The position numbers and the translations under genes are program-made. From Streptomyces umbrinus (GTDB lineage Bacteria; Actinomycetota; Actinomycetes; Streptomycetales; Streptomycetaceae), in the NCBI RefSeq assembly GCF_030817415.1, contig NZ_JAUSZI010000002.1, positions 2,294,001 through 2,358,000 of the forward strand: DNA of 64,000 nucleotides, given 5' to 3'. Positions within the stretch are counted from its first letter, which is position 1, and each line of letters starts with the position of its first letter. This document shows, one piece after another, positions 1 to 64,000 of the stretch. The notes under the pieces were generated by a model. The model made no database searches, was not told where the DNA came from, and saw only the letters and a list, made by a program, of their open reading frames with translations.

Positions 1-1
1 C

Positions 2-1249
<1,248 letters not shown>

Positions 1250-1301
1250 CGACGACCCGAGCGCGTGCACGTGCACGGCCGGGAGACGAGGGGGTCGAGG
1301 T

Positions 1302-1332
1302 CGGGGCCACCCGGACCTGCCGGGCAGCCCCG
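1302..1332. terminator. Hairpin between convergent genes
   Basis: CGGGGC (1302-1307) pairs with GCCCCG (1327-1332), with an inner CCCGG/CCGGG stem. It lies between the stops of the cholesterol oxidase gene (1249, plus) and the gene ending at 1340 (minus), so it could serve both. There is no U-tract, which is common in Streptomyces. Confidence 0.5.
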
Positions 1333-1339
1333 AACCGGC

Positions 1340-1819
1340 TCAGTGCCCCGGCAGTACGCACATGGCGTCGAGTCCCAGGACACGGTTGAGCCGTCCGAAG
1401 GCGAGCCAGGAGCCCAGGCTCATGGTCAGTTCGACGATCTCGGTCTGGCTGTAGTGCGTGGTCATCCGGTCCCAGAACTCCTCGTCGAGGCCGTGGTGGT
1501 CCAGGGCGTAGCGGTCGGCGTATTCGGCGGCCAGTCGGGTGCGGTCGTCGAACGCGTCGGTCGTGCGCCAGTGCTCGACGGCATCGGGGAAGTCGTCCTC
1601 GACCTTGTGGCCGTCCCGCTCGGTCCGCCAGTCGAGACAGAAGAGGCAGCCGTTGATCTGCGCGATCCGAAGCCGTGCCGCCTCGAACTCGCGTAGTCCC
1701 AGGGTCGTATGGGCGTAGACGGCCAGTGAGAAGTTCGCGGCGGCAGGTCCGATGCCGGGGACCATGTCGCCCCACACGTACTCGATCGGGTTCTTGCCCT
1801 CGGGGATGTCGACGTTCAT
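1340..1819 (-). CDS. Carboxymuconolactone decarboxylase / AhpD-like protein
   Basis: A 159-residue protein of the CMD/AhpD alkylhydroperoxidase-like superfamily. The start at 1819 is chosen because GAAGGAG lies five bases upstream; the longer frame upstream is not supported. The key feature is the CxxC motif in INGCLFCLDW, followed by a His eight residues later, the arrangement of the peroxidatic/resolving Cys pair in this superfamily. The rest is all-helical with typical FSLAVYAHTTLGLREFEAARL and TEIVELTMSLGSWLAF segments. It starts 41 bp after the stop of the dehydrogenase upstream on the same strand, so the two are probably co-transcribed. Substrate unknown; a redox or decarboxylation role is inference from the family. 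Confidence 0.8.
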   Translation of the reverse strand: MNVDIPEGKNPIEYVWGDMVPGIGPAAANFSLAVYAHTTLGLREFEAARLRIAQINGCLFCLDWRTERDGHKVEDDFPDAVEHWRTTDAFDDRTRLAAEYADRYALDHHGLDEEFWDRMTTHYSQTEIVELTMSLGSWLAFGRLNRVLGLDAMCVLPGH

Positions 1820-1860
1820 CCGGACTCCTTCGTCCACGTTCCCGGCCTCGGCCGGCGATG

Positions 1861-2979
1861 TCACTTGGTTCCGAGTGCTCCGAGCGGTGCGGGTGCTCCG
1901 AGCCGTGTGGGCACGCCGAGTCTGCCGACCGCCGGGCGCAGCGGAACGTCGAGGGCGTCGTAGAGTCCGGGTTCCGCGTCGACGAGCCAGTCGATGGCTC
2001 CGACGAGACGCCCGACGGCGGTGGCGTTGCCGCCGGCGGACCGGTTGTCGCCCTCGTCGGTGGCCTCGACGGTGATCTCGATGCGCGGACGGCCCTCGAT
2101 GATCACGCGGTGCGCTCCGTCGCCGTTGGGCGGTGACGGCCAGTCCGGGGCGCAGCTCGGGTGGATGCGGGTGATGTGCTCGATGACCAGGCGGGGTTCG
2201 CCCTTCACGATGCCCTGCACCTCGAAGCGGACGGCGCCCTGGGTGCCGGCCTCGAAGTCGCCCATGGTCCGGGTGCTCACCGTGGTGTCGAGCGCGCGTC
2301 GCTCCAAGGTCTCGTGGATCTCGTCGAGTTCGACGCCGAGGGCCCTGGCCATCAGCCGTATCTGCCCGCCCCACACCATGGTCGGTATCGACGGCGCGAG
2401 CATCAGCGGCTGGTAGTCCATGGGGTGACCCATGCCGATCAGATGCCGGACGGACTCCTCCTGCTCGTACGTCGAGTAGTCGAAGATCTCCTGGCAGCGG
2501 ACGGCGTCGACGACCGTGCCGAGTCCGCTCATCAGCAGGGGCAGTACGTCATTGCCCCAGCCCGGGTCGACACCGGAGACGAACAGCGACCCGCCACCGT
2601 CCGCGATCGCCGCGAGCACGGGGTCGCGGAACTCGGGCGGGGCGTTGCGCTGGTCGTAGAGCGGATACAACGACGGAGTGACGACCACCGCGCCCGCCCG
2701 GATCGCCGAGCCGATGTCGGCCAGTGCCTCGTCGGGCCGGATGTCACCCGACGCCGCGTACACCACCGCACCCGACCCCGCTGCCAGCACCGCGGCGACA
2801 TCGTCCGTCGCCGCGACACCCAGAACCCGGTCCAGACCGGCGAGTTCACCCGCGTCACGGCCGACCTTCCCGGGACTGTGGACCAGTACCGCCGTGAGAT
2901 CGAGCGCCGGATGCGCGTCGACCGCGCGGATCGCCGCACGGCCGACATTTCCGGTTCCCCAGACCACCGTGGAAATCAT
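1861..2979 (-). CDS. DapB-fold NAD(P)-dependent dehydrogenase-like protein
   Basis: A 372-residue protein starting MISTVVWGTGNVGRAA, a Rossmann fold with a GTGNVG dinucleotide-binding loop. The overall pattern (GVDPGWGNDVLPLL, QEIFDYSTYEQEESVRHLIGMG, then a long C-terminal domain) matches the dihydrodipicolinate-reductase-like / 2,4-diaminopentanoate dehydrogenase-like family found widely in Streptomyces and Mycobacterium near lipid or sterol genes. True DapB is about 250 residues, so this is not the lysine enzyme. The start at 2979 removes an unlikely Arg/Pro-rich extension of the longer frame. No clear Shine-Dalgarno sequence is visible, so it may be leaderless. It is followed by the CMD-like gene. 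The substrate cannot be read from the sequence. Confidence 0.75.
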   Translation of the reverse strand: MISTVVWGTGNVGRAAIRAVDAHPALDLTAVLVHSPGKVGRDAGELAGLDRVLGVAATDDVAAVLAAGSGAVVYAASGDIRPDEALADIGSAIRAGAVVVTPSLYPLYDQRNAPPEFRDPVLAAIADGGGSLFVSGVDPGWGNDVLPLLMSGLGTVVDAVRCQEIFDYSTYEQEESVRHLIGMGHPMDYQPLMLAPSIPTMVWGGQIRLMARALGVELDEIHETLERRALDTTVSTRTMGDFEAGTQGAVRFEVQGIVKGEPRLVIEHITRIHPSCAPDWPSPPNGDGAHRVIIEGRPRIEITVEATDEGDNRSAGGNATAVGRLVGAIDWLVDAEPGLYDALDVPLRPAVGRLGVPTRLGAPAPLGALGTK

Positions 2980-3153
2980 GCACGGAGCGTAACCTGACGA
3001 GTCGTCAGTTTCTATACCCTTGCGCCGCCCTCCCGCAGCGGGCTCCGACGGGCCACGGGGCACCTCAATCGCGCGCACGCGGGTGCGCTTCGATGCCGGG
3101 CATGGCAGCGCACACGGGCGCACCTCGACGCCGGGCGCTACAACCCTGAGGGC

Positions 3154-3182
3154 TTGACGAGACGGACCGTATCGTCTAGATT
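3154..3182 (+). promoter_or_regulatory. Near-consensus vegetative (HrdB-type) promoter
   Basis: TTGACG (3154-3159) and TAGATT (3177-3182) are 17 bases apart, an excellent sigma-70-type promoter. It predicts transcription from about 3189 and a leader of about 65 nt before the TTG start at 3256. Confidence 0.75.
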
Positions 3183-3255
3183 TTCATTCATCGGCTGGCA
3201 TCCAGTGCTCCAACCACCGGCCGCACGACCCTGTTCACCGAGCAAAGGACCGCAC

Positions 3256-4974
<1,719 letters not shown>

Positions 4975-5043
4975 ACGCCGCGTTGGACCGCCGCGATGTC
5001 ACGCCAGGACTGACGTCCAAGAACCGCCTGTCCCGGGAGTGGT

Positions 5044-5928
5044 TCAGTCGGCGGCGTCTCGCAGCAGATTCCTCAGTTTCAATGCCGCCGGGATGGGGTC
5101 GGCGGGCAGTGCAACCTGCACGGTCCGGCGCAGGGCCGGGTCGGTGAGGCGGCGCAGGACGAGTCCGTCGGGGACCGCCCGGGCGGCCAGCGAAGGGACC
5201 AGCGCCACTCCCAGCCCGGCTGCCGCGTAGCCGAACTTCCCGGTCCACTCCGCGATCCGGACGATCTTCCTTGGGGTGAAGCCCGCCCGCGCGCAGGCGT
5301 CGGCGAGCATGGTGGGGCGATCTCCGTACGCGCTGTGCAGCCATGCCTCGTCGCGCAGTTCACACAGGTCGACCGTCGCCGCTCCGGCCAGGCGATGCCC
5401 GCGCGGCAGAGCGACGAACAGTTCGTCCTGGCACAGCACGGTCGTCGTGACCCCGTCAGCCGGCGGCAGACCTGACGGGTAGTCGCTGACGACGGCCAGG
5501 TCCAGCGCCCCGTCCGCGAGGCGCTCCATCAGCGTGTCGGTCCAGCCCTCGACCGCGACGACCTCGACATCCGGCCGGGCTTCCTGGAGAGCCCGCAGGG
5601 CGGTGGGCACCAGCGAGATGTTGGCGGTGGCGAACGCGCCCAGGTGCAGCAGCCCGCCGTGCCCCGCATGCAGCACGGCCAGCTCCCGCTCCGCCCGCGA
5701 CAGCCGGTCGAGCACCTCCATGGCGTGCCGGTGCAGCGTTCGGCCGGCGGGATTGAGGCGTACGCCCCGGGGCAGTCGCTCGAACAGCAGGCCGCCTGCC
5801 TGCTGTTCGAGCGCGGCGATGCGTCGGGACACCGCGGACTGTGTGTAGTTGAGCCGGACCGCCGCCTTCGTGAACGATCCGGTCTCGGCCACGGCCACGA
5901 GCAGCCGCAGCGCGTCGATCTCGAACAT
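5044..5928 (-). CDS. LysR-family transcriptional regulator
   Basis: A 294-residue LTTR. The N-terminus (FEIDALRLLVAVAETGSFTK, then LNYTQSAVSRRIAALEQQ) is a classic LysR winged helix-turn-helix; residues from about 90 form the periplasmic-binding-protein-like effector domain (LHLGAFATANISLVPTAL, VALPRGHRLAG, AAGLGVALVPSLAAR). It is transcribed divergently from the membrane protein gene at 6131, the usual LTTR layout, so that gene is a plausible target along with autoregulation. A 15-bp perfect palindrome lies between them. It ends convergently with the ABC-F gene. Effector unknown. Confidence 0.92.
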   Translation of the reverse strand: MFEIDALRLLVAVAETGSFTKAAVRLNYTQSAVSRRIAALEQQAGGLLFERLPRGVRLNPAGRTLHRHAMEVLDRLSRAERELAVLHAGHGGLLHLGAFATANISLVPTALRALQEARPDVEVVAVEGWTDTLMERLADGALDLAVVSDYPSGLPPADGVTTTVLCQDELFVALPRGHRLAGAATVDLCELRDEAWLHSAYGDRPTMLADACARAGFTPRKIVRIAEWTGKFGYAAAGLGVALVPSLAARAVPDGLVLRRLTDPALRRTVQVALPADPIPAALKLRNLLRDAAD

Positions 5929-5992
5929 GCCCGTCCCGTCTCCAGGATCCTCCCGCGGTCATCACCATCTTCCCCCAACACATTCCTCAGGC

Positions 5993-6007
5993 GCATGGGT
6001 CCCATGC
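5993..6007. promoter_or_regulatory. 15-bp palindrome between divergent LysR and DUF6585-like genes
   Basis: GCATGGGTCCCATGC is a perfect inverted repeat centred 72 bp upstream of the LysR start. Further copies of the half-site GCATG occur just downstream (about 6028). Candidate LysR operator; inference. Confidence 0.4.
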
Positions 6008-6130
6008 AATCCAGTCGCTGGTGGCATGCATTGCCCCGCCCTAACGTCGTTCTCGCCGCGGCGCCCCGGGGAATCGGACTCCGCGGCCCAGCTGCCCAAC
6101 GTCCGTCACGCCCATCCGAAGCAGAGGCCG

Positions 6131-6868
6131 ATGACCACACCGACGTCACCGCCGTCACCGCCGTCCGAGGTCGCCGCTCTGGCCGCCCGTCATCAACTCG
6201 GGCTGCTCGAGAGCGCGTTCGCTCCCAAGCGCCTCGGTATACCGATGGTCGTCCTCTACATCAATGTGCTCGTCACTTTCTCGGCGTTCTTCCTGGTGCC
6301 CGGTCTGCTCTATTTCTGGTGGCTGCGCCGCTTCCCGAACTTCAGCAGGAAACAGGCGGCCAAGCGCCTCTATCTCTTCGAGCACGGATTGATCGTGCAA
6401 CCGCAGTTCGGAGAAGGCATGACCGCCTTTCGCTGGGACTCCGTCAAGCTCCGCCAGGACATCACGCAGTTGTTCGTCAACGGTGCCCCCACCCCCACCA
6501 AATACGTCTACTCCGTGACCGCCACGGGCTTCGGCGGCGCGGAGATCACGGAGTTCTACGAGAAGCCCGAGACCTGGGGCCCCTGCATGCAGGATGCCGT
6601 GCTGCGCGCCCAGGGGCAGAAGTCTCTGGACGCGATCCTGGAGGGCGGGGCAGTCGACTTCGGCGCCCTCTCACTCTCCCGCACAGGCATGGCCGCCACC
6701 GGGAAGGGCCGTCTCCCCTGGAGCGAGATCCAGGAGATCCTCGTGAGAGGAGGCAGCGTCCACGTCATGAGGTCCGGCGCGTCCGGTCCGTGGTCCACCG
6801 TCCCGGTCAGCGGCATCGCGAACCTCCACCTCCTGCTGGCCATCGCCGGAAACCTCTGCCGGCGATAG
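6131..6868 (+). CDS. DUF6585-like membrane-associated protein
   Basis: A 245-residue protein of unknown function resembling the Streptomyces DUF6585 group. After a Pro/Ser-rich N-terminus there is one strong membrane segment (VVLYINVLVTFSAFFLVPGL, about residues 38-60) ending in WWLRRFP. The rest is a soluble beta-rich region with a paired pattern (LYLFEHGLIVQPQ, later LSLSRTGMAATGKGRLPWSE) suggesting a PH-like fold facing the cytoplasm. ATG 6131 is preceded by AGAGG. Divergent from the LysR gene. Function cannot be assigned. Confidence 0.65.
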   Translation: MTTPTSPPSPPSEVAALAARHQLGLLESAFAPKRLGIPMVVLYINVLVTFSAFFLVPGLLYFWWLRRFPNFSRKQAAKRLYLFEHGLIVQPQFGEGMTAFRWDSVKLRQDITQLFVNGAPTPTKYVYSVTATGFGGAEITEFYEKPETWGPCMQDAVLRAQGQKSLDAILEGGAVDFGALSLSRTGMAATGKGRLPWSEIQEILVRGGSVHVMRSGASGPWSTVPVSGIANLHLLLAIAGNLCRR

Positions 6869-6897
6869 CCCGCGAAGGCCGTTCGGACAGCCAGGTG

Positions 6898-7248
6898 CTA
6901 CGCCCGGTGACCGCCGTAGTAGCCGCCGAGCTCATCGCGGTAGCCCGCGTCCCCGGCATGCTTGTCCTTGTCGAACTCGGGAGCGTTCTTGATCTGCTCC
7001 TTGGTCCGGTCGACGTAGATCCTCTCTTCGGCCGTGTCGATGCCGCTGACGAGGCCGGCGGGGATCAGTACGTGCTTGCCGAAGATCCACACCCCGGTGT
7101 CGACCACGAGGTGGGACGCCCCGACGTCGTCGGAGTGCTTGTCGACCTTGCCGATGCTCCCGTCCGTCGCCTCGACCTTGTAACCGATCAGGCTGCTGCC
7201 GGCGGTGTAGCCGGTGGTGGGCAGATAGCCCCACATGTCCGCACTCAC
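6898..7248 (-). CDS. PRC-barrel domain protein
   Basis: A 116-residue soluble protein with a PRC-barrel core: LIGYKVEATDGSIGKVDKHS at about residues 20-39, then HLVVDTGVWIFGKHVLIPA and GIDTAEERIYVDRTKEQI. PRC barrels occur in RimM and photosynthetic reaction centre H subunits; free-standing copies in actinomycetes are often stress-induced. GTG start at 7248 with AAGGAG eight bases upstream. The C-terminus is Gly/Tyr-rich (DELGGYYGGHRA). Divergent from the gvpU-like operon across 238 bp. Confidence 0.85.
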   Translation of the reverse strand: MSADMWGYLPTTGYTAGSSLIGYKVEATDGSIGKVDKHSDDVGASHLVVDTGVWIFGKHVLIPAGLVSGIDTAEERIYVDRTKEQIKNAPEFDKDKHAGDAGYRDELGGYYGGHRA

Positions 7249-7486
7249 GAAAACAACTCCTTCATCAATTGCTTGACGGCCGAATAAATTGTCCCGACCG
7301 ATATTCTCTTGAATTCCTCTCGCCTCGGGTGCCCATCGCCCTCGACGGTAATCATCAGAAAACCGCGTGCCTCAAATCCAACCCGTTGTGCGAGGTTTTT
7401 CAGACAGCCCAGGACCCTGCCGGTCACATACTGGCGTCGTGAACGGGCACACGTGTCTCACCCGAACCAGCAGAAAGGACCCTGTG

Positions 7487-7903
7487 GTGAGTGAACACGG
7501 CGCCGCCCCACCGGCGGTCGACGCGTATCTGGAGATACTGCTGCGGCTGATCGACGCGCAGCCCGAGGCCAGCCTGACGATCTGTCTGACGACGCCCGGC
7601 GGGATCGTCGCGGGCAGCCTGGTCGGGTCCCGCACGTGGGCCGACCGTTGGGAGACCGCGGTGTCGGCGGCCACCGGAGCGCAGGACCGCGCCGACCACA
7701 TGGCGCATCTGGCGCACACCGTCCGGTCCGCCTTGAAACAGACGGAGCCGGATACCGGCGACGGACTGCACTCGTTCATCCACCTGGTCGACGTCACGTT
7801 CCTGTCCGTGCCGGGGACCACGACGGCTCCCCTGTGGCGCGGACGGCTCGGGGATGTGTCCGGCTGGTCCCTGGGCGCGCCCGCCGACCGGCCGGCCTCA
7901 TGA
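7487..7903 (+). CDS. GvpU-like gas-vesicle accessory protein
   Basis: A 138-residue protein. The layout (ASLTICLTTPGGIVAGSLVG, a helical middle, then GLHSFIHLVDVTFLSVPG and LWRGRLGDVSGWSLG) matches what I recall of the Bacillus GvpU family, with its hallmark FIHL and WRG-x4-DG-like tail. The start is GTG 7487 (AAAGGA seven bases upstream); GTG 7484 is possible. No gas-vesicle structural gene is visible nearby, so this copy is an orphan here. Its stop overlaps the next gene (ATGA), so the two are translationally coupled. Family call moderate; function in Streptomyces unknown. Confidence 0.5.
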   Translation: MSEHGAAPPAVDAYLEILLRLIDAQPEASLTICLTTPGGIVAGSLVGSRTWADRWETAVSAATGAQDRADHMAHLAHTVRSALKQTEPDTGDGLHSFIHLVDVTFLSVPGTTTAPLWRGRLGDVSGWSLGAPADRPAS

Positions 7904-8289
7904 GAACGGCCGGCGATCGCATGGCACCTCAGCACCCCGCACACCGTGACGGCGACCGACCGGGCCGGTTCACGCGGCTGGCGGAACACGCCTCGAACTT
8001 CACCAGCTCCCCCGGCTTCTTCGGCGTGTGCCTCGTTCTGGTCGCGGGCGCGATCACCGCGCACGCGCTGAAGCTGCCGACGCAGTGGCTGCTGGTGGTG
8101 GGCGAGGCGATGTCCGCCGTGTCACTGCTGCTCCTGGCCCTTCTGAAGAACTCCGAACGGCGCGCCGAGCACGCCATCCAGCGCAAACTCGACGCCATCG
8201 CCGCCGCATTGCTGGAGATCCGGCGGGAGGAACCGGGAGCCGCGAGCGAGGAACTCCGCAAGGCCATCAACATGGAGAGGCAGACCTGA
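7900..8289 (+). CDS. Low-affinity iron permease-like small membrane protein
   Basis: A 129-residue protein with two membrane helices (GFFGVCLVLVAGAITAHAL and WLLVVGEAMSAVSLLLLALL) followed by NSERRAEHAIQRKLDAIAAA. This F-T-x-AEHASNFTSSPGFF...LLKNSERR...Q-KLDAI pattern is that of the bacterial 'low affinity iron permease' family (PF04120), whose transport role is not proven in bacteria. The start overlaps the stop of the GvpU-like gene, so they form an operon. Confidence 0.75.
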   Translation: MRTAGDRMAPQHPAHRDGDRPGRFTRLAEHASNFTSSPGFFGVCLVLVAGAITAHALKLPTQWLLVVGEAMSAVSLLLLALLKNSERRAEHAIQRKLDAIAAALLEIRREEPGAASEELRKAINMERQT

Positions 8290-8379
8290 CCGTCCCCGGT
8301 GCGGCCCGGCCGATCCCGCCCGTCGCCACCACAAATCCGCTCGCCCGCCCGGTCGCTGAGCCGTTACCGTGCCCGCGTG

Positions 8380-8871
8380 ATGACCGCCGCTGACGTACTG
8401 TCCGTTCTCGCCCTGTTGCGTGCCGCGGATGTCGAGGTCTGGGTGGGCGGCGGGTGGGGCATCGACATTCTGGTCGGGGAGCAGACGCGTCGGCACCGCG
8501 ACCTGGACCTGATGCACCGGGAGGACCAGGAGCAGGCCGTCGTGGCGGCTCTCGCGGAGGCCGGGTTCGTCGAGACGCTCGACTGGCGTCCCGTGCGGTT
8601 CGTGGTCACGGACCCGCGCGGTCGCGAGATCGATCTGCACCCGTTGGTCTTCGCGGCGGACGGGTCCGCGGTGCAGGCGTCCCCCGACCCGCGCCGCCCG
8701 TTCGTCTATCCCGCCCCGTGCTTCGTCAGCGGCGCGATCCGGGGAACCGCCGTCCCTTGTCTCTCGGCCGAGCAGCAGGTCTACTTCCATCAGGGGTACG
8801 AACCGGCCGACCACGACCTCCATGACATGGCTCAGCTCCGACGGGTCTTCGGCGTCACCACCCACTTCTGA
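8380..8871 (+). CDS. Small nucleotidyltransferase (ANT(2'')/Lnu-like)
   Basis: A 163-residue minimal nucleotidyltransferase. WVGGGWGIDILVG followed by RRHRDLDLMHR carries the GG...W and paired acidic residues of the polymerase-beta-like superfamily; REIDLHPLVF gives the third acidic site. Size and motif order match aminoglycoside 2''-adenylyltransferases and lincosamide nucleotidyltransferases, as well as many uncharacterised genomic relatives, so resistance is only a possibility. ATG 8380 is preferred over GTG 8377. It ends convergently with the alpha-glucosidase gene; a 17-base sequence starting TTCTGACCGG is repeated at 8867 and 8893 between them. Confidence 0.75.
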   Translation: MTAADVLSVLALLRAADVEVWVGGGWGIDILVGEQTRRHRDLDLMHREDQEQAVVAALAEAGFVETLDWRPVRFVVTDPRGREIDLHPLVFAADGSAVQASPDPRRPFVYPAPCFVSGAIRGTAVPCLSAEQQVYFHQGYEPADHDLHDMAQLRRVFGVTTHF

Positions 8872-8954
8872 CCGGGCGTCACAGGGCGTCCTTCTGACCG
8901 GGCGTCACTGGACGTCGGGAAAGCCCTGCATGGCGCCGGCCACCTTCCGGTGCC

Positions 8955-10571
8955 TCATGTGCGCAGCCACACCGCCGTGTCGGAGGGCAGCCTTCCGTCG
9001 GTGTCCAGTGGACCGCTGGCGAGCAGGATCTCCGTGTGGTCCGGCAGGGCGGCCGGGGTGTCGGCCAGGTTCGCGACGCAGATCAGGTCCGGGGAGCGGC
9101 GGAAGGTGAGTACGCCGTCGCAGGAGGGCAGCCATTGCAGCGGGCCGTCGCCCAGGGCCGGGTCGGCGCGGCGCAGGCCCAGTGCGGCGCGGTAGAGGTT
9201 GAGCATGGAGTCGGGGTCGTCGGCCTGGCGGTCGGCCGCGTAGGCGGGCCAGCCGTCGGGCTGTGGCAGCCAGGGTGCTGTGCGTGAGCCGAAACCGGCG
9301 TACGGAGCGTCGGCCGTCCACGGCAGCGGGACACGGCAGCCGTCGCGGCCCGGGTCGGTGCCGCCGGAGCGGAAGTGCATCGGGTCCTGGATGCGGTCCC
9401 GGGGGATCTCCGCTTCGGGCAGGCCCAGTTCCTCGCCCTGGTAGAGGTATACGGAGCCGGGCAGAGCGAGGGTGAGCAGGGCGGCGGCACGCGCCCGGCG
9501 GGTGCCGAGCCGCAGGTCTGCCGGGGTACCGAAGGCCTTGGTGGCGAAGTCGAAACCGGTGTCCTGCCGCCCGTATCGGGTGACCGTGCGGGTCACGTCG
9601 TGATTGCACAGCACCCAGGTGGCCGGCGCACCGACCGGGGCGTGTTCGGCGAGGGTGTCGTCGATGGCGGCGCGCAGCCGGGCCGCCTCCCACGGGCACG
9701 ACAGGAAGGAGAAGTTGAACGCGGTGTGCAGTTCGTCGGGGCGCAGGTAGCGGGCGAACCGTTCGGAGTCCGGCAGCCACACCTCGCCGACGAAGACGCC
9801 GTCGTACTCGTCGGCGATCCGCCGCCAGGAGCGGTAGATCTCGTGCAGGTCGTCCCGGTCGATGTACGGGTGGGGGTCACGCCCCTCCACGAAGTCGGGC
9901 AGGTCGGGGTCCTTGGCGGGCAGCGCCGCGGAGTCGATACGTACGCCCGCCACCCCGCGCTCGAACCAGAACCGCAGCACCTCTTCGTGCTCCTCCCGCA
10001 CCGCGGGATGGGCCCAGTTGAGATCCGGCTGCTCCGGCGTGAACAGGTGCAGGTACCACTCGCCGTCCTCGACCCTGGTCCAGGTGCGGCCGGAGAACTG
10101 TGACGGCCAGTCGTTGGGCGGGAGTTCGCCGTGTTCGCCGCGGCCGGGACGGAAGTGGAAGAGCTTGCGTTCGGGACTGCCCGGTCCGGCGGCGAGCGCG
10201 GCCCGGAACCAGGGGTGCTGGTCGGAGACGTGGTTGGGCACGATGTCGACGATGGTGCGGATGCCCAGCCCGCGGGCCTCGGTGATCAGTCGCTCGGCCT
10301 CGCCGAGGTCGCCGAAGGCGGGGTCGATGGTGCGGTAGTCGGCGACGTCGTAACCCCCGTCGGCGAGCGGGGACAGGTACCAGGGGGTGAACCAGATCGC
10401 GTCGACGCCCAGTTCGGCGAGGTAGGGCAATCTCGACCGTACGCCCGCGAGGTCCCCGGTGCCGTCGCCGTCGCCGTCGGCGAAGCTGCGCGGGTACACC
10501 TGGTAGATGGCGGCACCGCGCCACCAGTCGTCGGTGTGGCCGGGGGTCTTACCGGGCTGAGGGGCTGCCAC
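8955..10571 (-). CDS. GH13 alpha-glucosidase (oligo-1,6-glucosidase group)
   Basis: A 538-residue cytoplasmic glycoside hydrolase family 13 enzyme with no signal peptide. Region I is DIVPNH (109-114), region II GVRID with the nucleophile near Asp213, region III GEVWL with the acid/base near Glu263, and region IV NHD (about 323-325). The start WWRGAAIYQVYPRSFADGDG is typical of exo-acting alpha-glucosidases that remove glucose from short alpha-glucosides. It is the last gene of the importer operon (170 bp after the second permease), so its natural substrate is probably whatever that importer brings in: nigero- or other alpha-gluco-oligosaccharides if the neighbouring secreted enzymes are alpha-1,3-glucanases. 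Linkage specificity is inference. Confidence 0.9.
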   Translation of the reverse strand: MAAPQPGKTPGHTDDWWRGAAIYQVYPRSFADGDGDGTGDLAGVRSRLPYLAELGVDAIWFTPWYLSPLADGGYDVADYRTIDPAFGDLGEAERLITEARGLGIRTIVDIVPNHVSDQHPWFRAALAAGPGSPERKLFHFRPGRGEHGELPPNDWPSQFSGRTWTRVEDGEWYLHLFTPEQPDLNWAHPAVREEHEEVLRFWFERGVAGVRIDSAALPAKDPDLPDFVEGRDPHPYIDRDDLHEIYRSWRRIADEYDGVFVGEVWLPDSERFARYLRPDELHTAFNFSFLSCPWEAARLRAAIDDTLAEHAPVGAPATWVLCNHDVTRTVTRYGRQDTGFDFATKAFGTPADLRLGTRRARAAALLTLALPGSVYLYQGEELGLPEAEIPRDRIQDPMHFRSGGTDPGRDGCRVPLPWTADAPYAGFGSRTAPWLPQPDGWPAYAADRQADDPDSMLNLYRAALGLRRADPALGDGPLQWLPSCDGVLTFRRSPDLICVANLADTPAALPDHTEILLASGPLDTDGRLPSDTAVWLRT

Positions 10572-10740
10572 GTGTCGGTCCTTTCGGGGCAGGGGTGGTT
10601 CTCCGCCACCGTCCCGGACAGCGAGGCGTCGGGAACGGGGCGGCGGCGGAGGATCGGTGGGGGCACCTGCGTGGTGTTCGCTGCGGGTGGTGCCCGGACT
10701 GCGGGTGACCGCGGGTGGTGCCCGTACGGCGTGTGCTCGG

Positions 10741-11616
10741 TCAGCCCTTGAGGCCGCCCGCCGTCAGTCCGCTCATGATGTTGCGCTGGAAGACGAGGAA
10801 CAGGATCAGCGTGGGCAGGGACGCGATGGTCAGGGAGGCGATCAGCACGTTCTCGGGCACGCTGGTGGCGAGCGAGTAGATACCGACGGCGAGTGTCTGC
10901 TTCGACGGATCCGGCAGGACGAGCATCGGCCAGAGGAAGTCCTTCCAGACGCCGACGACGGCGAAGATGGACACCACACCGAGGATGGGCCGGGAGACCG
11001 GCAGGACGATGGACCACAGGACGCGCAGGGGGCCGGCGCCGTCCATCGACGCCGCGTCGAGCAGTTCCTTGGGTATCGAGTCGAAGAACCGCTTGAGCAG
11101 GAAGATGTTGAAGGCGTTGGTGACCGACGGAAGCCAGATCGCCCAGGGCGAGTTGAGCAGGTTGCGTTCGACGATCGGCACGTCCAGCGCGGTGAGGTAC
11201 TGCGGTACGACGAGGACGGTCGCCGGGATCATGAGAGTGGCGAGCATCAGGCCCAGGATCATCTTGCCGAGTACGGGCCGCAGTTTGGACAGCGAGTAGG
11301 CCGCGGCGACGTCGAGCACCAGCTGGAAGGCGAGCGCGCCGAAGGCGTAGTAGAGGGTGTTCATCAGGAGTTTCGCCAGGTCCATGACCTCCCAGGCACG
11401 TTGGTAGTTCTCCGGGTGGACGGAGCCCGGCACCCAGGTGGGCGGGGTCTGGACGGCTTCCTGGGTGGTCTTGAGCCCGTTGGACACCATCCAGTACAGC
11501 GGGCCGAGGAAGGCCAACGTGAACAGGACGACGACGAGCGCGAAGCACACCCAGTACAGGGCCTTCCCACGAGGGCGGGCCAGTTGGGCGGGTGAGATGA
11601 GCGTGCGAGTGGACAT
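10741..11616 (-). CDS. Carbohydrate ABC transporter permease (MalG/CUT1 type)
   Basis: A 291-residue inner-membrane permease with six predicted helices and the CUT1 EAA loop (DAASMDGAGPLRVLWSIVLP), which docks the ATPase. It pairs with the permease immediately upstream, 20 bp away. No ATPase gene is present in the cluster; in Streptomyces sugar importers of this type commonly share MsiK. Ends with GLTAGGLKG, the usual MalG-type tail. Confidence 0.93.
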   Translation of the reverse strand: MSTRTLISPAQLARPRGKALYWVCFALVVVLFTLAFLGPLYWMVSNGLKTTQEAVQTPPTWVPGSVHPENYQRAWEVMDLAKLLMNTLYYAFGALAFQLVLDVAAAYSLSKLRPVLGKMILGLMLATLMIPATVLVVPQYLTALDVPIVERNLLNSPWAIWLPSVTNAFNIFLLKRFFDSIPKELLDAASMDGAGPLRVLWSIVLPVSRPILGVVSIFAVVGVWKDFLWPMLVLPDPSKQTLAVGIYSLATSVPENVLIASLTIASLPTLILFLVFQRNIMSGLTAGGLKG

Positions 11617-11636
11617 GTCCGTGTCTCCCCCGGGTC

Positions 11637-12599
11637 CTAGTCCTGCTCGGCGCGGTTGAGCCTGGTGTACACGGCCGAGAAACCGGCCAGGAGTACGAGC
11701 AGGAGCAGGCCGAGTGCCGCCGCGGCGCCGTAGTTGTTGAAGTTGAAGGCGTACTGGTAGATCAGGTACACAACGGTGGTGGTGGACCCCTCGGGCCCGG
11801 CGCCGCCGGTGAGCAGGAACGGCTCGATGAAGACCTGCATGGTGGCGATGATCTGCATGAGGAGCATCAGCAGCAGGATGAGCCGGGTCTGCGGGACGGT
11901 GACGTGCCAGACCTTGCGGAGCAGTCCCGCGCCGTCGAGTTCGGCGGCCTCGTACAGTTCACCGGGCACGCCCTGGAGGGCCGCGAGGTAGATCAGTGTC
12001 GCGCCGCCCATGTTCATCCAGGTCGAGGCGACCACCACGGAGAGCATCGCGGTGTCGGGGTCCTGGAGCCATTGCTGGGCGGGGACGCCGAAGACTCCGA
12101 GCATCTCGTTGAACATGCCGTACCCGGGGTCGTACAGGTACTTGAAGAGCAGGACCGACGCGGTCGGCGGGAGCATCACCGGCAGGTAGACCAGCAGCCT
12201 CAAGTAGCCCTGGCCGTGCCGGAATTCATTGATGATCAGGGCGGTGACGAACGGTACGACGAAGCCGAGGATCAGCGCCAGCACGGTGAACCACAGGGTG
12301 TTGCGCCAGGCCTGGCCGAAGGCCGGGTCGTTCCAGACGGTGACGAAGTTGTCCCAGCCCACCCAGCTGACGTTGCCGTCCTCGGTCTTCTGGAAGGCGA
12401 GGAGGAACTCCCTGACGATCGGGTACCAGGAGAAGAAGGCGAAGCAGAGCACCGCGCCGATGAGGAAGCCGTGGGCGGTGATGTTGCGGCGCAGGTTCTT
12501 GCCGAACTCGCCGTCCGGGAGGTGCGGGGCACCGGCGCGGGGCCTGCGGGGGCGGCGGTCCTTGACCACCGGGTCCTTGGTGAGGATGGGGGCCGACAT
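11637..12599 (-). CDS. Carbohydrate ABC transporter permease (MalF/CUT1 type)
   Basis: A 320-residue permease starting MSAPILTKDPVV, with AAGGAG six bases upstream of ATG 12599. It has six helices and the EAA loop EAAELDGAGLLRKVWHVTVP. Together with the next permease it forms the transmembrane channel of a CUT1 sugar importer. It is separated from the binding-protein gene by about 145 bp containing a strong hairpin. Confidence 0.93.
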   Translation of the reverse strand: MSAPILTKDPVVKDRRPRRPRAGAPHLPDGEFGKNLRRNITAHGFLIGAVLCFAFFSWYPIVREFLLAFQKTEDGNVSWVGWDNFVTVWNDPAFGQAWRNTLWFTVLALILGFVVPFVTALIINEFRHGQGYLRLLVYLPVMLPPTASVLLFKYLYDPGYGMFNEMLGVFGVPAQQWLQDPDTAMLSVVVASTWMNMGGATLIYLAALQGVPGELYEAAELDGAGLLRKVWHVTVPQTRLILLLMLLMQIIATMQVFIEPFLLTGGAGPEGSTTTVVYLIYQYAFNFNNYGAAAALGLLLLVLLAGFSAVYTRLNRAEQD

Positions 12600-12707
12600 G
12601 ATCGCTCCTTGACGTACTGCGGTGCCGCCGGACGGATCGGGTCCGGGCACATGCCGTGGGAGGTCGGGCGCTCGCCCGCGCCGCCGGTGAACGGCGGCGC
12701 GCGGGCG

Positions 12708-12735
12708 GGCCGGACGGTGGTGACACCGCCCGGCC
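12708..12735 (-). terminator. Intercistronic hairpin after the binding-protein gene
   Basis: GGCCGG-A-CGGTG (12708-12719) pairs with CACCG-C-CCGGCC (12724-12735) around a GTGA loop, with one mismatch. It sits ten bases past the binding-protein stop and before the permease genes. Partial terminators or stabilising hairpins at this place typically make the binding protein more abundant than the permeases. Confidence 0.6.
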
Positions 12736-12744
12736 GCCGCGTGG

Positions 12745-14166
12745 TCACTGGGTGGCGAGGACCTTGTTGACCTGGGACTCGGCGGTGGACAGGAGCTTGC
12801 CGATGTCGGCGTCCTTGTTGGTGAGGATGCCCGACATGACGTTGTCGAGGACCTTGTAGATCTCCTGGGCCTTGGGCGGTTCGGCCTTGCCCGGGACCGG
12901 GTTGTCGGTGAATGCCTTGAAGTTCTCCACCGGCATGGTGGCGAACTCCTTGCGGGCGGCGTCGTCCTTGGTCTTGGAGCCGTTCAGCCACAGGTTCGGC
13001 TGCGGGAGCCCCACGGGCAGGGCGTCGGCCTTGGACCGCTTCCAGTCGTACTGACCCTTGCCGACCGTGGTGAACTTGAAGTTCAGCCAGGCGATGGAGG
13101 CCTTGACCTTGTCGGCGGAAATCCCCTGCTTGATCATGTAGTTGTTGCCGCCGGCGAGGGTGTTCTCACCACCCGGGATGGGTCCCATGCCGAAGTTCTC
13201 GTACTTGGCGCCGAGTTGCTGGACCATGTACGTGACGTCGTCGGGCGCGGCGAGGAACATGCCCAGCTTGTCGGTGGCGATCTGCTTCTGCAGGTCGCCC
13301 CACTTCAGCAGCTGGGTCTTGCCCATGGAGTCGTCGTCCCAGCGCATGGCGTGGAGGTTCTCGGCGACCTGCTTGCCGGTCGCGTCGTTGAAGGCGGCCT
13401 TCTTGCCGCTCGCGTCGACGACGTCGCCCCCGAGGCTGTACATCTGCGCGGTGAAGTGCCAGCCGCCGGTGTTGGCCGCGCTGTACTCGCCGAATCCGGC
13501 GACACCGCCGCCGAGGTCCGCGATCTTCTTGGCCGCGGTGCGGACTTCCTCCCAGGTCTCCGGTGGGGTGTCCGGGTCGAGGCCGGCCTCGGTGAAGAGC
13601 TTGCGGTTGATGAGCAGGCCCATGCGGTAGTTGCTGGTGGGCAGGCCGTAGAGCTTCCCGTCCTTCTTCAGCGAGCTGAGGACGTCGGGGTCGATGTCCT
13701 TGAGCAGCGGGACGCTCTTGTCGTTGACGTACGCGGTGATGTCCTGGGCGCCGTCGTTGTCGAGGACCTGGGGCAGGTCGGTGAAGTACGTGTAGAAGAC
13801 GTCGGGTTGGGACTTCGCCTTGAGCATCGCGGTGAAGCGCGGCGGTTCCAGACACTGGCCCGGCGTGGAGCGGCCCTTGATGCTGACGTTCGGGTACTTC
13901 TTGTTGAACTCCTTGACGTCCTCGTTCCACTGCCTGAGCTCGGCCGCCTTCGCCGCGGGGGGCATGCAGTCGATGGTGATGGACACCTTGGTCTTCGGGT
14001 CCAGCGGTGCGGCGGGGTCGGCTTTCGCACTGTTGCCGGAGCCGTTGTCGCCGTCGTCGTCGCTGCTGCTGCTCGTACCGCAGGCGGCGAGTGCGGTCAG
14101 CGTGAGCGCGGAGGCGAGGGTGACCGCGCCGGCGCGGCGGGTGCGGCGGAACCGAGCTCTTCTCAT
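12745..14166 (-). CDS. Extracellular solute-binding lipoprotein of sugar ABC importer
   Basis: A 473-residue CUT1 solute-binding protein. The N-terminus is a lipoprotein signal: RRARFRRTRRAG, a hydrophobic stretch and lipobox LAAC with Cys29, then a Ser/Asp-rich tether. The mature part has the usual type-1 binding-protein pattern (VSITIDCMPPAAKAAELRQW, YGLPTSNYRMGLLINRKLFT, GMGPIPGG, GGNNYMIKQGI). It captures oligosaccharides at the membrane surface for the two permeases downstream. ATG 14166 is chosen as the start of the signal peptide, with a purine-rich GAAGGGGA upstream. It is the first gene of the importer operon; a TTGCGCGCAA palindrome lies about 160 bp upstream. Confidence 0.92.
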   Translation of the reverse strand: MRRARFRRTRRAGAVTLASALTLTALAACGTSSSSDDDGDNGSGNSAKADPAAPLDPKTKVSITIDCMPPAAKAAELRQWNEDVKEFNKKYPNVSIKGRSTPGQCLEPPRFTAMLKAKSQPDVFYTYFTDLPQVLDNDGAQDITAYVNDKSVPLLKDIDPDVLSSLKKDGKLYGLPTSNYRMGLLINRKLFTEAGLDPDTPPETWEEVRTAAKKIADLGGGVAGFGEYSAANTGGWHFTAQMYSLGGDVVDASGKKAAFNDATGKQVAENLHAMRWDDDSMGKTQLLKWGDLQKQIATDKLGMFLAAPDDVTYMVQQLGAKYENFGMGPIPGGENTLAGGNNYMIKQGISADKVKASIAWLNFKFTTVGKGQYDWKRSKADALPVGLPQPNLWLNGSKTKDDAARKEFATMPVENFKAFTDNPVPGKAEPPKAQEIYKVLDNVMSGILTNKDADIGKLLSTAESQVNKVLATQ

Positions 14167-14326
14167 GGGTGGTCCCCTTCGGGCATGAACGTGGAAGGCG
14201 CCCTCATCGCCGGTGCGATGTGGGGCGCCGCACACTCAACCACCACGAACAACTGACCGCAATATCTCGCGCAGCCTTCGTAAATGTTTGACAGAAGGAC
14301 GTATACGGTTGATCTCAAGGGGACGG

Positions 14327-14336
14327 TTGCGCGCAA
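14327..14336. promoter_or_regulatory. TTGCGCGCAA operator-like palindrome upstream of importer operon
   Basis: A perfect 10-bp palindrome related to the CTTGCG/CGCAAG motifs at 15403-15438 and 20039-20065. It lies in the gap between the LacI gene and the binding-protein gene, directly before the LacI terminator hairpin. Confidence 0.5.
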
Positions 14337-14337
14337 G

Positions 14338-14379
14338 CCGAAGCGCGGTGAGGCCGGGTCCGGCCTCACCGCGCTTCGG
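14338..14379 (-). terminator. Perfect 20-bp terminator hairpin after the LacI gene
   Basis: The 20-base arm 14338-14357 is exactly complementary to 14360-14379, with two bases between the arms. It begins ten bases beyond the LacI stop (14389, minus strand) and separates LacI transcription from the importer operon. Confidence 0.85.
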
Positions 14380-14388
14380 TCGTACGGA

Positions 14389-15399
14389 CTAGCCCCGAGG
14401 AGCCTGTGTCGTCGAGCCGCGGACCACCAGCTCCGGCTCGAACAGGAGCTCACCTGGCTGGACTTCACCACCCTGGATCTGGGTGCAGAGCAGGTCCACG
14501 GCGGCCCGCCCCATGGCCTCGATGGGCTGGCGCACGGTGGTCAGCGGGGGTTCGGTGCAGTTCATGAAGGCGGAGTCGTCGAAGCCGACGACGGAGACCT
14601 GCTCGGGTACCGCTAGGCCGCGCCGGCGGGCCGCGCGGATGGCGCCGAGGGCGAGCGGGTCGCTGGCGCAGATGATGCCGGTGACACCCCGGGCCAGCAG
14701 GCGGGTGGTCGCCGCCTGGCCGCCCTCCAGGGAGAACATCGACCGCTCCACGCACTCGTCGGGCAGGGACTTGCCGGCCGCCTCGGCGCCGGCCCGCGCG
14801 GCGGCCAGCTTGCGCCGGGAGGGGATGTGGTCGGCCGGGCCGAGGACCACGCCGATGCGCTCGTGCCCCAGCAGGGTGAGGTGCCGCCACGCCTGTTCGA
14901 CCGCGACGGCGTCGTCGCAGGAGACACAGGGGAAGTCCAGCTCCTCGACCGGGGCGTTGATCAGCACGACCGGGATGCGCCGTTCGGCGAGCTGCCGGTA
15001 GTGGTCGTGCGGGGCGTCGGCCTGGGCGAACAGGCCGCCGGCGAAGACCACTCCGGACACGTGCTGCTGGAGCAGCAGGTCGACGTAGTCCGCCTCGGAG
15101 ACTCCGCCCTTGGTCTGGGTGCACAGCACCGGGGTGAGTCCCTGCTGGGCGAGCGCACCGCCGATGACCTCGGCGAGCAGGGGGAAGATCGGGTTCTGCA
15201 GCTCGGGCAGGACCAGGCCGACCAGACGCGCCCGCTCGCCGCGCAGCTGGGTGGGACGCTCGTAGCCGAGGACGTCCAGCGCGGTGAGCACGGACTGCCT
15301 GGTGGTGTCCGAGACTCCGGGCTTGCCGTTGAGGACTCGGCTGACCGTGGCCTCGCTGACACCTACCTTCTTGGCTACCTGAGCAAGTCGTCGCGTCAT
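14389..15399 (-). CDS. LacI-family transcriptional regulator
   Basis: A 336-residue LacI/GalR repressor. The DNA-binding head MTRRLAQVAKKVGVSEATVS-RVLNGKPGVS contains the helix-turn-helix plus the hinge, followed by a sugar-binding core (LVGLVLPELQNPIFPLLAEV, RIPVVLINAPVEELDFP, DPLALGAIRAARRRGLAVPE, VSVVGFDDSAFMN, TTVRQPIEAMGRAAVDLL). It sits between the large secreted enzyme and the importer operon on the same strand. Its own upstream region has three direct CGCAAG-type motifs and a 10-bp-arm palindrome, so autoregulation is likely. By analogy with MalR/AglR of Streptomyces it should repress the locus until an oligosaccharide binds; the effector is inference. Confidence 0.93.
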   Translation of the reverse strand: MTRRLAQVAKKVGVSEATVSRVLNGKPGVSDTTRQSVLTALDVLGYERPTQLRGERARLVGLVLPELQNPIFPLLAEVIGGALAQQGLTPVLCTQTKGGVSEADYVDLLLQQHVSGVVFAGGLFAQADAPHDHYRQLAERRIPVVLINAPVEELDFPCVSCDDAVAVEQAWRHLTLLGHERIGVVLGPADHIPSRRKLAAARAGAEAAGKSLPDECVERSMFSLEGGQAATTRLLARGVTGIICASDPLALGAIRAARRRGLAVPEQVSVVGFDDSAFMNCTEPPLTTVRQPIEAMGRAAVDLLCTQIQGGEVQPGELLFEPELVVRGSTTQAPRG

Positions 15400-15402
15400 G
15401 AG

Positions 15403-15438
15403 CGCAAGGCTAGCGCAAGCCGCGCAAACGGCTTGCGC
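15403..15438. promoter_or_regulatory. CGCAAG/CTTGCG operator cluster upstream of the LacI gene
   Basis: CGCAAG occurs at 15403 and 15414, CGCAAA at 15423 and CTTGCG at 15432. GCGCAAGCCG (15413-15422) and CGGCTTGCGC (15429-15438) form a perfect 10-bp inverted repeat around a 6-bp centre. It starts four bases before the LacI ATG (15399) and would block its expression. Confidence 0.65.
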
Positions 15439-15499
15439 CAGCCTTTGTGCCTCCGTTCAGTCTCCGTGAGGGACCGGTGGACGCCTTTCGGCGAACAGG

Positions 15500-18400
15500 T
15501 CAGGGGTTGATGCTGATCCTGAAGGTGGAGGTGGTGTTGCGGACGTCCACGGCGTTGCCGTTGAAGCGCAGGCCGTTGAAGGTGACCTCACCGACCGCCG
15601 GGCCCTGACCCGGTTCCGGCAGCTCGTTGGCCCACAGTCCGAACCCGGACTTCGCGTCGTAGGCGTCCCCGCTCTTGCGGGCGCCCGTCACCGAGATGTC
15701 GGTGAGGATCGTGTCCTTGATCGGGTTGATCGGCCGCCCGCCGGCGTCGTACTGGGTCTGGAACATGATCCCGCTGTAGGTCGGGTCCACGATGTCCACG
15801 TCGTTGACGCGGATGCCCTGGAACACCTTCGAGGCGGAGAACAGCCAGATTCCGGGGAAGGTCTGACTGCCCCAGAAATGGCCGCCTGAGCGGACCACCG
15901 AGACGTTCTCCACGGTCGTCGGCCCGGTGCCGAACCCGTTCATCGGATAGCCGAAGTCCAGCGAGCTGATCGTGATGCCCGAGTAGACCAGGGTGTCGGC
16001 GATGTGGATGTTGCGGAAGGTGTTGTCGTAGCCGCCGTAGACGGCGATGCCCGCGGCCCGCCAGGTGAGGATCGAGGTCAGGTTCTCGTAGAGGTTGTCC
16101 TTCATGTCGGCGCCGCCCGCGTCGATCGCGGAGAACAGCGCGAAGCTGTCGTCGCCGGAAGCCCGGGACTCGTTGTTGACCACGTGGTTGTCCGTCGAGC
16201 CGTTGGTCATGTTGACGGCGTCGGCGAACGTGTCGCGGATGCGCGAGTTGCTGATCGTCACCCGGTCCGTGTTGGCGCCCCAGTAGAGGCAGACCATGTG
16301 TTCGGTCCAGGTGTTGTCGATGACGATGTCCGACACGTTCGCGAAGTCGAACACCTTGCCGGGACCGTCGATGCGCGAGGTGTAGTTGCCGAAGTAGGCG
16401 AAGTTCCTGAAGGAGGACCCCTTCGCGGAGTTCTCGGCCCGGAAGCCGACGTCGGTGTTGTCCTGGCCCGACGGGGCGTGGAACCGCGTGTACCAGGGCC
16501 CGGCGCCGACCACCTGCACGGCCTTGCCGTACACCTGGAACTTGCCGGCCGTCTGGTATTCGCCCGGTGGGAGGTAGACGCCGGTGAGCCTGCCGGTGGT
16601 GTCCATGCGGACCCGGTCCAGGGCGTTCTGTACGTCCTGGTGGCCGAGGCCGGTCGGGACGGCGTACGCGGCCGGGTCCGGGTTGGCGACCGGCGCGACC
16701 TGTTCCAGGCTGACGAAGTCGATCGCGTACCGGGAGGTGTTGGCCGTGTCCTTCTGCAACCGGATCTTCGCACCCTCCGGAACGGTCTCGCCCAGCATCA
16801 GGTGCGCCTCGTCGTAGATGTGGCGCGGGGCTCCCGCGGACGGGGAGTTGCCCGGACCTGCCTCCGCCCCGTACAGCCAGGCGTACTTCGAGGTGAGCGG
16901 CAGCACCTTGCGGAAGGTGCCGTTGACGTAGACGTTGAGGGTGGCGTCGATGCCGCCGCCGCCAGCGGAGTCCGGGATGGAGAACCGGGTGACCAGTGTG
17001 TTGGTGGCCGCCTTGGTGGTGAACTCGACGTACTCACCGGTGCTGTTGAGGGTCACCGCCTTGCGGCCCGACGCCTCGCCCGCGAGGTCGCCGACGGTCC
17101 GGTTGGGCCCGACGGTCGCCGCTCCGCCGCCGGTTGCTCCGTCCTCCGCCTCGTACATGTCGTAGGGCATGTTCGCGCCGCGTCCGACGAACAGGGACTG
17201 GGTGGCGCTGTTGTTCTCCCGTTTGACCGGCAGTTCGTTGGCGTCGGCGGCGACGGTCGTACGTACCGTGTACGAGCCGTTGGCGGCGGTCCAGGTGCCC
17301 ACCGTGACGGCGCCGGTGGTGGCACCGGCCGCGATCGTGCCGTCGTACGAGCCGGTCAGGGTCCGAACGGTGGCGCCCTTGGAGTCGACCAGCGTGACGG
17401 TGATGCCGTGCGCGGCGCCCGCCGAGCCGATGGTGCCCTGGTTGCGCAGGGCGACCTTGAAGGTGACGGTGTCGCCGTCCGCCGGGCCGGACGGTGAGGT
17501 GGTCAGTACCGGCACGAGGTCGGAGCTGCTGACCGGGCGTACGACGAGTGAACCGGGGCTGGTGTAGGTGTTGTTGGTCTCGTTCTGCTCGATGACCGCA
17601 CCGGCGTCGTCGGCGACGGCACTGAGCTGGTAGGTGCCCGCGTCGCGTGCCCCGATGGAGGCGGTGACGGTGTGCTGCGCTCCGGCCGCGAGGGTGCCGA
17701 CGGCGGCCGTGGCGACCTTGGTGCCGCCCAGGCGCAGTGCGACGGCGCTGGCCGGCGCGGCGACCTCGCCGCTGTTGCGAACGGTGGCGGTGAGGGTGAT
17801 CTCGTCGGACTCGACCGGTGAGGCCGGCGAGGCGGTCAGCGCGGTGACCTCGAGATCCGGGTTGGGTGCGGCGGTACCGATCACCTGGAACTCGGCGATC
17901 TGCCCGGCCGGGGCGCCCGTGTTGGAGGTGAAGCGCAACTGCACGTCGGCCACCCGCGCGGTGACGGGCACGGTCACGCTGTTGCCGCTCGACGGGCTGA
18001 AGGCGTAGTCCTTCGCGGCGACCAGGCCGGAATAGCCGGTGGCGTCCTGCTCGCGGCCGAGGACCTGGATGTTCTGGGTCCGGGCGCCCCAGGCGCTGTC
18101 CGGGTTCAGCTTGAGGACGAGCGAGGAGACGTCGGCGTTGGCTCCGAGCTTCACGGTGAGGGTGGCGGGGTGGCCGGAGCCCTCCCAGTAGGTGGAGGTG
18201 CTGTTGTCGTTGGCGTTCTCGGCGACGAAGGTGTGCACGGTCGAGGATGCCGTGATCGGCCTGCCGACCGCGAGGTTGGAGCCGGGGCCCGAACTGCCGT
18301 TGCGCGTCACGGTGTTGCTGTCGCCGGACACGTTCCCGGCGGCGTCCTTGGCCCGCACGAAGTAGGAGACCGTGGCACTCGCGGAGCGGTTGTCGGTGTA

Positions 18401-19786
18401 CGCGGTGACCGTACCGGCGACCGTGGTGAGCAGGCTGTTGTTGGCGTACACGTCGTAGCCGGTCACGCTGGTGTTGTCGCTGGAGGCGTTCCAGGCGAGC
18501 CGGATCTGCCCGGCGGCCGGTTCGGTGAGGGCCAGGTTCGCGGGTGCCGTGGGTGCCTGGGTGTCACCGCTCTCGCCGCGGCGGGTGACGGTGTTGCTGT
18601 CGCCGGACACGTTCCCGGCGGCGTCCCTGGCCCGCACGAAGTAGGAGACCGTGGCACTCGCGGGACGGTTGTCTGTGTACGCGGTGACCGTGCCCGCGAC
18701 ACTGGTGAGCAGCTCGTTGTTGGCGTACACGTCGTAGCCGGTGACACCGGTGTTGTCGTCGGACGCCTTCCAGGTCAGCCGGATCTGGCCGGTGGCGGGC
18801 TCGGTGTGGGCGAGGTCCGCGGGGGCGCTCGGCGCCTCGGTGTCGCCGCTCGCCGGGCCGTAGACCTCGAGTTCGGACAACTGGGCAGCGGGCTGACCGG
18901 TGTTGGCGGTGACCAGCACCCGCACGTACCGGGTGGTCGTCGGGTCGAAGGAGATCGTCACCGAGTTGCCGTCGCCCGGCGTGAAGGCGCAGGCCTTGGA
19001 GGCGGTCAGGTCGGAGAAGTCGGTGCCGTTGGCGCTGCCCTGGATCTTCAGGGTCTGACTGCGGGCTCCCCAGCCGTCGGGCAGGCGCAGCACCACCCGG
19101 TCGACGCGCAGGGAGGAGCCCAGGTCCGCCTGGATCCACTGCGGCAGGTCGTTGTTGCGGCTCTCCCAGTAGGTGGCCTTGTTGCCGTCGGCCGCGTTGG
19201 CCGGCACATAGGTCTCGTGGTGACTGGCGGCGGTGAGCGTGCGGCCGCGCGCCAGGTTCGCCGAGGAGTCACCGGACTCGCGGACCTCCAGCTCGGAGAG
19301 CTGCGCGGCCTGCCACCCGGTGTTGGCGGTGATGTGGATCCGTACGTACCGGGCCTGGGCGGCGGGGAAGGTCACCGTCACGGTGTTGGCGCTGCCGGGG
19401 CTGAAGGCGTAGGACGCGGAGGTCTTCAGGGTGGTGAAGCTCGTGCCGTCCGCGCTGCCCTGGACGGACAGGGTCTGATTGCGGCTCTCCCAGCCCGCCG
19501 GCAGCCTCAGCACCACCTCGTCCACGCGGGCGGTGGCACCCAGGTCCGTCTGGATCCACCGGGGGAGGCTGCTCCCGGCGCTCTGCCAGTACGTTCCCTG
19601 GTCGCCGTCGGTGATGTTGCCCGCGGCGTACTCGGCGTGGGCGCTGCCGGCGGTGGCGGGCCGTCCGGCGGCGAGGTTGGGCCCGGCGGCCGCCGCGGCG
19701 GCGGTCAGCGACGGCAGGCCCAGCAGGAGCAGAGCGGTCGTGAGGACGGCGGCAATCCCCCGCCATCCCCGGCGTTGCGGTCTCAT
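15500..19786 (-). CDS. Secreted multimodular beta-helix glycanase, probable GH87 alpha-1,3-glucanase
   Basis: A 1,428-residue secreted enzyme. A signal peptide (about 1-34) is followed by two discoidin (F5/8C) domains (about 36-170 and 178-310), two nearly identical fibronectin type III repeats (about 318-500), a third discoidin domain (about 505-640), two CARDB adhesion-type domains (645-860), a CBM35-like domain (MYEAEDGATGGGAATVG onward) and a C-terminal right-handed beta-helix. In the helix, DTFADAVN (Asp1189) and SGDDSFA (Asp1212-Asp1213) resemble the catalytic Asp cluster of GH87 mycodextranase/alpha-1,3-glucanase; WRAAGIAVYGGY is shared with the divergent neighbour. GH87 enzymes often carry discoidin and CBM domains that bind insoluble alpha-glucan. 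Other beta-helix families (pectinase-like) remain possible. Transcribed divergently from its paralogue, with CGCAAG motifs between. Confidence 0.72.
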   Translation of the reverse strand: MRPQRRGWRGIAAVLTTALLLLGLPSLTAAAAAAGPNLAAGRPATAGSAHAEYAAGNITDGDQGTYWQSAGSSLPRWIQTDLGATARVDEVVLRLPAGWESRNQTLSVQGSADGTSFTTLKTSASYAFSPGSANTVTVTFPAAQARYVRIHITANTGWQAAQLSELEVRESGDSSANLARGRTLTAASHHETYVPANAADGNKATYWESRNNDLPQWIQADLGSSLRVDRVVLRLPDGWGARSQTLKIQGSANGTDFSDLTASKACAFTPGDGNSVTISFDPTTTRYVRVLVTANTGQPAAQLSELEVYGPASGDTEAPSAPADLAHTEPATGQIRLTWKASDDNTGVTGYDVYANNELLTSVAGTVTAYTDNRPASATVSYFVRARDAAGNVSGDSNTVTRRGESGDTQAPTAPANLALTEPAAGQIRLAWNASSDNTSVTGYDVYANNSLLTTVAGTVTAYTDNRSASATVSYFVRAKDAAGNVSGDSNTVTRNGSSGPGSNLAVGRPITASSTVHTFVAENANDNSTSTYWEGSGHPATLTVKLGANADVSSLVLKLNPDSAWGARTQNIQVLGREQDATGYSGLVAAKDYAFSPSSGNSVTVPVTARVADVQLRFTSNTGAPAGQIAEFQVIGTAAPNPDLEVTALTASPASPVESDEITLTATVRNSGEVAAPASAVALRLGGTKVATAAVGTLAAGAQHTVTASIGARDAGTYQLSAVADDAGAVIEQNETNNTYTSPGSLVVRPVSSSDLVPVLTTSPSGPADGDTVTFKVALRNQGTIGSAGAAHGITVTLVDSKGATVRTLTGSYDGTIAAGATTGAVTVGTWTAANGSYTVRTTVAADANELPVKRENNSATQSLFVGRGANMPYDMYEAEDGATGGGAATVGPNRTVGDLAGEASGRKAVTLNSTGEYVEFTTKAATNTLVTRFSIPDSAGGGGIDATLNVYVNGTFRKVLPLTSKYAWLYGAEAGPGNSPSAGAPRHIYDEAHLMLGETVPEGAKIRLQKDTANTSRYAIDFVSLEQVAPVANPDPAAYAVPTGLGHQDVQNALDRVRMDTTGRLTGVYLPPGEYQTAGKFQVYGKAVQVVGAGPWYTRFHAPSGQDNTDVGFRAENSAKGSSFRNFAYFGNYTSRIDGPGKVFDFANVSDIVIDNTWTEHMVCLYWGANTDRVTISNSRIRDTFADAVNMTNGSTDNHVVNNESRASGDDSFALFSAIDAGGADMKDNLYENLTSILTWRAAGIAVYGGYDNTFRNIHIADTLVYSGITISSLDFGYPMNGFGTGPTTVENVSVVRSGGHFWGSQTFPGIWLFSASKVFQGIRVNDVDIVDPTYSGIMFQTQYDAGGRPINPIKDTILTDISVTGARKSGDAYDAKSGFGLWANELPEPGQGPAVGEVTFNGLRFNGNAVDVRNTTSTFRISINP
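18300..18850. repeat. Tandem 279-bp duplication encoding two Fn3 domains
   Basis: Two adjacent units with a period of 279 bp (93 codons) encode almost the same fibronectin III module, including GYDVYANN, AGTVTAYTDNR and GNVSGDSNTVTR in both. The near identity at DNA level shows a recent duplication or ongoing gene conversion. Confidence 0.85.
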
Positions 19787-20038
19787 GTGTCCCCGATCTC
19801 CGTCCCGAACCGGATGTGGGCGGCCCCGGGGCGGCTGTGTGGGTGGGTGTCCGTGGGGGTGGTGCGTCGCGCCTCAATGTGCAGTGGTGAACACTCCCTT
19901 TTGCGTCGATCGATCAGAGAGTTGCAGACGCTCGACGGTACGTCTATGGCGTGAGCATGCCCGAAATACACGCCTCCCGAGCCCTTTCGACCTGCTGCAC
20001 CACCGGGCCAGCGACTTTCGCGCGGGCTGTCGGAAAAG

Positions 20039-20127
20039 CGCAAGCGAGCACGCAAGTCACGCAAGCCGCTTCCACGTCAACTACCGGTAATACCGGGACC
20101 GTTGACAAAGCGGAGACGGGCTAGAAA
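20039..20127. promoter_or_regulatory. Divergent control region: triple CGCAAG, CCGGTA palindrome and -35-like box
   Basis: The 510-bp gap between the two large enzymes holds CGCAAG direct repeats at 20039, 20051 and 20060, the 13-bp palindrome CCGGTAATACCGG (20084-20096), and TTGACA (20102) with TAGAAA (20122) 14 bases later, a short spacing. On the minus strand TTGACG (20073-20078) abuts the CTTGCG repeats, so a repressor there would cover a promoter. No gene was seen in the gap. Confidence 0.55.
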
Positions 20128-20296
20128 CCTGTGGGCGTAGTTTCCGCAAAGAATCGACTGAGCAGCTCAATTTGCGCGCAAGGCCGGTGCATTCCTCAAC
20201 GGACACTCCACTCCCCCTCTGAACTCCCCCGTGCCTGCCCCGGCGTGCCCGGCCCGTCTGTCGCGCTTCCGCCTCCCCCACGGAACAGAGGACCCC

Positions 20297-23200
20297 ATGA
20301 GATGGAGACCCCTCGGCCGCCGGTCACTGACCGGCGCCGTCATAGCCGCGCTCATGACGACCGGGCTGATACCGCTGGCCGTCACGTCGAGCGCCCGGGC
20401 CGCCACCGCCCCGGTGGACAGCGACCGCGCGAAGGCGGCGGCCGTCGTCAACCTCGCGCTCGGACGTCCGGCCACCGCGGGCGGCTCGAACGGCCCCTAC
20501 ACCGCCGGGAACGTCACCGACGGCACCCAGGCCTCCTACTGGGAGGGGCCGGCCGGCTCCTTCCCGCAGTGGGTCCAGGTCGACCTCGGTGCGACCCGGA
20601 CCGTCGACGAGGTGGTGCTCAAACTGCCCGCCGCCTGGGAGAGCCGTAACCAGACGCTGTCCCTGCAGGCCAGCACCGACGGCTCCACCTTCCGTACGCT
20701 CGAGGCCTCCACCGGCCGGGCGTTCAACCCCGCGCAGGCCAACACCGTCCCGGTCGGCCTCGCCTCCCCCGCCGAGGCGCGCTACGTCCGCGTGCACATC
20801 ACCGGGAACACCGGCTGGAACGCCGCTCAGCTCTCCGAGCTGGAGGTGTACGGCGACGACGGCGGCACCACTCCCCCGCCGACCGGCACCAACCTGGCCC
20901 GCAACAAGCCCGTCGAGGCCACCTCCTCGGTGCACAACTTCGTCGCCGCGAACGCCACCGACGACTCCACGTCCACCTACTGGGAGGCGGCGGGGCCATC
21001 CCTCCGACCTCACCGTCAAGCTCGGGGCCGACGCCGACGTCGACGCCGTGGTGGTCAAGCTCAACCCGGACCAGGTGTGGGCGGCCAGGACCCAGAGCAT
21101 CCAGGTGCTGGGCCGTGAGCACTCCGCGAGCGGCTTCACCTCGCTGCGCGACCGCGCCGACTACGCCTTCAGTCCCTCCCGGGACAACAACTCGGTGACC
21201 ATCCCGGTCACCGGCCGCTGGTCCGACCTCCGGCTCCGATTCTTCTCCAACACCGGGGCACCGGGCGGCCAGGTCGCCGAGTTCCAGGTCGTCGGGACCG
21301 CCGCACCCGCACCCGACCTGACCGTCACCGGCCTGGTCTGGACACCTGCCGCCCCCTCCGAGCGGGACGCGGTGACCGTGAACGCCACGGTCCGCAACGC
21401 GGGCACGGCACGCTCGGCCGCCACGACCGCAGACGTCAGCCTGGAGGGAACGGTCGCCGGCAGCGGAACCGTACCCGCGCTCGACCCGGGCGCCTCCGCC
21501 ACGGTGGCCGTCGCCGCGGGCACCCGTCCGGCCGGCAACTACGGCGTCTCCGCCGTGGTCGACCCGCGCAACACGGTCGCCGAACTCGACGACTCCAACA
21601 ACAGCCGCACCGCCGCGAACCGGCTGGTCGTCGGCCAGGCACCCGGCCCCGACCTCGAAGTACGCGGCATCACCACCAACCCGGCCAACCCGGCCGTCGG
21701 TTCGTCCGTCTCCTTCACCGTCGCCGTGCACAACCGCGGCACCACCGCGGCGCCGGCCGGCTCCGTGACCAGGCTCCAGGTCGGCTCCACCACGCTCAAC
21801 GGCACGACCGGCCAGATCGCATCCGGCGCCACGGCGAACGTGGCGATCAGCGGAACGTGGACGGCGACCAGCGGCGGAGCCACCCTCACGGCCACCGCCG
21901 ACGCCACCGGGATCGTCGACGAGACCAACGAGAACAACAACGTGCTCGCCAGGTCCCTCGTCGTCGGCCGTGGCGCCGCCGTCCCGTACACCGAACTGGA
22001 GGCGGAGGACGGCCGCTACGAGGGCACCCTGCTCACCGCCGACGCCAAGCGGACCTTCGGACACACCAACTTCGCCACCGAGTCCTCGGGCCGCAAGTCG
22101 GTCAGGCTCAACTCCACCGGCCAGTTCGTCGAGTTCACCTCGACGGCTCCCTCCAACTCGATCGTGGTGCGCAACTCCATCCCGGACGCCTCGGGCGGCG
22201 GCGGCGCACAGGCCACGATCAGCCTGTACGCCAACGGCACCTTCGTACAGAAGCTCAACCTGTCGTCGAAGCACAGCTGGCTGTACGGGACCACCGACGA
22301 CCCCGAGGGTCTGACCAACACGCCGGGCAGCGACGCCCGTCGGCTGTTCGACGAGTCGCACGCGCTGCTGTCGCAGAGCTACCCGGTGGGCACCAAGTTC
22401 CGCCTCCAGCGGGACGCGGGCGACACGGCCGCGTTCTACGTCATCGACCTCGTCGACCTCGAACAGGTCGCGCCCGCGGCCGCCAAGCCGGCCAACTGCA
22501 CCTCGATCACAGAGTACGGGGCCGTCCCGGGCGACGGGCTCGACGACACCGACGCCATCCAGCGGGCGGTCACCGCCGACCAGAACGGCCAGATCTCCTG
22601 CGTGTGGATCCCGGCCGGGCAGTGGCGCCAGGAACAGAAGATCCTCACCGACGACCCGCTGAACCGGGGCCAGTACAACCAGGTCGGCATCCGGGACGTC
22701 ACCATCCGCGGCGCGGGCATGTGGCACTCCCAGCTCTACACGCTCACCCCGCCCCACCAGGCCGGCGGCATCAACCACCCGCACGAGGGCAACTTCGGCT
22801 TCGACATCGACCACAACACCCAGATCTCCGACATCGCCATCTTCGGCTCGGGCACCATCCGCGGCGGCGACGGCAACCACGAGGGCGGCGTGGGACTCAA
22901 CGGCCGCTTCGGCAAGGGCACGAAGATCACCAACGTGTGGATCGAGCACGCCAACGTCGGCGTGTGGGCCGGCCGCGACTACTCCAACATTCCCGAACTG
23001 TGGGGCCCCGGCGACGAGTTGGAGTTCTCGGGAGTACGCATCCGCAACACCTACGCCGACGGCATCAACTTCGCCAACGGCACCCGCAACTCCACCGTCT
23101 ACAACTCGTCCTTCCGCAACACCGGCGACGACGCGCTCGCCGTGTGGGCCAGCAAGTACGTGAAGGACACCTCGGTGGACGTCGGCCACGACAACCACTT

Positions 23201-23747
23201 CCGCAACAACACGATCCAGCTGCCGTGGCGGGCCAACGGCATCGCGGTGTACGGCGGTTACGGCAACACCATCGAGAACAACGTCATCGCCGACACGATG
23301 AACTACCCCGGCATCATGCTCGCCACCGACCACGACCCGCTCCCGTTCTCCGGGCAGACCCTCATCGCGGGCAACGCCCTGCACCGGACGGGCGGCGCGT
23401 TCTGGAACGAGGACCAGGAGTTCGGCGCCATCACCCTCTTCGCCCAGGGCCAGGACATCCCTGGCGTGACCATCCGTGACACCGAGATCTTCGACTCGAC
23501 GTACGACGGCATCCAGTTCAAGACGGGTGGCGGCGCGATGCCGGCCGTGAAGATCACCGACGTCAAGATTGACGGGTCCAACAACGGGTCCGGCATCCTC
23601 GCGATGAGCGGGGCCCGCGGCAGCGCCACCCTGACGAACGTCACGATCACGAACTCGGCCGAAGGGAGCGTACTGATCGAGCCGGGCTCGCAGTTCACCA
23701 TCACCGGCACGCCCAACGGGGCGTCCGCCGCCCGTATGAACCGCTGA
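20297..23747 (+). pseudogene. Frameshifted secreted multimodular beta-helix glycanase (GH87-like)
   Basis: A paralogue of the divergent enzyme, of about 1,150 residues if read through one frameshift. ATG 20297 (AGAGGA before it) starts a signal peptide (LTGAVIAALMTTGLIPLAV), then discoidin domain 1 (about 45-175) and most of discoidin domain 2. At the G-run 20992-20995 the frame is lost: YWEAAG is followed by out-of-frame sequence, while the +1 frame continues HPSDLTVKLGADADV exactly as the paralogue's HPATLTVKLGANADV. One extra G explains it. Downstream come two CARDB domains, a CBM35-like domain (ELEAEDGRYEG) and a beta-helix with NTYADGINFANG and NTGDDALAVW, the same Asp cluster as the neighbour. 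This may be a true mutation, a sequencing error in a homopolymer, or slippage. Confidence 0.75.
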
Positions 23748-23751
23748 GTCA

Positions 23752-23788
23752 GGGGTCTCCGGCCACCGGCGACGGGCGCCGGAGCCCC
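23752..23788 (+). terminator. Hairpin terminator after the GH87-like gene
   Basis: GGGG-T-CTCCGGC (23752-23763) pairs with GCCGGAGCCCC (23778-23788) with one bulged base, four bases past the stop at 23747. The remaining stretch to 24157 (about 370 bases) shows no convincing gene or motif. Confidence 0.65.
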
Positions 23789-24157
23789 GTCGGCACACCT
23801 GTCCCGACCATCGACCCAGGACGCCGGTGCCTCGCACTCCCCTCGGAGGGCGGGGCACCGGCCGCACTCCCCAAGGACTCCGAGACCGGAAGCGCGCAGG
23901 CTCCCTTCCTCCGACATCGTGCCCCGGGGACTGCGGGCCTGACGCCGGGCCTCCCCGTGGAACAGATTCTCGATGAGGCGACCGACACGGTGGCCCTGCT
24001 GTCCGGGCTGCTGTTGCCCTGACCTCGGGCGCCGTGTGTTCGCCTTCTCGTACCCGGACACCGCTCAGGTTCTGGCATGGTCGACGAGCGGGGACCCAGC
24101 GAGTGATCTGCGGGAGCCGCGGGAGCATCAACGCCCCTGCCGGGCCGAGGAGGACGA

Positions 24158-24931
24158 GTGACCAGCGCACCGCAGAGACGGGCCCGATCACGTCGCGCAC
24201 GGCATCGGCCGGCGCCGAACCACGTCCGGGCACGGCTCCGTGAGGAGCCTCCCGGTCCGGAGCCGGCTTCTGGCCCTGGGGCCTCGCGGGCGCGAAGGGC
24301 CTGGCAACGCATACGGCGGGACAACTGGGCGCACATCATCACGGTCACCGGGACAGCTCTCGCTGCCGTCGCGGCCGTCGGAGGGCTCTGGGCCCAAGCC
24401 GTCGCGTCGTACTGGAGCCAGCAGACGGCCAGGGATCAGCTGGCCCAGTCCAAGGAAGAAGGCGCTCTCCAAAAGCGAGACCAAGCGTCGAAAGTGACCT
24501 ACTGGGTCCAGAACCCGTGGGGACGTCGCGAGAACGTCAAGATCCATGTCCTGAACAGGTCGCCCGACCCGGTCTCCGGAGTTCGGCTGATGCTTCACGT
24601 CAACGACCACCCGGCGTTCATGCAGTTGGACAACGTGCCCCCATGCGCCGACATCGTGTACCCGGCGCCCAGTCTGCTGTTGGGTACGGCCGACATGCCC
24701 CGAGCGGACCGGCCCAAGCTCTCCGATCCCGCCTTTCGCTGGGCCGTCACGTTCATGTACTTCATCGACAGCAACGGAAACGACTGGACTCGGACGTCAA
24801 CCGGTCTGGATGAACGCGCGCCCCTGCCCAGAACCACCATGGAGAATCCGATCGGTCAGGGGATCGGTCACATCGCGGTCTTCGAGGAGCAGGTGGGCGA
24901 GGCGGGCTTGTGCGAGGGCAGGGGCAAGTAG
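24158..24931 (+). CDS. Hypothetical single-pass membrane protein
   Basis: A 257-residue protein I do not recognise. A very basic, Pro/Arg-rich N-terminus (about 1-50) precedes one membrane segment (HIITVTGTALAAVAAVGGLW), a short helical stretch rich in Gln/Lys (QQTARDQLAQSKEEGALQKR) and a C-terminal beta-rich domain (VTYWVQNPWGRRENVKIHVL, VSGVRLMLHVN) that looks like an extracytoplasmic or membrane-proximal Ig-like fold. ATG 24158 follows GAGGACGAG. Convergent with the response regulator gene. No function assigned. Confidence 0.65.
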   Translation: MTSAPQRRARSRRARHRPAPNHVRARLREEPPGPEPASGPGASRARRAWQRIRRDNWAHIITVTGTALAAVAAVGGLWAQAVASYWSQQTARDQLAQSKEEGALQKRDQASKVTYWVQNPWGRRENVKIHVLNRSPDPVSGVRLMLHVNDHPAFMQLDNVPPCADIVYPAPSLLLGTADMPRADRPKLSDPAFRWAVTFMYFIDSNGNDWTRTSTGLDERAPLPRTTMENPIGQGIGHIAVFEEQVGEAGLCEGRGK

Positions 24932-24971
24932 CAGCCACAGCAACGCGCCGTGAGGGTCAGTGGCCGCCCGG

Positions 24972-25628
24972 TCAGAGGTCGTCCACGTCGACCAGCCCGT
25001 CCTGGATGGCGCGGGCGACCAGGCTTGCCTTGGTCCGCGCGGGCCGGCCGACGTTCGCGTACTTGATGCGCACCCGGTCCAGATACGAGTTGACCGTTCG
25101 TACGGAGATCCCGAGACGCTGCGCCACCAACTCCTTCGACTCCGACTGGAACCACTCGATGAGCACGTTCTCCTCGCGCACGGAGAGCTGGGGACGGTCG
25201 GCGCGGGTGTTCGTTCCCAGCGCGCCGGCCAGTGCGGGCGGCATGTAGGGCCGCTCGTCCGCTGCTGCCAGCGTCGCCTCGACCAGGTGGTCCCGGCCCT
25301 CGCTCTTGGTCAGATAGGTCGCGGCTCCCAGGTCCAGGCAGTTGAGCGCTGTCTTCTCGTCGTCCCGCATCGAATAGACGACCACCTGGCGCCCGGCGTC
25401 GACGAGTCTTCGGAGGCTGCCGAAGGCCGGGCCGCCTTCGGCCAGTTGCAGATCCAGGACGACGACGTCGGCCGTGCTGCCCGGCGCGGTCCAGGCTTCC
25501 CGTACGGAGTCGCCGGCCGCGACCACGGTGATGGGCCGCCGTGCTGCGGCGTACCACGCCTCTATGCCCGAGAGGATGGCGGGATGGTCGTCGACGACGA
25601 CCACGCTGACCGGTGCGTTGTCACTCAT
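24972..25628 (-). CDS. NarL/LuxR-type response regulator
   Basis: A 218-residue two-component response regulator. The receiver domain has the acidic pair VDDH (12-15), the phospho-acceptor near Asp59 in VVVLDLQL and the Lys of YLTKSE. The C-terminal LuxR helix-turn-helix (SVREENVLIEWFQSESKELV, AQRLGISVRTVNSYLDRVRI) binds DNA. Its start overlaps the end of the kinase gene (25625-25628), so the pair is translationally coupled. No target is evident. Confidence 0.93.
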   Translation of the reverse strand: MSDNAPVSVVVVDDHPAILSGIEAWYAAARRPITVVAAGDSVREAWTAPGSTADVVVLDLQLAEGGPAFGSLRRLVDAGRQVVVYSMRDDEKTALNCLDLGAATYLTKSEGRDHLVEATLAAADERPYMPPALAGALGTNTRADRPQLSVREENVLIEWFQSESKELVAQRLGISVRTVNSYLDRVRIKYANVGRPARTKASLVARAIQDGLVDVDDL

Positions 25629-28006
25629 GTGAGGTCAACTCCGGAGGCCGCCGGTCTTCTCCAGCCGGCTTCCACCCACACACTTCCGCCGCGGATCGTT
25701 CGCTCCACGGCCACCTGCGCGTTGGTGGCACGGCCGGGTGTCTGAGCGGCCTCGTCCGTGCCCCGGCCGCCGGCGCAGTCCTCGCTGACCACGCTCACGC
25801 GTACCGCATGGGGTGTCCACACGACAGTCACCCTCGCGGTCGAGCGGGTACGGCCCAGAATCACCGCCACCGGGTCGATCAGCTCCCGGCGTACCTCCAC
25901 GGGCACTTCACCCGGCCGGCCTCGTACTGCCAGACTCACAGTCACCCCTTGGTGCTCGGCCACCTCGACGCACGCCCGCAACTCGTTCAGCAGCGGGTCC
26001 AGGACGGCATCGCTTTCCGCGAACAGGCGGCGCATACGGGCGGCTTCCACGCCGCACCGCAGCCTGACCTCCTCGTCGTGCGGGCTCAGCACACCATGGC
26101 CGAGGCCCACGAGCAGCGGCACGGTCGTCGCCGTCAGCGCGCGATAGCGCTCCTTGTGATCACGCTGCATGTCCTCGTGGATACGTTCCCGGGTACGCAG
26201 TTCTTCCTCCCGCGCGGCCGCGGTCCCGGCTGCCGGCGCCGTACCGTGGAGCAGGTACGTCATCAGTACACCGACGGAGAGCTGGAAGCCGCAGCTGCCT
26301 ATCGTGGAGATCCCCATGATGGCCCACTGGGCGACGGTTGGCTCCCCGGACAGGAACACAGCGGTCGCGTTGAGCCCCACATGTGCCCCGAGGAACGCCG
26401 CGAACACCCCGGCCCGCAGGTCTGCCAGCAGGAACAGCGCATGCCAGCCGACCACTCCGAACGCCCAGTCCGGCGCGCCTGTCGACTGCTCCGGCGGGAG
26501 CGTGAACGCGCATACCGCCGAAACGGCCAGCACCGAGCCCAGGCCCAACCAGCGCACCCTCGGCGGGATCCGCCTGCCACGCAGCAGATAGGCACCCCCG
26601 ATCACCGCGACGGCGGCAAGGCAGACGAAGGCAGCCGTCTGTGCCCATGCGGGGCGGTAGACGTCCTGGTGAACCACGAGCCGACGCAGCGAGATGGTGA
26701 ACTGCCACACCAGGCTGATCAGCAGCACGGCCAGTTGGGTCCCGTAGAGGAGCCGCCCGCGGATGAAGCGGACGTCGGCCGTGTGCTGTACCTGGGCGCG
26801 GGGCGGGTGCGGTACGCCGGTCACCTGTGCTCTGTCCCCTGCCTGCGACGCCAGGGCTTGGCCGTGCCAGCGCCACTGCACGCGGGTCCCGGCGTCCGGA
26901 CGGGAGGTGACCGTGGCGGAGCCTCCGACCGCGTGCATCCTGCCGATGATGGAACCGTTGATGCCCCGTCGCCGCGCGGGGACGGACTCCGGGTCGAAAC
27001 CCCGTCCCGCATCGGACAGTTCGACGACGGCGCCGTCCCCCTCCGTCCATGCCCGGAGCTCCGCTTCCCGCACCCCGGCATGGCGTCCCACATTGGTGAC
27101 GGCCTCTCGGACCCCGTTGAATATCGCGAGCCCGGGGCCGGACGGAATCGCGAGCGGGCCGTCGATGCGCGTCTTGAGGCGCACCCTGACCTGTCCCTCG
27201 CCCTCGGGCACACAGCCGAGAAGAGCCGCGAGGTCGACGCTCCCCGTCTCGAATCCGGGCACGGCGGACATGGCCTCCAGATCCTGTCTGGCACGCGGAG
27301 GCAGCCACGACCAGTCCCGGCCGTCGCCCTGGGAGACCATCAGCAGCGTCGCGCTCGCCGTGTCGTGCAGGGTCGCCAGGTACTCGCGCTCGGTCGCCCT
27401 CCGCGCGGCGGCGACCTCCATCTCCCGGCGCGCCGCCGCCCTGACCGCGGCCGACCGGTCAGCCGCCCTGGCCAGCCCCCGGACGATGACGTACGCAGCC
27501 CTCGACAGGCCCACCTGGATCAGCATGCGCACCAGCGGCACCACGTCGGGGCTGTGCCCGGGCGAGGAGAGGACGTCACCCAGCACGCAGACACCGGCCC
27601 CCAACGCGGCCAGGGCGGCCCCGGCCACCGGTCGCGTCGCCCACTCGTACTGGAAGGCGACGACGCTGATGCCGACCATCGCCTCCACCATCACATTCGC
27701 GGACTCGCCGCCGATCACCGGCTGGGACAGCCCCGTCAACACGACCACGGCCGCGTCCAACGTCCACAGCAGGGCGAGCGGGAACAGGCTCGGGCGGCGC
27801 AGTGAGTAGAGGCGCACACCACAGGCGAGGAAAGCGGGCACCAGCAGAGACAACGCCAGGGGAACCTCCGCCGCATCCGCCGAGACGACGCCCAGCGCAC
27901 CGCACAGGCAGACCACGATGGACCGGAGCCACACCCCGAACCGTTCAAGGGCCAGGATCAACAGGCGCTCGCTGGACCTGGGGCCCTCTATCGGCTCAGC
28001 GGCCAT
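25625..28006 (-). CDS. Sensor histidine kinase with tandem kinase-like halves
   Basis: A 793-residue membrane kinase, about twice the usual length of NarX/DesK-type kinases. The first half has several membrane helices (about 25-190), a HisKA_3 dimerisation segment with phospho-acceptor LHDTASATL, and an ATPase domain with N-box VREAVTNVGRHAG and G-box DAGRGFDPES. The second half again has several membrane helices (about 430-590), a coiled stretch (EEELRTRERIHEDMQRDHKE) and a degenerate ATPase-like region (VAVILGRTRSTARVTVVW) lacking the N-box Asn and G-box. It looks like a fusion of an active kinase and a dead one, perhaps sensory. Partner: the overlapping response regulator. Confidence 0.85.
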   Translation of the reverse strand: MAAEPIEGPRSSERLLILALERFGVWLRSIVVCLCGALGVVSADAAEVPLALSLLVPAFLACGVRLYSLRRPSLFPLALLWTLDAAVVVLTGLSQPVIGGESANVMVEAMVGISVVAFQYEWATRPVAGAALAALGAGVCVLGDVLSSPGHSPDVVPLVRMLIQVGLSRAAYVIVRGLARAADRSAAVRAAARREMEVAAARRATEREYLATLHDTASATLLMVSQGDGRDWSWLPPRARQDLEAMSAVPGFETGSVDLAALLGCVPEGEGQVRVRLKTRIDGPLAIPSGPGLAIFNGVREAVTNVGRHAGVREAELRAWTEGDGAVVELSDAGRGFDPESVPARRRGINGSIIGRMHAVGGSATVTSRPDAGTRVQWRWHGQALASQAGDRAQVTGVPHPPRAQVQHTADVRFIRGRLLYGTQLAVLLISLVWQFTISLRRLVVHQDVYRPAWAQTAAFVCLAAVAVIGGAYLLRGRRIPPRVRWLGLGSVLAVSAVCAFTLPPEQSTGAPDWAFGVVGWHALFLLADLRAGVFAAFLGAHVGLNATAVFLSGEPTVAQWAIMGISTIGSCGFQLSVGVLMTYLLHGTAPAAGTAAAREEELRTRERIHEDMQRDHKERYRALTATTVPLLVGLGHGVLSPHDEEVRLRCGVEAARMRRLFAESDAVLDPLLNELRACVEVAEHQGVTVSLAVRGRPGEVPVEVRRELIDPVAVILGRTRSTARVTVVWTPHAVRVSVVSEDCAGGRGTDEAAQTPGRATNAQVAVERTIRGGSVWVEAGWRRPAASGVDLT

Positions 28007-28110
28007 CCCTGTTCCCCCTCGTATCCCCCATGTCGCACGGAAACAAGGGTAGTTGCCCCACGATCAAGGTAGAACGCCCATTCGCCTCCGGTGCGCGCGG
28101 CGGCCGTTCC

Positions 28111-28168
28111 TTGTGGGGCGAACGACCGGCACACTCACCGACCGGGCCGGGCTAACGTCCCTGTCGTA
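28111..28168 (+). promoter_or_regulatory. Conserved 58-bp upstream box, copy 1
   Basis: This block, TTGTGGGGCGAACGACCGGC onward, is identical at 54 of 58 positions to 30664-30721, which precedes a paralogous gene. It includes GGGCTAACGT, a TANNNT-like -10 element. No good -35 for the main sigma factor is visible, so an alternative sigma factor or an activator is likely. The gap 28007-28356 holds nothing else except the adjacent 29-bp repeats. Confidence 0.6.
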
Positions 28169-28278
28169 CGGGGCCGACACCGGCAGTCCCCGTCGTACGG
28201 GGCCGACACCGGCAGTCCCCGTCGTACGGGACTGACACGGGTAGTCCCCGTCGTACGGGACTGACACCGGCCGTGGCG
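28163..28278 (+). repeat. Four 29-bp tandem repeats before the secreted PG-binding protein
   Basis: GTCGTACGGG recurs at 28163, 28192, 28221 and 28250, an exact 29-bp period. Each unit joint forms CCCCGT-CGT-ACGGGG-like hairpins. The array starts where the 58-bp box ends and runs towards the ATG at 28357. There are no spacers, so it is not CRISPR. Confidence 0.85.
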
Positions 28279-28356
28279 GGCCCGCATCCAGGCGGGTGCG
28301 AGTGCGCGCCTGACGCACGGTCAGTTCACTTCCTCCCCTCAACGAGAGGTACAACC

Positions 28357-28824
28357 ATGTCCATTCGTCTCGGCAAGCGGTCCAGATCCCTTCTGGCGAC
28401 CGGAGCCCTCACCGTCGGCCTCCTCGGCGGCGCCGTTGCCGTCGCTCCTTCGGCGGCAGCGTGGACGTACGTCGGGGAATGCTCGTCCAGCCACAAGATC
28501 ATTTACAACACCACCTCATCGCAGTCGATCAAGATCCCGGACGTGTGGTACCAGGGGTACTACAACGTGCGCTGCTGGATGGACTACGGCAGTGCCGGCG
28601 TCGGCGTCGAGGCTCTTCAGCTCGCCCTCAAGTCGTGCTACGGGCGATCCATTGCCGTCGACGGCGAATTCGGCCCGGCCACACGAGACGCCCTCAAATA
28701 CGCCCAGGGCCAAGAGGGAATCACCGTTGACGGGCTGTACGGCGAGCAGGTGTTCGAGAACCTGAAGTGGGCCAGGTACAAGCAGGACGGGACACGCAAC
28801 GGCTGTGCCAGCCGCGACTTCTAG
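28357..28824 (+). CDS. Small secreted peptidoglycan-binding domain protein, paralogue 1
   Basis: A 155-residue exported protein. The signal peptide (SRSLLATGALTVGLLGGAVA, cleavage after a PSAAA-type site) is followed by a short Cys-containing domain (VGECSSSHKIIYNTTSSQ, NVRCWMDYGSAG) and a PG_binding_1 module (ALQLALKSCYGRSIAVDGEF, GPATRDALKYAQ, GITVDGLYG). Four cysteines suggest two disulfides. GAGAGG sits seven bases before ATG 28357. The protein at 30874 is a paralogue with the same plan and a shared upstream box. It probably binds the cell wall; no catalytic domain is present. Confidence 0.85.
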   Translation: MSIRLGKRSRSLLATGALTVGLLGGAVAVAPSAAAWTYVGECSSSHKIIYNTTSSQSIKIPDVWYQGYYNVRCWMDYGSAGVGVEALQLALKSCYGRSIAVDGEFGPATRDALKYAQGQEGITVDGLYGEQVFENLKWARYKQDGTRNGCASRDF

Positions 28825-28853
28825 CCGCTTGCCCCTGAAGAAGTCCCTGCACC

Positions 28854-29471
28854 ATGCGGTACGACCCCGACGGCTGCGAGGGCCCGGGGCGCAACAGCAG
28901 CGTCAACGGCGAGGAAAAGACACCATCCGTGCATGACTACGACGACCCCGCCTGGGGGCCGCTTCCCGTCCGTCCGGCCGCACTTCGCTGGCTGCTGCTT
29001 CTCCCCCTGACCCTGGTGTTCCTGCCGCTGTGGTGGGTGGTGTGGGTCTTCCTCGCCGCCTGCTTCTACTGCGTGGCGCCGGTGGCCGAGCTGATCGTCT
29101 ACATGGTGCCGCGTGCCGAGAACGGTGCGATACGGATGCTGGACGCCACGCTGGGCCGCGTGCCGTTCGTCCCGCTCTGGTGCGTGCCCCCGGTGGCGCT
29201 GGTACGGGAGGGCGACACGGCGTTCTACCGGGCGAGAGTGGACCGGCGCGTCGAGAAGCAGACCCGGCGGGTGGAGACCTCCCGGCACCGTCGCGAGTAC
29301 CACCGCGACCTGGAACTCGGAGCACACTACTTCCGGGGCGCCGGCGCCGGTTACGTCCTGCGCGTCGCCTCGGAGCGGGGCTGGAACCTCCATCCGGTAC
29401 TGCGCTCGCACCCCCGGCGTCGGCTCCGGCTGCACCACAACGGTCGGCCGAGGCCGGACTTGAGGAACTGA
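28854..29471 (+). CDS. Membrane protein of unknown function
   Basis: A 205-residue protein (if ATG 28854 is the start; GTG 28929, VHDYDDPAWG, is an alternative). A hydrophobic stretch LRWLLLLPLTLVFLPLWWVV plus VFLAACFYCVAPVAELIVYM gives two helices, followed by a basic soluble tail (RRVEKQTRRVETSRHRREYH, GYVLRVASERGWNLHP). I do not recognise the family. It lies in a same-strand run of small envelope-protein genes from 28357 to 32794. Confidence 0.6.
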   Translation: MRYDPDGCEGPGRNSSVNGEEKTPSVHDYDDPAWGPLPVRPAALRWLLLLPLTLVFLPLWWVVWVFLAACFYCVAPVAELIVYMVPRAENGAIRMLDATLGRVPFVPLWCVPPVALVREGDTAFYRARVDRRVEKQTRRVETSRHRREYHRDLELGAHYFRGAGAGYVLRVASERGWNLHPVLRSHPRRRLRLHHNGRPRPDLRN

Positions 29472-29558
29472 CAGTCCCGGACGGTTTTCGTCAGGGGCGG
29501 CCACCCCTTCCGGGGCTGATCGGCCCTGGCGTGCTCACCCGCTTCCAAGGAGACGACA

Positions 29559-30368
29559 CTGAGAAGAAGCGCCCTGCGGTGGCCGGTACTGATCATCGCG
29601 TTCGTGCTGAGCCTGCCCTCGCTGACCGGCTGCGCCATCGACAAGGGCACGGCACTCGCCTCGGATTTCGAAGAGAACTGGGCCGGTACGCCGGACGTGG
29701 CGAAAATCCACACCACCAAGAACAACACGCTGCCCTTCAAAGGATCGTCAACCGGCACCCTGATCCTCAAGGACGGCACTTCAGCCGACCGCGTGACCAA
29801 ACTGGTGGGCGAGATGAGGGAGTACGTCGCCCGTCACGACAAGATCACCGGTCGGATCGCGGCGGACGGCATCACCTTCACCGTTGTCGCGGACAAGGGG
29901 CGCACCGGACAGGTCCTGGCGCTGTGGCGGTCACTGACGGCCGACGACCGGGTGGCGGACGCCGACATCAATGACGAGCCCTGGAAAGAAGCAACCGACC
30001 GCTGGCGGATCGAGGTCACCGCGGTCGATGCCACCGGCGCGTTGGCGGTGTTCAAGGACATGTACGCCAAGGGCGACCGCCACCGGCCACTGGCTGGAGT
30101 GATGGTCCTGAGGGTCAGAGGGCCGGGGCTCTTCGTGGAGAGTGACTTCAACGACGGTTTCCCTGCCGAGGCGATCGCCGCGTACGAGGCGGTGCTCGCC
30201 CAGTACCCGGTCGTCGGCGCGACTCTGCGACGCGATGCCGTGTCCGGATCGGCGGTAAGCATCGTCGTGGCGGAGGGCGTGGATCGGGACGATGCCGTCG
30301 AACTCGCCAGAAGCGCGGCGCCGAACCTCGGCACCGCCGTCGAGGTCACCAGCGACAGCGCGGGCTGA
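29559..30368 (+). CDS. Putative lipoprotein with CTG start
   Basis: A 269-residue hypothetical lipoprotein. Reading from GTG 29604 would cut the signal peptide in half. The in-frame CTG at 29559 with AAGGAG six bases upstream gives a complete lipoprotein signal, RRSALRWPVLIIAFVLSLPS followed by LTGC. The mature part (LKDGTSADRVTKLVGEMREY, GITFTVVADKGRTGQVLALW, VDRDDAVELARSAAPNLG) is alpha/beta and shows a repeated pattern but no family I recognise. It is in line with the membrane protein gene upstream (87-bp gap). A gap without genes follows (30369-30873). Confidence 0.65.
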   Translation: MRRSALRWPVLIIAFVLSLPSLTGCAIDKGTALASDFEENWAGTPDVAKIHTTKNNTLPFKGSSTGTLILKDGTSADRVTKLVGEMREYVARHDKITGRIAADGITFTVVADKGRTGQVLALWRSLTADDRVADADINDEPWKEATDRWRIEVTAVDATGALAVFKDMYAKGDRHRPLAGVMVLRVRGPGLFVESDFNDGFPAEAIAAYEAVLAQYPVVGATLRRDAVSGSAVSIVVAEGVDRDDAVELARSAAPNLGTAVEVTSDSAG

Positions 30369-30663
30369 GCGCGGGCGGGGCGCCGGCTGGATCGACCGGC
30401 ACGGACTGGAGGATCTCCTGCTGGAGGCCGGGGAGTTGTGCCCCGGGCGGATCTGCGCCACCGGAAGCGGGCGGGTGTGCGTCCGGGGGAGAGGCTGACC
30501 CCACCGGCTCCGGCACGGCCTTACTGGTCCAGCGGGCGGCGCTGCCACCAGGCCCGCGCCTGCGCCCGCGCATACCCCCGCGCCTGTCATCGAGCAGCCG
30601 CTCCCCCGCATGACCCCCGCCGCCCTGAACTACAGCTATCCAACCGAACTACGGCTGCAGGGC

Positions 30664-30721
30664 TTGTGGGGCAAACGACCGGCACACTCAGCGACCGGGC
30701 CGGGCTAACGTCACCGTCGTA
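30664..30721 (+). promoter_or_regulatory. Conserved 58-bp upstream box, copy 2
   Basis: Matches 28111-28168 at 54 of 58 positions and again precedes a secreted peptidoglycan-binding protein gene (start 30874). Only one degenerate copy of the 29-bp repeat follows it (GTCGTAATGGGG). The rest of the 505-bp gap 30369-30873 shows no other feature. Confidence 0.6.
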
Positions 30722-30873
30722 ATGGGGCTGGCACCGACTTCGGCGGGGGCGTAAGACCTCACTTTCCCTTTCTCGTTCATGCGCCCGGGGAGTCGGCATT
30801 GGCAGGGCCATCCCGCATTTCTGTCCTGTAGGAACTCGGGCAATCGGTCCGAAAATCGAAAGGTGGAGCAGAG

Positions 30874-31320
30874 TTGATCAAAATCCGAAGCGGGCGCGCC
30901 AAGTCGGCAATGGCCACTGGGGCCCTTCTGGCCGGACTCCTCGGCGGCACTCTCGCCGGCGCGCCGTCCGCGTCCGCGGCTGACTCACCTTGCAGCCACG
31001 GGAGTTATGTCTACAACAAAGTCACAAACCCCACCTCCTACAAGTACATCCCCTACGTCACCGGCGATTGGTCCGATTGCTGGCTGGACCGGGGGATGAG
31101 CAACACGGCAGTCCGCGCCCTTCAGAAGAACCTGAATTCCTGCTACGGGTACAAGCTGGCCACGGATGGGGTCTTCGGAGCTCTCACCGAGTCGGCGCTC
31201 ATCTCCGTTCAGAAGAAGGTGGGCGTCGCGGCGGACGGCGACTACGGACCCAATACGCGGGATGCGATGGCGTGGGCGAACTACAGCGTGGAAACCGGGG
31301 CGCGGATCAGCTGCAACTGA
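30874..31320 (+). CDS. Small secreted peptidoglycan-binding domain protein, paralogue 2
   Basis: A 148-residue exported protein, TTG start with a GGTGGAG element upstream. The signal peptide (AKSAMATGALLAGLLGGTLA) ends near PSASA; the mature part has a Cys-containing domain (DSPCSHGSYVYNK, GDWSDCWLDRG) and a PG_binding_1 module (AVRALQKNLNSCYGYKLATD, GVFGALTESAL, VAADGDYGPNTRDAM). The closing SCN tail gives a fourth cysteine. It shares domain order, cysteine positions and upstream box with the gene at 28357, so both belong to a small duplicated family under common control. Confidence 0.85.
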   Translation: MIKIRSGRAKSAMATGALLAGLLGGTLAGAPSASAADSPCSHGSYVYNKVTNPTSYKYIPYVTGDWSDCWLDRGMSNTAVRALQKNLNSCYGYKLATDGVFGALTESALISVQKKVGVAADGDYGPNTRDAMAWANYSVETGARISCN

Positions 31321-31492
31321 CCAACAGCTGATCCACCGCCGGGATGCCGGCGACAAGTCGCGGGAACTTCGGCGTCACGGGAGGTGCGTTCGTCGTATCA
31401 AGGGCGACCGCACCTCCTTCGTACGCAGAACCGATTCAGTCGATTGTGCAGTCCTGAATCTTTGTCTCATCACCTACAAACACGGGGACGGA

Positions 31493-31951
31493 ATGCAGAA
31501 CACGGGGCGCAACAAGAGGATTTCGACCGCGGCGGTGCTGGGCGCACTGACGGTACTTCTCGTCACTGGATGCTCCTTCAGCATTGGCGACGCGGAGAAG
31601 AAGAGTGAGGCGACGGCCAGTGAGAGCGCAGCCGCCGTCGAGGAACAGCCGACAGCCGAGGAACAGCCGGTCGGTGACGATCCCGCGGAGCCCGAGAACA
31701 CGGGCGCCAACGAGGGCGGGGCCGTCCACAAGGCCCGAGTCGCGCAGACGATCTCCGACAAGCTCGCTGCGGACACCGGCAAGCGTCCCGACAGGGTCAC
31801 CTGCCCTGAGCACCTCCCGGCCCGGGTCGGCGCCACGATCCGCTGCGAGCTCACTGCCGGCAGCGACACCCTCGGGGTCATCGTCACCGCCACCTCGGTC
31901 AACGGCAAACAGGTCAACTACAACTTCAAGGTCGACGACAGCACCGAGTGA
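31493..31951 (+). CDS. DUF4333 lipoprotein
   Basis: A 152-residue lipoprotein. Signal and lipobox: KRISTAAVLGALTVLLVTGC, with Cys27 as the acyl site. A long acidic Glu/Ala/Pro linker (ATASESAAAVEEQPTAEEQP) precedes a C-terminal DUF4333 domain, recognisable by VTCPEHLPARVGATIRCELT and GVIVTATSVNG; its two cysteines probably form a disulfide. DUF4333 is an actinobacterial extracytoplasmic domain of unknown function. ATG 31493 follows GGGGACGGA. Confidence 0.82.
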   Translation: MQNTGRNKRISTAAVLGALTVLLVTGCSFSIGDAEKKSEATASESAAAVEEQPTAEEQPVGDDPAEPENTGANEGGAVHKARVAQTISDKLAADTGKRPDRVTCPEHLPARVGATIRCELTAGSDTLGVIVTATSVNGKQVNYNFKVDDSTE

Positions 31952-32113
31952 ACACAGAACCCGCGCGACCCACTCGGAGAACGAAAGCCCCAGGTCCAAT
32001 AGGTTGCCAGCCAGTTCGGCCTGGTCCGGAGTCAGCCCGTGCGAAGTTGTCTGACGGATGTTGAACGGGCGCTACTGGCGCCCCATCTGCCCAAGCACGA
32101 AGGAGCTTGTCGG

Positions 32114-32794
32114 GTGAGCAATGTACTGACCGTGCGAGCCTCCCGGGAAAGAGTCCACGCAGGCGCTCCGGCGCCGGTCAAGGACTGGGTCGACTTCTCC
32201 GACGGATCGGGACCGTCCCGGGTGGTCGCGTACGTGGAGCGCGAGCTGCCGCCGGGCGGCATCCCCGCATACCTCGCGGCCCGCAGCAGCGGCGCTCGTT
32301 CCTTCGTCCTGTGGGCCGACGAGCACCGCCGGGAGCGGGTGGCCACCCTGGTGACCCTGTCAGCCACCGGCGGTGTCGCGACGTTTCAGGCGCTTGGAGC
32401 GCGCGGCGAGCTCATCGGCACGCTCGTGCGCGAGAAGGCGCTCCGCGGCAGGGGCCTGCGCACCCGCTGGACCGTGACTCAGCTCGGCGGCCCTGAGGCT
32501 GTGGGCTTCAAGGGCCGGATCTTCTGGTGGTTCATGTGGTGGCTGTCGTTTCCCATGCAGCTGCTGATCCTCGTGTTCAGCGTTTTCGACAGTGTCCCCG
32601 GCAATGAGGGTGGCGTCGCACGCGGCCCCCGGCGCATCAGGTGGCGCGCGGGTGGGCAGATCCCGCTGGAGTTCAAATCCCGCGGCAACAAGCTGCATTT
32701 GCACTCGCCGGGATTGGACTGGCGACTTGGGGCCACCCTGATCGTCCTGCTGCACACCTTCGCCGCCGGCTCATGGGACGCCAGAAAGAAGTGA
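32114..32794 (+). CDS. Membrane protein of unknown function
   Basis: A 226-residue protein. GTG 32114 is chosen because AAGGAG (32100-32105) lies eight bases upstream; the extra N-terminal residues of the longer frame (CLTDVERALLAPHLPKHEG) look like the first residues of an IS5-type transposase, not like this protein. The body is beta-rich (VVAYVERELPPGGIPAYLA, SFVLWADEHRRERVATLVTL) with a hydrophobic segment near the middle (WWFMWWLSFPMQLLILVFSV) and another at the C-terminus (LGATLIVLLHTFAAG). Family not recognised. Confidence 0.6.
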   Translation: MSNVLTVRASRERVHAGAPAPVKDWVDFSDGSGPSRVVAYVERELPPGGIPAYLAARSSGARSFVLWADEHRRERVATLVTLSATGGVATFQALGARGELIGTLVREKALRGRGLRTRWTVTQLGGPEAVGFKGRIFWWFMWWLSFPMQLLILVFSVFDSVPGNEGGVARGPRRIRWRAGGQIPLEFKSRGNKLHLHSPGLDWRLGATLIVLLHTFAAGSWDARKK

Positions 32795-33067
32795 CCGGTC
32801 GGCCGCGCCTGCTACCGGTGCCGCTCCCCAAAGAAATACGCCCTGGCCAACAAGATCGACCATCCGGGCGCGGTCGCTCACTGAAACGGAACAGACACGC
32901 ACCGCACCCGACCCGCGTGCATCCGCCCCGCACCATCAGCCGCGAAGAGGTCCGCGGCATCGTGGAGGGTTTCGGCGGCCTGCTGCTACTCCTCCGCCAA
33001 GCCGACCCCCGCGAACACGGCCGAGCACTGCCGCCGGCTCGGCCCGCACCCGCCCTACGACCAAGAA

Positions 33068-33109
33068 ACACGGATGGTGCTGGCCGAAACCGGCCAGCAC
33101 CATCCGTGT
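33068..33109 (-). terminator. Perfect 19-bp hairpin terminator
   Basis: The arm 33068-33086 is exactly complementary to 33091-33109 around AAAC. On the minus strand it lies ten bases past the CCA-less 3' end of a tRNA-Leu-like fragment, where a tRNA terminator would be. The surrounding gap 32795-33531 has no convincing gene. Confidence 0.8.
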
Positions 33110-33119
33110 GCGTAAAGAT

Positions 33120-33142
33120 TGTGTCCGAGGGGGGATTCGACC
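33120..33142 (-). pseudogene. tRNA-Leu 3'-end fragment (possible attachment-site remnant)
   Basis: On the minus strand, GGTCGAATCCCCCCTCGGAC followed by A matches the T-arm and acceptor 3' strand of actinomycete tRNA-Leu (ending TCCCCCCTCGGACA); the T-loop has lost one T. No anticodon or D-arm follows upstream. Integrative elements commonly use tRNA 3' ends as attachment sites, and a different gene neighbourhood starts beyond it. The match is short, so confidence is limited. Confidence 0.4.
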
Positions 33143-33531
33143 ACTGACGATACGGTCGTGATCGCACAGGGAAGGCTCGAGCTGACTGGAAGCCGGCCGG
33201 GCCGCGCGTGACGACGCCCATCACTTCGTGTCACCCGTTCCGATACGAGTCAGTTCCACTTCACCAAAGGGCACATGTGTTCCTGTCGCCCCTCTGTGTG
33301 ACCAACCAGTCGACTCGAAACACCATGCAATGCTCGACACCACCGGGGACGGCCCGCCTCTCCACCCAACTCGGGGCAGTCCGGAGCCTCCACGAGACCC
33401 GGAGCGGTTTACTCTGGCCTTTGCGCCGGGCGCGCTTGGGGGCGCGCGGTCGGCCGATGTGCTACCGGACATGGAATCTGCAGAGCCATTTCTTAACGCC
33501 GGTTGCGTTCCGTCCGTCATGCTATGTGGCC

Positions 33532-35751
33532 ATGCGTAGGGGTGGAGCGCGCTGGTGGGCGCTTGGATGTGGGGTGATTGGCACGTTAGTGATTGCGCTA
33601 GCGCTGCTGTTGGTCAAGCCGATGCCGCGGATTGGGGTGGGGGATGTCGACCCTGTCTCTGCGGTTGTCGGATTGCTGGCACTATCTGTCAGCGTCTGGG
33701 CTGGGCGGCTGTCGGTGCGGGCACTACGGTTACAGGAGACCGACGTGACCACGGCTGCTGCACTGCTGGCCAGGGCGGTGGTAGTCGCGGAGCGGGATGC
33801 GCGAACCAAGTTACTCGGCGCACATGACAAAACAATTGATGTCGAATTCGACCTCCGCCTAGCGGCGGCACATGACGCTGAGGGTGCTGGGCCAGTCGGG
33901 CATCTGACGGAAGTGGTTGCCTATTACGAGCAGTTACGTCCGCGCCGGATGGTGATCACTGGGACACCGGGGGCGGGCAAGACCGTACTCGCGGTGGAAT
34001 TGATACTGGGTCTGCTGGAAAGCCGGGCACCAGAGGGTCCTGTGCCGGTACGGCTGTCGGCAGCCGCCTGGAACACCGACCAACCGGTGGAGGCGTGGCT
34101 ATCGGCACACCTGGTCGAGGTTTACCGGGTGCCTCACGCCACGGCCAGGGAATTGGTCGCTGCGCGCCGGGTGCTACCCGTGGTGGACGGTGTGGACGAG
34201 ATGGACAACGACCCCGCTCTCACCTTCGATTCCCGTGCCGCTCAGGCCCTGCGCGGGCTCAACGCTTACCAGCATGGGCGGAGCAAGGCCGAAATGGTGC
34301 TGACATGCCGCAGCAGCCACTACGAGGCACTGGAGGCGATGGGCGTTTGGGCGCAGGATGCCGCGCGTGTGGAGATCCGCCCGGTCAGCGCCATCAAAGC
34401 GCGCGAATTCCTCAAAGACCGGGTCACCGATCTCTCCCGGTGGCAGCAGGTACTGCAGAGGATCGATCACAGCCCATCCGGACCGCTGGCCCAAGGCCTA
34501 TCGACGCCTTGGCGGCTCACGCTGGCAGTGACCATTTACGAGCAGCGCAACCCACGAAGTGGCAGCTACTTGCACGTCCCCACGGCTCTACTCGATGAGG
34601 AGCTGAACACCGCCGAGACGGTTCGTGATCATCTACTGGGCCTGTTCATCCCAGCCGCCACGTTCATACATCCACCTCCCAAAGGCGGCTCCTACACCCC
34701 AGAGCGAGTCCATGCCTGGCTCGCTGTCCTTGCCTCCTACATGAATCACAACGCGATCACTGGGCGGAGTGTGGCGGGGCGACCGCTGTCAAGTACCGAT
34801 GTGGTTCTGCACGAACTGTGGCCTCTTGCCGGTGCCCGCCCTCCCCGTGCGGTTCACGCGGCCCTGCTTGTAGGGGCGTGGAGTGCGGGTGCCGCAGCAG
34901 TGCTGACTCAAGCACCGATGTCTTCCAATCCCTTGTTGCTGTTCACTGCGACGCTGTGGGCATTGGCAACCCTCTGGCCGGCGTTCGTTGCGTGGCATGA
35001 CGTGTGGCCCGAGACGACACGAGCTGACCTACACCGGTTGCGGACGATTTCCGGGGTGCGCCGTTTGTCGTCAGGCGTTCCGGTGGGACTCTCAGGTGGG
35101 GGCGTGGCTGGGGCTGGGGTGGGGGTTGCGGCCGGTGTCCCCTCTGGGGTGGTGGTTGGGCTTGTCACCGCTCTCGTGGCTGGAGTCTCCGCGGGACTTG
35201 CTGCCCCGGGGACGATCGGAGCGGGAGACCCAAGAGACATGGTGCGGGCCGACCTCGCCTTCGGGCTGGGCTTTGGCCTTTTGGTCGGTCTCGCTGCCGG
35301 ACTAACGGCTGGCCTCGCCGGCCTTGCGGGCGGGATCATGATGGCCCTTGCGGGCGGAGTCCTTGGCGGAGTAGCGGGCAAGGCGTTCGGCACCGTCGCG
35401 TCGGGGGCCATGTTCGGCCTGGCAGGAGGCGGCGCCGTCACGCTCATGGGTGTGGTAACGGCCGAGCACGCCGGGACGCTCGCCGGTGTTCTCACTGCTT
35501 GTCTGGCCGGTGGGCTCACGATCGGGATCGGGGGCGGTCCCGTACTCGGTCTCGCAGGTGGGCTGGCCGGCACACGGTATATCGCTCTGCTGTTGTGCAC
35601 CCGGCGATGGAGCAACCGGTGGCTACCATGGCGGCTGGGACGGTTCCTGAACTGGTGCTACGACGCAGAACTGATCAGGATGGCTGGCAGCAGTTACCAA
35701 TTCCGGCATCGGGAACTGCAGGACTACCTGGCACGGAACCCAAGCCCATAG
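33532..35751 (+). CDS. Membrane-anchored NACHT-type STAND NTPase
   Basis: A 739-residue protein. Two N-terminal membrane helices (WALGCGVIGTLVIALALLLV; PVSAVVGLLALSVSVWAG) anchor it, followed by a NACHT-like P-loop domain: Walker A GTPGAGKT (144-151), Walker B VLPVVDGVDEM (215-224), then a helical region with TCRSSHYEAL (sensor-like) and WRLTLAV. The C-terminal third is a chain of very Gly/Ala/Val-rich hydrophobic segments (GGVAGAGVGVAAGVPSG, GGIMMALAGGVLGGVAGKA), probably several helices, ending RHRELQDYLARN. ATG 33532 is chosen since upstream frame sequence is not coding-like. NACHT NTPases are molecular switches; several bacterial ones act in anti-phage defence, which is a possibility here, not shown. 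Confidence 0.75.
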   Translation: MRRGGARWWALGCGVIGTLVIALALLLVKPMPRIGVGDVDPVSAVVGLLALSVSVWAGRLSVRALRLQETDVTTAAALLARAVVVAERDARTKLLGAHDKTIDVEFDLRLAAAHDAEGAGPVGHLTEVVAYYEQLRPRRMVITGTPGAGKTVLAVELILGLLESRAPEGPVPVRLSAAAWNTDQPVEAWLSAHLVEVYRVPHATARELVAARRVLPVVDGVDEMDNDPALTFDSRAAQALRGLNAYQHGRSKAEMVLTCRSSHYEALEAMGVWAQDAARVEIRPVSAIKAREFLKDRVTDLSRWQQVLQRIDHSPSGPLAQGLSTPWRLTLAVTIYEQRNPRSGSYLHVPTALLDEELNTAETVRDHLLGLFIPAATFIHPPPKGGSYTPERVHAWLAVLASYMNHNAITGRSVAGRPLSSTDVVLHELWPLAGARPPRAVHAALLVGAWSAGAAAVLTQAPMSSNPLLLFTATLWALATLWPAFVAWHDVWPETTRADLHRLRTISGVRRLSSGVPVGLSGGGVAGAGVGVAAGVPSGVVVGLVTALVAGVSAGLAAPGTIGAGDPRDMVRADLAFGLGFGLLVGLAAGLTAGLAGLAGGIMMALAGGVLGGVAGKAFGTVASGAMFGLAGGGAVTLMGVVTAEHAGTLAGVLTACLAGGLTIGIGGGPVLGLAGGLAGTRYIALLLCTRRWSNRWLPWRLGRFLNWCYDAELIRMAGSSYQFRHRELQDYLARNPSP

Positions 35752-35919
35752 CGGAATTTTGCGAGGCCGAAGGTTGACTGTCCGGGCAGCGTGATGTGCT
35801 CCGCGGCGGACACCGCCGAGTAGGCGCTGACAAGGTGCTCGGGCCATGGCCGTCAGGCACGTCTGAAGTCCCGCCGGAGTGCAGCCCAGCGGGACCTCAT
35901 AAAACTTCAGCACGCCTGC

Positions 35920-36252
35920 CTATTCATCACTAATCTGTGCGGAGTCTGGCTTTGCCCAGTAGATCATGCGATACCCAGACGCATTTGACTTCGAATCCGG
36001 TTCGCCGATCTTGATCACGTACTCGATCATCGGGTGATCTTCGGAAAACAGGGCGTCCAGCTCGAAGGTAACCTCTTCGGCATCGTCTTCAATTTCACTC
36101 GATTGGCGATGAGTCCAGAAGATCAGTTCCACGCGAGCTTCCTCAACACGCACAGCCACGGCGATCACATCAGGCGAAATCATGCCAAGCAGTGCTTGCA
36201 TTGCAAGAAGCGTGACCTCGTTCTCGCGCTGATGCCTTTGATTGCCGGTCAC
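35920..36252 (-). CDS. Small acidic protein, probable immunity protein for the RHS toxin
   Basis: A 110-residue acidic cytoplasmic protein (DDAEEVTFELDALFSEDHPM). Its GTG start (36250-36252) overlaps the stop of the RHS toxin gene, the usual toxin-immunity arrangement that ensures the antidote is made with the toxin. The pattern LLAMQALLGMISPDVIAVAV - RVEEARVELIFW - EVTFELDALF - RMIYWAKPD resembles a small family I have seen annotated next to polymorphic toxins. Base composition is less GC-rich than the neighbours, suggesting transfer. Since the toxin gene is broken upstream, this immunity gene may now be an orphan. Function is inference from position. Confidence 0.65.
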   Translation of the reverse strand: MTGNQRHQRENEVTLLAMQALLGMISPDVIAVAVRVEEARVELIFWTHRQSSEIEDDAEEVTFELDALFSEDHPMIEYVIKIGEPDSKSNASGYRMIYWAKPDSAQISDE

Positions 36253-38849
36253 GGCGCGCCCGCCTGGGGATTCATCGGCACAACGCTCGGACTCTTAGTC
36301 CCCTTGATCATGAAAATATTCGTGGGAACTCCGAAACGGTTCATAGCTGGATTATTGTCGTAGCCCACGACGGAAGGGACTCGAATTTGAATATTACCCG
36401 TCTTTGTTATCCCCATGACCTGTACCGCTCCTGAATGGTAGGCGTCGAGCACCGCCTGCGCGTCTTCTTGCGAATTGAAATAACCGCCGCCCTTATATCC
36501 CCTCCCGCCGAGGATGTGTCTCCCCTGCTTCTGACTACTGATGCTCGATTTAACCTGCGGCAATTCGATGACATTACCGGAGGAGTCCGCAACGAACCGC
36601 GGGCACGACGAGTTGTGTACGAGTACCGGCGTGGCCCCCGCCAGCACATAGTACGTGTGGAGGCCTTCGACGGTGAGGTTGTAGGTGATGGCGTGCTTAG
36701 TGAAGGGCTTGTTGCCGGTGACGATGACAGTGTCGCCGTCGTCGGTGCGCAGGGTCATGCCCGGTTCGAGGTCACCTGCTTCGACCCAGCCCTTCTCCGA
36801 AGGTGACCAGAAGGGATGCTCGTGGGTTGCCGTGAGCTTTTCAATGCCATCCTCGGTGGCGATGGACAGCGTGTTGAAGTGCTTGTCATCCTCGGTGCGG
36901 ATGAGGCGAGTGACCTTCCTGGGCCCGGTTTCCCCAGTCTTTGGATCGGTTGCAAGGACTGTATCGCCAACCTTGACGTCCTTGATGGGTTTTGTCTTTC
37001 CGTCGGAAAGCAGCACGTTCGTGTCACCAGGGAAGCACTTGCAGCCGTACGAACCTCCCCCGACGCCCATCGCTACCAACTCAAGGGCTTGACGCATGGA
37101 GCCGGCAGTAAATTCCTCCCAAGTCGCCTCTGATGCGCATGCCTTTGCGTGTTCAAGGCAGTATGTCGCCGCTATTCGCTTCGCACCGTCCACGTCATCG
37201 TGGCCAAGCAAGTAGCTATGTGCCGCCCGGCACCCAGCTCGCCCATAACAGGCCATGGACAGTCGGTCGCCCTCTCCCACCGCGGTTGCCCAGAAGTCAC
37301 CAGCTCCCGATGTTCCACTGCCGTAGGCGTAGAAGTAACGCAGCAGGGCGTCGCGATCATCTGTCTGCGGTCCAAGCTCCAGCAAACGCTTTTCAACTGA
37401 CTTGCCGCAGCCACTGTTGCAGGGGTGGTACGGGCGCGGCTTGCTGTAGTCGACGGCTTCGTTGGGACGTCCGTTGCCTGGTGTTCCGTCAGGCCGCGTG
37501 GGGCAGGCTTCAGCAAAATTGCCACCGCAGGCGAGGCGGAGGCCGCTGGGGTCGCTGAACGTGAGGGGGTTGTTGGCGCTGTATCCGTAGCCGTTGAGTG
37601 TTTGGTGTTTGTCGGCCTCGAGGAGGGGGTCGACGCTGATGAATTGGCCGATGGCGGGGTCGTATTGGCGGGCTCCAATGTGGGTGAGGCCTGTGGTGAT
37701 GTCGTTGGTTTTGCCGAGGAATCCCTTGTCGTCGGGCCAGGGGTTTCCGGTGGGCCTACCGCGCTCGGCGCCGAAGGGGCTCAGGTAGCGCTTGCTCGGG
37801 GTTTGGGTGTTGTCGGCGGTGATGGCCAGCGACTGGGTGCCGTGGTGGTCGCCGGCGAGGTAGGTCAGCTTGTTGGCGCCGGTTGCGTTGGAGCGGACTG
37901 CAGCCGACCCGTAATAGCGCTGGGCCCACAAGGTGCCATTTGCCTTGAGGTGCAGCTCCGTTGTACCGGCGTAGAGGACACGTTCTCCGCCCTGGGTGGT
38001 GCGGACGAGGATGGAGCCGTCAGGGCCGTAGAGATAGTCGGTGGTTTTGCCGTCTTCAGTTAGTTTGGCGAGCTTGCCCTCTTCGGACCAGAGAAGCTCC
38101 TGCGTTGTGTTCGGGCCGGGGCGCCTGGTGGTGTTGCCGGTGTCGTCGTAGCTGTAGGTGCGATCGGGGTTGGTGCAGTCGGCTTTGGTGCTGGTGCCGG
38201 TGAGAGCGTGCGGCTGGGTTGCTTTCTCGTGGCAGTAGGTGGTGTTGGTGTTGCCAGTGGCCTTGTGTGTGGTCTCCAGGCGGCGCTGGCCCGCGCTGTT
38301 GTACTCATACGAGGTCCAGTACGGGGCCGGCCCGGACAGGCTGGCGGCGCTGCGGGGATCGGAGCACTTCTGCGAGCTGGGGGTCCAGGCTTCGGTCAGG
38401 CGGCGGTGGCCGTCGTAGGTGAAGCACTGGGTTTCCGCGCCGCCGCCGAGGGTGGAGGTGTCGGCGATGGAGGTGACGTTGCCGGCCTGGTTGTAGCTGT
38501 AGTTGAGGTCCTGAAGCGGGCTCGGGTGAGCTTGGGCGTTGATGTAGCTGCGGGTGACGCGCCCGGTGCCTTCTTCGAAGGTGTTCGCGAGGTAGCTCTT
38601 CTTGGTTTCCTCGTTGTTGGCGGTGCCCAGGGTTTGCAGGTCGACCTGGCCGAGCGCGGTGTAGTGCGTGTCGAGGATGTAGCCGGTGCTGCCGCCGAGT
38701 GTGGTGGGCTGACCGAGGCCGTTGTAGCCGTACTCAACGATTTCGGAAGGCAGTCCCCCCAGCGCAGGTTCCTTGGTGTTCTGGAGGGTTCCGTCGATGT
38801 TGTAGTAGCTGGAGTACTCCAGCGTCTGCGGGGCTCCGGCCTTGACGAA
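36249..38849 (-). pseudogene. RHS polymorphic toxin, C-terminal fragment (RHS core, Hint, toxin)
   Basis: The last third of a large RHS/YD-repeat secreted toxin, cut off by an ISAs1 element at 38850; the start codon of the remaining frame lies inside the IS. In order: YD repeats, the RHS core ending (HIGARQYDPAIGQFISVDPL), a linker, a Hint (hedgehog/intein) autoprocessing domain from CFPGDTNVLLSDGK to VLVHN (about 37040-36613), and a 120-residue toxin module beginning SSCPRFVADSSGN. The toxin (QGRHILGGRGYKGGGYFNSQ, then GNIQIRVPS) resembles Ntox50/BECR-type RNase modules; that sub-call is tentative. The Hint domain probably releases the toxin. The immunity gene overlaps the stop. Confidence 0.85.
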
Positions 38850-40226
38850 CAGGGCGGTTGCAAGTTCCGGGGGCGTGCGGCTGGTCGGGCTGTGACCGGT
38901 TGGGGTGCATAACAGGGCAGGCACGGGCTTCGTGATCATTGTGGTGTCTAAGCCCGATGATCATGAGGTGGCCCGTGCCTGCCGCTGTATCTTCTCCCAT
39001 TCCCGCCGTGTTGGTGAAGCTGGGTCCGTTGGATGCCGGTCGGGTCGCTGACCTGCGCCTCTACTTCGACTCGGTGCCCGACCCGCGCTCCCGGCGGGGC
39101 CGGTGGTACTCGCTGACATCGATCCTGCTGGTGTGTGCCTGCGCGGTCGTCTCGGGAGCGAGGAGCATCGACGAACTCGCCGAGTGGGGCCAGCGTGCTT
39201 CGAACGCACTGCTGACAGTCATCGGGATCCGGCGCCACCTGCTCAGATGGCGGCGCACTCCGTCGCCGGCCACGATCGGCCGTGTGCTGGGGGCTGTTGA
39301 CGGTGACGCCCTGGACCGGGCGGTGGGCGCCTACCTGGCCGACCGGCATCGCGCTGCCACCGAGCCCGACCAGGCGCCGTCGCCGTCCGCGTCCGGGCGG
39401 CCGCGCGTGATCGCTGTCGACGGCAAAGCACTCAAGGGATCAGCCCGTCTCACCGCGACGCGCCGGCATCTGCTCTCCGCGGTCACTCACGGCACCGTCG
39501 TGACCCTCGCCCAGGTGGAGGTCGGCGCGAAGACGAACGAAACCACACACTTCCAACCGCTCCTGGCACCGCTGGACCTGGCCGGCACCGTCGTCACCTT
39601 CGACGCCCTGCACTCGGTCAAGACGAACATCTCCTGGCTGGTCGAGGCCAAGAAGGCCCACTACATCGCCGTGATCAAGACCAACCAGCCGACCGCCCAC
39701 AGCCAGCTCGCGGCCCTGCCGTGGCGGGACATCGCCGTCCAGCACACCGCCTCCGCCTCCGGGCACGGCAGGCGCGAGTCCCGCTCGATCAAGACCTGCG
39801 CCGTCGCGGACGAACTCGGCGGGATCGCCTTTCCCCACGCCCGCCTGGCCATCCGCGTCCACCGCCGCCGCAAGCAGACCGGCAAGCGCGAGACCCGTGA
39901 GAGTGTCTACGCCGTCACAAGCCTCGACGCCCACCAAGCCCGCCCCTCCGAACTGGCCACCGCGATTCGCGGGCACTGGGGAGTGGAGAACTCCTCGCAC
40001 CACATCAGGGATGTCACCTTCGCCGAGGACGCCTCCACCGTCCACGCCGGAACCGCACCACGGGCCATGGCGACCCTCCGCAACCTCGCCATCGGCGTGC
40101 TGAAAACCCTCGGAGCCGACAACATCGCCAAGACCACCCGGGCGATCCGCGACGAACCCCAACGAGCACTCCCCATCCTGGGCATCACCAACGATCCGGA
40201 CACCTACGGAACTTGATCAAGCCCTG
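38850..40226 (+). mobile_element. ISAs1-family insertion sequence
   Basis: A complete 1,377-bp element inside the RHS gene. Ends CAGGGCGGTTGCAAGTTCCG (left) and CAGGGCTTGATCAAGTTCCG (right, reverse strand) are imperfect 20-bp inverted repeats. The 9-bp target duplication CTTGACGAA is perfect (38841-38849 and 40227-40235). Removing the IS plus one repeat (1,386 bp) restores the RHS frame, so the insertion is recent. Confidence 0.93.
38957..40216 (+). CDS. ISAs1-family transposase (H-repeat-associated type)
   Basis: A 419-residue DDE transposase. RLYFDSVPDPRSRRGRWYSL is the ISAs1/RHS-element H-repeat N-terminal signature; VIAVDGKALKGS carries the first catalytic Asp, VTFDALHSVKTN the second, and RGHWGVENSSHHIRDVTFAE the catalytic Glu. 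The end ITNDPDTYGT runs almost to the right inverted repeat. ATG 38957 is used; an in-frame TTG lies at 38939. No frameshift is visible, so the element should be active. ISAs1 relatives are often found in RHS loci. Confidence 0.92.
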   Translation: MIMRWPVPAAVSSPIPAVLVKLGPLDAGRVADLRLYFDSVPDPRSRRGRWYSLTSILLVCACAVVSGARSIDELAEWGQRASNALLTVIGIRRHLLRWRRTPSPATIGRVLGAVDGDALDRAVGAYLADRHRAATEPDQAPSPSASGRPRVIAVDGKALKGSARLTATRRHLLSAVTHGTVVTLAQVEVGAKTNETTHFQPLLAPLDLAGTVVTFDALHSVKTNISWLVEAKKAHYIAVIKTNQPTAHSQLAALPWRDIAVQHTASASGHGRRESRSIKTCAVADELGGIAFPHARLAIRVHRRRKQTGKRETRESVYAVTSLDAHQARPSELATAIRGHWGVENSSHHIRDVTFAEDASTVHAGTAPRAMATLRNLAIGVLKTLGADNIAKTTRAIRDEPQRALPILGITNDPDTYGT

Positions 40227-41864
40227 CTTGACGAAGGGGTCATTGGCAGGAAGGTCCAGCTTGGTGGCCGTGGGGCGGTTGAGGCTGTCGTAGACGGTGA
40301 CCGTCTGGGTGTAGGCCTGGCCCGCCTTGCCGCCGACATAGCGGGTGGAGGTGGCTGGCTGTCCCTTGCCGTTGAGGACGGTGTCGTAGGTGTAGCCGGT
40401 GAGCTGGGTGGCATCCGTCTGCGAGCCCGCCCAGGTGCCCTCGATGCGGCCGATGGCGTCGTAGTCGGTCACGACCGACTTGCCCTCGGCGTTGGTGGCC
40501 TTGATGGCCTGGTCGAGAATGTTGTAGTCGGTGTCCGTGGTGCCCGTATCCGGATCCGTGGCCTTGTCCAACCGCCCGTACAAGTCGTAGGTGTAGCCCC
40601 ACTCGGCCTTGTCGGGGCCCGTGATCGTCAGCGGCTTGCCGTCCAGCGTGAAGCCGAACTTCGTGGAGGTATAGGTGGCACCGAGGCTGTCGCCGTAGTC
40701 GCTGTCGGTAGGGTTGTTGCCCGCATACTCGCGGGTTTCTACGGTGCGCCCGAGGGCGTCAGTGATGGTCCGGGCGGCCGATCCTCCGTCGAGCGCCGAG
40801 GTGGCGGTGGAGTCCCCGGTGTAACTGGTGGACGTGGACCACTTCTTGACGCCCATGACCAGCAGGCTGCTGGTGACCGGGCGGCCTGCGCCGTCGAAGC
40901 CAGTCTCGGTCTGGTTGGGGGCCTTGCCGTAGGCGGCGCGGGCATACTTGCCGTTGGGCGTGCTGAGGATGTCGAAGATGTCCGCGTGCGTCTCGTAGGC
41001 CAGACCGCGGGTGTCGTAGCGAGTGTCCGTCAGTAGCCGTCCGCCCTGTGGGGTCGGGGACTGGGTCTGCAGCGGCCTCAGCAGCGCGTCATAGATTGCG
41101 TAGCTGGTGTTGTAGGTGGTGCCGTCCTTCTTCAGGGCCGAGCTCGACACCCAGGACTGGCTCTTGTTGTCGATGTGGTAGGCGAACTTGCTGTTGGGGC
41201 CCTGGGTGCCGCTGTCCCGGTTGGGCAACCACACATCGGTGAGACGGCCGAGAGCGTCGTAGGCGAGTTGCGTCTTCTTCGTGTTCGCGTCGAAGCTGCG
41301 CAGCACCAGACCACGGCGCGCATCAAGGTAGCTGATGCCCTTGAAGCCCTTGGCGTCCGTTGAAATGGTCTTCGTCAACGGGCCGGCAGTGGCGGGCGTG
41401 TAGGCGGTGGTGGCGGGAGGGATGGTGCTGTCGGCGCCGCTCACGCTGGTAGCACGGCCGAGTTCGTCGTACGCGGTGGCGGAGACCTTCTGCCAGGTGA
41501 CCACGGCGGTCGAGCTGTAGGCCTTGGCGCGACCGGTCCAGGTGGCCAAGCCCTTGGTCGGCTTCATCGTCGAGGAGTACGCGATGTTGTCGTACGCGGT
41601 GGCGGTGTCCGACAGGACATCGCCGCGCTCGGCGTCGTCCGCCGGCAGGGCGAGGTCCTCGTTAGCCACGGCGCAGGGCTTGCCGACGGTGCGTGAGCGT
41701 GAGACCAGGCTGGTCAGCCCCGCCTCGTCGTTGCGGGCATACCAGGTGACCTGGCAGGTTTCGTCTCCGGTCTTGGCGTCGTCACCGCGGTCTTCGACCT
41801 TGTTCGCCATCCCGTAGTCGTCGTAACTGGTGGCCACAGTGTGGGTGAAGTTCCCCCCGCGAAC
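40227..41864 (-). pseudogene. RHS polymorphic toxin, middle fragment
   Basis: Central YD-repeat portion of the same RHS gene, lying between the IS3-family element (41865-43149) and the ISAs1 element. It begins GGNFTHTVATSYDDYG just inside the IS3 junction and ends NDPFVK at the ISAs1 target duplication. YD motifs are evident (AYDALGRLTDVWLP, YDLYGRLDKATDPDTGTT, DYDAIGRIEGTWAGSQ). The frame is open throughout, so the damage comes only from the insertions. Confidence 0.88.
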
Positions 41865-41878
41865 TGGACAGCGGGTGT

Positions 41879-42706
41879 TTACGCTGCCGGGGCGAGGTTC
41901 TGCCTGAGCAGGGATCTCGTTTCGAGCGGGGTGACGTACCCGTAGTCGGGGTGCCGACGGAGTCGGCTGCGGTTGTACTCGACCTCGATGTAGCGGAAAA
42001 CGTCGGCCCGGGCCGCCTCGCGGGTCTCCCACACGGTCGTCCCGATCTCCGCTTTCAGGATGGCGAACCAGCTTTCCGCGGCGGCGTTATCGTAACAAGA
42101 GCCGACGCGTCCCATCGACTGCCTCATGCGCAACTTGCCTATTTCGGTGCGGAATTCGTCACTCGTGTATTCACTGCCGCGATCCGTGTGCATGATGCAG
42201 CGGTACTCCAGGCCGCCACGCCCGGCCGCCATCCGCAGGGCAGCGACCGGCAGCTCGGCGCGGTGGTGGTCGGCCATCGCCCAGCCGACCACCTCCCGCG
42301 TCGCGAGATCGATGCAGGTCGCCAGATACAACTTGCCTTCCAGCGTGACAAGTTCGGTCATGTCTCCGACCAAGCGCATCCCGGGCCGGGGTGCGGTGAA
42401 GTCCCGGCCGATCAGGTCGAGCGCGAACACCGCCCGCTTCGCCTGCCGGGTCAGGCCCCGACGCCGGCGGCGGGTGATCCCGGCGATCCGGTGTTTGCGC
42501 ATCAGCCGCTCGACCTTCTTGGAGTTCACCGCCCGCCCGGCCCGCCGCAGGGCGGCGTGGACACGCGGGGCCCCGTAGGCACCGCGAGATCCGGCATGCA
42601 GCACCCGGATCTCGCCCACCAGCACCTCCTCGGCCCGCTCCCGCACCGCCCGGGCCGGCCCTGCCGCCCTGTGCGCGTAGTAGGTGGAACGGGACACCCC
42701 CAGCAC
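41879..42706 (-). CDS. IS3-family transposase OrfB (DDE integrase core)
   Basis: A 275-residue catalytic subunit with an rve integrase core. LGVSRSTYYAH opens the HTH_21-type region, VGDMTELVTLEGKLYLATCI carries the first Asp, IMHTDRGSEYTSDEF the second, and NAAAESWFAILKAEI the Glu. The open frame extends upstream of the ATG (…HSVAFLCRVLGVSRS) and overlaps OrfA in the -1 frame. The canonical slippery heptamer GGGAAAA (reverse strand of 42829-42835) in OrfA would produce the OrfAB fusion transposase by programmed -1 frameshifting, the known IS3 mechanism. Confidence 0.93.
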   Translation of the reverse strand: MLGVSRSTYYAHRAAGPARAVRERAEEVLVGEIRVLHAGSRGAYGAPRVHAALRRAGRAVNSKKVERLMRKHRIAGITRRRRRGLTRQAKRAVFALDLIGRDFTAPRPGMRLVGDMTELVTLEGKLYLATCIDLATREVVGWAMADHHRAELPVAALRMAAGRGGLEYRCIMHTDRGSEYTSDEFRTEIGKLRMRQSMGRVGSCYDNAAAESWFAILKAEIGTTVWETREAARADVFRYIEVEYNRSRLRRHPDYGYVTPLETRSLLRQNLAPAA

Positions 42707-42792
42707 ACGGCACAGAAACGCAACGCTGTGACCTGCGAGATTCCCCTCCGATGCCTTCTCCGCATCGATGAGGTGACACCGTGCCGCGGTGC

Positions 42793-43098
42793 CTACCTCA
42801 TCTTGTCCTGAGCGAAGAAGGCGGTCGCTTTTCCCAGAACCTCGATCGTGGCCTCCTGCTCGCGGACCTTCCGCCGCAGCCGGACCAGCTCCTCACGCTC
42901 CGCAGTGGTCAAAGCCCCGGCGGGCCCCTCACCGCGGTCGATCTTCGCCTGCTTCACCCACCCGCGCAGCCCTTCCGGACTCACGCCCAGATCCCTCGCC
43001 ACCTCGGTGACCGTCTTCTCCGAGGACAACGCCAAGGCGACCGCGTCCCGCTTGAACTCGGCCGTGTACCGCTTACTCATGTTGCTCTTCTGGCTCAC
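42793..43098 (-). CDS. IS3-family transposase OrfA (HTH protein)
   Basis: A 101-residue HTH_Tnp_1 protein (KRYTAEFKRDAVALALSSEK, ARDLGVSPEGLRGWVKQAKI) followed by a leucine-zipper-like coil (LVRLRRKVREQEATIEVLGK). The first ATG, MSKRYTAEF at 43080, is an alternative start to GTG 43098. It contains the GGGAAAA slip site for fusion with OrfB. Confidence 0.92.
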   Translation of the reverse strand: MSQKSNMSKRYTAEFKRDAVALALSSEKTVTEVARDLGVSPEGLRGWVKQAKIDRGEGPAGALTTAEREELVRLRRKVREQEATIEVLGKATAFFAQDKMR

Positions 43099-43149
43099 TA
43101 CCTGTGACTGCTTCCTCCGGGACCATCCGTCCCAGTATCAAGCTGTCCG

Positions 43150-45890
43150 ACCGGCAGGGGGAACCTCAGGGCGCGCCACTTCTTCGCGGCGGTCAGATAG
43201 GTGTGGGTGGTGGTCTGTTTGGTACGGACGTAGCGGGCTGCGTGGTCGGCCGCATCGGGCACGGTCTGGCGTGCGGTCTCCTTGGACCACGGCTCGTTCA
43301 CCTGCGCGCCGATGGCGGTAGCACCGTCGTAGGTGACCTGCTGGCGCAGTTGGCCGGCGTACTGGTCGCTGTCGGCGATCCCGGCGACGCCGAGGGAAGG
43401 CGCCGCGAGGGGAGCGAGGGTGACAGAGCGGGTGGTGCCGTCCTTCTTCTTGTCACCGTCCATACCCTGCATGAACAGCGACACAGCCTTGGAGCGGGTG
43501 GTGCTCTCGGCGCCCGTGTACGCAGTCACCTGCCGGTAGCCGCGCCAGTCCGACCAGGTCCGCTCGTCCTTGGGGGTGAACGGGTCGTCGCTGTGATGCC
43601 AGGCCGCACCGGAGTAGTCGTAATGGTGCTCGACTGCCTCGTTCTGCGCGGTCGGGTCGGCCACGGTGACGGCCAGGACGCGGTACTTGTGGAACCAGTC
43701 CACCGATGCGTTCTCGGCGCCGTTGATGTTCCAGTACTGCGGATAACAGGAACGGGTGTTGGTGTCCTCCGGTGCGGTAAGGACTTCGCTGCGCTTGCAC
43801 TCCGGGGACGACAAGTTGACCGTCGTGATGGCCCCGGTCTCCGAAGTGACGGTGGAGATGCGGTGCCGCTTCATCGGCAGGATGTCATCCGTGCCGTCCA
43901 CCCGGTTCGGCCGCAACTGGTACGTGAACGAGATCGGGTTGACCGGGATATCAGTGCCGGCCTTGGCCGTCCGTTTGATCGACTCCAGGACCAGTACGTG
44001 GTCGGAGGTGTCCCCGATGTCGCCTGCGTCCTTGTAGTCCTGGCCCAGCGTCCAGGAGTCCACCGGGTCGTAGGCCTTCGCGGTGGCGTTCCAGGAGTGG
44101 GTGTTGATGCCTGTCAGCCGCTTGCGGGAGAAGAAGGACGGGCCGGATGCGTTGCACTCGGTGTCACCATCCGAGCAGATCGTGTCGAACGGGACGTCCG
44201 GCCAGTTCTTGGCAGTGTCCTTGGTCAGCTCGGCACAGGCGCCGACGGTGCAGCGTTCGGCGTGGTCGAGGGTGACCCTTGCGTCGGCGTCGTCGGTGAA
44301 CAGGGCGTCCTTGCGCAGCCCGTACTTGATTTCCTTGAGGTAGCCGCCGCGGGTGTAGGAGGCGTTGGCCGTGGTCGCCTTGTTCTTCTTGTAGTGGTTG
44401 GATTCCTTCGTGTACCAGTAGGTGGAGACGTTGCCGCTGGTGTCCTCGACGGAGTCGAGGTTCCACCGCCAGGCCTGGGTCAGCGCCCGGTCGGCGAATG
44501 CGTCACCCTTCTCATAGCCCGGCTCGCCACTGTCGTCGCCGAACACCGGCACGGTCCAGGTGGAGTTGGTGCGTTGGTCCGTCGCACCGTCGAGCTTGTT
44601 CAGGCCGAAGACGTACTTGGTGCCATTACCGGTGATGACGGTCCAGTACTCGCCGTCCTTGCCGGTGTCGCCCTGGTCTCCGTTGTCGGCCCCGGTGGAG
44701 CGGGTCACCTTGGAGGCGTCATCACCGGAAAGACGCCACACACTGTCGCTCACCTTGATCAGACGGTTGGACTTGCCGTCCAGGACCAGCTGGGCGTTGT
44801 CGTATTTCCAGCAGCGGTCGTACGTGTCCGCGTGGCCGTCCTTGTCGCAACGGCCGTAGCTGCGTTCGATGTAGGAGTCCGAGATGCTGAAGCCCTCGCC
44901 GACCGCGCTGCCCTGGTTGTTGGTGGTGGCGGTGCGTCCGTCGATGCTCCCGGAGTCATACAACAACGACACTCCGGGAGCGGGCCCAGCCGCCGCGGGC
45001 GGCAGGGTGAAGTCGTAGGACCAGGTGAACGAGCCGGAGCTGCCGCCCGCCTGCCAGGCTGTCGAGTTCGACAGGGCGGTGGCGGAGTAGTCGCCCGTGC
45101 CCTTGGGATTCTGACCACTCACGGCCGCGGCGGTCACCGCCAGCACCACCGCATCCGAACCGGCTGACGCCTGCTTGCCTACTTCGGCTGCGGGGAGCGT
45201 CACCTGCGCCGAGACGCGCTGCTCAACGACATCATTGGCCGACTTCAGCGGGGTCTGCTCGCGGCATTCGGGCTTCTCTGGCGTGGTGAGGACGCAGGCG
45301 GGCAGCTGCACCAGGTGCAGGCGCTCGGCCCAGCCGCCACCCACTGCGGAGGCGAACTGACCATAGCCGACCTGAATGTTGGCCGCGCCTGCTTCGTCGG
45401 CGGTGGCGGTCAGCAGGACGCCGGTGAGGGCGGCCTTGCGGGCAGCCTTCTGGTCCAGGACGGTGATGCGGGCCTGGCCGTCGGCAGCCTGTGCCTTCTT
45501 GCTCGCCTTCGGGTTCAGGGTGACCGGCATGCCGCTCGGTGCGGCCTTGATCGCCTGGGCGCCGGCCAGGTCGAGGGTGGCGGTGCCCTGCTTGGGCCAG
45601 GTGGCCTTCTGCTCCTGGCGGGCCTCGTCTCCTTGGGCATCATTGGCCCTGCGGTCCTTGGCGACCTTGGCGCGGGCCTCCTTGGCACCCAGCTCGTCCA
45701 TCACCTTGACCTTGGTGACACGCTGCTCGGGCAGGTCCGGCTTGCCCAGCCCCTTGTCCTCGGCCACCGCCACGGTGGTCTGGCCCACCGGGGCCAACAA
45801 CGCGGCCGCCAACGTGGTCACCACCAAGGTGCGGCCCCAGCGCCGACTCTCCACTCTTCGGCGCCTTGAGGTGCCTATGCCAAACGCCAT
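43150..45890 (-). pseudogene. RHS polymorphic toxin, N-terminal fragment
   Basis: The start of the RHS gene: a signal peptide (WGRTLVVTTLAAALLAPVGQ then TTVAVAE), a Lys/Ala-rich spacer, and the N-terminal beta-propeller/SpvB-like part typical of Streptomyces RHS proteins (GDYSATALSNSTAWQAGGSS, PGVSLLYDSGSIDGRTATT, NQGSAVGEGFSISDSYIERS). It is interrupted by the IS3 element after LRFPLPV. With the middle and C-terminal pieces it would form one protein of about 2,320 residues. It follows the LamG gene by 112 bp with a strong hairpin between. Confidence 0.88.
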
Positions 45891-45966
45891 CAGATCTACC
45901 CCGCCCAGTTCATGAAGAAGGAAAGTGACTCAAGTCGTGTACGCGGCCGCACTGAGGAGCCGCGGG

Positions 45967-45992
45967 GTGGGCCGGGCTTTGGCCCGGCCCAC
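45967..45992 (-). terminator. Hairpin between LamG and RHS genes
   Basis: GTGGGCCGGGC (45967-45977) and GCCCGGCCCAC (45982-45992) form a perfect 11-bp stem with a TTTG loop, eleven bases after the LamG stop and before the RHS start. It would uncouple or reduce transcription of the toxin gene relative to its partner. Confidence 0.8.
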
Positions 45993-46002
45993 CTATCGCA
46001 GG

Positions 46003-49000
46003 TCAGTCGCCGACGTGGGCGTCGATCTGTTCGGAGCTGGCCATCGCACCGGCCCACAGCCGGACATCGGAGATCCGGGCCGGTAGGTAGTGCTTCCAGG
46101 TGCCGCCGTCGAAGGCCTTGCCGATGGCGAAGTCGCCGGTGCCGAGCTTGACGCTGTAGGCGGTGTTGTCGCCGTTTTGGTTGTGACCCAGGTACAGGCT
46201 GATCGTGCCGTTCAGCGAGTCGTAGATTCCGGTGAGCCTGACAGGGCTGTCCAGGGCGGCTACCTCGTCGGAGACCACGGAGCTGAACGTGCCGTCCGCG
46301 TTGAGCCGACCAAAGTGCCAACGGCCCGAGGGGGTGACCTTTTCGATGTCCTCGCCGGTGTCCGGATCGGGGACGGTTTCGGTCTTCTTGCCGGTCATCT
46401 CGAACCACAGGCCCCAGGAGGCGCCGTCCGTGGTGCGCTGGCCGAGGACTTGGCCGATGTAGCCGATGTTCTTGGTGGCGAGCTGGGCGCTGTTCAGGCT
46501 GACCGAGGTGGACACGGTGAACGCCGCATGGTCATACACCAGCGGACCAGGCGCAGTTGACGCGTCGTCGACACCGTCCAGCACGATCTCCCCGCCGCTC
46601 AGTGAGGCTCCGCCCTGCAGGGTCAGGTTCTTGCCGTAGCCGGAGGTGGAGTCCGCCACGGTGGTGCCGCTGCCGCGGGAAGCGTCCCAGTCCGCCACCA
46701 TCTCCACCCCCGCGAATTGAGCCGAGGTCTGCAGTTTCGCCTCGTCGTCGATGAGTTCGCCGGACAGGGCCCGCTGCCAAATCGCGATCTCGTCGATGGA
46801 GCCGGGGAAGTAGTTGCTGTAGCTGGTGCCACTGGCGCTCTGAAGGCGGCCGAACTGCAGTGGCCCGTCGGAGGCAATCGTCTTGGACACTGCCACCGGG
46901 TCGCCCTGTCGGCGGGCGTCCACGTAGAACGCCAGCTGCCCGGTGTCCGGGTCATAGGTGGCCGCGAGATGGGTCCAGACGTTGGGCTGAGCCTCGTACA
47001 CCGAGTACCTGCCGGTGAAACTGGTGGAGTCGGCGTTACGTACGCCGAAGTACCACTTCTTCTGTGAGGCGATGTACCACAGCGCGAACGGGTTGCCGTC
47101 CGGACCCTTCTGCCCCAGCACCGCCGCGTCCTTCGCCATCGAGTCCAGGCGCACCCAGGCGGAGATGGTATACGCGGCGCGGGGCTCGAAGACGGGGCCG
47201 TTGGTGGCGGCATTTCCGGAGCTGCCGTTGAGAGCGAGGCCCTTGTCGGTGATCACGTCCGTTAGCGGAAGCCCTTCTGCGTCATGCGTGATCTGCCCGC
47301 GCCGGCCCCGGTCGTCACGGACCGCGCCGCCCGCCAGCGTGGCGTTGTGCCGCGTGGTGCCGCTGGCCGTCCCCGTGTCGATCGCCGCACCGCTGGCTTC
47401 GTCAAATCGCCAGCGCCCGAGGGGCCCTTCACCCGAGTTGACCAAGAAATCCACGGTGCTCTGCGCGCCGGGCCTCCCCTCTTCTACGTTGTCGACAGCC
47501 CGGACATAGATGTGGTACGTACCTGAGCGCGGTGGTGTGAACGTGGCGGATTTCGCTGTGGTGCGGGTCCAGGCGGCCGCGGACGACATCTTGTACTCGT
47601 AGGCGACCACGTTCGTGTCCCCGCTGGCCGGAGCGAAGGTGAACGTCGCCTTCTGTCCGGGACCGCCCTTGGCCGCGCAGCTGTCCGGCAGGCACGGGGT
47701 GTAGGGGGCGCCGAGGGTGACCTGGGGTGCCTTGGGGGCGGTCTTGTCGACCTTGAAGTAGCACCAGCCGGTGGTCGAGGCATTCGATGGGCCGGCCAAG
47801 TGGCTCTTGCCGCCGTTGTAGTACGACTGCACCCACGCCCGGTACCGGTACAGCTTGGCATCGGCCAGTGTCGACCAGGTGATCGTTTGCTTCTTGCCGT
47901 CGCCGGCATACGCGTCGCCCGAGGGCCGCACGTCACCATTGCCGGCAGTCGTGTCCGACCAGGTCTTGTCGGTGTTCTGGTGATCCAGATCGAAGAAGAT
48001 CTTCAGCTGGGCCTCCCGCTCACCACCCGGCTTGGTCTGCGTGGTGGCCGCCAGGCCCGGGGTCGGATCGGAGACGATCGCCGGGTCGGATGCGTCCTTC
48101 TCACACACCGTGCCCGTCCCGGTGACCAGGCCCACGCCGGTGGGCTTGTCCGGCAGGCCGACAAAGTTCACCTCGAGGACCGCATCGTTGCGAAATCGCT
48201 TCCACGCCGAGGTGTCCGTCTCGTCGTGCGCCTTGATCATCAGGGTGAGGTTCTTGAACTTGCCCGCCGCGAAGTCCCGCACGGTCGGGGTCAGGTTCTC
48301 GTTGGACTCCTCGGGGTTGTCGTTGAACTCGATCGGCGCGTCCGGAGAATCCGGATCGCACAACGAGCCCCGGCCCGCCGACACATGTCGGTCCCCCATC
48401 GTGTCCCAGCCGCCGGGACGTGAACTCCAGGTGGTGGCGGAGGAGATGTTGTCGCTGGTGCGGATCAGGTCCACCCAGCGCGGGTCGCACTGGAACGCCC
48501 AAGGTTCGGTCACCCGGAACGTGGCGTCCAGGACCTTCTTGCCCTTCAGCGCGGCCGGGGAGAACTCGAAGTAAAGCCGCTGCACATAGCCCGGCCCGCA
48601 GTAGTAGTTGTTCCAGATGCCGCACTTGCCCGCGCCCTTGCCCAGGTCGTCCTCGCCGTTGCCCCAGGCGTAGTCCTCGTAGCCGTCCGAGCGCAGCAGG
48701 GTGCGCTCGGATTCACTCCACGTGATGCTGGGGTCGATGAACAGCGGGTACGCCGACGCGGCCGTGCCGGTCAGCATCTTGGTGTCCGGCACGATCTCCA
48801 GGGAGCCCTCGTCGACCTGCACGTCCATGGGGGACACCACATCGCCCTGGCCGGGCTCCAGTCCCTCGCCCGACGGGGCTGCTTCCGACGGGTCCGACGG
48901 TTGGTCGGCCTCGGCCAACGCGCTCTTGGCCGCCGCGGTCGGGGCCTGACTGACGTCCTGGCCCGCCGAGTCCCACATCTGGGCCCGCGGCGCCTTGAAC

Positions 49001-49716
49001 ACCGCCTGGCCATCGCCGTCCACCGCGGCCAGATTGCCTGCCGCGCCCTCCCGCACGTTCAGGCCCGCGGTCTTCAGTCCGAAGGTGAGCTTCTTCAGTT
49101 CCTCACTCGCCGCGGCCTGGGGAGTCTTCACCACCAGCACATGCTGGAAGCTCTCCACCGTCGCGGTCACCTTCAGGTCGACGCCCGGGAGGACTTCGGG
49201 GTAGAGGGCGCTGGCACCGCCCAGCTGCGGTTCGGGCAGCTCGCCCGGCCACTTCAGCTCCAACGAGCGGCCCCGACTGGCGATCCGCGCCAGCGGATCA
49301 CCATCGCCACCGCCGGAGAACACCATCTGCGGTGCCGCCGCCTTCGGCGCCACCGAACCATCCGCGCGCTTCTCCAGCGTCGCGTCCGGCGCCTGCCAGC
49401 CCCCGCCGGGCTTGGCCACCCGCACCGGAACCGAGGACTCGCGCAGCGTGAACGAAAACCCGTCAGGGTTGGCGAGGACAGTCGTGCGCTCAGAGCGCTC
49501 GCTGGCCACCTCGACCTGTGTGCCGGAGGCCTGCGCCTCGGCCAGCGCCTTTTGCCCCTCCGAAAGTCCCGGAGCTTCCACCGCCGCGACCGCCCCTGCC
49601 GAGCTGACCGGCACCACCACTGCGGAGACAAGTACCGCAAATAAAGCAGCACCCCCTCCAACCCCACGTCTGGCACGTCTTCCACTGAGACGCCCCACAA
49701 GATTTGTCCACCCCAC
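46003..49716 (-). CDS. Large secreted LamG-domain protein, partner of the RHS gene
   Basis: A 1,237-residue exported protein (GTG start at 49716; signal GGGAALFAVLVSAVVVPVSS). After a spacer (about 40-300) come a DNRLRE-like beta domain (YPLFIDPSITWSESERTLLR, YVQRLYFEFSPAALKGKKVL), a middle Ig-like segment (YHIYVRAVDNVEEGRPGAQ) and two LamG/concanavalin-like domains (AYTISAWVRLDSMAKDAAVL; FTVSTSVSLNSAQLATKNIG). Such LamG proteins regularly precede RHS genes in Streptomyces, probably as surface or delivery partners; that role is inference. The gene is intact while the RHS gene is not. Confidence 0.83.
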   Translation of the reverse strand: MGWTNLVGRLSGRRARRGVGGGAALFAVLVSAVVVPVSSAGAVAAVEAPGLSEGQKALAEAQASGTQVEVASERSERTTVLANPDGFSFTLRESSVPVRVAKPGGGWQAPDATLEKRADGSVAPKAAAPQMVFSGGGDGDPLARIASRGRSLELKWPGELPEPQLGGASALYPEVLPGVDLKVTATVESFQHVLVVKTPQAAASEELKKLTFGLKTAGLNVREGAAGNLAAVDGDGQAVFKAPRAQMWDSAGQDVSQAPTAAAKSALAEADQPSDPSEAAPSGEGLEPGQGDVVSPMDVQVDEGSLEIVPDTKMLTGTAASAYPLFIDPSITWSESERTLLRSDGYEDYAWGNGEDDLGKGAGKCGIWNNYYCGPGYVQRLYFEFSPAALKGKKVLDATFRVTEPWAFQCDPRWVDLIRTSDNISSATTWSSRPGGWDTMGDRHVSAGRGSLCDPDSPDAPIEFNDNPEESNENLTPTVRDFAAGKFKNLTLMIKAHDETDTSAWKRFRNDAVLEVNFVGLPDKPTGVGLVTGTGTVCEKDASDPAIVSDPTPGLAATTQTKPGGEREAQLKIFFDLDHQNTDKTWSDTTAGNGDVRPSGDAYAGDGKKQTITWSTLADAKLYRYRAWVQSYYNGGKSHLAGPSNASTTGWCYFKVDKTAPKAPQVTLGAPYTPCLPDSCAAKGGPGQKATFTFAPASGDTNVVAYEYKMSSAAAWTRTTAKSATFTPPRSGTYHIYVRAVDNVEEGRPGAQSTVDFLVNSGEGPLGRWRFDEASGAAIDTGTASGTTRHNATLAGGAVRDDRGRRGQITHDAEGLPLTDVITDKGLALNGSSGNAATNGPVFEPRAAYTISAWVRLDSMAKDAAVLGQKGPDGNPFALWYIASQKKWYFGVRNADSTSFTGRYSVYEAQPNVWTHLAATYDPDTGQLAFYVDARRQGDPVAVSKTIASDGPLQFGRLQSASGTSYSNYFPGSIDEIAIWQRALSGELIDDEAKLQTSAQFAGVEMVADWDASRGSGTTVADSTSGYGKNLTLQGGASLSGGEIVLDGVDDASTAPGPLVYDHAAFTVSTSVSLNSAQLATKNIGYIGQVLGQRTTDGASWGLWFEMTGKKTETVPDPDTGEDIEKVTPSGRWHFGRLNADGTFSSVVSDEVAALDSPVRLTGIYDSLNGTISLYLGHNQNGDNTAYSVKLGTGDFAIGKAFDGGTWKHYLPARISDVRLWAGAMASSEQIDAHVGD

Positions 49717-50370
49717 GAGTTGAACCCCGCCCCCCGAGTCACAACATCTTCAAAAAGTGAAGGCGATTGAACGCCCATGACTGACCACCGTCAAGGGTTA
49801 TGTCCACTTACAGCCGAACTCTCAGACCCGGAAAACCACACGACAACGGAGCGTTCTAAGGAACCAACGACAGGTCAGCCACCCAGCAAAACCGACATAT
49901 TCAGGGGCGATTCAAGCCACCATTGCCCCGCTCTCACGGGAAGCGAACCGACCCCCACCCGGCGCACCGAACGCACATTCTGCGCACAGAATGGCCACAA
50001 GTCGCCGATGCCGACGTCAGGTCGCCTATGCACCGTCCCCGACCAGCCATTCGGTCCGCACTCAGCAGCCCGGATCCACGAGCGGCGCGCCGAAGGCTCG
50101 ACACCCACAGCCACGCCTGACGAATCACTCTGACGTGGGCCGACACCGATCCGCTGCCGGCGCTTGACTTCCTGCCCGCGTCCGAGCGTCCATGGTCGTG
50201 GCCGACCCGCCGCGCCGATCACGGACCACCCCGATCGCCTACGCCGTCGACCATGTCCGCCCGGAACACCCGCGATGCGCACGCGTCGGGCGACACCAGC
50301 GGCCCCACGGGACCGCATCCCCGGCCGGGGACCTCACCCGCTTCATCCCCGCAGGAAACGAGGCCCCTTC
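49717..50370. other. Intergenic region with an 18-bp palindrome
   Basis: No gene is supported in these 654 bases between the LamG gene and the winged-helix gene. CATTCTG-CGCA-CAGAATG (49976-49993) is a perfect inverted repeat and could be an operator. The small frames present are shadows. Confidence 0.5.
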
Positions 50371-51087
50371 ATGTCCGACACCACAATCGCCGAGCAGCTG
50401 GCGGACCTGTCCCCCGCCATTCTCACCATCTACACCCAACTGGTCACCTTCACCGAACCAGCCACCGTCGACGACATCGCCCAGGCAGCAAAAACCGCCC
50501 GCTCCAGCACCTTCAAGGCCCTCGTCACTCTCGAAAAACGCGGCCTCGCCCACCGTGACCGCGGCATCCAGAACGGCCCCAACCGCTGCCCCGACCTCTG
50601 GCGCGCCAACCACACCAAGGCCGCCCCGACGCCCAACTGGGCCCCGGCCCAGGAAGAACCGACAGCACCCGCACCCACCAGCCAACCCGTCGCGGACACC
50701 ACCAAGCCAGCAACGGAGCCGGACCAACCCACCGCGAACGCCCCCGAGGAGAAGAGCGACACGACGGTGCCCGCCCAGGCTGTCCCAGCCGCGACCCTGC
50801 CCGCCCAGCGGACCGAACCCTCACAACCGTCCCACCGTGCCCCCACGACTGCCCTGACCGGCGGAACCAAGCGCCTCGCCCCCGGAGGTCTTCGCCAGCT
50901 CGTCATCGACCATCTCAACGCACACCCCGGCGAAGCCTTCACCACCACCAGGATCAGCCGCACGATCGACCGCTCCTCCGGCGCCATCAACAACGCCCTG
51001 GAAAAGTTGGTCAGGCAGGACATTGCCGAGCAGGTGAGCGAACGCCCGCGCACCTACCGTCTGGCAACGCCGGAACACAACGGATAA
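50371..51087 (+). CDS. Protein with two winged-helix domains joined by a disordered linker
   Basis: A 238-residue protein. The N-terminal domain (SPAILTIYTQLVTFTEPATV, DDIAQAAKTARSSTFKALVT, LEKRGLAHRD) is MarR/GntR-like, and the C-terminal domain (LRQLVIDHLNAHPGEAFTTT, RISRTIDRSSGAINNALEKL) is a second winged helix. Between them lies an 80-residue Pro/Ala/Thr-rich linker. ATG 50371 is preceded by GAGG. Similar two-HTH proteins occur in Streptomyces mobile and plasmid regions. Probably a DNA-binding regulator or chromatin-type protein; target unknown. A possible operator palindrome lies about 380 bp upstream. Confidence 0.7.
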   Translation: MSDTTIAEQLADLSPAILTIYTQLVTFTEPATVDDIAQAAKTARSSTFKALVTLEKRGLAHRDRGIQNGPNRCPDLWRANHTKAAPTPNWAPAQEEPTAPAPTSQPVADTTKPATEPDQPTANAPEEKSDTTVPAQAVPAATLPAQRTEPSQPSHRAPTTALTGGTKRLAPGGLRQLVIDHLNAHPGEAFTTTRISRTIDRSSGAINNALEKLVRQDIAEQVSERPRTYRLATPEHNG

Positions 51088-51317
51088 CAGACCGGCCACA
51101 GCGAACCGAGCTAGCCCCCAGGGAAGTTGGGAACCAGCCCGGTTCGCTGCGACAACCTTGCAGACTGACTGAGCGCAGTCGTGGCAGGGGTATCGGACGC
51201 AACTGACCCCGAACGCTGCCTGGCTGCCGCACCGGGCGTCGACCATGGACGCTCCGTCTCGGGCACGCCGTCAAGCCGCGGTCTTGAAGTCCGGCACGAG
51301 GCGGCAATGGCGTGATC

Positions 51318-51602
51318 ACCACCGCTCACGAGCGGGCCCCGCTTCAACTCCCGCTCCAGCCGCTCCCACTGCGACCGGCTCAGTCGTTCCACCGAGACCG
51401 GCCCCTTCGAGCGCAGGGCGTCCGCACCGCCCTGCTCCCACTCCCGCCGCCAACGCCGCACCGACCGCGACGTCACCCGAAGCTCCCGTGCGACGGCCTC
51501 GGACTTCTCCCCACGAGCGAACCGCTCGGCCGCCTCCAAGCGCACCCGTTCCCGCTTCTCCTGCTGCTTGGGCGTCAGCCCGCCCCCATGCGCGTACCGC
51601 AT
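51318..51602 (-). pseudogene. IS630-family transposase, N-terminal remnant
   Basis: About 95 residues of an IS630-type transposase (LTPKQQEKRERVRLEAAERF, KSEAVARELRVTSRSVRRWR, WERLERELKRGPLVSG) with the N-terminal HTH. Homology stops at GPLVSGGD, where the normal protein continues into the DDE domain; the rest of the frame to 51111 is unrelated. Truncated and inactive. Nothing else was recognised in 51088-51317. Confidence 0.75.
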
Positions 51603-51743
51603 GACGACGTCGTACCGCAACGATCAAGAACCGTCACGGGCCCCGGACTCCGCGAGTTCAACCTGAGTATCTATTGGGGCCGTTATCGGGCCTTGATCCC
51701 AGAGGGCTGTAGGGGCCGCGACTTCGTGAGCGTTGGCTCCTAC

Positions 51744-52511
51744 GAGCTCGTAACACGATCTTGTTGAAGTACCCTGGTTAGGCGTGACCGGTGGGGTGAT
51801 TCGGCCGTTCGTGGGGGTGTGAGCACTCGGCCGTGGATCGTGGACGACGACTTGTGGGTTCTGATCGAGCCGCTGCTGCCGCCCTGGCCGGACAAGTCGC
51901 CGGGGCCTCGTCCGGTAGCTGATCGGCTGTGTCTGCAGGGCATCCTGTACGTCCTGCACAACGACATAGCCTGGCAACTGCTGCCGCTGGAGCGTGCGTG
52001 GACGGCTCCCACATCCGCGCGAAAAAGGGGGAGCCGACACCGGTCCGTCGCCGGTCGACCGGCGGAAGACGGGCAGCAAACACCACTTGATCTGCGACGG
52101 ACGCGGCACCCCGCTCAAGGTGATCACGACTGCGGCGAACGTCAACGACGTCACGCAGACTCTTGCCCTGGTCGACGGCATCCCGCCCGTCGCCGGCCGC
52201 CCGGCCGTCCACGCAGGCGTCCGGAGGCTCTGCTCGGCGACAAGGGCTACGACTCCAACCCCAACCGGGAAGAGCTTCGCAAGCGTCGGATCCTGCCGGT
52301 CATTTCCCGTAAGGGCGCCCCGAACATCCAGGGCATGGGCAAGCTCCGCTACGTCGTGGAGCAGACCTTCGCTCTGCTCCACCAGTTCAAACGGCTCGCT
52401 GTCCGGTGGGAACGCCGAACCGAACTCCACGACGCGTTCGTCTCCCTCGCCTGCGGCCTCATCTGCTGGCGGCGCCTCAAGAAATACCGATCATGATCGT
52501 GTTACGAGCTC
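51744..52511 (+). mobile_element. Degenerate IS5-family insertion sequence
   Basis: Bounded by perfect 17-bp inverted repeats GAGCTCGTAACACGATC (51744-51760; reverse complement 52495-52511). At 768 bp it is shorter than a full IS5-group element because of an internal deletion. The ends remain intact, so it could be mobilised in trans. Confidence 0.85.
51819..52496 (+). pseudogene. IS5-family transposase, deleted and frameshifted
   Basis: The N-terminus (TRPWIVDDDLWVLIEPLLPP, LCLQGILYVLHNDIAWQLLP) is fused by an internal deletion to VDGSHIRAKKGEPTPV, losing the first part of the catalytic domain. The middle (KTGSKHHLICDGRGTPLKVI, TTAANVNDV) is in another frame, and the original frame returns for LLGDKGYDSNPNREELRKRR and YVVEQTFALLHQFKRLAVRW. 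So there is at least one deletion and two frame changes. Not functional. Confidence 0.88.
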
Positions 52512-52524
52512 TTAAACGAAAATA

Positions 52525-52558
52525 CACTGGGTCCGTGCAGACAGACACGGACCCAGTG
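52525..52558 (-). terminator. Perfect 13-bp terminator hairpin
   Basis: CACTGGGTCCGTG (52525-52537) and CACGGACCCAGTG (52546-52558) pair around an 8-base loop, five bases past the stop of the small secreted protein gene (52564, minus). Confidence 0.85.
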
Positions 52559-52563
52559 GTCAC

Positions 52564-52929
52564 TCAATGAGTGATCGTCTTCACCTGACAGGTTTCGCAG
52601 CTCTTGTGCTCTGTCTTCGTGAACGTGTATCCGCTGGGGGTCGGAGCGTCAGCTTTTCTAGCGTCATGAATCCAACTGCTCGTGCGGGCAGCGCCCCCAG
52701 CGGTGGGCCTCATAGTCACCCGCAGCCAGGCATGGCCGGAGCAACTGCCTGAGAGCTTCTGGGTGTACGCGTAGTGGTGCTCGCTGTATCCCGTGTACGC
52801 ACAGCTACCACGGGTCAGGTCAACCGACCCAGCGTGCGCCTGCGCCGTGGTGGCAGTGAAGAGGGCGAGGCTTGTTGCTGCCCCCGCTGCCAAAAGTCCC
52901 CGAGTGATGTTGGGCCTCAATCGCGCCAT
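52564..52929 (-). CDS. Small secreted cysteine-containing protein
   Basis: A 121-residue exported protein of unknown function. ATG 52929 is preceded by GGAGG at good spacing. The signal peptide (RGLLAAGAATSLALFTATTA, cleavage near AQA-HAG) leaves a mature domain of about 90 residues with four cysteines (SCAYTG, SCSGHAWLRV, SCETCQV), probably two disulfides, and a beta-sandwich pattern (HAWLRVTMRPTAGGAARTSS). It has its own terminator. It lies between the IS5 remnant and the divergent SARP gene, 253 bp away. Confidence 0.75.
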   Translation of the reverse strand: MARLRPNITRGLLAAGAATSLALFTATTAQAHAGSVDLTRGSCAYTGYSEHHYAYTQKLSGSCSGHAWLRVTMRPTAGGAARTSSWIHDARKADAPTPSGYTFTKTEHKSCETCQVKTITH

Positions 52930-53182
52930 TGATTCCTCCGCCTCGTAATTGATGAGGTCATGCGTGGACGGCTGGGCTGTCCACGGTGATTTCGGTGGAC
53001 AGCCCGTGTACCTGTGACTCCCCCCCGGCGTCACAGGCTGCTGGTCACACGGTGCGGCACGGATGTGGCCAATAACCTTGCGAGAACCTTGCGTGGCTGG
53101 TCAGCGGGTGGTTGGGTGGGGGGGCCGGTGTTGGCGGGGGGCCGCACCCGAGAGGCGGGCCATACAGAGCAGCGTCGGGGGC

Positions 53183-56029
53183 ATGGTGGATTTTCTGCTG
53201 CTGGGGCCGGTGGAGTTACGGGTCGCTGACCGCTCGGTGGATCTGGGTCCGGCCAAACAACGCACAGTCCTGACGGTGTTGTTGGTGGACGCGGGCCGCT
53301 GGGTGGCGGTGGAGACGCTGATTGACCGAGTCTGGGGTGAAGACCCGCCCGCTCAGGTTCGCGCCTCGATCTACGCTCACATTGCCCGGATCCGCCGGAT
53401 GCTGGCGGGCACGGCCGCACGCCTCGACGGCAGTACTGACGGCTCTGCCGCAGGGCCGCAGCTGCTGCGTGGCCCGGGGGGTTACCTGCTCGACATGCCG
53501 CCCGACCAAGTCGATCTGCACCGGTTCCGCCGTCTGGTCGAGCAGGCCCGCAACCCGGGCCAGCCGGATGCCTCGCGGGCGGCCCTGCTGCATGAGGCGC
53601 TCGGGCTGTGGCGCGGCGAGCCGCTGGCCGGGCTGTCCGGTGCGTGGGCGGCACGCACCCGGGACAACTGGCGGCAGCAGCGCATCGACGCGGTCGCGGC
53701 CTGGGCCGACGCCGAACTCCGCGTGAACAATCACGCGGGGGTGATCGGTCCGCTGACTGCCCTGGTCAACGAACATCCGCTGGTCGAGCCGCTCACGGTG
53801 GCGCTGATGCGGGCGCTGCAGGCCGCCGGGCGCGGCCCGGAAGCCCTGACCTGCTACACCGCCCTGCAGAAACGGCTGACCGAGGAGCTCGGCACGGACC
53901 CGGGCGCCGAGGCGCGGCAGATGCACCAGGCAGTCCTGCGCGGCGAACCCGCCCGGCCCACAGCCCCCAGCACACCGGAGCCCGCCGACGCGAGGCTCGG
54001 CCGGTCAGTCCCGGCGCAACTGCCTTTGGCAACGCGGGGGTTCGTCGGCCGGGAAAAGGAGCTGGCCCAATTAGACGGGATCCTGGCCGCGGCGGCGGCG
54101 GCGGGGCGGCCGACCGCGGTGGTGGTCTCGGCGGTGTCCGGGACGGCGGGGGTGGGCAAGACGGCGCTGGCGGTGCACTGGGCCCACCGGGTAGCCAACC
54201 GCTTCCCCGGCGGCCGGCTGTATGTGAACCTGCGCGGCTTCGACGTCTCCGGTGCGGCGGTGACGCCGGACCAGGCGGTGCGAGGCTTCCTCGACGCGCT
54301 GGGCGTACCAGCCCAGCGCGTCCCGGCGGAGCCGCAGGCGCGGGTGGGGCTGTACCGCAGCCTGCTGGCCGGACGGAGAGTGCTGGTGGTGCTGGACAAC
54401 GCCCGCGACGCGGAACAAGTCCGCCCTCTGCTGCCCGGTACGGCCGGCTGCCTGGCCGTGGTGACCAGCCGCAACCGGCTCGCGGGCCTAGTCGCCGCCG
54501 AGGGCGCCCACCCGATCCCCCTGGACCTGCTCTCTCCGGCCGAGGCCCGGGACCTGCTGGCCCACCGCCTCGGCGCGCACCGGGTGGCAGCCGAGCCACA
54601 GGCTGTGGAGGAAATCATCACCCGGTGTGCCCGGCTGCCGCTGGCCCTGGCCATCGCGGCCGCCCGCGCCGCCACCCGGCCCACCCCCTCGCTCGCAAGC
54701 CTGGCCAGCGAGCTACGCGCCGCCGACGGTGGCCTGGAGGTGTTCACCGGTGACGGCGACGACCCGATGACCGATGCGCGCACGGTGTTCTCCTGGTCCT
54801 ACCAAGCCCTGGGGCCCGGCGCGGCCCGGCTGTTCGCCCTGCTGGGCCTGCACTCCGGCCCCGACTTCTCCGCCCCCGCCGCCGCCAGCCTCACCGGCCT
54901 CACGCTCCATCAGGTACGGCCCTTGCTGGCCGAACTGGCCCGTGCCCACCTGGTCACCGAACACACCCCCGGCCGCTACACCCTCCACGACCTGCTGCGC
55001 GCCTACGCCACCGAGCAGGCCCACATCCTGGACCCCGACACCGAACAGCGCCCGGCCATCAACCGCATACTCGACCACTACCTGCACACCGCCCACGCCG
55101 CCGACCACCTGCTCAACCCGCACAACGCCCCCATCACCCTGGCCCCACCCCGCCCCGGCGTGGCCCCCGAGCAGATCGTGGATCACGCGCCGGCAATGGC
55201 CTGGTTCACCGACGAGCACACCGTCCTGCTCGCCGCCGTACAACAGGCCGCCGACGCCGGACTGGACACCCACACCTGGCAGCTGGCCTCGGCCCTGACC
55301 ACCTACCTCCAGCGGCGCGGCCACTGGCACCACTCTCTGACCACCCTGCGCACCGCGCTGGATGCCACGCAGCGCCGACCCGAGGGGCCCGGCCACGCCC
55401 ACATCCAGCGTCGTCTCGGCAGTACGTACCTCCTGCTGGGCCGCCACGGCGACGCCCAGCCCCACCTGCAACGCGCCGTCGAACTCTTCGGCGACCTCGG
55501 CGACCGCACCGCCCAAGCTCATGCCCACCTCGATCTTGGCGCCGTCCTTATACGCCAGGACCACTACCACCAGGCACTCCACCACGCCCAGCAGGCCCTG
55601 GACCTGTACCGCTCCACGGCCCACACCGCCGGAGAGGTCAGAGCCCTCAACGCAATCGGCTGGTGCCACGCCCAACTCAGCGACTACCAACGGGCCCTCA
55701 CCCACTGCCAGCAAGCCCTGCACCTGCTGAAGGACATCGGAGACCTCAGCGGCGAAGCAGCCACCTGGGACAGCCTCGGCTACGCCCACCACCACCTCGG
55801 CCAGCACCACCAGGCCGTCGACTGCTACCACCAGGCCCTGAAGCTGTACCGGGACCTCGGCGACTCCTACAACGAAGCCGACACCCTCGTCAGCCTCGCC
55901 GACACTCACTACGCCACCGGCCAGACAGCCACGGCCCGCGACACCTGGCAGCGCGCCCTGACCATCTTCGACGACCTCGACCACCCCGACGCCGAACAGA
56001 TCCGCACCAAACTGAACGCAGTCACGTGA
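53183..56029 (+). CDS. AfsR/SARP-family regulator (OmpR-type HTH, BTAD, NB-ARC, TPR)
   Basis: A 948-residue AfsR-like activator. Residues 1-95 form the OmpR-type winged helix (DFLLLGPVELRVADRSVDLG, KQRTVLTVLLVDAGRWVAVE), about 100-255 the bacterial transcriptional activation domain (DLHRFRRLVEQAR, RLTEELGTDPGAEARQMHQA), then an NB-ARC ATPase with Walker A GTAGVGKTA (about 320-328) and Walker B RRVLVVLDNARD, and a C-terminal TPR array (HLDLGAVLIRQDHYHQALHH, DYQRALTHCQQALHLLKDIG, DSLGYAHHHLGQHHQAVDCY). ATG 53183 begins the domain exactly. SARPs activate antibiotic clusters, but none is visible here, so this is an orphan or global regulator. Confidence 0.93.
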   Translation: MVDFLLLGPVELRVADRSVDLGPAKQRTVLTVLLVDAGRWVAVETLIDRVWGEDPPAQVRASIYAHIARIRRMLAGTAARLDGSTDGSAAGPQLLRGPGGYLLDMPPDQVDLHRFRRLVEQARNPGQPDASRAALLHEALGLWRGEPLAGLSGAWAARTRDNWRQQRIDAVAAWADAELRVNNHAGVIGPLTALVNEHPLVEPLTVALMRALQAAGRGPEALTCYTALQKRLTEELGTDPGAEARQMHQAVLRGEPARPTAPSTPEPADARLGRSVPAQLPLATRGFVGREKELAQLDGILAAAAAAGRPTAVVVSAVSGTAGVGKTALAVHWAHRVANRFPGGRLYVNLRGFDVSGAAVTPDQAVRGFLDALGVPAQRVPAEPQARVGLYRSLLAGRRVLVVLDNARDAEQVRPLLPGTAGCLAVVTSRNRLAGLVAAEGAHPIPLDLLSPAEARDLLAHRLGAHRVAAEPQAVEEIITRCARLPLALAIAAARAATRPTPSLASLASELRAADGGLEVFTGDGDDPMTDARTVFSWSYQALGPGAARLFALLGLHSGPDFSAPAAASLTGLTLHQVRPLLAELARAHLVTEHTPGRYTLHDLLRAYATEQAHILDPDTEQRPAINRILDHYLHTAHAADHLLNPHNAPITLAPPRPGVAPEQIVDHAPAMAWFTDEHTVLLAAVQQAADAGLDTHTWQLASALTTYLQRRGHWHHSLTTLRTALDATQRRPEGPGHAHIQRRLGSTYLLLGRHGDAQPHLQRAVELFGDLGDRTAQAHAHLDLGAVLIRQDHYHQALHHAQQALDLYRSTAHTAGEVRALNAIGWCHAQLSDYQRALTHCQQALHLLKDIGDLSGEAATWDSLGYAHHHLGQHHQAVDCYHQALKLYRDLGDSYNEADTLVSLADTHYATGQTATARDTWQRALTIFDDLDHPDAEQIRTKLNAVT

Positions 56030-56364
56030 CCACCACCACTCAACGAACGGCTCCGGCCCACGATGCGCGCTCCGTCCCTATTCCGGCCGGGGAGTGTCAG
56101 GGTCCATCAGGGCCTCGAACCCCTCCTGCCAGCGGGCAGGGTCTACGCTGTGGCTCGCGGCCACCGCACTATCTTGAAGAGTCCACACGCCTCACCAAGA
56201 TCACGCGGTGGTCGTCCTGTTCCCGCGACTAACGACGAGATCACGGAGTCCTGCTGGTACTGCGGTCCTGGACCCGATGGATCCCGCGCCCAAGATTGCC
56301 GGACACCGGCAATGCGCAAAGATCCGCCGCGCATGCATGCTGATGTCTGCCGGCAGACACGGGG
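56030..56364. other. Intergenic region with a 16-bp palindrome
   Basis: No supported gene in these 335 bases. TGTCTGCCGGCAGACA (56344-56359) is a perfect palindrome ending five bases before the GTG start at 56365, so it could be an operator or a hairpin that masks translation start. Confidence 0.45.
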
Positions 56365-56955
56365 GTGTCAGTGGAAGCAACCACAACCCGCAGCGTGGCG
56401 CGTGCACGTATGGGATCGGGCCTGGCGGTGACGGTCCTTCTGCTGCCTTTCGGCGGCTATGGGCTGGCCAGGGCGGGGGTAGTCCCCGAAGGCGCACCGA
56501 TCGTGCTCGGCCTGCTGTCCGTGATCGCCAGCTTCGTCCTCCTACCCGCACTGTGCGAGGAGCGAGCCCCGTTCCGGCACTCATCGTCGCACCTGACTGC
56601 GCACACCTTGACCGGCGAACGGTCCGTCGACCTCAACCAGATCACCACCGTCCGGCTGCTGACGACCTTCTCGTACGGCAGCGCGTACCGGACCCTGCTG
56701 GTGCGCGACGCCCACGGTGTGCGCCTGGGTATCACGACCGAGAGAAGCCGCCGGAAGCTGTGGCGATCGATCGAGAAGGCGGACGCGAACGCCGCGCGAG
56801 GTATCCCCAAGCCCCGTGTGAGCCGTGCGGCCCGGGCGCATCTGGGCCTTGCCCCAGGGCGAGGGCTCGTCGTCCACACGGTTCTCGCCCTTCTGCTTCT
56901 GACGGTGTCCGGGAGCCTGTACGTGGTTGCTGTACTCCGACTCGGCGGGCAGTAA
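56365..56955 (+). CDS. Membrane protein of unknown function
   Basis: A 196-residue protein with two N-terminal membrane helices (LAVTVLLLPFGGYGLARAGV; PIVLGLLSVIASFVLLPAL), a cytoplasmic PH-like domain (LTGERSVDLNQITTVRLLTT, YRTLLVRDAHGVRLGITTER) and one C-terminal helix (VHTVLALLLLTVSGSLYVVA). This is a common plan for small actinomycete membrane proteins. The start is uncertain: GTG 56365, GTG 56371 or ATG 56410. It lies next to the IS701 element. Confidence 0.65.
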   Translation: MSVEATTTRSVARARMGSGLAVTVLLLPFGGYGLARAGVVPEGAPIVLGLLSVIASFVLLPALCEERAPFRHSSSHLTAHTLTGERSVDLNQITTVRLLTTFSYGSAYRTLLVRDAHGVRLGITTERSRRKLWRSIEKADANAARGIPKPRVSRAARAHLGLAPGRGLVVHTVLALLLLTVSGSLYVVAVLRLGGQ

Positions 56956-57041
56956 GCCTTACCCGTAATGACTGATGAGCCCGCCACGGCCACTACCACG
57001 CCGACTCAACTCGTGATCACGATCTACGGCTGGAGTACTAA

Positions 57042-57152
57042 TACTCCAGTTGCGGTTCTCCATATGCCCTGGTCAGATGGCTCTTTTGGAGTGTAATTGG
57101 CTGACGCCTCGTCAGGGCGGCGGTGGTTCGTGACTCACCCGATCGGGGTGCG
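57042..57152. repeat. Left 111-bp terminal inverted repeat of the IS701 element
   Basis: Inverted partner: 58472-58582, with two mismatches. The left arm contains the last codons and stop of the -1 reading of the transposase (57112-57152). Confidence 0.9.
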
Positions 57153-58460
57153 CGCGGTGCTGATAGTGGCAGTGGCGGGCGACGGCCTGGTGGCGGCGTC
57201 GCCATCGGGACCAGTGGAGACGGCGCCGAGGTGAGTGGTGCCGGGCTGCGGAGGAATGGGCAAGGTCCAACAGCCTTCGGATTTCTGCCACGGTGAGGGG
57301 AACGAGGCTGCTCGAACCGTTTCTCCGGCCCCCTTTTCGAGGGCATGGGCGGTCATCGCCGCCAGGAAGGCGTGCGCGAGCATGGCCAGGGTGATGTGGC
57401 GGTACCAGCCGACGTAGCGGCGGACTTCGTACTGATCCAGGCCGCATTCGTTCTTCGCGGCCTGGAAGCACTCCTCGATGGCCCACCGGGCGCCGGCGAC
57501 CCGGACGAGTTCGGCTACCGTGACGTCTGCCTGGGCGAAGGCGAGGTAGTAGGCGATCTCCTCGGGACGCGCCAGGCTGCGGCGGGCCAGAACCCAGCGG
57601 TAGTGGGTGGGATCGCAACCGTCGATGGTGGGCAGCTTGGCCGCGGCCCAGTCGTGGACCCGCGGCCCCTTCGCCCCGTCCCCGCAGGAGATCCGCTCCC
57701 ACGCCTCGGCCGGGGCGCCGGCCAGGACATGGTCGATGCGCCAACTGCCCGCAGGCGTCTTGACCTGCTGGGACTTGGGCACCGCCAGGACGTATCCGAC
57801 GCGGGCCTCCTCCAGGATCTGCCGGAAGTGCCACTCCTGTCCGTAGGCCGCATCGGCGGTCACCCAGGCGATCGGCAGGGCAGAGTCCAGCGCCCGCCGG
57901 ACCATGGCGCGTGCGAGTTCCGGCTTGGTCGCGAAGGACCTGCCCTCCGGGATTCGGGCGGCGCGGCACCGGTCCGGATCTCCGGTCCAGGACTTGGGCA
58001 GGTAGAGCTCGCGGTCCACCAGGGCCCTGCCCTTGGCGGAGGCGTAGGCGGCGAACACCCCGATCTGGCAGTTTTCCGTGCGGCCTGCGGTGCCGGAATA
58101 TTGGCGTTGTACTCCGGCGGAGATGGTGCCCTTCTTGAGGAAGCCGGTGTCGTCGACGATCAGCACACCGTCCGGCTGCCCGAGCCGCTCAGCAACGTAA
58201 TTCTGCAGGTCATCACGGATCTCGTCGGGTTCCCACTGGCACCACGACAGCAGCCGCTGCAACCCGTAGGGAGTGGCGTTGCCTGCGTGCTCGGCCAACT
58301 GCCAGCTGTTCTTCCGACCTACCGGTCCCAACAGGCCGCGGACGTAGTCCCGCATCCGCCGCCGCGGCTCGACGCGGCCGAACCGCTCTCCCACCCGGAG
58401 CAGCAGCGACTCCAACTCGGCATCCCACAGGCCTACTTCGACATCGATCTCCGGCTCCAT
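57135..58460 (-). CDS. IS701-family DDE transposase (probable -1 frameshift product)
   Basis: A 441-residue frame-0 product with the DDE_5 superfamily core: VLIVDDTGFLKKG and RQYSGTAGRTENCQIGVF near the first catalytic Asp, WVTADAAYGQEWHFRQILEE with the second, and RWAIEECFQAAKNECGLDQY with the Glu. After AHALEKG the frame-0 tail is low-complexity, whereas the -1 frame (stop at 57112) encodes LTVAEIRRLLDLAHSS and LHWSRWRRRHQAVARHCHY, the conserved basic C-terminus of the family. The switch point is GAAAAGGGGG (reverse strand of 57329-57338). Start ATG 58460. Confidence 0.88.
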   Translation of the reverse strand: MEPEIDVEVGLWDAELESLLLRVGERFGRVEPRRRMRDYVRGLLGPVGRKNSWQLAEHAGNATPYGLQRLLSWCQWEPDEIRDDLQNYVAERLGQPDGVLIVDDTGFLKKGTISAGVQRQYSGTAGRTENCQIGVFAAYASAKGRALVDRELYLPKSWTGDPDRCRAARIPEGRSFATKPELARAMVRRALDSALPIAWVTADAAYGQEWHFRQILEEARVGYVLAVPKSQQVKTPAGSWRIDHVLAGAPAEAWERISCGDGAKGPRVHDWAAAKLPTIDGCDPTHYRWVLARRSLARPEEIAYYLAFAQADVTVAELVRVAGARWAIEECFQAAKNECGLDQYEVRRYVGWYRHITLAMLAHAFLAAMTAHALEKGAGETVRAASFPSPWQKSEGCWTLPIPPQPGTTHLGAVSTGPDGDAATRPSPATATISTARTPIG

Positions 58461-58657
58461 AACCGGTTCAACGCACCCCGATCGGGTGAGTCACGAACCA
58501 CCGCCGCCCTGACGAGGCGTCAGCCAATTACACACCAAAAGAGCCACCTGACCAGGGCATATGGAGAACCGCAACTGGAGTACTAATACTCCAGCAGTAC
58601 TTCGTGGCTTGACCTGGGGGAACGTCGAGCGGTGGGAGTGTAGCGGTCAGTGTGCCG

Positions 58658-59325
58658 TCATGGACGGCTTCTGCCCGCCCATCCCTCGAAGGAGTGCCCG
58701 CGACGGCGATAGTGGCAGCGGCGGGCCACCGCCTGGCGTCGGCGGCGCCAACGCGACCAGCTCAGCGCGCGGGTGCGGGCGCGGGGGACTCGGGGCGCGT
58801 GAGCTGCCAGGAGTCTCCGCGCTTCTGCCACAGTGAGCCCGATGACCTCGGCATCCTCACCGGTGGATCCCCCTTTTCGGCTGCTTGCGCGCTCATCGCG
58901 GCGAGGGTGATGTGCCGGTACCAGCCCACGTAGCGACGGACTTCGTACTGGTCCAGCCCACACTCGTTCTTCGCTGCCTGGAAAAAACACTCCTCGATCG
59001 CCCAGCGGAACCCGGCCACCCGCACCAGCTCGTCCACGCCGGCATCCAGCGGCGCATAGCCGAGGTAGTAGGCGATTTCGTCCGGCCGGCTCACGCTGCG
59101 CCGTGCCAGCGCCCACCGTCGACGGATCAACACGCCGTCGTGGTGGTCGTACTCGGTAACCGGGCGCAACTGCACTGCTGCCCAGTCGTACTCGCGCTGC
59201 CCCTTCGCTCCCGCGCCACAGGAACGGCGCTCCCATGCCTGATCGGGGGCCTGCTCGAACACCATGTCGATGCGCGGGCCGGCCAGGGAGTGGGACTTCG
59301 GGATGGCGAGGACGTAGCCGACTCC
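58658..59325 (-). pseudogene. IS701-family transposase, C-terminal relic
   Basis: The last 220 or so residues of a second IS701-type transposase (GVGYVLAIPKSHSLAGPRID, AWERRSCGAGAKGQREYDWA, RWAIEECFFQAAKNECGLDQ). It lacks the N-terminal half; the left junction near 59325 runs straight into a broken integrase gene. As in the intact copy the frame changes by -1 at GAAAAGGGGG (58869-58878 reverse), giving LTVAEARRLLAAHAP and LSWSRWRRRRQAVARRCHYR. Frame 0 stops at 58762. Confidence 0.85.
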
Positions 59326-60323
59326 GGATGTTCCGGCAGGGTGGACAGGAAGGCTTCGACGTCGTGCACGTCGACGAGGGCCCAGGCGTTCTTGTCCCGT
59401 TCATCGACCAGGAAGAGGGCCAGGTCACGCAGGGTGGCCAGGGCCGTCTCCAGGGTGTGGTTGCTGCGAGGACGGGTGCCCGCTCGGCGGGCTCTGTCCT
59501 GGGCCCGCATCCGGGAGGTGCTGAAGGCGGCAACGGCTTGCCGCAGCGGTTCGGGAACGGCCTCGATGCGTCGTTGCCGTCGGTCGGCGGCGAGCCGTTC
59601 GGCCTGGTCGGTGGGCAGTGCCAGGTGGTGGAGGGTGAAGAAGTCCTCGAGTGCGCGGGCGAAGGAGCCCATCGACCGCCCGGGCCTGCGCGATCTTTCC
59701 AGCAGGGCCTGAGGCGAGGTGGAGTGCCCGTCTTCCAGGAGCCGGCCGAGGTCGGTGACGAAGCCGCAGGCTCTGGCGATGCAGTGCCGGGCGGCGACAT
59801 GAGCGACGAAGTCCCCCAGCCAGGAGGGTGGATCGGCGAGCCGGTCGCGGAGATGTTCCCCGCGGATGAAGGGACGGCCAGGGTGCTTTTGCTAGCAGGC
59901 CGAGCACAGCCCCAGTCCGGCATGTCGCCGCAACTGGCCGCACTCGCGGCAGGTCCTCGGAGGCTGTTTCTGCGGCCGGGGCCGTGAACAGTGGCCGCAC
60001 CAGCCGGTCGTCTCACGCAGATAGCCGGGCCTGCGGCAGCGCGGACACGTCTGCTGAGCAGCCCGTTGTTCGGCCTTGCGGCGGCAGTCGCGGCACAGAC
60101 CGTTCTGCGATGACCGGACGGAGTGGCCGCATTCCTCGCAGACGCGTGAGCAGATGATGCAGCGGCCGGTGTCCTGCTGCAGGACGCGGTCGCGGCCACA
60201 GCCGGGGCAAACCGCCTTGGCGGCCTGCTCGTTCAGCCTGCGCCAGCACCGGCAGCAGTACTGGCGGTCGAGATATCCGACCGGGGCACCGCAGGTGACG
60301 CAGTCGCGTTGCTTCTTGCCCAT
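59325..60323 (-). pseudogene. Zinc-ribbon / tyrosine-recombinase-like gene, interrupted and truncated
   Basis: Starts MGKKQRDCVTCGAPVGYLDR (60323) with about nine CxxC-type pairs in 143 residues (CCRCWRRL, CPGCGRDR, CIICSRVCEECGHS, CRDCRRK, CPRCRRPGY, CGHCSRP, CRECGQL), a chain of zinc ribbons. At 59892-59894 the frame has TAG, but the same frame continues with coding-like sequence (HPGRPFIRGEHLRDRLADPP, MGSFARALEDFFTLHHLALP, ALATLRDLALFLVDERDKNA) resembling the core-binding part of a site-specific integrase, until the IS701 relic cuts it near FLSTLPEH. The gene follows the disrupted XRE regulator by 13 bases. The integrase call is tentative. Confidence 0.6.
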
Positions 60324-60336
60324 AGCAGCCCGCCGG

Positions 60337-60423
60337 TCACAAAGGCGGCATCGACCGGCCCCTGGCGGAGGCGGCCTGCGGCAGGTCGGCTACTGGATGA
60401 GGAGGTGTGATGGGCCGTTCGAC
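60337..60423 (-). pseudogene. XRE-type regulator, C-terminal fragment
   Basis: The last 26 codons (PITPPHPVADLPQAASARGR onward) of the regulator whose first part is at 63730-63966, separated by the IS256 element. Joining across the 9-bp target duplication gives an open frame of 104 residues that ends 13 bases before the zinc-ribbon gene start. Confidence 0.75.
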
Positions 60424-60567
60424 GAGTCATGCTCAGGACTTGTGGATCGACCTCGGGTGGGGTGCTTCGCGTGATGGGGAGGGCGTACCTTCCCGAGTGA
60501 TCGACTCAAGGTCATCGAGCAGGCCCGCGTTGCTGCGCGGGTCGGGAAGGCACGACTGCTGAGCGTA

Positions 60568-61569
60568 GTGAACGAGGACGGCACCACCGAGACCGGTTCC
60601 CTGATCGACGGCATCGTCCGCGAGGGCGCGAGGCGGATGCTCGCCGCGGCCCTGGAGGCCGAGGTCAACCAGTACATCGCCGAGTTGGCGGGCGAGCGCG
60701 ACAAGGCTGGCCGCCGTCTGGTCGTCCGCAACGGACACCACCGAGAGCGGACCGTGACCACAGCCGCCGGGTCGGTCATGGTGAAGGCGCCGCGCGTAAA
60801 CGACAAGCGCGTGGACGAGGCGACGGGTGAGCGCAAGCGGTTCTCGTCGAAAATACTCGCGCCCTGGTGCCGGAAAACCCCGAAAGTCGGCGAGGTGCTC
60901 CCTCTGCTCTACTTGCACGGACTGTCCTCCGGTGACTTCGTGCCCGCGATGGAACAGTTCCTCGGCTCGGCGGCGGGGCTCTCCCCGGCAACGATCACTC
61001 GGCTGACGAAGCAGTGGCAGGATGACCACACCGCCTTCCAGGCCCGCGACCTGTCGGAATCCGACTACGTCTATGTGTGGGCCGACGGCGTCCACCCCAA
61101 GGTCCGCCTCGGCCAGGTGCACTCCTGCGTCCTGGTCCTCATGGGCGTGTGCACGGACGGCAGCAAGGAGCTCATCGCCCTCGCCGAGGGGCTGCGCGAG
61201 TCGACCGAGTCCTGGGCGGATGTGCTGCGTGACTGCCGTCGGCGCGGCATGCGAGATCCCGAACTCGTCGTTGGTGACGGCGCGATGGGCCTCTGGCGGG
61301 CCCTCGCGGAGGTGTTTCCGAAGGCCAGGCATCAAAGGTGCTGGGTTCACAAAACCCGCAACGTGATCAACGCCCTGCCGAAGTCGGCCCAGCCCGGCGC
61401 AAAGAAGGCCCTCCAGGAGATCTACAACGCCGAGGACCGCGATCACGCGGAGAAGGCCGTCCGCGACTTCGAGGGCGTCTACGGCGCAAAGTGGCCGAAG
61501 GCAGTGAAGAAGATTACCGGCGAGGTCGACGAACTCCTCGCGTTCTACGACTTCCCCGCCGAGCACTGG
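60568..61569 (+). pseudogene. IS256-family (mutator) transposase, N-terminal part
   Basis: About 334 residues of a mutator-type transposase (IDGIVREGARRMLAAALEAE, VVRNGHHRERTVTTAAGSVM). DDE residues lie in VYVWADGVHPKVRLG and ELVVGDGAMGLW; the Cys/His signature HQRCWVHKTRNVINALPKS follows. It is cut at AEHW by the IS701 insertion; the C-terminus is at 63015-63250. GTG 60568 is the first start in the open frame but an upstream one is possible. Confidence 0.88.
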
Positions 61570-63010
61570 TAGGGCTTGGTCAGGTTCGTAGTGGTGTGGG
61601 TATGTCGCGGTGGCAGGTGGGGCAGGCTCCGGCCCAGGTGGCAAGGAGTGTCTGTAGTTCCCGGACGACCTGGTAGAGGCTCAGACCTGCGCCGCGTCTT
61701 TTGGGTCTCGTGCCAGCCGTTGCAGCGTGCAGAAGGCGTGGGCGGCGGAGACGAGGGTGACATGGTGGTGCCAGCCGCCCCAGGTGCGGCCTTCGAAGTG
61801 GGCCAGGCCCAGGGCCTGTTTCATCTCGCGGTAGTCGTGCTCGATGCGCCAACGCAGCTTCGCCAGCCGCACCAGCGTGGCCAGCGGCATCCCCGAGGGC
61901 AGGTTCGACAGCCAGAACTGCACCGGTTCGCTCTCGGTGGCGGGCCATTCGGCCAGCAGCCACCGCTCGGGCAGTTCAGGATCGTCGCCGGCCTTGCGGA
62001 TGCCGCGTCCGGCCGGGCGGATCCGCAGGGCGACGAACCGCGAGTACATGCGCTTGAGGCCGCTTTGGCCCTTACCCGGCCGGGAGCCTTCCCTCCAGGA
62101 CACCGGCCGTGCGGCCGCCCGGCCTGCTTCGATGACCAGGTCCTTCATGGTCTGCGCAGGCTCGGGGTACTGAATTTTCGGCGGCCGGCCGGTGCCCGCA
62201 TAGGCAGGCTGGACGGGCCGGGCATCCGCGGGCTGGGCGGTATGGCGAGAGGAAATCCCCACCGCGTAGGGCAAGTTGCGCTCCCCCAGGCCCAGGCGGA
62301 AGGCGGCGGCATCACCGTATCCGGCGTCCGCGACCACCAGGGGAACGTCGACGCCCCATGACCGGGCCTCGTCGATCATGTCCAGGGCCAGCTGCCACTT
62401 CTCCACATGCCCCACCCGGGCGGGAATCCCGCAGCGGCCGCGGCGGGCGATCTTGTCCGCATCGGCCTCCGGCGAGGCGGGATCCCAGGATGCGGGCAGG
62501 AACAGCCGCCAGTTGACGGCCGCGGAGGCACGGTCACTGGCCAGGTGCAGGGAGACGCCCACCTGGCATTTGGTGACCTTGCCCGCGGTCCCGGTGTATT
62601 GCCGCGACACACACGCCGAGGCATCCCCGTCCTTCAGAAAGCCGGTGTCATCCACGATCAACGCTTCCACCCCGATCACGTCCTGCATCTGCCAGGCCAG
62701 CCGGGCCTGCACATGCGCGGGATCCCACGGACTCGAGGTGATGAAGTGAGCCAGTGCCTGCCGGTTGCCGTCCTCGCCCAGACGGGCCGCCATCGGCTCC
62801 ACCGACTTGCGTCGCCCGTCCAGCAGCAGCCCGCGCACATACGCCTGCCCCCACCGCCGCTGATCCGCACGGAAGAACCCGTCGAACAACTTCACCGCGA
62901 ACGCCTCCAAGTCCTCCCGGACCGAGGCCATCTCCTCAGGTGTCACACCAATCCAACGACGCTCATGGGACAGGAGACACGCACCCACAAGTGAAGATGA
63001 CCAAGCCCTA
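61570..63010 (-). mobile_element. IS701-type insertion sequence nested in IS256
   Basis: A 1,441-bp element with ends TAGGGCTTGGTCA on both sides in inverted orientation and a 4-bp duplication CTGG (61566-61569; 63011-63014). It interrupts the IS256 transposase at the AEHW codons. Confidence 0.9.
61681..62946 (-). CDS. IS701-type DDE transposase (probable -1 frameshift product)
   Basis: GTG 62946 gives a 421-residue frame-0 product (TPEEMASVREDLEAFAVKLF, RRKSVEPMAARLGEDGNRQA). Core motifs are LIVDDTGFLKDGDASACVSR, QYTGTAGKVTKCQVGVSLHL, DVPLVVADAGYGDAAAFRLG and LRWRIEHDYREMKQALGLAH. Frame 0 stops at 61681 soon after LARDPK, but the -1 frame continues to 61580 with RRGAGLSLYQVVRELQTLLA and ending CPTCHRDIP, the usual C-terminus of this subgroup. 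The switch coincides with the canonical heptamer CCCAAAA (61699-61705 reverse). It belongs to a different IS701 subgroup from the element at 57 kb. Confidence 0.88.
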   Translation of the reverse strand: MTPEEMASVREDLEAFAVKLFDGFFRADQRRWGQAYVRGLLLDGRRKSVEPMAARLGEDGNRQALAHFITSSPWDPAHVQARLAWQMQDVIGVEALIVDDTGFLKDGDASACVSRQYTGTAGKVTKCQVGVSLHLASDRASAAVNWRLFLPASWDPASPEADADKIARRGRCGIPARVGHVEKWQLALDMIDEARSWGVDVPLVVADAGYGDAAAFRLGLGERNLPYAVGISSRHTAQPADARPVQPAYAGTGRPPKIQYPEPAQTMKDLVIEAGRAAARPVSWREGSRPGKGQSGLKRMYSRFVALRIRPAGRGIRKAGDDPELPERWLLAEWPATESEPVQFWLSNLPSGMPLATLVRLAKLRWRIEHDYREMKQALGLAHFEGRTWGGWHHHVTLVSAAHAFCTLQRLARDPKDAAQV

Positions 63011-63014
63011 CTGG

Positions 63015-63250
63015 GTGCACGCACGACAAATCCGATCGAGAGTACTTTCAGCACCGTGAAACTCCGGACCAAGGTCACCCGCGGGGCCGGCAGCGCGGTC
63101 GCGGCCCTGGCCATGGTGTTCAAGCTGGCCGAGTCCGCCCAGGCCCGCTGGCGCGCGATCACCGCACCCCACCTCGTCGCCCTTGTCCGCAACGGCGCCC
63201 GCTTCAAGAACGGTCACCTCGTCGAACGCCCTGAGACCACCGCAGCCTGA
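63015..63250 (+). pseudogene. IS256-family transposase, C-terminal part
   Basis: Continues the split transposase: PIESTFSTVKLRTKVTRGAG, VFKLAESAQARWRAITAPHL, ending VERPETTAA. Relative to the expected WVHLRTTNPIEST about four bases are missing just after GTGCAC, so even excision of the IS701 would leave a frameshift. Confidence 0.85.
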
Positions 63251-63280
63251 TCACACTTCACGCACGACAAGCACGGGATC

Positions 63281-63682
63281 ATGAGGCAGGCTGCCGGGAT
63301 GAGATCTCGAACCGGTGGTATGTGGTGGGGAACTGCGATCGAGGCGCCGGACCCCAGCGGCTTGGCGAAGTTTTACGCCGAACTCCTCGGTTGGCACATC
63401 GGGCACGAGGAGCCGGGCACGGCCATCGTCGCCGCCTCCCCGCAAGGGCCGTTCTTCGTGTTCCAGCAGGCGGACGGCTATCGGGCTCCGGTGTGGCCTC
63501 CGGTCGAGGGCGAACAGCGCCCGATGATGCACTTCGACTTCCAGGTCGGCGATCTGGATTCGGCGGTCGCCGAGGCGGTGGCCCTGGGCGCCACGGTGGC
63601 GGAGTTCCAGCCGCAGGAGAGCCTCCGGGTGCTCTTCGACCCGGCCGGACACCCCTTCTGCCTGTGTCTGGACGAGGGATGA
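63281..63682 (+). CDS. VOC-family protein (glyoxalase/bleomycin-resistance fold), IS passenger
   Basis: A 133-residue (or 127 from ATG 63299) single-domain VOC protein. Repeated beta-alpha-beta-beta units are clear: WWGTAIEAPDPSGLAKFYAE-LLGWHIG and MMHFDFQVGDLDSAVAEAVA-LGATVAEFQ, ending VLFDPAGHPFCLCLDE. The metal-type residues (His in MHFDF, Glu/Asp near the end) are compatible with an enzyme or with drug binding; function unassigned. It lies inside the IS256 inverted repeats, between the transposase stop and the right end, so it moved with the element. Confidence 0.8.
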   Translation: MRQAAGMRSRTGGMWWGTAIEAPDPSGLAKFYAELLGWHIGHEEPGTAIVAASPQGPFFVFQQADGYRAPVWPPVEGEQRPMMHFDFQVGDLDSAVAEAVALGATVAEFQPQESLRVLFDPAGHPFCLCLDEG

Positions 63683-63729
63683 CCGGCTGGATCGCACGTC
63701 ACTCGATCCACAACTCTTGACAATGACTC

Positions 63730-63966
63730 CCGTTCGACGGGGGTGGTGTCGACCTCGATCAGGTCGTTGGGGGTGCACTCCAGCGCGGTGCACAACGCGG
63801 CCAGCGTGGTCATCTTCACTTGAGAGGGTTCCTTGGTGAACAGCGCGGACACCGATGCCGAGGACAGTTCCAGGCCGGCCTTCTCGGCCAGCAGCCGCCG
63901 CAGTTCCGTCCCGGTCCACACCTCGCGCTGGGCGGCGGCCATCCGCAGCCGCCATTGGATCTTCAT
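63730..63966 (-). pseudogene. XRE-type HTH regulator, N-terminal part
   Basis: KIQWRLRMAAAQREVWTGTE, LRRLLAEKAGLELSSASVSA and LAALCTALECTPNDLIEVDT form a Cro/C1-type HTH of the small YozG/HTH_26 kind. ATG 63966. The native frame is interrupted by IS256 after TTPVER; the continued frame to 63478 runs through IS sequence and is not native. The C-terminal piece is at 60337-60423. Originally it formed an operon with the zinc-ribbon gene. Confidence 0.82.
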
Positions 63967-64000
63967 GCCGTGGTGTCCTTCCCGGTCAGCTCGGCCAATG

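Follow-up and report, generated by a model that had tools for sequence, protein, structure and literature searches.

The question raised by this locus is whether two large GH87-like genes, a LacI-family regulator gene, importer genes and an intracellular GH13 gene form one system for feeding on alpha-1,3-glucan. We addressed it in the window, the whole stretch of 64,000 nucleotides analysed here, which comes from a genome of 12.4 Mb whose nearest named relatives by binding protein, among the matches listed, are Streptomyces phaeochromogenes (98%) and Streptomyces fructofermentans (96%). Judged from the sequences, the locus is very probably dedicated to the utilisation of alpha-1,3-glucan, be it fungal wall alpha-glucan, mutan or mixed alpha-1,3/1,4 nigeran. 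The computed support for this reading comprises family membership, catalytic Asp residues, co-inheritance, proximity, palindromes shared by relatives and a GH13 active site unlike those of its paralogs.

The gene order given in the initial annotation (GH13, two permeases, binding protein, LacI, GH87A, divergent GH87B) was borne out. On the minus strand the genes run GH87A, lacI, binding lipoprotein, two permeases and GH13, and GH87B lies divergently on the plus strand (Table 1). The same annotation had called the locus complete, which is too strong, because the ATPase is encoded elsewhere and the frame of GH87B is broken in the present assembly. An Rfam scan of 8900-24000 returned nothing at curated strength; five matches (E 0.07-0.9), all under their gathering scores, were dismissed as chance.

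Table 1. Features of the putative alpha-1,3-glucan utilisation locus, in positions of the window.
Feature	Position	Strand	Evidence
GH87A, predicted secreted alpha-1,3-glucanase	15500..19786	-	Pfam, PDB 6k0m, Asp positions
GH87B, predicted second GH87 enzyme	20297..23747	+	Pfam D1/D2, PDB 5zru, discoidin, frame reading
LacI-family regulator	14389..15399	-	Pfam LacI + Peripla_BP_3
Solute-binding lipoprotein	12745..14166 (listed ORF 12745-14235)	-	Pfam SBP_bac_1
Permease, MalF/UgpA-like	11637..12650	-	Pfam BPD_transp_1; NCBIfam UgpA/MalF matches below cut-off
Permease, MalG/UgpE-like	10741..11616	-	Pfam BPD_transp_1; NCBIfam UgpE/MalG matches below cut-off
GH13 alpha-glucosidase	8955..10571	-	Pfam Alpha-amylase 339 bits; PDB 8yie 513 bits; residue signature
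Operator-like palindrome CGCAA-ACGGC-TTGCG	15423..15437	.	upstream of lacI, exact
Operator-like palindrome CGCGA-GATA-TTGCG, one mismatch, spacer 4	14258..14271	.	upstream of binding-protein gene
Weak two-mismatch operator-like site	20060..20074	.	between GH87A and GH87B

Both large enzymes possess the two-part GH87 catalytic unit. In GH87A, whose reading frame is intact and whose start appears signal-peptide-like by eye, the Pfam domain CatAgl_D1 covers residues 872-1030 (265 bits) and the CatAgl_D2 beta-helix residues 1051-1413 (341-344 bits), together with three discoidin stretches, a fibronectin III-like repeat and two CARDB stretches. The corresponding Pfam scores for GH87B were 166 bits for D1 and 121-124 bits for D2. 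Since the D2 scores of about 341 and 121 bits are far above the cut-off of 27 bits and the gene set is recurrent in relatives, the GH87 assignment is beyond chance. The best PDB match of GH87A was 6k0m (415 bits), and those of GH87B were 5zru (244 bits), 6k0m (206) and 7c7d (202); we take 6k0m and 5zru to be Agl-FH1 and Agl-KA, respectively. GH87A has an Asp at all three positions that are Asp in 6k0m but Ala in 6k0p, 6k0q and 6k0s, which are presumably catalytic mutants of Agl-FH1, and the Asp cluster of GH87B aligns with those of 5zru and 6k0m. Three catalytic Asp residues are also mentioned in PMC10696023. The motifs and most modules that had been read from the letters were recovered: FADAVN and GDDS at residues 1187 and 1211 of GH87A, YADGIN and GDDA at residues 822 and 846 of the ORF beginning at 20589, and discoidin (F5/8 type C) domains in both, with one in the N-terminal piece of GH87B. 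However, the module described as CBM35-like is Pfam CatAgl_D1, which belongs to the GH87 catalytic unit. The family comparison suggested at that stage was run, and neither enzyme had a pectate lyase, a dextranase or a member of any other family as its best match; the top PDB matches were GH87 alpha-1,3-glucanases, in agreement with the earlier assignment. By their catalytic domains and Asp cluster, both are predicted to be GH87 alpha-1,3-glucanases.

GH87B as assembled is not a single open frame. Its N-terminal piece (20297-20992) has a signal-peptide-like start, by eye, and a discoidin domain (82 bits), and its catalytic piece runs in a different frame from 20994 to 23747, the frame shifting between 20992 and 20994 (near 20.99 kb). 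The start at 20589 was an artefact of ORF listing, since an ATG at 20297 opens a different frame, the one that encodes the signal-like start and the discoidin domain. The claim of two giant secreted GH87 enzymes is consequently upheld for the intact GH87A and had to be amended for GH87B, which is frame-broken and starts near 20297 rather than 20589. In seven of the eight close relatives read, GH87B is a single frame of 1178-1384 codons with the catalytic motifs; in the eighth, L007, the exact search string is absent, and a same-strand frame of 1306 codons contains GDDA. Because the gene is intact in relatives, the break is either recent or an assembly error.

A rather unlikely alternative is that nigeran or some other mixed alpha-glucan is the actual substrate, with one or both GH87 enzymes acting as mycodextranases and the importer taking nigerose or nigeran tetrasaccharide. 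It would fit the facts that those GH87 enzymes that have been characterised act as either mutanases or mycodextranases (PMC13421300), that the actinomycete mycodextranases form a named cluster (PMC10696023) and that GH87A and GH87B are very unlike on the D2 model (about 344 vs about 124 bits), but the solved relatives of both enzymes are named alpha-1,3-glucanase, in a comparison that included no mycodextranase sequence. This alternative overlaps with the alpha-1,3-glucan reading, and the logic of the locus is identical in the two.

Relatives of the locus were collected with the binding protein, and the best 80 of the 115 found were compared. GH87 was present in 70 of these 80 loci in the sequence examined, and in 60 of the 67 loci of at least 20 kb; three of the 10 pieces in which it was not seen are shorter than 12 kb. 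LacI (at least 70% identity) was found in 65 of the 80, the two permeases in 76 and 75 and GH13 in 74, with median identities in close loci of 86% for LacI and 82% for GH13. Among 199 genomes of the same genus, GH87 occurs in 115 and the binding-protein family (E 1e-100 or better) in 110; 109 genomes have both, 1 has only the binding protein and 6 have only GH87. An association test on these counts overstates independence in that the genomes are related, and its p-value is not to be read at face value. The two genes are also close together. At least 90 of the 118 binding-protein genes in the genus have a GH87 gene within 10 kb (at least 34 of the 44 at 72% identity or more, and at least 56 of the 74 at 42-50%), these counts being lower bounds as GH87 positions are complete for 67 genomes only, and the chance proximity is about 0.005 per place, assuming two GH87 genes in 8.5 Mb. 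Outside the genus, in 296 genomes of the class with own-genus rows left out, GH87 lay within 10 kb for 8 of the 10 places at 40% identity or more, vs 6 of the 45 below 40%. We regard this contrast as the best control against the mere abundance of such proteins. GH87 is repeatedly linked to importer, intracellular glucosidase and regulator genes, which points to nutrition, so that a system whose enzymes mainly attack living fungi, with feeding secondary, appears improbable, even though the GH87 enzyme Agl-EK14 hydrolyses Aspergillus oryzae wall preparations (PMC10696023).

The components of a carbohydrate ABC importer found in the locus are an SBP_bac_1 lipoprotein and two MalF/MalG-type permeases. 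The importer is presumably of the CUT1 type. No ATPase gene was present among the locus genes scanned, and places for OB_MalK-type ATPases occur elsewhere in the genome (C2:5612660 and C2:3775562). For the binding-protein gene, the probable start codon is the ATG at 14166, which follows GAAGGGGA and precedes a lipobox-like LAAC; the listed ORF (14235) begins 23 codons earlier. Against solved structures, the binding protein matched 7bvt best (73 bits), followed by GacH (41 bits) and 8art, a secreted maltose-binding protein (38 bits), and the next best place for its gene in its own genome reached only 57 bits and 29% identity. With this score to 8art and no close own-genome paralog, it does not qualify as the MalE-like binding protein of the Streptomyces mal operon. 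Because the binding protein is without a close paralog in the genome, we infer that the operon of LacI, importer and GH13 is distinct from the housekeeping maltose system.

The start of the GH13 protein is not signal-like, and its Alpha-amylase domain and the triad Asp213, Glu263 and Asp325, placed from the alignment and known motifs, identify it as an alpha-glucosidase. Its nearest solved relative, 8yie, is named only alpha-glucosidase. The protein carries W64 and D213-S214-A215-A216, and all 72 orthologs share W64, V210, S214 and L217. Four homologs encoded in the same genome differ at these sites, with F at 64, F at 210, V or A at 214 and G or Y at 217, a fifth, fragmentary homolog has Val at 214, and the nucleophile stretch is GFRIDVAHG in the solved relative 8yie and GFRLDTVNF in the solved relative 3wy1. 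The signature also extends to remoter loci: in 20 regions hand-picked from the binding-protein lists, 19 of which have a GH13 gene, W64 was present in every GH13 and Asp-Ser in 18 of them, L114 (RIDVAHG) being the exception. By these alignments, the active site is altered (Trp64; Ser214 beside the nucleophile), and the alteration tracks the linkage to GH87. As S214 comes directly after the nucleophile, a changed linkage preference is plausible; specificity for alpha-1,3 bonds is a guess from gene context. Full-length paralogs of this GH13 elsewhere in the genome share 48-57% identity with it, and one of them, C2:8377391, starts 3.5 kb from another binding-protein place (8373882), so the housekeeping maltose function is probably encoded elsewhere in the genome. 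The order of genes in Streptomyces mal operons is lacI, binding protein, two permeases and GH13. That the importer and GH13 are a second maltose/maltodextrin system merely lying beside glucanase genes is very improbable in spite of this common order and of the paralogs just described, given the low binding-protein scores to 8art and GacH, the lack of a close paralog, the presence of GH87 in 109 of the 110 genomes with this binding-protein family and the difference between the GH13 active site and those of the paralogs.

Remote loci add a further aspect to the alpha-1,3-glucan reading. In L102 and L104-L113, LacI and GH13 are 81-85% and 78-82% identical to those of the window, whereas identity drops to 43-46% for the binding protein and to 52-60% for the permeases. 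With LacI and GH13 so close and the importer so remote, the importer appears to have been swapped or to be evolving separately from the core. The main GH87 enzyme in the same loci is only 31-34% identical to GH87B, and L116 combines a binding protein of 42% identity with GH87A, GH87B, GH13 and a LacI piece that are of the same type as in the window (83-88%). Except in L103 and L116, a given type of GH87 may go with a given type of importer. A tentative scheme, possible but not one that we would favour, is a core of LacI, GH87 and GH13, in which the GH13 active site was remade into that of an alpha-1,3-glucosidase (a 'nigerosidase' with W64 and Asp-Ser), served by two interchangeable importers about 45% identical to each other and perhaps suited to the oligosaccharide of each GH87 type.

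A LacI regulon over the locus is likely from the upstream sequences. Sequence upstream of the binding-protein gene is highly conserved, aligning in 79 of 80 loci, and in the window the palindrome at 14258-14271 overlaps a -35-like TTGCGG, 17 bp from TTGAGT (a promoter read by eye). The window has an exact palindrome before lacI only, and its GH87 genes are preceded by two-mismatch forms only. Across the 80 loci, exact CGCAA-N4/5-TTGCG occurred 58 times (50 with N5 and 8 with N4), and eleven other spacers gave 4 exact occurrences altogether. Of the 58, 34 sit 37-39 bp before the LacI match and 22 sit 2836-2934 bp before the GH87A catalytic match, ahead of the gene; the remaining 2 lie farther upstream of LacI, at 186 and 244 bp. 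In L008 and L016, the interval between GH87A and GH87B contains exact sites. Counted by gene in the relatives, 26 of 61 lacI, 22 of 59 GH87A, 3 of 30 GH87B and 1 of 76 binding-protein genes have an exact site nearby, and these numbers become 42 of 61, 29 of 59, 4 of 30 and 59 of 76 when one mismatch is allowed. With spacers of 2-3, too, one-mismatch sites are common close to lacI (37 of 61), and spacer 3 gave 53 such sites overall in the 80 loci. In the whole genome, CGCAA-N4/5-TTGCG has 18 occurrences vs 33 for the reversed control, so the palindrome alone is not specific. This looser pattern was found post hoc, after an attempt in which a single weight matrix of the promoter palindrome gave no strong sites before the GH87 genes, and it rests on the spacer control. 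The first operator candidate, the exact palindrome TTGCGCGCAA before the binding-protein gene and GH87B of the window, was rejected, as only L003 among the 80 relatives has it. The 5' end of the importer leader forms a conserved hairpin in an alignment of 31 sequences chosen from 62 distinct leaders; its fold is weak (-1.86 kcal/mol, 7 pairs, 3 with double changes), and we do not claim it as a regulatory RNA.

The dedicated import put forward in the initial annotation thus gains comparative support from co-occurrence, proximity, the operator-like sites of relatives and the GH13 signature. In the mechanism that we propose, the secreted GH87 enzymes would be held on the insoluble polymer by their discoidin domains and would release short alpha-1,3-linked gluco-oligosaccharides. 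The lipoprotein and the two permeases would import these oligosaccharides, with uptake powered by a shared ATPase encoded elsewhere, and the cytoplasmic GH13 enzyme would produce glucose from them. LacI would keep lacI and the genes for the glucanase and the importer repressed until released by an imported oligosaccharide acting as inducer.

Several known systems resemble parts of this scheme. In the nigerose cluster of Lachnoclostridium phytofermentans, GH87 is likewise accompanied by nigerose-active enzymes, ABC transporter genes and LacI regulators, but the intracellular enzymes there are a GH65 nigerose phosphorylase and GH31_u1 (PMC9061262), whereas the window has an unusual GH13 and two GH87 genes and comes from another phylum. 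A putative GH87 PUL of Prevotella melaninogenica likewise combines a GH87 mutanase with its own regulator and uptake proteins, and differs in its SusD/TonB-type uptake, GH97 and GH71/99-like enzyme; the authors of that 2026 paper were aware of no characterised GH87 PUL (PMC13421300). The cyclic maltosyl-maltose pathway of Arthrobacter globiformis has a secreted enzyme, an ABC importer and intracellular GH13 enzymes, and 7bvt, the best solved relative of the window's binding protein, is cited in its description; however, what is secreted in that pathway is a starch-acting GH13 rather than a GH87 (PMC7676653). Agl-FH1 and Agl-KA share the catalytic unit and Asp cluster of GH87A and GH87B, but they are single enzymes, with no transport locus described in the available parts of PMC10696023 and PMC13421300. 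In Streptomyces, GH87 enzymes are known singly, as the 7C7D mutanase and the J-13-3 mycodextranase (PMC11475409). Six mutan or alternan isolates, three of them S. poriferorum, all grew on mutan as sole carbon source (PMC11475409); the available text of that article has a count of 0 for 'transporter' and describes no uptake locus. A contig of the S. poriferorum type strain (L061) contains GH87A, the importer and GH13, and LacI was not found in the L061 piece examined. The growth on mutan and the locus agree at the species level only, as the isolates are not the type strain. No description of this Streptomyces locus was found in the open-access literature searched; GH87 is not mentioned in the available part of PMC11046441 and is merely listed among families in PMC9120177. 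Regulated loci with GH87 therefore have precedents, and what is new here is a conserved actinobacterial locus with an importer family, a candidate operator and an unusual GH13.

Alpha-1,3-glucan shields many fungal walls and builds mutan in dental plaque, and its consumption by soil bacteria is little known. GH87 is found in 115 of the 199 genomes of the genus, nearly always with this importer family, so a single deletion strain could show whether the locus serves feeding on fungal walls. The locus would yield a transporter family and a regulator that can be paired with GH87, as well as a candidate GH13 for alpha-1,3 bonds, and a binding protein adjoining GH87 would be a marker by which users of alpha-1,3-glucan could be predicted.

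The GH87B gene, which encodes the second GH87 enzyme, has a reading frame that is broken within the second discoidin-like region in the window, unlike in close relatives, where it forms a single open frame. A third GH87 type, with 31-34% identity to GH87B, was found in regions L102 and L104-L113 of remoter relatives, where it accompanies the remote importer type. In other relatives (L027, L040, L041, L044, L047-L049 and L051-L053), GH87A is flanked by two LacI copies; the identity of these copies is 84-87%, and in most of these loci a palindrome lies near each of them.

Two non-coding elements were observed between lacI and the importer genes. The leader of the importer operon holds a conserved GC-rich hairpin immediately downstream of the operon's predicted transcription start; a few double changes were found in 31 relatives, but the alignment energy was weak. 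The other element is a perfect, terminator-like inverted repeat of 20 bases with a 2-base loop.

The genes adjoining the locus and the mobile-element genes further along the window are also listed below.

Features in and around the locus (window coordinates)
Feature	Position	Strand	Remark
Aminoglycoside-2''-adenylyltransferase family gene	8299-8871	+	Pfam, 219 bits; immediately past GH13 gene
Leader hairpin	14170-14225	-	
Inverted repeat	14338-14379		between lacI and binding-protein gene
GH87B frame break	20992-20994	+	
Response regulator and protein with histidine-kinase ATPase domain	24972-28006	-	adjoin GH87B
Transposase/integrase genes and one RHS-repeat protein	38939-61572		transposase or integrase genes at 38939-40216, 41879-42706, 57135-58460, 60568-61572

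Elsewhere in the same genome (L095; G000:C2:11342-11371 kb), a homolog of the GH13 gene is split into several fragments and is possibly a decaying paralog.
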